DNA of 20,285 bases, taken from positions 1-20,285 of IMG/VR virus record IMGVR_UViG_3300021403_000057. One strand, given 5' to 3'. Made by a program: the position numbers and the translations under genes. Positions 1-20,285 of the stretch are shown in pieces. The notes under the pieces were generated by a model. It was not told where the DNA came from. It saw only the letters and a list, made by a program, of their open reading frames with translations, and searched no databases. This stretch comes from a virus. Numbering within the stretch: position 1 is the first letter of the stretch; every line of letters starts with the position of its first letter.

Positions 1-393
1 TCTTCCGCCTCTTGAGGGAACATTCCAATCGCCACCCTCTGAAACTCTCTCAAACTCCCATCCAGCGGCCTTTAAAGACACCCCGGTTTCTTCCTGCAAT
101 ATAAAAGTTTGGATGCGTTCAAAACCCATTTCTCTGGCTACACGGGCGCAAGCTGCATAAAGTATTGAACAAGCGTTCTTAGTGCCATTGGTAACGAGTC
201 TTGTTACTTCCGCCCAAGTGTATTGAGGATTTTTTCTGCCAGTTGGCCTACCCACGATTGCAGCACCGCAAAGTATTCCCATATCATCTTCAACGCCAAT
301 AGAGAACCTATGCCCCACGACGGGTTTATGATGCCTATGAAGTGAGGCAACAAGGTCGTTAGCTTGTTTTAATGTAAGGGGGACTATCCTCAC
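1..393 (-). CDS. XF1762 family protein, partial (GNAT-like)
   Basis: The first 131 codons of a leftward gene that runs off the window. The protein has the hallmarks of the phage XF1762 family: an N-terminal HRHHKPVVGHRFSIGV segment, then AAIVGRPTGR, VTRLVTNGTKNACSILYAA and, near the end, EETGVSLKAAGW. The family has no settled function. The helix-rich second half and the E-TG-SL-AAGW signature resemble a GNAT acyltransferase fold (inference). The start is taken as GTG at 393, because AAGGGGGTGA sits just upstream at a suitable distance. A GTG at 399 would instead give a GTGA overlap with the methyltransferase stop. It is the last visible gene of the leftward operon. Family recognition is from memory of its conserved motifs. 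Confidence 0.8.
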   Translation of the reverse strand, partial: MRIVPLTLKQANDLVASLHRHHKPVVGHRFSIGVEDDMGILCGAAIVGRPTGRKNPQYTWAEVTRLVTNGTKNACSILYAACARVAREMGFERIQTFILQEETGVSLKAAGWEFERVSEGGDWNVPSRGGR

Positions 394-395
394 AC

Positions 396-887
396 TCACC
401 CCCTTGTTGGTATGGTTGTTAAATAAAATCCTAAATTACTATTTTTTAGGGCTTCACAGGCGATTTCACCCATTCCCAATAATACCACTCCGTGGCCGGG
501 CGATTTGCCTATAGAGCCGTCAGGTCTGATAAATTTAGTTTTACCCCGAGGAAATAGCATGGCATCAGCTTTTATAGCATAATCATGGAACCATTTTGCA
601 GATGTATAAGCTCGCACTAATGCAATGCCGTTACCATGAGCTATAAATTTCTTTAACCAAGGAATATGACCATTTCGTCCACCAAATGGTGGATTCATAA
701 AAACCAGCCCTTTCCAAGGTAAAGATAATCCGTCTTGATCTTTGGTATAGCAACCTTCGGCAGGAACATAACTTGCGGCATGGCCTGGGCTACATGGATC
801 TAAATCAAAGGTTAAATTTAATGCGGCAAATATTTCTGGCGGAGTATACCATTCATCAGATTCACCTAGTTTATTATCAAACTTCAT
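396..887 (-). CDS. dam: Phage N6-adenine DNA methyltransferase (Dam-type)
   Basis: A 163-residue protein that should transfer a methyl group from S-adenosylmethionine to adenine N6 in phage DNA. It starts KFDNKLGESDEWYTPPEIF, as phage Dam-like enzymes do. FDLDPCSP (about residues 27-34) is an expected cofactor-site segment, and FMNPPFGG carries the NPPF catalytic motif of amino-methyltransferases. The length fits the short phage family (PF05869/TIGR01712 type). An in-frame start at 935 is possible, but ATG 887 has CAGGAG upstream and lies just after the stop of the preceding gene, so it is preferred. Its stop abuts the XF1762 gene. Likely role: protection from host restriction or control of packaging and replication; target sequence unknown. 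Confidence 0.92.
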   Translation of the reverse strand: MKFDNKLGESDEWYTPPEIFAALNLTFDLDPCSPGHAASYVPAEGCYTKDQDGLSLPWKGLVFMNPPFGGRNGHIPWLKKFIAHGNGIALVRAYTSAKWFHDYAIKADAMLFPRGKTKFIRPDGSIGKSPGHGVVLLGMGEIACEALKNSNLGFYLTTIPTRG

Positions 888-891
888 CTCT

Positions 892-1221
892 CTATTTCTC
901 CTGAGTTTGTATGGTGGTGAGAAGGTCTTTGGCATAACACCAATAGTCGGCCTTACTTAAAACATATCCTGAACTCGTAACAAACATATTTGCATTACTT
1001 GAATATCTGCAAGAGTAAAAATGTTCCTTTTCTTTTACTATTACGTATCTATCAGTGTCAGGCTTCTCCTCTGGATATTTCTTCCATATACTTTCAGGCT
1101 CAGGGGATTGAAGGGCTACCTTACAATCTCTTATGATTTCCATAGCCCATGAAAACCCTTCGTTTTCCTCGTTTTTTCTAAGCCAGATGTTAACTCGCTC
1201 TATCAGTTTTTCGTGGGTCAT
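892..1221 (-). CDS. DUF551-like small phage protein
   Basis: A 109-residue protein of unknown function. The stretch from about residue 44 (SIWKKYPEEKPDTDRYVIV, then a Tyr/Cys-rich beta segment and ADYWCY) has the order of a DUF551 domain, a short beta-rich module common in phages of Proteobacteria; the resemblance is partial. The N-terminal 35 residues look helical and charged. ATG 1221 overlaps the stop of the upstream gene by four bases (ATGA), which suggests translational coupling. Its stop lies just before the methyltransferase start. Confidence 0.8.
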   Translation of the reverse strand: MTHEKLIERVNIWLRKNEENEGFSWAMEIIRDCKVALQSPEPESIWKKYPEEKPDTDRYVIVKEKEHFYSCRYSSNANMFVTSSGYVLSKADYWCYAKDLLTTIQTQEK

Positions 1222-1403
1222 ACAACTACCTCTTCAAGTTCTTTAGTAAGTTCAATAATGCGCCTGCGGTTTAGCTCCTGTTGTTTTATGAGTTCTGCCA
1301 TATCCTCTACCGTTGTAGGACTGTTCATATAAGGAAAACTACGGGCAATAAGTTTTTGTTGGGCTAATTCTTCTGCAATTATATCTATAGTGCGTTGGGT
1401 CAT
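1218..1403 (-). CDS. Small helical protein, unknown
   Basis: A 61-residue, mostly helical, charged protein (many Glu, Gln, Arg and Lys) with a likely coiled-coil segment in its second half (EDMAELIKQQELNRRRIIEL). No family recognised. It ends in an ATGA overlap with the next gene and starts five bases after the stop of a 56-residue gene upstream. The SD is weak (AAAGTAG), so coupling is likely. Confidence rests on the tight packing and the composition. Confidence 0.7.
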   Translation of the reverse strand: MTQRTIDIIAEELAQQKLIARSFPYMNSPTTVEDMAELIKQQELNRRRIIELTKELEEVVV

Positions 1404-1408
1404 TTTTG

Positions 1409-1579
1409 CTACTTTATTTGTTTATTGATCTCGGCGGCTACTTCATCGCAAGTATAATTGTCAATAGAAAAATGTGAATTATTTGTAAAAATTGTACAAC
1501 CTACTAATGGCCCATAATATGGAGTTAAGCTTGTTATGGTGCTAGTAAGTAAATATATTCCAAATATTTTAACCAACAT
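1409..1579 (-). CDS. Small protein with hydrophobic N-terminus, possibly exported
   Basis: A 56-residue protein beginning MLVKIFGIYLLTSTITSL, a short basic start then a hydrophobic stretch, which could be a signal peptide or a weak membrane anchor. The remainder has two cysteines (GCTIF and YTCDEV) that could form a disulfide if exported. AGGGAGA lies seven bases upstream of the ATG. The ATG overlaps the stop of the upstream gene by one base (TGATG). No family recognised. Confidence 0.7.
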   Translation of the reverse strand: MLVKIFGIYLLTSTITSLTPYYGPLVGCTIFTNNSHFSIDNYTCDEVAAEINKQIK

Positions 1580-2025
1580 CACTTTTCTCCCTTAACTTGG
1601 TTGATTGCTTTTATTTCATCTTTAAATCTACTTATTAACCATCCCATTTCTGTATCTTTATGATAATTCAAACTATAAATTGGACAAAAAATATTCTCCA
1701 AAACCCTCATAGCATCACAGTCTGTGCAGGTGGGTTTGTCATGAACTTTACGACCCGGCTCTCCCCAATCTATAAACATGGAATTCTTCTCACCTGTTTG
1801 CATATCTATTTCTGGCAGGTCTTTTGGTTCATTATACATATGATTCTCATCAAATATGTGTTCTTTGGACTTCTTAAAATGATGCGCCCAATCAGATTCA
1901 TCTTCTGGGGAGGCAGGGATTAGGGATTTAAGATGCTCTAATTTATGAGGAAAAACGACACCATTATTCTCGGTAGACATTTTAATCAACCTATCCAACT
2001 CTTTCTCTAATTCACTATAACTCAT
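1579..2025 (-). CDS. Hypothetical protein with a CxxC pair
   Basis: A 148-residue, acidic, soluble-looking protein. Visible features are an N-terminal helix (YSELEKELDRLIKM), a polar middle rich in His, Asp and Glu, and a CTDC pair near residue 103 with a further Cys about 14 residues on (FCPIYS), which could bind a metal. It ends in a helix, FKDEIKAINQVKGEK. ATG 2025 is chosen over ATG 2037 because GGAG lies six bases before it and it forms an ATGA overlap with the upstream gene. No family recognised. Confidence 0.75.
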   Translation of the reverse strand: MSYSELEKELDRLIKMSTENNGVVFPHKLEHLKSLIPASPEDESDWAHHFKKSKEHIFDENHMYNEPKDLPEIDMQTGEKNSMFIDWGEPGRKVHDKPTCTDCDAMRVLENIFCPIYSLNYHKDTEMGWLISRFKDEIKAINQVKGEK

Positions 2026-2150
2026 AGCATACTCCATTTATGTTCAATTATCATGCCTAGAAGTAGAAATATAAATATCCACATTCCTACTAAAAACCAG
2101 AACGCCCAGGGCTCTAACTCTATCTCGTCTTTTTTGTTCTGTTCAGTCAT
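2022..2150 (-). CDS. Small single-span membrane protein
   Basis: A 42-residue protein: a short acidic/basic head (MTEQNKKDEIELE), one strongly hydrophobic span of about 21 residues (WAFWFLVGMWIFIFLLLGMII) and a short tail. The start has GGAG ten bases upstream and overlaps the previous stop as ATGA; the end overlaps the next gene the same way. The charge pattern suggests N-in or N-out insertion cannot be decided. It lies directly after a two-span membrane gene, so the pair may act together, for example in lysis or superinfection exclusion (inference only). Confidence 0.72.
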   Translation of the reverse strand: MTEQNKKDEIELEPWAFWFLVGMWIFIFLLLGMIIEHKWSML

Positions 2151-2320
2151 TTAAAGAATTCTCCACAATATAAAACATAAAGTATAAACCCCTTACCTAT
2201 TATAGTGCCTAAAGCCTTATAAATTGCATCTTTTTCATTTATATTTTTCACTATATGAACGACCAATCCAATTAAAACTGTAATAACCATAAACCATTGA
2301 GGCCAAGTTTCGATATGCAT
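2147..2320 (-). CDS. Small two-span membrane protein, holin-like
   Basis: A 57-residue protein with one hydrophobic segment near residues 8-24 (WFMVITVLIGLVVHIV) and a second near 36-52 (ALGTIIGKGFILYVLYC), joined by a charged turn (KNINEKD). Size and two-span layout fit small class II holins, but many unrelated phage membrane proteins look the same and no endolysin gene is visible in the window, so the function is open. A strong SD (AAGGAAGGGGA) precedes ATG 2320. It overlaps the single-span gene as ATGA. Confidence 0.72.
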   Translation of the reverse strand: MHIETWPQWFMVITVLIGLVVHIVKNINEKDAIYKALGTIIGKGFILYVLYCGEFFK

Positions 2321-2342
2321 TCCCCTTCCTTTTTAGTTGTTG

Positions 2343-2528
2343 TTAAACGCTAGTAATTTCTTGGTTCATAAAAGTTTTTTTGCGAGATTTCTGAGTCCAC
2401 CCCCTCTTAAATCTTTGCCAATCCTCATGTCGCCATCTTAAAAATAATCGGTGTCTGAAAAAATCGTATTCTAATGGCTTATTTTTAGCCCTTTCTTCCC
2501 TTTTCTTAGCTTCATTTTTTGAAAACAT
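2343..2528 (-). CDS. Small basic protein, unknown
   Basis: A 61-residue, very basic and aromatic protein (FFRHRLFLRWRHEDWQRFKRG), which may bind nucleic acid. ATG 2528 is chosen because a near-perfect SD, GGGGAGGT, lies four bases before it. The reading frame stays open for another 50 codons upstream with natural-looking codons but no ATG or GTG, so the true protein may be longer (see the neighbouring entry). No family recognised. Confidence 0.65.
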   Translation of the reverse strand: MFSKNEAKKREERAKNKPLEYDFFRHRLFLRWRHEDWQRFKRGWTQKSRKKTFMNQEITSV

Positions 2529-2678
2529 TTGACCTCCCCAAATATAACCCAAGTTTTTATCATCCAAACTTTTACATTCGTGAGAACATTTGACAGTATA
2601 AACCCCAGGAATTTTATCAGTGCCATTATCAAAAATTGCATTTACTGAAATATCTCTACTTATAATCCCCTCATTGTA
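2529..2678 (-). other. Open frame upstream of the 2528 start, no usual start codon
   Basis: In frame with the small basic gene, 50 codons are open back to a TAA at 2679-2681. The translation looks protein-like (DISVNAIFDNGTDKIPG, then VYTVKCSHECKS with a C-x-H-x-x-C pattern). GAGGGG at 2667-2672 would serve as an SD, but the codons after it are ATT and ATA. A TTG at 2567 is the only conventional alternative and has no SD. Options are a rare start codon, a small frameshift or sequencing error, or chance. Confidence 0.35.
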
Positions 2679-2700
2679 TTAAATTCATAAATATGACTAT

Positions 2701-2943
2701 TCATTCCGGCCTCGCATTATATCCCACATCTTCCCGCGCAATCTCATCTTCCGCCTCTTGTTGCAAATCAATTACGTCTACAAAACGATGAAATTCTGGA
2801 GCGCGGTGTAAAGTATGAATATAATCAGTTATCTCCCCTCTCCGCACACAATTAGCCAAATCGTTAAGTGTTGATTGCATAGTAAAGTGATATTGCGCTT
2901 CATCTTTATAAACATTTATCCAGTATTCTTGTGGTTTAAACAT
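2701..2943 (-). CDS. Hypothetical protein
   Basis: An 80-residue soluble protein, N-terminal KPQEYWINVYKDEAQYHF, then a helical middle and an acidic C-terminus (DLQQEAEDEIAREDVG). No family recognised. GGAG lies eight bases before ATG 2943, and the gene follows the upstream stop by one base, so it is part of the same leftward operon. About 170 bases separate it from the next assigned start (2528), the loosest spacing in this block. Confidence 0.75.
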   Translation of the reverse strand: MFKPQEYWINVYKDEAQYHFTMQSTLNDLANCVRRGEITDYIHTLHRAPEFHRFVDVIDLQQEAEDEIAREDVGYNARPE

Positions 2944-2944
2944 C

Positions 2945-3271
2945 TTAATGCTCCGTTGGTTTTTGTTCAGCGGGCGTATTATCTACTTCAATAACTTCTA
3001 CATCTTCGACCTCGGTTACTTCAGGTTGGCGCCCGCCAGTAATATGAGTTTCAAGGTCTTTAACTAAATCCTTGAAGAAAAATATACGGCGACTAGGGAG
3101 GTCAACTGTATCAACTTGACCCACTCCGTATTCCTCATCTAAAAGCTTATCAAATTCTATTTTGTTGCGTGCAAAATCTTGACTAGCTTTCGCCAGTAGC
3201 TTGTGATTCTTCTCGATCTTATCAATGAACTTTAGAAGTTTCTGAGAGGTTATTTTTTGTGCTTTTGCCAT
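2945..3271 (-). CDS. Hypothetical helical protein with acidic tail
   Basis: A 108-residue protein. The first 50 residues are a lysine-rich helical, probably coiled-coil region (LLKFIDKIEKNHKLLAK). A short middle segment (VDTVDLPSRRIFFFKDLV) follows, and the last 30 residues are acidic and proline-containing (VTEVEDVEVIEVDNTP). The strongly acidic tail may be disordered. AAAGG precedes ATG 3271 with suitable spacing. It starts one base before the upstream gene's stop codon and ends one base before the next start. No family recognised. Confidence 0.75.
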   Translation of the reverse strand: MAKAQKITSQKLLKFIDKIEKNHKLLAKASQDFARNKIEFDKLLDEEYGVGQVDTVDLPSRRIFFFKDLVKDLETHITGGRQPEVTEVEDVEVIEVDNTPAEQKPTEH

Positions 3272-3272
3272 A

Positions 3273-3440
3273 TTATGCCTTTGTTGTTATTGGTTGTAGT
3301 CTATACCCACTTTGCATCAAATCCCAAACACGCCCACCACAAGATAGATTGCGAGTGCGTTTATGAATTTGTGCAGCAGTTTGTGGCGGTAGTTCTATGC
3401 GCTGGTTGTCGCGGTAGATTATGTATTTCAGTTGGGTCAT
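3273..3440 (-). CDS. Small basic protein, unknown
   Basis: A 55-residue, arginine-rich protein: a short beta-like start (TQLKYIIYRDNQRIELP), then a basic helix (TAAQIHKRTRNL) and CGGRVWDLMQSGYRL. The W-D-L-x-x-x-G-Y pattern suggests a compact nucleic-acid-binding or helix-turn-helix-like fold, but this is a guess. GGAG is six bases before the ATG, and the gene sits one base from each neighbour. Confidence 0.75.
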   Translation of the reverse strand: MTQLKYIIYRDNQRIELPPQTAAQIHKRTRNLSCGGRVWDLMQSGYRLQPITTKA

Positions 3441-3441
3441 G

Positions 3442-3720
3442 TTATGCTCCTTTTTTGGTTGATTGCTTTTTCTCAGGCAATTTTTCTGGCTCGTTTAATC
3501 TAAGATTTGGATTAATTGATTTTTCATTTCTATCTAAAAAATACTGAATAGCATTAGTTAATTTTTCATCCACGCTTACAGTGCAAGTAAATCTTTCGCC
3601 AATATAAAAGAAATGTTCATAGCCTGGATTTTTAAAAGTTAAATCACACCTTGAGCCATGAAGCTCCATTTTAGTAAGCTCTAAATTCTGTACTGCCTTT
3701 TTTAATATAATATCAGCCAT
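3442..3720 (-). CDS. Hypothetical protein, first gene of the left operon
   Basis: A 92-residue protein. The first two thirds look like a small alpha/beta domain (LELTKMELHGSRCDLTF, then FFYIGERFTCTVSV), and the last 20 residues form a Lys/Glu-rich tail. AAGGAG lies six bases before ATG 3720. It is the first gene behind the promoter at 3754-3782, with a predicted leader of about 27 bases, so it is probably among the earliest products. No family recognised. Confidence 0.78.
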   Translation of the reverse strand: MADIILKKAVQNLELTKMELHGSRCDLTFKNPGYEHFFYIGERFTCTVSVDEKLTNAIQYFLDRNEKSINPNLRLNEPEKLPEKKQSTKKGA

Positions 3721-3753
3721 CCTTTACTCCTTTATTATTAACTTGATTTCTCA

Positions 3754-3782
3754 TTTATAGTATGTTATTTGTGGGTAGTCAA
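3754..3782 (-). promoter_or_regulatory. Leftward sigma70-type promoter for 3720-1
   Basis: Read leftward: TTGACT (3782-3777), a 17-base spacer, TATAAA (3759-3754). Transcription would start near 3747, upstream of the SD of the 3720 gene. The region is divergent with the RHH gene at 3818; a weaker rightward pair, TTGTGG (3769-3774) and TATTAT (3793-3798), overlaps it. Confidence 0.75.
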
Positions 3783-3817
3783 GAGTAAAATTTATTATTT
3801 TTTATTATAGGTGAAAT

Positions 3818-3973
3818 ATGGCTAAAAAGCTTAGTTACAAGAAGACTTCAATTACTATTCCAAATTCAATTTATGAGAAAATTGAAGAAAAAGTTGTGGA
3901 ACAAAAAATAAAACGCAACGTCAATATATCTTCTTTTATTGTTGAGATTCTTGCTCATGCATTATCGAAGTGA
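3818..3973 (+). CDS. Ribbon-helix-helix (RHH) regulator, 51 aa
   Basis: A 51-residue protein with the layout of Arc/CopG-type repressors: a basic start (MAKKLSYKK), a short beta strand (TSITIP), helix A (NSIYEKIEEKVVEQK) and helix B (ISSFIVEILAHALS). RHH proteins dimerise and insert the two-stranded sheet into the DNA major groove. The SD is GGTGA, four bases before the ATG. It is the only rightward gene between two leftward operons; its last 38 bases overlap the 3' end of the VRR-NUC gene tail to tail. Its position suggests control of the divergent promoter at 3754-3782, including its own. Confidence 0.8.
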   Translation: MAKKLSYKKTSITIPNSIYEKIEEKVVEQKIKRNVNISSFIVEILAHALSK

Positions 3974-4331
3974 GCCAATTCTCAATAGCTTCTAAGTGCT
4001 CATTCCAACCATGAGTAATAGCACCTTTAACAAATTCAGTTGGGGCAAATTCATCCCACCATTTCTCTTGTGAAGGAGTTAATTTACCATCGGATTTCTT
4101 CAATTCATGGTATAAAAAGTAATAATGACCAGCATATTTAATACGCCACTTCAAGTCTGGATGCCCTGCCTCCTGCCCCATGCGCTGGTCTTCCTTTGCA
4201 ACAATTATATTCTTGTCCCCTTCATTCTTTGTATAAGTAACGCGTAATGCCGGGTATGAGGGTAATAACACTTGCTTATAATGTAAGATTAATTGCTTTT
4301 GTTGTGCGCCCTCTATCTGATTTCTTGCCAT
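3936..4331 (-). CDS. VRR-NUC domain nuclease
   Basis: A 131-residue protein with a VRR-NUC fold of the PD-(D/E)xK superfamily. Motifs in order: GHPDL at about residues 56-60 (catalytic Asp), HELK at about 75-78 (the E-x-K pair), then the typical G-x-L-(T/S)-x-x-Q-x-x-W sequence (GKLTPSQEKWW). Such phage proteins are thought to cleave branched DNA or joints. It starts three bases after the helicase stop, so the two probably act together in replication-recombination. The SD is weak (GAGTGG). It is the last gene of the operon starting at 7759 and overlaps the RHH gene convergently. Confidence 0.85.
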   Translation of the reverse strand: MARNQIEGAQQKQLILHYKQVLLPSYPALRVTYTKNEGDKNIIVAKEDQRMGQEAGHPDLKWRIKYAGHYYFLYHELKKSDGKLTPSQEKWWDEFAPTEFVKGAITHGWNEHLEAIENWLTSIMHEQESQQ

Positions 4332-4334
4332 AAT

Positions 4335-5936
4335 CTACCACTCATATTTTAAAATCTTTGGATATTTACTTGCGGTGTTAACTGTTATCTTGCGCGGCTT
4401 CTTTAGAGTTGCCCAATCAACAGCGCCAGCACCACTCCAGCCACGTTTCTTTAGCCAGGCAGCCCGCATATTATTAAAGACATATTCAGGTAGTTTATAA
4501 TTGCCACATTTATAATAGATCTTAAGCATCTTATGTTTCTTGCTACTAACCCAATCTGGGAAATACTCAACATCACTTACCGTATAAGTTTTAACTGGAT
4601 TTCTTTTTGCATTTATATCCGTTTCATTATCATAATGCCCATCAATCTCAACTTCACGCGATTCTTTTAGAAATCTATATTTGCATATAGGACAAACTTC
4701 TTCTTTTACTGGTACAAGTTCCTCGCAATTCGCACACACTTTGAACTTACTTTTCCTCGTGGATTGCGTGAGTTGCCCGTCTAAATATTGCCAGGAAGTA
4801 TCAACCAAGCCACCGTGGCGCTTTAGATTGCCGGAGAAGTCTACAACATATCCAAAGGGCTTTGTGCCACCTGATATAGCAGCAAGCCTTTCTTCTTTTG
4901 TTTGCATATTCCAAATAGCTTGATTTGATAGCCTGGCCGCTCTATAAAGCATTTGGTGATGCAATGACAAAGACTGAGTTGGGCGCCAGTTGGCTAACAA
5001 GTCCAATTCAGGATCATCATAGCCCTCAGTTAATATCTCCACATTTATAAGTGCGTTAAACTCGCAAGCTTTATGCCGCCTTAATATCTCTTTCCGTTCT
5101 TCTGGCGTACTTTCACCCGTTAAAATACCAGTTAAGCCATCTGCGCCCCATATTTTGAAACCAGCTTCATGTAACGCTATTCCTATAAGTTGCGCGTATT
5201 TAACTGTTGGAGCAAAACCAATCATCTTTTTTAGTTTATTTTGCTTAAAGACCTGAAAACATTTCTGCGCTGTTTGCGTGATTATTCGTGGGTCTTTTAG
5301 ACATTTATCTGCATAATCAGACATTACATAATCTTTCGCAAGAATGGCAACTTTAGATAAATCGGGTTCATAACATACTTTATTAGATAAAGGCGTTACC
5401 AAACCTTCGTGCAGTAAGTTTTCATAAGATGTGAAGTGACAAACATCGCCCCAAGTTAATGAGCCATCAGATAACCTATGAGGAAGTGCGGTGAACCCGA
5501 TAACCTTCGCAAACGGATATGCCCGCATCAATTGCCAGTACATCGACTTATCTTCTGGATTATTAGAAACCCGCTGGCATTCGTCTATTAGTATGAGGTG
5601 AATCTTGCCTAAGTGTTCGGCCTTATTGTAAATAGTATTAATTCCGGCAACCACTATTTCTTTATCATATTCCCAACGCTTAAGGCTGGATGATACAAGG
5701 CCAACGGAGGCGTGTTGAATCTTGCCGATGTTTTGCAATAGAAGTTCTTTCCGGTGCGTTACTATTAATGTGCGATAACCTGGGAAGGATGATTGATGCT
5801 CTGCTATTTTGGCTATTACTATGGATTTACCACCAGCACCACTAATAACACAAATCCCTTTTCTCTGGGAATCCATAAGATGCTTTTTAATATCAGCCAT
5901 TGCTTGTTGCTGATGTGATGCTGGTGTAAATATCAT
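4335..5936 (-). CDS. SF2 DEAD/DEAH-type helicase with zinc ribbon
   Basis: A 533-residue ATP-dependent nucleic-acid helicase. Motif I is SGAGGKS (32-38); motif Ia TLIVTHRKELL (56-66); motif II DECQ (118-121); motif III GFTALPHR (147-154); motif V NVEILTEGYDDPEL (298-311); motif VI QMLYRAAR (328-335). A four-cysteine zinc ribbon follows (CANC at 401-404, CPIC at 415-418), then a roughly 110-residue C-terminal region seen in phage helicases of this group. Motif VI lacks the usual Gly before Arg. No SD is seen; ATG 5936 lies two bases after the upstream stop, so coupling is likely. Flanked by the VRR-NUC nuclease and an SSB-like gene, it probably remodels forks or recombination intermediates. 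Confidence 0.93.
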   Translation of the reverse strand: MIFTPASHQQQAMADIKKHLMDSQRKGICVISGAGGKSIVIAKIAEHQSSFPGYRTLIVTHRKELLLQNIGKIQHASVGLVSSSLKRWEYDKEIVVAGINTIYNKAEHLGKIHLILIDECQRVSNNPEDKSMYWQLMRAYPFAKVIGFTALPHRLSDGSLTWGDVCHFTSYENLLHEGLVTPLSNKVCYEPDLSKVAILAKDYVMSDYADKCLKDPRIITQTAQKCFQVFKQNKLKKMIGFAPTVKYAQLIGIALHEAGFKIWGADGLTGILTGESTPEERKEILRRHKACEFNALINVEILTEGYDDPELDLLANWRPTQSLSLHHQMLYRAARLSNQAIWNMQTKEERLAAISGGTKPFGYVVDFSGNLKRHGGLVDTSWQYLDGQLTQSTRKSKFKVCANCEELVPVKEEVCPICKYRFLKESREVEIDGHYDNETDINAKRNPVKTYTVSDVEYFPDWVSSKKHKMLKIYYKCGNYKLPEYVFNNMRAAWLKKRGWSGAGAVDWATLKKPRKITVNTASKYPKILKYEW

Positions 5937-5938
5937 TA

Positions 5939-6193
5939 CTATAGAGGTATATCGTTAGAGTCAGGGGAATTGCCAGTTGAACCCTTTTCTTTAGGCTCAA
6001 AGAAACTCACAATAATAGAGTCTTTACCATCTTTCCGCGCAACGCCAGCAGGATTAAATGTAGCTTTAAGCATTGCAAACATTCCGTTATCCCCTTCCAT
6101 TACTGAGCCGATATTCTCATATCGCCCCTTTTCTTCACCGTTAGCATTAGTGTAGCTTCCGGTTTTTACTGCCAGTTCATAGAGTTTCTTCAT
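5939..6193 (-). CDS. SSB-like small protein (putative)
   Basis: An 84-residue protein beginning KKLYELAVKTGSYTNANGEE, followed by beta-rich segments (RYENIGSVMEGDNGMFAML) and ending SPDSNDIPL. The beta-rich core followed by an acidic D-x-x-D-I-P-hydrophobic tail is what single-stranded DNA-binding proteins use to recruit partners, and it sits between a helicase and the exonuclease cluster. The body is shorter than a bacterial SSB and I cannot confirm an OB fold, so the role is inferred. AGGGA precedes ATG 6193, and the start overlaps the upstream gene by 17 bases. Confidence 0.75.
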   Translation of the reverse strand: MKKLYELAVKTGSYTNANGEEKGRYENIGSVMEGDNGMFAMLKATFNPAGVARKDGKDSIIVSFFEPKEKGSTGNSPDSNDIPL

Positions 6194-6794
6194 TTGTATT
6201 TCCCTGTTGGTTAGTAATTAAATCAGCTTCGGCAGCCATCTTCTTAATCTCATCTTTAAATGATACCGCAGCCTTCTTCTCCTCTGTAGATAACTTGCCC
6301 CATGCGGCAGTTAAGGCTTCGTTACCTTTTTTCGCTTCAATGGTTAGGTTACCTTTCAAAGAGTTTGTGTCCGTAACTTTAGCAACATTAGCAGGTTTAG
6401 AGGCTGTAAGAGGCTGCACGGTGAATGGTTTTTTATTGGCTTTACTGGCGGTTAAAGCCATTGTCATGGGCTTGTCAATGCCTGACATGGCGCTGATTCT
6501 TATACCACCGACTGCAATACCACCAAATAGAACCTTATCATCCCGGTATAGAGTCATAGACTTGCCAACATAAGAAAGGCCATCAGTTCCCCAAACATTG
6601 ACCAGCACGCGCCTCATAGACTTACAAGGTTTATACGGTTTGTTTTCATCGCCCTCATAACCAATGGCTATGGGTTGCGCGGCATCTGATACGCCCCAGA
6701 CCTTATTTATCTTCACGGTTATTGACTTGCCTATTAAATCATCTGCGTTAAGCTGATCTGATTTAGCAATTATTGTTTTGCTCATATCTACCAT
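6177..6794 (-). CDS. Conserved phage protein beside exonuclease, possible ssDNA-binding partner
   Basis: A 205-residue protein of a type I recognise from many proteobacterial phages but cannot name. Residues 7-110 form a beta-rich domain (KSDQLNADDLIGKSITVKI, YEGDENKPYKPCKSMRRVL, MTLYRDDKVLFGGIAVGG, ending in GIRISAMSGIDKP). The C-terminal 80 residues are Lys/Ala/Glu-rich and helical. It lies directly downstream of a YqaJ-type exonuclease, where phages usually carry an annealase (RecT, Beta or Erf), but no such motifs are seen. A ssDNA-binding or annealing role is therefore an inference from position. AAGGAG lies six bases before ATG 6794. Confidence 0.8.
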   Translation of the reverse strand: MVDMSKTIIAKSDQLNADDLIGKSITVKINKVWGVSDAAQPIAIGYEGDENKPYKPCKSMRRVLVNVWGTDGLSYVGKSMTLYRDDKVLFGGIAVGGIRISAMSGIDKPMTMALTASKANKKPFTVQPLTASKPANVAKVTDTNSLKGNLTIEAKKGNEALTAAWGKLSTEEKKAAVSFKDEIKKMAAEADLITNQQGNTNEETL

Positions 6795-6809
6795 TTTATT
6801 CTCCTTTTG

Positions 6810-7481
6810 TTAAATTATAATTTCTTGTTGTATCTTTCTTTCAGTCGGATAAAGACCTTTGATCTTTTCATTATAGGAAACGATACCTTCCTGAATCTTC
6901 TTTTCAAATGCTGTTGCGGCTTCGATTATAGCGGTCTGTATCTTCTCATCCGGGTATATCTTTCCAACAAACATAGGTATACCACCCGAATAAGATATGA
7001 AGTCGCACCACTTGCGTTCTGACACAAGCAAACCTGATTGAACCTGCATCATATACTCAACTGGCATATTGCCGGAAAGTATAGTTTCAACCTGATATTT
7101 CTGCTTGCGTGATTTAATCTCAATAAACCCCTCTTCGCCTACAAGTGCATCAGGTGAGAAGCCAAGAGTGAAACCGAATTTATCGTTAGTAATAAACCCC
7201 ACCTCTTCTATGGGCGCGTACTTCTCTGCATAAAGGATTTTAGCCTCAACCTCTTCCTCGTTACCACGCAGCATATCGTCATTAATATATGAAGGCTCGA
7301 CATATTGGGTAACACGTTGGGCAATAAGTTCGTATAGATGCGACCTTTCTTTATCATTACTTGCAATCTTTAATGTAGGCGTGATGATATGTTTCATTTC
7401 GGAAGCGGTTAAAAGCCCACATCTGATTTGGAACCATTCATCAGATCCTTGGATAATGTCGTTGTAATATTTAATTGTCAT
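6810..7481 (-). CDS. YqaJ/lambda-type exonuclease
   Basis: A 223-residue nuclease of the YqaJ viral recombinase (lambda Exo) family, which degrades the 5' strand at double-strand ends to give 3' single strands for annealing. The family start is seen in QGSDEWFQIRCGLLTASE (11-28). The catalytic core is SPDALVGEEGFIEIKSR (109-125), with Asp111, Glu121 and Lys123 forming the PD-ExK centre. The Q-x-Q motif YMMQVQSGLLV (143-153) follows. Size is normal for the family. The SD is AGGAAAG. ATG 7481 overlaps the GIY-YIG stop as ATGA. It is second in the operon from the promoter at 7774-7802. Confidence 0.93.
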   Translation of the reverse strand: MTIKYYNDIIQGSDEWFQIRCGLLTASEMKHIITPTLKIASNDKERSHLYELIAQRVTQYVEPSYINDDMLRGNEEEVEAKILYAEKYAPIEEVGFITNDKFGFTLGFSPDALVGEEGFIEIKSRKQKYQVETILSGNMPVEYMMQVQSGLLVSERKWCDFISYSGGIPMFVGKIYPDEKIQTAIIEAATAFEKKIQEGIVSYNEKIKGLYPTERKIQQEIII

Positions 7482-7759
7482 GAGCTTTCCTGCTGTTGAT
7501 AAACTAATTTATAATTAGGATTGCCCTTAATATTAAATTCTGGTCGGTATTTTTTAATCTCATCTCTTTCATACTCAAACATTTTCATATATGGCATTTC
7601 CAATTCTTCAAACTCAATATAAAATATTCTGTTATACCACTTAGATCGGGATTTATGACCATCATGGTGGTGCCTAAGATGATTTGTAATTCCTATGTAA
7701 AGGACTTTCATCTCCTCGTCATAATGTTTATATAACCACATAGATTTTTTCTTTTTCAT
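7478..7759 (-). CDS. GIY-YIG nuclease domain protein
   Basis: A 93-residue single-domain GIY-YIG endonuclease. The first strand is LYKHYD with the YIG strand as VLYIGIT (about 19-25), the conserved Arg is in LRHHHDGH, and the catalytic Glu is in the helix ending ERDEIKKYRPEFN. Small phage members act on DNA in an undefined way and are not necessarily homing enzymes. No SD precedes ATG 7759, and the predicted transcription start is only about eight bases upstream, so translation may be near-leaderless. It is the first gene of the recombination operon and overlaps the exonuclease start. Confidence 0.85.
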   Translation of the reverse strand: MKKKKSMWLYKHYDEEMKVLYIGITNHLRHHHDGHKSRSKWYNRIFYIEFEELEMPYMKMFEYERDEIKKYRPEFNIKGNPNYKLVYQQQESS

Positions 7760-7773
7760 TTGACTTGCATTAT

Positions 7774-7802
7774 TTTATAGACTAATAATTGTTCACTGTC
7801 AA
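7774..7802 (-). promoter_or_regulatory. Leftward consensus sigma70 promoter for 7759-3936
   Basis: Read leftward: a perfect TTGACA (7802-7797), a 17-base spacer and TATAAA (7779-7774). The expected start of transcription is near 7767, about eight bases before the GIY-YIG ATG. The inverted repeat at 7782-7812 covers the -35 box and most of the spacer, so a repressor bound there would block it. Confidence 0.82.
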
Positions 7803-7812
7803 CAATTATTAG
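7782..7812. promoter_or_regulatory. Perfect 12-bp inverted repeat, likely operator
   Basis: CTAATAATTGTT (7782-7793) and AACAATTATTAG (7801-7812) are exact reverse complements separated by seven bases. The element lies between the divergent GIY-YIG and RHH genes, overlaps the -35 box and spacer of the leftward promoter, and ends just before the SD of the RHH gene. No T-run follows, so it is not a terminator. Binding by the adjacent RHH protein is an inference. Confidence 0.8.
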
Positions 7813-7820
7813 GATAATTT

Positions 7821-7979
7821 ATGCAAACTGAAAAAAAGGGGACTACTAGATACTCAATCTCAATGGATGTTCAAGTTGCGGATAGAATGGATGCATTACT
7901 TAAACAAGAAAGATGGGATGTTAGCGGTTATTTAGAAAGGTTGGTTGTCGCAGATTTGAAAGAGCCAAGATTTTTCTAA
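7821..7979 (+). CDS. Ribbon-helix-helix (RHH) regulator, 52 aa
   Basis: A 52-residue Arc/CopG-like protein: beta strand TRYSISM, helix A (DVQVADRMDALLKQE), turn, helix B (VSGYLERLVVADL). AGGA lies six bases before ATG 7821. It opens a rightward operon with the primase-helicase 21 bases downstream. The perfect inverted repeat at 7782-7812 sits immediately upstream, so autoregulation and control of the divergent recombination operon are likely (inference). The rightward promoter is not clear; TTGACT at 7760-7765 is the best -35 but its -10 (TAATAA) is poor. Confidence 0.82.
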   Translation: MQTEKKGTTRYSISMDVQVADRMDALLKQERWDVSGYLERLVVADLKEPRFF

Positions 7980-8000
7980 TAACATCCAAAAGGGTAGGCC

Positions 8001-10193
8001 ATGCCTAAACAACAACAAGTCAATGAAGAACTGACTTTAAAAAACCCTACCTTCTCCGAATATGCCAAAAAGGGTATTATAGTAATACCAGAAGAAAAAG
8101 CATTCCCTATAAAGGGCTTAGAATGGAGCCGTATATATAGAGAGTCATGGAGGCCAGATGAGGACACGTTGCTTAACTGGGACTTCCTTGATGGCATAGG
8201 TTTCGGCCTTGTTACCGGGCAACCTTCAAATATCATAGCTATTGATATAGACCATGCATCAGAAGCTGAAATGGAGCGCGTTATACAATTGCTTGGTGAT
8301 ACACCTTGCAAGAAATTCGGCACAAAAGGCGTTACTCTTTTCTATCGCTATAATGGTGAAAAGAATTGCCAATGGAGAAAAGATGATGTTATTAAGGTTG
8401 AGTTACTTTCCAGCGGCAAGAAAACAACCATCCCACCTTCAAAGCACCGTTCTGCTGATGGTCATTATGTATGGCTGGATGAGCCGCTGATTGATTGTTA
8501 TGATAGGCTTCCGGCGCTTCCAAGCAATTATAAAGAACTACTTGACTCCTTATTCAGCATTGTTCGCACTGTGGAGAAAGAATATATTCGCACGGATTAT
8601 GATTTAAAGCCCTCATTTAACGATGCAGTTGAAGCTTTAAATAAATGTGATCCATCTAACTCTGACAGAGATGGCTATTGGATTCCTATAAGTTTAGCGT
8701 TTAAGTTAGAAGTTGGTGATGCTGGCTATCAAGCCTGGGATGCGTGGTGTTCGCGTGGTGGCAAACAATATAAACAATCACAACAACGTAACGTTTGGCG
8801 CTCTTTAGATTCGCATAGCGTGAGTTATGGCACTTTGATTCATCATGCCAAACAGGGTGGGTATGTACCGCCTAAACGCGAGCAAGCCACGTTTACCACG
8901 ACAACAAGCATAGATGAGTGGGAGAAACATAGTCTTGAGGCTAAACTTGAGGCACTTGAGGAATCAAGTATACCACCTGAATTTTACACGAATTCCCCCA
9001 ATCATATAAAGGAAGTATGTGATTGGATTACTTCAACTGCAATGTATCCACAGCCTATATTAACACTTGGTTCTGTTATTTCTTTCTTTGGTTTTATGAT
9101 GGGTAAAGATTTTGAATTTAACTCACTACGTACAAATTTATATGTTGCAAACATTGCTTATTCTGCTGATGGTAAAGAGCACGTTAATAGGTGTATTCGC
9201 GGGCTTATGACTACAGCAGATATTTCTGATAATATATCCTATGGTTTCACATCAGATACATCTATATTGAATGATCTTAAAAAGAATGATGGGCGCACTT
9301 ATTATTTAACAGATGAATTGCAGGCTCTCTTATATTCTATTAGCAAACGTCACACTAATTCCGCAGAAGGGCGCGCAGTATCTACCTTATTGCAAGCCTA
9401 CACTGGCGTTGAAGTGCGCACCGTAACTAAGGCCAATATAAAAGAAAGCCCAACTATAATAGTGAAAAATCCATTGGTTACTATTTGCGGATATACAACG
9501 CCGCATATGTTTGAATCATGTCTTGGCACTACTGAGGTGCTAAGTGGTTTTGTTGGCCGCTTATCTACATTTAAAGGCAATAAATATATCCCGGAAGAAA
9601 ATCCTAATTTCTATGGCAATGCCTGGAAGAACATTCCAGCTAACATAGTTGAGATTGTAAAAAATATCCAATCCAACAGATATAAAGAAATTTTGCCAGA
9701 TGGGACTTTTCAATATGGCATGAAGGAAATTCCTACAAAATGCCTGGAACTAATCAAAGAATACCGAGAGCAAATAAGACTTAAACGTAACGAAATGCGT
9801 GCTAATAGCGACCCGTTAGAGGTTATATTCGGGCGTGCTGGTGAAGTTATGACTAAGTACGCGATGATAGCAAGCCAAGGGCGTGAGATAACCGAAGATC
9901 ATATTAACTGGGCAATTAGTGTGGTGGAATATAATTTATCTATTATATGCGATGTTGCCAAACAATTTGCTGATACCGGCTTCGAGCGCAAAAAACTCCA
10001 TGCATTGCAGTACATCGAAAGACGAAATGGACAGGTCACTAAATCTGAATTCACTAAGGGCTGCGCAATATTCGATAATGCACGTGAAAGAAATGAAGTT
10101 ATTAGGGATTTAATAGAAGGTGGGCAACTTGAGGATATTCAAATAGAAGGTAGCCATAAGAAAAAGGCTGGCTACCGATTGATTAAGGGTTAG
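8001..10193 (+). CDS. Prim-pol primase with PriCT and helicase-like domain
   Basis: A 730-residue replication protein. The N-terminal bifunctional primase/polymerase domain (about 16-180) has the metal-binding IDIDH (81-85) and the VELLSSGKKTTIPPSKHR block (133-150). A PriCT-type domain (about 205-287) follows, containing W-x-P-I and the GTLIHHAKQGGY end. Residues 330-645 resemble DUF3987-type ATPase/helicase domains: a loop ADGKEHV (389-395) in the Walker A position, YYLTDE (434-439) as Walker B and GFVGRL (516-521) as a possible arginine finger. The last 70 residues look like a winged helix. It would prime and unwind phage DNA, perhaps at the candidate origin near 14.7-15.3 kb. AGGGTAGG precedes the ATG. 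GKE instead of GK(S/T) is notable. The stop overlaps a convergent gene's stop. Confidence 0.88.
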   Translation: MPKQQQVNEELTLKNPTFSEYAKKGIIVIPEEKAFPIKGLEWSRIYRESWRPDEDTLLNWDFLDGIGFGLVTGQPSNIIAIDIDHASEAEMERVIQLLGDTPCKKFGTKGVTLFYRYNGEKNCQWRKDDVIKVELLSSGKKTTIPPSKHRSADGHYVWLDEPLIDCYDRLPALPSNYKELLDSLFSIVRTVEKEYIRTDYDLKPSFNDAVEALNKCDPSNSDRDGYWIPISLAFKLEVGDAGYQAWDAWCSRGGKQYKQSQQRNVWRSLDSHSVSYGTLIHHAKQGGYVPPKREQATFTTTTSIDEWEKHSLEAKLEALEESSIPPEFYTNSPNHIKEVCDWITSTAMYPQPILTLGSVISFFGFMMGKDFEFNSLRTNLYVANIAYSADGKEHVNRCIRGLMTTADISDNISYGFTSDTSILNDLKKNDGRTYYLTDELQALLYSISKRHTNSAEGRAVSTLLQAYTGVEVRTVTKANIKESPTIIVKNPLVTICGYTTPHMFESCLGTTEVLSGFVGRLSTFKGNKYIPEENPNFYGNAWKNIPANIVEIVKNIQSNRYKEILPDGTFQYGMKEIPTKCLELIKEYREQIRLKRNEMRANSDPLEVIFGRAGEVMTKYAMIASQGREITEDHINWAISVVEYNLSIICDVAKQFADTGFERKKLHALQYIERRNGQVTKSEFTKGCAIFDNARERNEVIRDLIEGGQLEDIQIEGSHKKKAGYRLIKG

Positions 10194-10351
10194 AGAGCTT
10201 TGCGCCCTTTTAATGCTTCTTTAACAAGCATGTTAATCACTTGATTATATGATAATTCAAGATTCTTAACGGTATCAATACGCAAAGATTGAATTATATC
10301 CTCAATCTTCGGCTCGAAAGTTACCGATGTTTGTTTATTTTTTTTACTCAT
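10190..10351 (-). CDS. RHH-like small protein, 53 aa
   Basis: A 53-residue protein with probable RHH layout: basic start (MSKKNKQ), strand TSVTFE, helix A (PKIEDIIQSLRIDTVKN), then LS and helix B (YNQVINMLVKEALKG), with a basic end. The match is less sharp than for the other two RHH proteins. It is the last gene of the leftward operon from 14568, with GAGGTGATAAGG before the ATG and an ATGA overlap with the gene upstream. Its TAA interlocks with the primase TAG from the other strand (10190-10193). Confidence 0.7.
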   Translation of the reverse strand: MSKKNKQTSVTFEPKIEDIIQSLRIDTVKNLELSYNQVINMLVKEALKGRKAL

Positions 10352-10503
10352 AACCTTATCACCTCATTTACATTAAGTTTACCTTGTTTTATTAAGTCTA
10401 TTTCCTTCCGGATTATTGACTCTAGAAATAAGCGTGCAGTATTGGCATGACCTTCTTTTACAGCCCAACAATAATGTCGTTTTAGCGCATCTAAGTCGTT
10501 CAT
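10348..10503 (-). CDS. Small helical protein, unknown
   Basis: A 51-residue charged, all-helical protein (LDALKRHYCWAVKEGHANTA, then LFLESIIRKEIDLIKQGKLN). An excellent SD, AAGGAG, precedes ATG 10503. The start overlaps the previous stop and the stop overlaps the RHH-like start, both as ATGA. The coupling with the RHH-like gene suggests the two may be a functional pair, but nothing in the sequence identifies it. Confidence 0.72.
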   Translation of the reverse strand: MNDLDALKRHYCWAVKEGHANTARLFLESIIRKEIDLIKQGKLNVNEVIRL

Positions 10504-10655
10504 TTTTTCTCCTTCTTGGCCTTTTTAATTGCATATTTGGCGCTGTATTCAGGATTTCCTGTTACATCACGCTCATATCGTTCACGGGCTCTCATTTCAG
10601 TGCGCGCCCATTGTTGCATGAGGGATTTTAGGAGGGCGTAGTCTATTGTTGTCAT
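10500..10655 (-). CDS. Small basic protein, unknown
   Basis: A 51-residue protein with a Trp/Arg-rich helix (LMQQWARTEMRARERYERD) and a lysine-rich end (AIKKAKKEKK). The basic character suggests nucleic-acid contact. GGAGGTGG lies upstream of the ATG at good spacing. It forms ATGA overlaps on both sides. No family recognised. Confidence 0.72.
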   Translation of the reverse strand: MTTIDYALLKSLMQQWARTEMRARERYERDVTGNPEYSAKYAIKKAKKEKK

Positions 10656-11092
10656 GCTTCCACCTCCGGCATTAGGAATGGTTTGTTGTCGCGTTGGATG
10701 ATTTTAAAATCTCTAAATCCTAATAAAACTTTTCCTGCAAATAATCCCGCATTATAAATATGATATTCTACAAGCGGATTGTCTTTGTAATCACCTATGG
10801 AGCATTTTATTTGGTATAAATCCCCTTCCATTGCCTCAAATATTGATAGACTGTCTGGATGGATATAGATTTTATCTGAGATATTTTCCATATACTTAAT
10901 GGCATCAGAAATCATTTCAATTTCTTCGCTACCCTCACAAAAGCAAGCATGGAACCAATCAAAATTTCTCTGGGCTTCAGTTAAATCATACTCGCTCATT
11001 TGCTCATCTGTATGCATACAGTATAGTTTAACCCCAAAATTCATCGCCATGTATGCAGCTTCAATCGGACAATCATAATAAAGTTTTTTCAT
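10652..11092 (-). CDS. Hypothetical acidic protein
   Basis: A 146-residue acidic, cysteine-containing soluble protein (five Cys, including FHACFC in the middle). The N-terminus alternates helix and strand (CPIEAAYMAMNFGVKLYC); the C-terminal half looks beta-rich (YQIKCSIGDY, EYHIYNAGLFAGKVLLGFRD). No family recognised. GGAGAAAAGGAA precedes ATG 11092. It is the largest product of this stretch of tiny genes and shares ATGA overlaps with both neighbours. Confidence 0.75.
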   Translation of the reverse strand: MKKLYYDCPIEAAYMAMNFGVKLYCMHTDEQMSEYDLTEAQRNFDWFHACFCEGSEEIEMISDAIKYMENISDKIYIHPDSLSIFEAMEGDLYQIKCSIGDYKDNPLVEYHIYNAGLFAGKVLLGFRDFKIIQRDNKPFLMPEVEA

Positions 11093-11244
11093 TTCCTTTT
11101 CTCCAATTCTTTATCAATTCTACCTAATGTTTTCTCACACATATCCCATTGTTTTGCGGTTCCTTCATGTGAATTGGCCTGAATCATAAACATGGAAGCG
11201 CGCTGCATGAGTAAGTCTTCTTTTGTGTAGTTGTGCCACTTCAT
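11089..11244 (-). CDS. Small helical protein, unknown
   Basis: A 51-residue, Met-rich amphipathic helical protein (KWHNYTKEDLLMQRASMFMI; TAKQWDMCEKTLGRIDKELE). The second helix could be a coiled coil. AAAGGGGG precedes the ATG. ATGA overlaps on both sides place it in the operon. No family recognised. Confidence 0.7.
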   Translation of the reverse strand: MKWHNYTKEDLLMQRASMFMIQANSHEGTAKQWDMCEKTLGRIDKELEKRK

Positions 11245-11387
11245 ATCAACCCCCTTTTCCTTCTAGATTCCCAAATCCTATTAATAAAATTCTCCCACTT
11301 CCAGAGTGCACCCCGTGGATTATCCCGAATCCAAAGGGCGCGTAAGTCTGGTATTGTTTTGCAGGTGGAGATTTCTTTCTTAGTCAC
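11241..11387 (-). CDS. Small Trp/Arg-rich protein, GTG start
   Basis: A 48-residue basic protein rich in Trp and Arg (TIPDLRALWIRDNPRGALWK, ending RIWESRRKRGLI). GTG 11387 is chosen because AAGG lies six bases upstream and it overlaps the previous stop as GTGA; an ATG two bases upstream is followed at once by a stop. No family recognised; the tryptophan-arginine composition suggests nucleic-acid or membrane-surface contact. Confidence 0.65.
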   Translation of the reverse strand: MTKKEISTCKTIPDLRALWIRDNPRGALWKWENFINRIWESRRKRGLI

Positions 11388-11539
11388 ATTATACCTTCCT
11401 TTCTCCAGGTTTCACGCCTATCTTCTTCAACTCCTATCCACATATCTGCCACTTGTGCCAGCTCTTCAGCAAGTTCTTTTATTGCATAACAATCTAGTTT
11501 TTGATCGCGGAGCATGGTATATAGTTGGGAAGGATTCAT
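11384..11539 (-). CDS. Small acidic helical protein, unknown
   Basis: A 51-residue acidic helical protein (YAIKELAEELAQVADMWIGV followed by EEDRRETWRKEG). AAGGGGG precedes ATG 11539. It overlaps both neighbours (ATGA and GTGA). No family recognised. Confidence 0.7.
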   Translation of the reverse strand: MNPSQLYTMLRDQKLDCYAIKELAEELAQVADMWIGVEEDRRETWRKEGIM

Positions 11540-11829
11540 TTTGCCCCCTTTTCACGTTCTGTAAGCATTGCGTCTGCCATACAATAACAGCTACGGGCAA
11601 TAGTAGTTAAATTACCCCTTATTTCACCATCCCTACTAATAAACATTTGTGTTTGCAATACTCCGTGTAGTGCTGCGCAAGCAAACTCATCCCTCAAAGT
11701 TTTTGCATTAAGTAGAGTTGAAATGGGGTTTATTAGGCTGAATTCTTCATTTGTCCATTGGCCTTTATTAATAAAATTAATCAAGTATAGTTTAGCTTCT
11801 TGGATAGTATTAATTTTATCTGGATTCAT
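11536..11829 (-). CDS. Conserved small phage protein, unknown function
   Basis: A 97-residue protein of a type often seen in phages of Proteobacteria. The conserved part is a segment with FACAALHGVLQTQ (about 47-59) and a C-terminal helix AxxCYxMADAMLTERE, where the M/I-ADAML-x-ER ending is characteristic. Function unknown. ATG 11829 is chosen over an in-frame upstream start at 11892 because a near-perfect SD, GGAGG, lies six bases before it and it forms TGATG with the stop of the membrane gene upstream. Confidence 0.8.
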   Translation of the reverse strand: MNPDKINTIQEAKLYLINFINKGQWTNEEFSLINPISTLLNAKTLRDEFACAALHGVLQTQMFISRDGEIRGNLTTIARSCYCMADAMLTEREKGAK

Positions 11830-11939
11830 CACATACCTCCAACTACTACAAACGCACAGAATAATAGCATTACAGCGAAGCAAGCTATGCATTCAGCTTT
11901 AAATAGGAATAGTAAGTCAGATTTTAGATCTTTATTCAT
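11829..11939 (-). CDS. Tiny single-span membrane protein
   Basis: A 36-residue protein: a polar head (MNKDLKSD), then a hydrophobic span to the end with three Cys (ECIACFAVMLLFCAFVVVGG). AGAGGAAG precedes ATG 11939. It overlaps the upstream gene by eight bases and the next by one (TGATG). It lies beside another N-terminally anchored protein, so the two may form a membrane pair. Confidence 0.65.
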   Translation of the reverse strand: MNKDLKSDLLFLFKAECIACFAVMLLFCAFVVVGGM

Positions 11940-12159
11940 GACTTCCTCTTCGTTCGTTATTGATAATTCTATAATTTTGCAATGGCAACCAACCTTCTTT
12001 GGTTTCAATCAAGCAGCCAGAAAAGACTGCGAACTGATGGTTAAAACTAGACTGTTCTGTTTTAGCCGCACATGATGCTTTAGCTATAAAATAAAATCCA
12101 GTTCCTAGTAAAAGGGAAAAGACTGCAAACACCATAATAATTATTAAATTTTCTCTCAT
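11932..12159 (-). CDS. Membrane-anchored small protein
   Basis: A 75-residue protein with an N-terminal hydrophobic segment (LIIIMVFAVFSLLLGTGFYF) and a short soluble domain containing two Cys (KASCAAKT; FSGCLIETKEGWLPLQNYR). The Cys-Leu-(I/V) and W-(V/L)-P patterns recur in small phage membrane proteins, of unknown role. The sequence before Cys is not a lipobox, so a lipoprotein is unlikely. AAGGA lies before ATG 12159 with rather long spacing. It overlaps the tiny membrane gene by eight bases. Confidence 0.75.
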   Translation of the reverse strand: MRENLIIIMVFAVFSLLLGTGFYFIAKASCAAKTEQSSFNHQFAVFSGCLIETKEGWLPLQNYRIINNERRGSHE

Positions 12160-12214
12160 ATTATTTTTCCTTGTTGGTTATGAGCAGTTTTGTAACATGC
12201 TCAGGTTATTGGGA

Positions 12215-12469
12215 CTATCTACCGTAACCGTCACCGTAACCGTCACCGTAACCGTCACCGTAACCGTCACCGTAACCGTAACCGTCACCGTAACCGTCAC
12301 CGTAACCGTCACCGGAACCGGAACCGTAACCGGAACCGGAACCGTCACCGTAACCGTCACCGTCACCGGAACCGTAACCGGAACCGTAACCGTAACCGGA
12401 ACCGTAACCGGAACCGTAACCGGAACCGTAACCGTAACCGCTTATACATGTTTTATGCTTTATACTCAT
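12215..12469 (-). CDS. Gly-Tyr/Asp/Ser dipeptide-repeat protein
   Basis: An 84-residue protein: a ten-residue head (MSIKHKTCIS), then 36 uninterrupted Gly-X dipeptides where X is Tyr, Asp or Ser only, ending Gly-Arg. All Gly are GGT, Tyr TAC, Asp GAC and Ser TCC, so the gene is a hexamer repeat differing at one or two bases per unit. GAGGG precedes ATG 12469, which overlaps the DUF6948 gene by 17 bases. I recall similar repeat genes beside DUF6948 genes in other phages but cannot confirm this. The composition predicts an unfolded, low-complexity chain of Tyr 'stickers' and Gly/Ser spacers. Function unknown; length is likely variable. Confidence 0.7.
   Translation of the reverse strand: MSIKHKTCISGYGYGSGYGSGYGSGYGYGSGYGSGDGDGYGDGSGSGYGSGSGDGYGDGYGDGYGYGDGYGDGYGDGYGDGYGR
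12221..12439. repeat. GGT-NNC hexamer tandem repeat
   Basis: About 36 copies of a six-base unit, on the leftward strand GGTTAC, GGTGAC or GGTTCC, with no interruption or spacer. It lies wholly inside the dipeptide-repeat gene. The (G)GTGAC form dominates at the 3' end and the GGTTCC form near the 5' end. Slippage would change the protein by two residues per unit without breaking the frame. Confidence 0.95.
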
Positions 12470-12848
12470 TTTGACCCTCAATATTTTTGATTGCAGCTTG
12501 TGAGCATGGAATAAGTTCAATTGCTTCCAACCAGATTGACTCGACAGGAGCACAAACTTTACTATCATCAGCTAGCCCACCATTGGCAACCTCTGAAAGT
12601 GAAATGCCCTTATTTTTGGTTTTCCAATAGAATAAACGGCGTGCATTCTTAACTATTACTTCCTTGCCGGATTTTTCTATTACCTCACCGAAAAATACAC
12701 CAGCGGTATAAGTGCGGATTATGCACTTTTTGCCCACTAGCAAGTTAAGCCCATCGCTGCAAGCATTTGTTGCAATAGTTTTATTTCCAAACAGCGCCAT
12801 TAATTCCTTAATTTCGCCTAGTGTTAAATTATCAGTACAGTTAGCCAT
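12453..12848 (-). CDS. DUF6948 family protein
   Basis: A 131-residue protein with the signature order of DUF6948: a helical start, VGKKCIIRTYTAGVFFGEV (about 38-56), the KEVIVKNARRLFYWK block, GISLSEVANGGLADDSKVC, and IWLEAIELIPCSQAA near the end. It reads as a small beta-barrel-like domain with a conserved ARRL(F/W)YWK core. Function unknown; widespread in proteobacterial phages. AAGGA lies eight bases before ATG 12848. The C-terminus overlaps the dipeptide-repeat gene. Family call is from memory of the motif set. Confidence 0.85.
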   Translation of the reverse strand: MANCTDNLTLGEIKELMALFGNKTIATNACSDGLNLLVGKKCIIRTYTAGVFFGEVIEKSGKEVIVKNARRLFYWKTKNKGISLSEVANGGLADDSKVCAPVESIWLEAIELIPCSQAAIKNIEGQNEYKA

Positions 12849-12849
12849 T

Positions 12850-13020
12850 TTATTTTCCTTTTAGATTGTTAAAGTTAGTAGTAGTTTCCCAAAAATCTTT
12901 AGCCTCATTCGGCACTTCCCAGGTGGTTAACTTATAATGCACCCAAATCCCCAGCCCAGGCAATCCAGCGCCTAGAATGATCCCGAATAGTAAGGTGTAG
13001 ATGAATTGACGTATTTGCAT
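12850..13020 (-). CDS. Small single-span membrane protein
   Basis: A 56-residue protein with a hydrophobic segment at about residues 7-27 (IYTLLFGIILGAGLPGLGIW) and a polar C-terminal tail ending NNLKGK. AAAGGAG is found upstream of ATG 13020. It ends one base before the DUF6948 start. No family recognised. Confidence 0.68.
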   Translation of the reverse strand: MQIRQFIYTLLFGIILGAGLPGLGIWVHYKLTTWEVPNEAKDFWETTTNFNNLKGK

Positions 13021-13037
13021 AAAGTTAGGCTCCTTTG

Positions 13038-13202
13038 TTATAGTTGATAGTTGGGTTTCTCATTCTTAATTGTATCTTCATAAGCCTTAAATGCCCTCTC
13101 ACATGCAATGAATTTTTCTTCAAGGCTCGTATTTCTGTTTTCCAAAACTGAATGGGTAAAACGGTTTAGGCTTTGCAATAAAGGTAATCTATTATAAAAC
13201 AC
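13038..13202 (-). CDS. Small helical protein, GTG start
   Basis: A 54-residue charged protein (LLQSLNRFTHSVLENRN, then a helix EEKFIACERAFKAYEDTIKN). GTG 13202 is chosen because AGGAG lies upstream with six bases to the start; a nearby ATG at 13204 is in another frame and stops after 12 codons. The start lies right after the upstream stop. No family recognised. Confidence 0.65.
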   Translation of the reverse strand: MFYNRLPLLQSLNRFTHSVLENRNTSLEEKFIACERAFKAYEDTIKNEKPNYQL

Positions 13203-13203
13203 A

Positions 13204-13533
13204 TCACTCTCCTGTTTGGTTAAGTTTATTTAGTAGGGCGGTGGCCTTACTATAAACGGTCATTTGCTCTGGTTGTGGTAGCGCGTGTTTTATAAGCTGC
13301 ATAAATTCCTTAACCATCTCCACCAATTTCTCATGGTGATTAACAGCAAGGCAAATAAAGGCGGCGCTCTCTCCTGAAATATCAACAGCCCCATAAGGTT
13401 CTGGGTTGCGCATAGTGCCACAATCTCCACCGCTGGAAAATATTGAATTATCAGAGAAATCTTTTATGGTTAAAACAGTGCCATATAACCCACCGGCTTC
13501 TATTCTCCAAGGTAATTTAGGTATATGTTTCAT
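13204..13533 (-). CDS. Conserved small phage protein (PWR type)
   Basis: A 109-residue protein like many small phage proteins that open with a PW(R/K) motif (KLPWRIEAGG), pass through a Gly/Asp-rich middle and contain a segment of type AAFICLAVNHHEKLVEMVKE (about 57-76), followed by a helical end. The A-x-x-AVN-x-H-x-x-LV helix is the best-conserved part. Function unknown. AAGGAC precedes ATG 13533. Confidence 0.78.
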   Translation of the reverse strand: MKHIPKLPWRIEAGGLYGTVLTIKDFSDNSIFSSGGDCGTMRNPEPYGAVDISGESAAFICLAVNHHEKLVEMVKEFMQLIKHALPQPEQMTVYSKATALLNKLNQTGE

Positions 13534-13537
13534 GGTT

Positions 13538-13669
13538 TTATTGTCCTTTTGAAATTGTTGAGCGCAAGATAGATGTTAATCTTGTTGCCTCTTGCATAGA
13601 ATCATTGATATATTCTCGTGCCGCAGACGTATCATAGCCATAAACTTCTGTGCTAATAATACCTTGCAA
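13538..13669 (-). CDS. Possible small gene, TTG start (weak)
   Basis: A 43-codon open frame filling an otherwise empty gap, with protein-like sequence (STEVYGYDTSAAREYINDSM, then QEATRLTSILRSTISKGQ). The only usual start upstream is TTG 13669, without an SD, overlapping the preceding gene by 17 bases; translation could rely on coupling. It may instead be non-coding. Confidence 0.4.
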   Translation of the reverse strand: MQGIISTEVYGYDTSAAREYINDSMQEATRLTSILRSTISKGQ

Positions 13670-13940
13670 GCGCGCTTATCAACTTACCCCTTTCTTCAAA
13701 AGATAGTTCATTCCAGCCTGATTGCTGCAACTCGTTTATTTGTTTTTGTTGGCGCTGTATTATATGCTCGGCATCGAAATCTCTAACTTGCAAAACATCT
13801 AAAAGCTTGATTAACTCTCTCGCCTCTGTTGTATTTAGCTCAACCATTGTAGAGCTGCCGAGCTTGTTACTTTCAGCAAATTCAATACACCTTTCCAGCG
13901 TTCTAGTAAAATAACTTATGTTTTGATACAATTTATCCAT
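13653..13940 (-). CDS. Hypothetical helical protein
   Basis: A 95-residue helical protein with a probable long coiled coil (ELIKLLDVLQVRDFDAEHII, then QRQQKQINELQQSGW) and an N-terminal helix (YFTRTLERCIEFAESNK). ATG 13940 is chosen because GGAG and TTGGA lie upstream; an in-frame TTG at 13964 would add eight residues but has no SD. It overlaps the 37-residue gene upstream by eight bases. No family recognised. Confidence 0.72.
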   Translation of the reverse strand: MDKLYQNISYFTRTLERCIEFAESNKLGSSTMVELNTTEARELIKLLDVLQVRDFDAEHIIQRQQKQINELQQSGWNELSFEERGKLISALARYY

Positions 13941-14046
13941 TTTTTTCCAACTCCATTTGTTCAATTGCAGCCCTAAGCCTTTCTGGCTCTATTCCTATAT
14001 ATTCTGCTCCAGATTCTATTTGTTCATTTGTATAAGGTAATTTCAT
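13933..14046 (-). CDS. Tiny protein, unknown
   Basis: A 37-residue protein (LPYTNEQIESGAEYIGIEPE, then a helix RLRAAIEQMELEKNG). The sequence resembles one helical hairpin. AGAGGG lies upstream of the ATG at long spacing. It overlaps both neighbours (23 bases and 8 bases). No family recognised. Confidence 0.6.
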   Translation of the reverse strand: MKLPYTNEQIESGAEYIGIEPERLRAAIEQMELEKNG

Positions 14047-14146
14047 ATGTTATACCGCCCTCTGAGCTAATATATGCAAGCTCTTGAGGTGTATTAGTTG
14101 CGGCTTTTAATGGGTTTAAGTCTTTAGGTGTAAATAGTTTATCCAT
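14024..14146 (-). CDS. Tiny protein, unknown
   Basis: A 40-residue protein (KLFTPKDLNPLKAATNTPQE, ending GGITYEITLYK). An excellent SD, GGAGG, precedes ATG 14146, and the gene overlaps the upstream stop by eight bases. No family recognised; the strong SD is the main support. Confidence 0.65.
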   Translation of the reverse strand: MDKLFTPKDLNPLKAATNTPQELAYISSEGGITYEITLYK

Positions 14147-14384
14147 TACAAACCTCCGCAAATTTACCTTCAACTTTGCGGCTATAATATTCAAATAAGC
14201 CCTTAAAAGACCATTCTTTATTTAATAGGGCTAGATGTTCTTTCGGGTCTTCATTATAAATAGTTGGCTTAACTCCCGATCTTTTCATCTCCCCTTCGTT
14301 TTTTAGGTCATAATTGTTGCATAGATATAAAGAGTTATGACTCTTATTGACTTGTGCCAGTATTATGTATTTATTGTTTTCCAT
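14139..14384 (-). CDS. Hypothetical protein
   Basis: An 81-residue protein with a beta-like start (NNKYIILAQVNKSHNSLYLC) and a polar, lysine-rich remainder ending FAEVCNG. No family recognised. The SD (AGGGT, 14395-14391) lies inside one arm of a perfect 10-bp inverted repeat (14391-14446), so its translation may be controlled by mRNA folding. Confidence 0.72.
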   Translation of the reverse strand: MENNKYIILAQVNKSHNSLYLCNNYDLKNEGEMKRSGVKPTIYNEDPKEHLALLNKEWSFKGLFEYYSRKVEGKFAEVCNG

Positions 14385-14390
14385 AATCTT

Positions 14391-14446
14391 ACCCTATTTT
14401 AATTATCCCTATTATTTGTAGTATCCCGGCATAAAGAAAATAGGGT
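14391..14446 (-). promoter_or_regulatory. Predicted mRNA hairpin hiding an SD
   Basis: In the leftward transcript, ACCCTATTTT (14446-14437) is an exact complement of AAAATAGGGT (14400-14391), which contains the SD of the 14384 gene. The 36-base loop carries a second AATAGGG (14411-14405) that could pair with the same left arm over seven bases and free the SD. No T-run follows, so a terminator is unlikely. Confidence 0.55.
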
Positions 14447-14469
14447 TAACTCTATGCCAGGAATTTCTA

Positions 14470-14568
14470 TTACCCCAAAAAACTCCCGTTGTTCAATACA
14501 TGATACGCAGTAAGTGCAATTAGTATTGCCAGTAATATATTCTGTATCAAGTTGTGGTTTAGTTTCAT
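14470..14568 (-). CDS. Tiny single-span membrane protein, first gene of the operon
   Basis: A 32-residue protein with a polar head (MKLNHN), one hydrophobic span (LIQNILLAILIALTAY) and a short tail. GAGG lies upstream of ATG 14568 at suitable spacing. It is the first frame in the transcript from the promoter at 14660-14688, after a leader of about 85 bases. No family recognised. Confidence 0.6.
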   Translation of the reverse strand: MKLNHNLIQNILLAILIALTAYHVLNNGSFLG

Positions 14569-14656
14569 ATCCGTACCTCTATATTGTGTTATACTCTCAG
14601 TCTATTTACTCCGGTTCCTATTTTGATTTGCTTGAACCTTTAAACGCTGCAATATG

Positions 14657-14670
14657 TATGTTATAACATA
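14657..14670. promoter_or_regulatory. 14-bp palindrome over the -10 box
   Basis: TATGTTATAACATA is a perfect palindrome centred on the -10 element of the leftward promoter at 14660-14688. A dimeric repressor bound here would block transcription of the small-gene operon. The regulator is unknown. Confidence 0.65.
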
Positions 14671-14688
14671 TGCAATTTGGTGTGTCAA
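14660..14688 (-). promoter_or_regulatory. Leftward sigma70 promoter for 14568-10190
   Basis: Read leftward: perfect TTGACA (14688-14683), a 17-base spacer, TATAAC (14665-14660). The transcript would start near 14653. The leader contains a possible hairpin, GGTTC...GAACC. Confidence 0.8.
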
Positions 14689-14737
14689 GTATTTAATTTA
14701 TTTAATTTACTATAACCTTATTACTTGGTATTTTACC

Positions 14738-14985
14738 AATAGTTCTAATCATTCGAATAGTTCCATAAGAACTCAAGCGCAAGGAAACTGTAGGTGTTCA
14801 AGCAATAGTTCTAATCAATAATTCAGGTGGGTATCCCTTGAACGTATAGTGACTAGTGCCGAATTATTGGAATTATTGTAATATAATATTATATATATAT
14901 ATATATTAATAGGTTAGTAGATAGTAGCAGTTTGAATAGTTCTAAATAGTTCTATTTTTACCCCCCAATAGTTCTAAATAGTTCT
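14738..14985 (+). repeat. Seven AATAGTTC(T/C) iterons
   Basis: Copies start at 14738, 14756, 14804, 14935, 14945, 14967 and 14977; all end AGTTCT except the one at 14756, which ends AGTTCC. The last four form two pairs with a 10-base period, about one DNA turn. AGTTC at 14759-14763 also forms an inverted repeat with GAACT at 14769-14773. Confidence 0.85.
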
Positions 14986-15081
14986 TGATACTTTTATGCA
15001 ACAGTGGTGTTATGCAGAGATTATGCAATTGTGCAGATCCGATAGCATAATACGTGCAAGACTATCGCTTGTTGCATATAG

Positions 15082-15155
15082 TTAATAGGTATAAAATGGG
15101 TGCGAGAAATTAACTAATTATTAATAAAGGTTAATAGGTGTATGCATTAATGCAT
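15082..15155. repeat. TTAATAGGT repeats and ATGCATTAATGCAT palindrome
   Basis: TTAATAGGT occurs at 14906-14914, 15082-15090 and 15131-15139, with a variant CTAATAGGA at 15220-15228. ATGCATTAATGCAT at 15142-15155 is a perfect palindrome three bases after the third copy. TTATGCA occurs at 14994, 15010 and 15021. Confidence 0.75.
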
Positions 15156-15258
15156 GGTGCTTGTTGGTGCTATGGTATATATGTAATGGTTAACTATTGG
15201 TTAATTTTATTGTATGATGCTAATAGGATTCCTACCTAATGAATGGCCGGGGAGTAGG

Positions 15259-15315
15259 ATGAAATATTGGAATGGGGTGTGGGGTTATTATGGTACCTTA
15301 AACAAGCACGTTTGA
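15259..15315 (+). CDS. Possible 18-aa leader peptide (weak)
   Basis: GGGGAG lies four bases before ATG 15259, opening an 18-codon frame (MKYWNGVWGYYGTLNKHV) whose stop overlaps the -35 box of the late promoter. It is aromatic-rich. Only the SD supports it, and no good promoter precedes it. Confidence 0.25.
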   Translation: MKYWNGVWGYYGTLNKHV

Positions 15316-15340
15316 CTTTCTCTTTTGCCCACGTTATACT
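15312..15340 (+). promoter_or_regulatory. Rightward sigma70 promoter for late genes
   Basis: TTGACT (15312-15317), 17-base spacer, TATACT (15335-15340). Transcription would start near 15347, one or two bases before ATG 15349, giving an almost leaderless message for the first late gene. Confidence 0.75.
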
Positions 15341-15348
15341 CCACAAAT

Positions 15349-15774
15349 ATGTTCACCAAATCCCAATACACAGAAATCCTGAATTGGATATATCATTATA
15401 TACAATCCCACAGAGATATTTATCTATTGCAACAGGTACCAGTGACGGGGGTGATTGATTATTCTGTAGGTGATTTAGTTCGTGCGATGAAAAAATTTCG
15501 GGGGGATAGTGAGGTTGTTCGATATTATGAGAAGGTGCGGGAGTTGTTGGTATTGAGGTTGATAGAGAATAAGGATTTGGATGCTTCGACCAGGAATAAA
15601 TTATGCGAGGAATGGTTGGTAGATTCGAGAGTGGGGGAGTTGTCGGGGGTAGATGTGGCGAAGGAATTGAGTGATGTGGAGTTGGTTCGGAGGATGGGGG
15701 AGTTAGGGTGGGTAAGGAAAGGGGTGGAAGTAAATGCGTCTGTTCAAAAAATTAAAAGGAGGAGTGCAAAATGA
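15349..15774 (+). CDS. Putative small terminase subunit (by position)
   Basis: A 141-residue protein. An aromatic N-terminal helix (TKSQYTEILNWIYHYIQSH) is followed by a helical core (YSVGDLVRAMKKFRGDSEVV, then YYEKVRELLVLRLIENKDL) and a C-terminal part with VDVAKELSDVELVRRMGELG and a basic tail. An HTH-like start, helical oligomerisation core and its place as the first late gene upstream of the large terminase fit a small terminase subunit, which recognises phage DNA for packaging, but three small genes intervene and no diagnostic motif is seen. ATG 15349 is chosen over 15325 because the latter lies inside the promoter. No SD; near-leaderless. The gene is strikingly G-rich and C-poor. Confidence 0.6.
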   Translation: MFTKSQYTEILNWIYHYIQSHRDIYLLQQVPVTGVIDYSVGDLVRAMKKFRGDSEVVRYYEKVRELLVLRLIENKDLDASTRNKLCEEWLVDSRVGELSGVDVAKELSDVELVRRMGELGWVRKGVEVNASVQKIKRRSAK

Positions 15775-15956
15775 GAATAACACCACTTGCGAAAATAATA
15801 CGGGTTGAATCGCCGGAGGTTGAGGGATATAGGTGGCTGGGGAATGTGTATAGTCCGAGTGGATCATTACGAGTGCGGGAAGGCTTGACTGATGCGTATT
15901 ATATAGTTGATGAAAAGAATATGATATTATTGCGGAGGATTGATGGTGCGGCGTAG
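15771..15956 (+). CDS. Small beta-rich protein, unknown
   Basis: A 61-residue protein that looks like a small beta barrel or SH3-like fold (LAKIIRVESPEVEGYRWLGN, then VYSPSGSLRVREG and DAYYIVDEKNMILLRRI). Start overlaps the previous stop as ATGA, and AGGAGTG lies upstream. No family recognised. Confidence 0.75.
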   Translation: MRITPLAKIIRVESPEVEGYRWLGNVYSPSGSLRVREGLTDAYYIVDEKNMILLRRIDGAA

Positions 15957-16107
15957 TTGGATTGATACATGTACAGTGCCTGTTTCGGACTTATGCAAGT
16001 TACGATATGGTGGAGTGCGTATGAGGACTGAGAGTGGTGAGGGTATGGTACTTACTCCATTTCAGGTATCTGAGTTAAGGGCGCGGGGGTTGTTGGATGT
16101 TGAGTAG
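15943..16107 (+). CDS. Small protein, unknown
   Basis: A 54-residue protein (MVRRSWIDTCTVPVSDLCKL, then RYGGVRMRTESGEGMVLTPF and a helical end VSELRARGLLDVE). GGAGG lies four bases before ATG 15943. It overlaps its neighbours by 14 and 11 bases. The ending resembles short phage head-region proteins with a terminal helix, but no family is recognised. Confidence 0.7.
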   Translation: MVRRSWIDTCTVPVSDLCKLRYGGVRMRTESGEGMVLTPFQVSELRARGLLDVE

Positions 16108-16321
16108 AAATACAATAAGGAGTGGCGAAGAATTTTGGGAATTTTATAAGGATGATTTTTATTATTCCATAAATATTTGTGGGTTTGGTGAAGAATATAT
16201 AAAAAATAGTTTTAATAGGGCTTATGAGCATGAGTTTTTGTGTAGAAGAAGTCCTTATTATGATGAGGAATGCAAAGTAGCTAATATAGAAAAGGCAAAA
16301 AGGTTGTGGAATGCCGAATGA
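16097..16321 (+). CDS. Small aromatic acidic protein, unknown
   Basis: A 74-residue protein rich in Tyr, Phe and Glu (GEEFWEFYKDDFYYSINICG, then YIKNSFNRAYEHEFLCRR and a C-terminal helix ending KRLWNAE). The SD is weak (TTGTTGG). It overlaps the terminase start by 11 bases, so the two are probably translated together. No family recognised. Confidence 0.72.
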   Translation: MLSRNTIRSGEEFWEFYKDDFYYSINICGFGEEYIKNSFNRAYEHEFLCRRSPYYDEECKVANIEKAKRLWNAE

Positions 16322-17738
16322 AGCCTTAACACTTGCGACACAGCTTTCTGAGCGGCAGAAGTGGAATGCGCGGGATTATTTATTTCCTGATGTTGGGCCG
16401 TTGCGGAGGGAGTTGTATCCGAAACATGAAATGGTATTTGGGGGTGGTGCGGATTATAGGGAGCGAATTTTTATTGCGGCGAACAGGGTTGGTAAGACGG
16501 TTGTAGGGTGTTATGAAACTACTTGTCATGCAACGGGCGAATATCCGAAATGGTGGAAGGGTTGGCGGGTAAATAAACCCGTAACAATCTGGGTAGCGGG
16601 TGATACGGGTAAAACTACGCGGGATATTTTACAGAATAAGTTGTTGGGACCAGTGGGTGAATTTGGTTCGGGGCTAATACCAAGAAAGGCGATAGGACGA
16701 TATTTAAGTAAGACGGGTGTGGCGGATGCGATAGAGGTTGTGTATGTGAAGTCGAAGTTTGGTGGATATAGCACAATATATTTCAAGTCATACGATCAGA
16801 GGCGCGAAGGTTTCCAGGGAACTGAAGTTGATTTCATTCAGCCAGATGAGGAACCACCGCAGGATATTTATACAGAAATGTTATTGCGTACAATGACCAC
16901 TAATGGGCGCATACTAACTACCTTCACTCCACTCATGGGGTTGTCGGATGTAGTGCTTCAATTCTGTGCAGGCGGAGAAATAGTTGAGGGGCCTATAAGT
17001 ACTTCTAAATTTGTTGTTTCCTGCGATTGGGATTCAGTGCCGCACTTAAGCAAGAAAGACAAAGACGACCTCTATGCAGCAATACCACCATTCCAGCGCG
17101 ATGCTCGTTCAAAGGGCATTCCACAATTAGGAAGTGGTGCGATATATCAAGTGCCGGAGTCGGAAATACTGGTAGATGATTTTGATATGCCGGAAAGTTG
17201 GAGGCGTGTTTATGCAATGGACGTTGGCTGGAATAGAACCGCGGCATTGTGGGGTGCGCATGATGTTGAGAATGATATAGTATATTGTTATTCGGAACAT
17301 TATAGAGGACAGGCTGAACCAGTTATTCATGCACAAGCTATTAAAGGGCGGGGCAAATGGATTCGGGGGGTAATTGATCCTGCATCGCGGGGACGTACTC
17401 AGACAGATGGACATTCTTTGATAGATATGTACCGGGATTTAGGATTAGATTTGAGCATGGCGAACAATGCGGTTGAAGCGGGGATATATGAAGTATGGGA
17501 ACGCTTGTCGAGTGGACGGTTGAAAATATTTAAGTCGTTGGGGAATTTGCGTTCAGAGTATAGGATATATAGACGTGATGAGAAGGGGCGGATTGTAAAG
17601 AAGGACGATCACTTATTAGATTGTTTACGTTATTTAATAATGTCTGGATTGGAAAATGCGAAACCAAAAAAACTTGTAGAGAAGAAAGAAATAGTATATG
17701 GTGACTTCACAGGATTAACTGAAGGATGGATGCAGTGA
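16311..17738 (+). CDS. terL: Terminase large subunit
   Basis: A 475-residue packaging motor with an ATPase and a nuclease domain. Walker A is AANRVGKT (56-63), preceded by ERIFI. Walker B with the catalytic Glu is VDFIQPDEEPP (173-183). The coupling motif is TTFTP (203-207). The RNase-H-like nuclease has Asp304 (AMDVGWNRT), Asp356 (GVIDPASRG) and Asp433 region (KDDHLLDCLRY). It pumps DNA into the prohead through the portal and cuts it; family Terminase_6-like. AAAAGG lies seven bases before ATG 16311. Base composition changes inside the gene: C-poor and G-rich at 16311-16780 and 17140-17700, C-rich between. Confidence 0.95.
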   Translation: MPNEALTLATQLSERQKWNARDYLFPDVGPLRRELYPKHEMVFGGGADYRERIFIAANRVGKTVVGCYETTCHATGEYPKWWKGWRVNKPVTIWVAGDTGKTTRDILQNKLLGPVGEFGSGLIPRKAIGRYLSKTGVADAIEVVYVKSKFGGYSTIYFKSYDQRREGFQGTEVDFIQPDEEPPQDIYTEMLLRTMTTNGRILTTFTPLMGLSDVVLQFCAGGEIVEGPISTSKFVVSCDWDSVPHLSKKDKDDLYAAIPPFQRDARSKGIPQLGSGAIYQVPESEILVDDFDMPESWRRVYAMDVGWNRTAALWGAHDVENDIVYCYSEHYRGQAEPVIHAQAIKGRGKWIRGVIDPASRGRTQTDGHSLIDMYRDLGLDLSMANNAVEAGIYEVWERLSSGRLKIFKSLGNLRSEYRIYRRDEKGRIVKKDDHLLDCLRYLIMSGLENAKPKKLVEKKEIVYGDFTGLTEGWMQ

Positions 17739-17887
17739 TGCAGGAAGAGAAAAAGTGCCAGTACAAAAATTGGACTGAAAGTGTCAATGGTATTCCTACA
17801 AAAATGCAAGGTTGTTATCCAGGTTCACAACTTGGTTCATGTAAAGGTTATACTGAAATCAAATGCAAATATCCTAACTGTCTATGA
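17738..17887 (+). CDS. Cys-rich small protein between terminase and portal
   Basis: A 49-residue protein with five cysteines (positions 7, 26, 35, 43, 48), for example GCYPGSQLGSCKGY and IKCKYPNC. The pattern could bind zinc or form disulfides. The start is one base into the terminase stop (TGATG) and the end overlaps the next gene as ATGA, so it is clearly part of the translated late operon. No family recognised. Confidence 0.72.
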   Translation: MQEEKKCQYKNWTESVNGIPTKMQGCYPGSQLGSCKGYTEIKCKYPNCL

Positions 17888-18090
17888 CAATATACCTCTC
17901 AACAGAACCCGGAATGAAAATTGGTGGAACGCTGAAGTACGGGGATAAGATGCTTGTATGCGATAGACTCTATTCTCAGGGAAAAGATATGAAGCGTGAC
18001 AAGCCAGAATATGCAATGTCTGCGCAAAATGGATATTGGGGATTTAGTGTACAACAGGAAACGCAAACCGGGGATGTAAATAATGGCTGA
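17884..18090 (+). CDS. Small protein before the portal
   Basis: A 68-residue protein, beta-rich start (MTIYLSTEPGMKIGGTLKYG, then DKMLVCDRLYSQGKDM) and a polar tail. There is no SD; the ATGA overlap suggests coupling. It overlaps the portal start by eight bases. No family recognised. Confidence 0.72.
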   Translation: MTIYLSTEPGMKIGGTLKYGDKMLVCDRLYSQGKDMKRDKPEYAMSAQNGYWGFSVQQETQTGDVNNG

Positions 18091-20164
18091 CCATTCTAAT
18101 AATAGATCAACTGGGCGTGGCGGAATACCCGATCCTATCATCACTCTTGCAATGGAGCGTTTTAAAACTACTGCCGAGGCGGAGTTTGAAGGGCGTAAAG
18201 CTGCTAAAGATGATATGGAGTTCTATGTATCTAACCAGTGGCCTGACCAGATTTCTCAGGATAGGCAGACAGATGGCCGTCCGTGTTTAACTATTAATAG
18301 ACTACCTCAATTTGTGCGTCAGGTGACGAATGACCAGCGCATGAATAGACCGAGTGTAAAAGTAATTCCAGTGGAGGATTCAGATGAAAATGTTGCCAAG
18401 ATATATGAAGGTTTGGTTCGTCATATTCAGGAAGCTTCGCAGGCTGATATTGCGTATGATACAGCTTGTCAAACACAAGTAATATGTGGGCGTGGGTTCT
18501 TTCGCATCATAACTGATTATTGCAATGAAGAAAACTTTGACCAGGATATTTTAATCAAGCGTATAAAAAACCCATTAACGGTTTATGTTGACCCCGCATC
18601 TATTGAGCCGGATTATTCTGATGCACGTTTTATGTTTATCGTTGAGGATCTTTCTAAAGAAGAATTCAAGAGTATGTACCCAAAGGCGGAAGTTATCAGT
18701 GACACAAGTTTTATGTCGCGGGGTGATGGTGCTTCGACTTGGGCGACTGAGAAAGCAATGCGTATTGCAGAATATTTTACTGTAGAAGATGAAGTAAAGA
18801 AATTATATCAACTTGCATCAGGTGAGATTGTTGCGGAAGTTCCAGAAGGTGAGGAAGCCGTTAAAGAACGTGAGGCAGTTACCAAGAAAGTAATCTGGAG
18901 AAAGATTTCTTGTGTAGAAGTCTTAGAAGAAAAAGATTGGGCGGGTAAATATATTCCTATCATTCCAGTTCTGGGTGATGATCTTGATGTAGATGGCAAG
19001 CGTTATATAAAAGGTATGGTGCGCGATGCTAAAGATTCTCAGCGTATGTATAATTACTGGGCTTCGGCCCAAACGGAAGCAATAGCTCTTGCGCCAAAAG
19101 CCCCATTTATTGCAGCAGAAGGTCAGATAGAGGGTTACGAAGCAATGTGGGCTGCGGCTAATACCAAGAATTATGCAGTATTACCATATAAACCACGTAC
19201 TATAGATGGGACACAGGTTCCTGCACCACAACGTATCACAGCAGAGCCGCCAGTACAGGCTATGGTTCAGGCGATGAAACAAGCCGGCGATGATATGAAG
19301 GCTATTACAGGTATCTATGATGCATCTTTGGGTGCTCGTAGTAATGAAACTTCTGGTAAGGCTATTACTGCGCGTCAGAAATCAGGTGACGTTGCGAATT
19401 ATCATTATGTAGATAATCTTGGTCGCTCAATAAGACATTTAGGTCGTTGCTTAATTGATCTTATTCCTAAAATTTACGATGCGCCGCGTGTTGTGCGTAT
19501 TTTAGGTGAAGATGGTGAAGGTGCTAATGTGCCTATTAACCAACCTACTTCCGGTGCTGATGGAGTTAATCAGATTTATGATGTTACATCTGGTAAATAT
19601 GATGTGGTTGTAGAAACTGGCCCATCGTTTGAAACTAAACGCCAGGAAACTGCTGATGCAATGGCTACTGTTCTTCAGGCAAATCCCGAATTATGGCAAG
19701 TTGCAGGTGATATATTTGTTAAATCACTTGATTGGCCGAATGCAGATAAACTTGCAGAGCGTATGAAGAAAATGTTACCTCCGCAATTGCAAGATAATGC
19801 GAATCCGATACCGCCACAAGTGCAACAACAATTAGACCAGAGTAAACAGATGATTCAGCAATTGACTGAAGCACTTCATGCTGAAAAAGATAAGAATGAA
19901 TCCAAACAGGCAGAGATGGAGAGTAAAGAAGCAATGAATGCTGAAAATAATTCTACGAAACTTCTTATTGCCGAAATGCAAAATAACTTTGGCGCATTCA
20001 AAGAGGACCTTGCACATTTACGTGCTCACCTTGATAGGGAATTAGCGCAGGAAGAAATGGAAAAATCACAAGCCCTTGACAATGCACAAGCATCTGATAC
20101 AATGGGTGGTATGAATTCACAAGAAGCGCCGAATGCGGAATTAACTGCTGGTGTGAGTGGATAA
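18083..20164 (+). CDS. P22-type portal protein
   Basis: A 693-residue portal, close to the 725 residues of P22 gp1. It forms the dodecameric ring at one head vertex through which the terminase pumps DNA. Typical segments: FYVSNQWPDQISQDRQTDGR (47-66), PCLTINRLPQFVRQVTNDQR (67-86), RPSVKVIPVED, then a DPASIEPDYSDARFMFIVED block near residue 170. The last 115 residues, from about 578, are Gln/Glu/Lys-rich coiled coil, matching the long helical barrel of P22-like portals, followed by a flexible tail. GGGGA lies before ATG 18083. It overlaps the upstream gene by eight bases and is followed by a probable scaffold gene. Confidence 0.93.
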   Translation: MADHSNNRSTGRGGIPDPIITLAMERFKTTAEAEFEGRKAAKDDMEFYVSNQWPDQISQDRQTDGRPCLTINRLPQFVRQVTNDQRMNRPSVKVIPVEDSDENVAKIYEGLVRHIQEASQADIAYDTACQTQVICGRGFFRIITDYCNEENFDQDILIKRIKNPLTVYVDPASIEPDYSDARFMFIVEDLSKEEFKSMYPKAEVISDTSFMSRGDGASTWATEKAMRIAEYFTVEDEVKKLYQLASGEIVAEVPEGEEAVKEREAVTKKVIWRKISCVEVLEEKDWAGKYIPIIPVLGDDLDVDGKRYIKGMVRDAKDSQRMYNYWASAQTEAIALAPKAPFIAAEGQIEGYEAMWAAANTKNYAVLPYKPRTIDGTQVPAPQRITAEPPVQAMVQAMKQAGDDMKAITGIYDASLGARSNETSGKAITARQKSGDVANYHYVDNLGRSIRHLGRCLIDLIPKIYDAPRVVRILGEDGEGANVPINQPTSGADGVNQIYDVTSGKYDVVVETGPSFETKRQETADAMATVLQANPELWQVAGDIFVKSLDWPNADKLAERMKKMLPPQLQDNANPIPPQVQQQLDQSKQMIQQLTEALHAEKDKNESKQAEMESKEAMNAENNSTKLLIAEMQNNFGAFKEDLAHLRAHLDRELAQEEMEKSQALDNAQASDTMGGMNSQEAPNAELTAGVSG

Positions 20165-20176
20165 GGGAAGAAGATA

Positions 20177-20285
20177 ATGACTGATACAAATTTATCCGGC
20201 ACTACAGTTGCCGCGGAAAATTTAAACCAACCTGTTATTGAAACTACTGAATCTGATAATACATTCAAAGAGGTGGAAAGTTTAG
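20177..20285 (+). CDS. Partial gene, probably scaffold protein
   Basis: The first 36 codons of a gene cut by the window end (MTDTNLSGTTVAAENLNQPV...). GGGAAG precedes ATG 20177. The polar, Thr/Glu/Asn-rich start has no visible domain. In P22-like phages the gene after the portal is the scaffold, whose N-terminus is polar and unstructured, so this is the best guess by position. Confidence 0.6.
   Translation, partial: MTDTNLSGTTVAAENLNQPVIETTESDNTFKEVESL

Follow-up and report, generated by a model that had tools for sequence, protein, structure and literature searches.

Positions 14738-14985 of a 20,285-bp stretch of viral DNA (IMG/VR record IMGVR_UViG_3300021403_000057, positions 1 to 20,285; hereafter the window) are probably the replication origin of a phage, recognised by a PrimPol-DUF3987 protein that the phage encodes at 8001-10193. 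A preliminary description had proposed an iteron-bearing origin at this site, and our analysis supports it: the array and its geometry have been kept together with replication genes and not with terminases, the weakest duplex lies within the array both in the window and in a related record, G001, regions of repeats with AT tracts lie beside distantly related prim-pol genes, and the prim-pol is predicted to carry a winged helix. What was computed here comprises the repeats and the conservation of their geometry, the position at which duplex stability is lowest, the association of the array with the prim-pol lineage, and the domain layout predicted for the prim-pol.

Seven exact copies of AATAGTTC(T/C), the number given earlier, start at 14738, 14756, 14804, 14935, 14945, 14967 and 14977 (a span of 248 bp), and an exact search of all 20,285 bases found no AATAGTTC outside 14738-14985. 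This clustering exceeds that of dinucleotide shuffles, since the most frequent 8-mer of the 940-bp intergenic region occurs seven times, against at most four for any 8-mer in 200 shuffles. With one mismatch allowed, a further direct copy appears at 14817 and inverted copies at 14861 and 14870. The left iteron set (14738-14824, plus strand) thus comprises the copies at 14738, 14756 and 14804 with the one-mismatch copy at 14817; two inverted one-mismatch iterons follow on the minus strand (14861-14878), then an alternating AT tract, a putative unwinding element (14879-14911), and a right set (14935-14985, plus strand) whose four copies form the two pairs at 10-base spacing noted in the preliminary description (14935/14945 and 14967/14977). 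The AT tract had likewise been described correctly. The tandem GAATTATTG reported with it, also written as the GAATTATTGGAATTATTG region (14861-14878), is present but is not a separate element, being the AATAGTTC repeat inverted with one mismatch in each copy. A dyad, AGTTC-CATAA-GAACT (14759-14773), overlaps the second iteron, and a TACCCC element, TTTTTACCCCCC (14955-14966, plus strand), is shared with many of the origin-like regions compared below and is treated as a lead only.

The feature was originally drawn at 14701-15311; the array accounts for 14738-14985 of this interval, and most of 14986-15311 lies outside it. Its placement between divergent gene sets stands, with leftward genes on one side (nearest start 14384) and on the other a rightward series from about 15325, which farther along includes a terminase large subunit and a P22-like portal. 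Three small ORFs without a family match (15325-16321) precede the terminase large subunit, one of which may be the terminase small subunit. Two further elements lie to the right of the array: three TTATGCA motifs within 34 bp (14994-15027), DnaA-box-like, with one within one mismatch, and a 24-bp patch with a GGTTAATTTTATTG core (15190-15213), 92% identical in G001 and perhaps part of a late promoter. The 940-bp region holds a single DnaA box at one mismatch, no more than the record average, which does not fit a DnaA-dependent origin. Elsewhere in the window, tandem ACCGTAACCGTC-type units with a period of 12/18 (about 19 copies of 12) occupy 12221-12440, without a counterpart found in the G001 scan, and neither Rfam families nor tRNAs were found.

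An exact scan of viral contigs for the 19-mer AATAGTTCTAAATAGTTCT returned one locus, in G001, a 39,390-bp record that is probably a complete circular map because it carries a 127-bp terminal repeat. Eight exact AATAGTTC copies lie in its region 35914-36127, of nine across the whole G001 genome. Those at 36120, 36103, 36055 and 36042 align to the left set of the window and those at 35945, 35935 and 35914 match the right set, while an exact inverted iteron, GAACTATT, sits at the edge of the AT tract, in the first of the window's two inverted places. The dyad AGTTCnATAAGAACT is common to both arrays (G001 counterpart AGTTCGATAAGAACT). Iteron spacing is nearly the same, 18-48-13 / 10-22-10 in the window and 17-48-13 / 10-21 in G001, and the two records differ in the distance from left to right set by 21 bp, or about two helical turns. 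In a blastn comparison (E<=1e-3) they match in their replication genes, in part of the portal gene and in the array, which is the sole non-coding match. G001 is the only further phage found with a AATAGTTC array: blastn of the array region against named phages gave no match, and single-protein scans with the terminase and the prim-pol, as well as a genome collection, yielded no relatives. Three records with three or four AATAGTTC copies (L027, L046 and L033) were set aside as chance, the copies lying in or among coding sequence. One other record, L078, has a prim-pol at 45% identity and is too short to reach the array, and Acetobacter phage phiAX1 has the phrog_11517 protein in common with the window phage and shows no such array.

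The weakest 50-bp duplex of the window, 14862-14911 (-42.7 kcal/mol; mean -63.1, sd 4.6), sits between the left and right iteron sets, and that of the complete G001 genome starts at 35953, also within the array. Cumulative GC skew, proposed earlier as a check, has its minimum inside both arrays (14774 in the window, 36090 in G001) but proved uninformative: the skew tracks gene strand, flipping in both phages over the prim-pol gene, which opposes the strand of its neighbours, and is therefore not independent evidence, being unable to tell an origin from divergent transcription.

The prim-pol helicase mentioned in the preliminary description is indeed encoded by the phage, with Prim-Pol, PriCT-2 and DUF3987 domains all above Pfam cut-offs in the one plus-strand protein at 8001-10193, as in the PrimPol-PriCT2-DUF3987 class (PMC5862659); we propose this protein as the initiator. 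AlphaFold2 predicts a C-terminal winged helix at residues 660-727 (9978-10181), the proposed iteron-binding domain, with a mean pLDDT of 78 across the full-length protein and 86.5 for the domain alone. Foldseek matches to the whole model include pRN1 ORF904, NrS-1 PrimPol, MCM and ORC, and more weakly SaPI PriRep1 with dsDNA and the SaPI5 primase-helicase; the isolated domain resembles winged-helix DNA-binding proteins, weakly (best E 0.0036). Overall identity to the G001 prim-pol is 64%, and by domain 68% in the winged helix, 83% in the AAA+ core and 45% in the primase, a pattern consistent with an unchanged iteron. The shared replication/recombination module further includes, on the minus strand, a DEAD/ResIII-type helicase (4335-5936; 67% in G001) and a phrog_11517 protein with a YqaJ-type exonuclease (6177-7481; 68% and 71%), compared with 36% for the portal. 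Two small proteins that are only weakly RHH-like (7821-7979 and 10190-10351) flank the prim-pol gene, with G001 identities of 49% and 35%.

Distant prim-pol relatives, at about 21-28% identity, were collected by an alignment-based scan and tblastn. Two of them, G007 and G015, have GCAAGGTG repeats in both orientations (five exact copies in G007) around an alternating AT tract in the non-coding DNA directly 3' of the prim-pol gene. In L060 an AT tract comes after five CGTCAACA repeats beside the gene, and in Pseudoalteromonas phage H40/1 GTAAAAAG repeats surround an AT tract upstream of it. Repeats alone are seen in G017 (eleven of CCGGACCA, beside the prim-pol gene) and Synechococcus phage JY40 (six of GTCGGTTA). 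The L060 record (G008) carries, in order across 4516-9985, the prim-pol, the repeat/AT region, small genes and terminase-like genes, placing its origin-like region between replication and packaging modules as in the window phage. When relatives were grouped by single linkage at 40% and the longest record per cluster was taken (some being partial), the 600 bp downstream of the prim-pol gene contained the weakest duplex in 5 of the 11 clusters, where 0.36 would be expected (P about 2.5e-5, with the 600-bp limit chosen after the first records had been inspected). Further records of the G017 cluster have their weakest duplex outside these 600 bp, and no origin-like region was found near that gene in, for example, G009, G010, L064-L071, DDSR119 and BUCT805. 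TACCCC/GGGGTA, spotted by eye before being counted, is among the most enriched 6-mers of ten origin-like regions (15 against 1.06) and about 7-fold enriched relative to the remaining non-coding DNA of these records (11 sites vs 6). A palindrome in G007, GGGGGTAT..ATACCCCC, could be a terminator, and for this reason the motif is kept only as a lead for a priming site; in some phages it may be a terminator stem.

The array might instead consist of operators only, through which a phage regulator, perhaps an RHH-like protein encoded near the prim-pol, controls the early promoter. We consider this unlikely, though it draws on several features. A near-consensus promoter, TTGACA-17-TATAAC (14660-14688, minus strand), stands 50 bp from the array, as does its G001 counterpart (TTGACA-17-TATTAT, 36178-36206), and the prim-pol gene is not adjacent to the array but lies 4.5 kb away (about 7 kb in circular G001). 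Spacing of 10 bp suits RHH arrays, and the two RHH-like proteins, also common to the window and G001, could include such a regulator; one gives weak matches to RHH_1 (E 0.012, below the cut-off) and to a PHROG of transcriptional repressors. Operators, however, do not need the weakest duplex of the genome between two sets of sites, and the analogous regions of G007 and G015 are flanked by convergent genes; as the next genes point the opposite way, no promoter would be expected there. The other conserved promoter of the window (7774-7802), by an RHH-like gene, moreover has a palindrome of its own and no exact AATAGTTC. This palindrome, CTAATAATTGTT..AACAATTATTAG, extends over a TTGACA-17-TATAAA promoter at 7774-7813, between the YqaJ operon and the RHH-like gene, and is possibly an RHH operator; G001 has a similar promoter at 6093-6120. 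As the binder of the array we favour the prim-pol over an RHH protein.

A pac- or cos-type packaging start, recognised by the small subunit of the terminase, is a much weaker candidate. Phage cosB sites contain repeats, and in both phages the array adjoins the terminase operon on its upstream side. The array has nevertheless been kept while the terminase proteins of the window and G001 share no similarity at E<=1e-3, their TerL proteins falling into different PHROGs except for the general phrog_2; its conserved partners are replication proteins. Conservation of the array with replication genes and not with terminases speaks for a replication element rather than a packaging site. Least probable of all is that the array is a centromere-like site for the partition of a plasmid-like prophage. 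Some partition sites typically combine arrays of direct repeats with RHH proteins, but they do not require the repeats to be split around an AT tract, and reading the ORFs by eye, without profiles, in the window and in G001 1-20000 brought no ParA-like ATPase to notice.

A replication origin of this design has several counterparts. Origins of phage-inducible chromosomal islands (PICIs) have two iteron sets around an AT-rich region just 3' of rep, and in EcCICFT073 rep and ori sustain plasmid replication (PMC6092414); the iteron sets at 14738-14824 and 14935-14985, around the weakest duplex at 14862-14911, are arranged alike. SaPI Rep and Cch2 read repeats through the C-terminal domain (PMC7581432), and the window prim-pol resembles the SaPI/PICI Pri-Rep proteins as an initiator joining primase, helicase and a C-terminal DNA-binding domain, the last being predicted here. 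It differs in its helicase, which is DUF3987 and not DUF927 or D5/Primase_Cterm. An origin-like region directly 3' of the prim-pol gene, the PICI position, is found in G007, G015, L060 and G017, whereas in the window (4.5 kb away) and G001 the array is not so placed. PICIs are also satellites without virion genes of their own, unlike the window phage with its terminase large subunit and portal. In the SCCmec Cch2 origin (PMC7581432) the C-terminal domain of a helicase likewise binds direct repeats in a non-coding region. The repeats there number only three, are short (AAGTG) and follow the gene, and the primase, CCPol-MP, is separate. The alpha protein of satellite P4 combines primase, helicase and origin recognition, and its origin has iterons and an AT-rich segment; compared by description, its primase and helicase families differ from those of the window prim-pol, and P4 needs a second site, crr. 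Origins of the lambda/P22 O-protein type resemble the window array in being phage iterons next to an AT-rich segment, and the window phage has a P22-like portal; their iterons, however, sit within the initiator gene and act with host DnaB, whereas the window iterons are non-coding and the phage encodes a helicase.

We infer that the prim-pol binds and melts the array and starts replication there. Its C-terminal winged helix would contact the AATAGTTC iterons of the left and right sets, and AAA+ rings of the protein would assemble there and melt the AT tract between the sets (about 14862-14911). Once loaded onto the strands thus separated, the prim-pol would use its primase domain for priming and unwind the DNA outward from the array. 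As the early promoter is 50 bp from the array, a bound initiator may also influence early transcription.

An iteron origin is in principle ordinary; this one has good comparative support and would extend the design to the putative PrimPol-DUF3987 initiator family. More tentatively, and short of an even chance in our judgement, PrimPol-DUF3987 proteins could be a large class of putative self-loading phage initiators sharing lineage-specific iterons, an AT tract and a TACCCC/GGGGTA box (a possible priming site), with the origin of the window phage having moved off the initiator gene to the divide between early and late transcription. The literature searched contained no link between DUF3987 and iterons or an origin, although work outside that search may exist. 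DUF3987 is described in the literature as a predicted helicase domain (PMC5862659).
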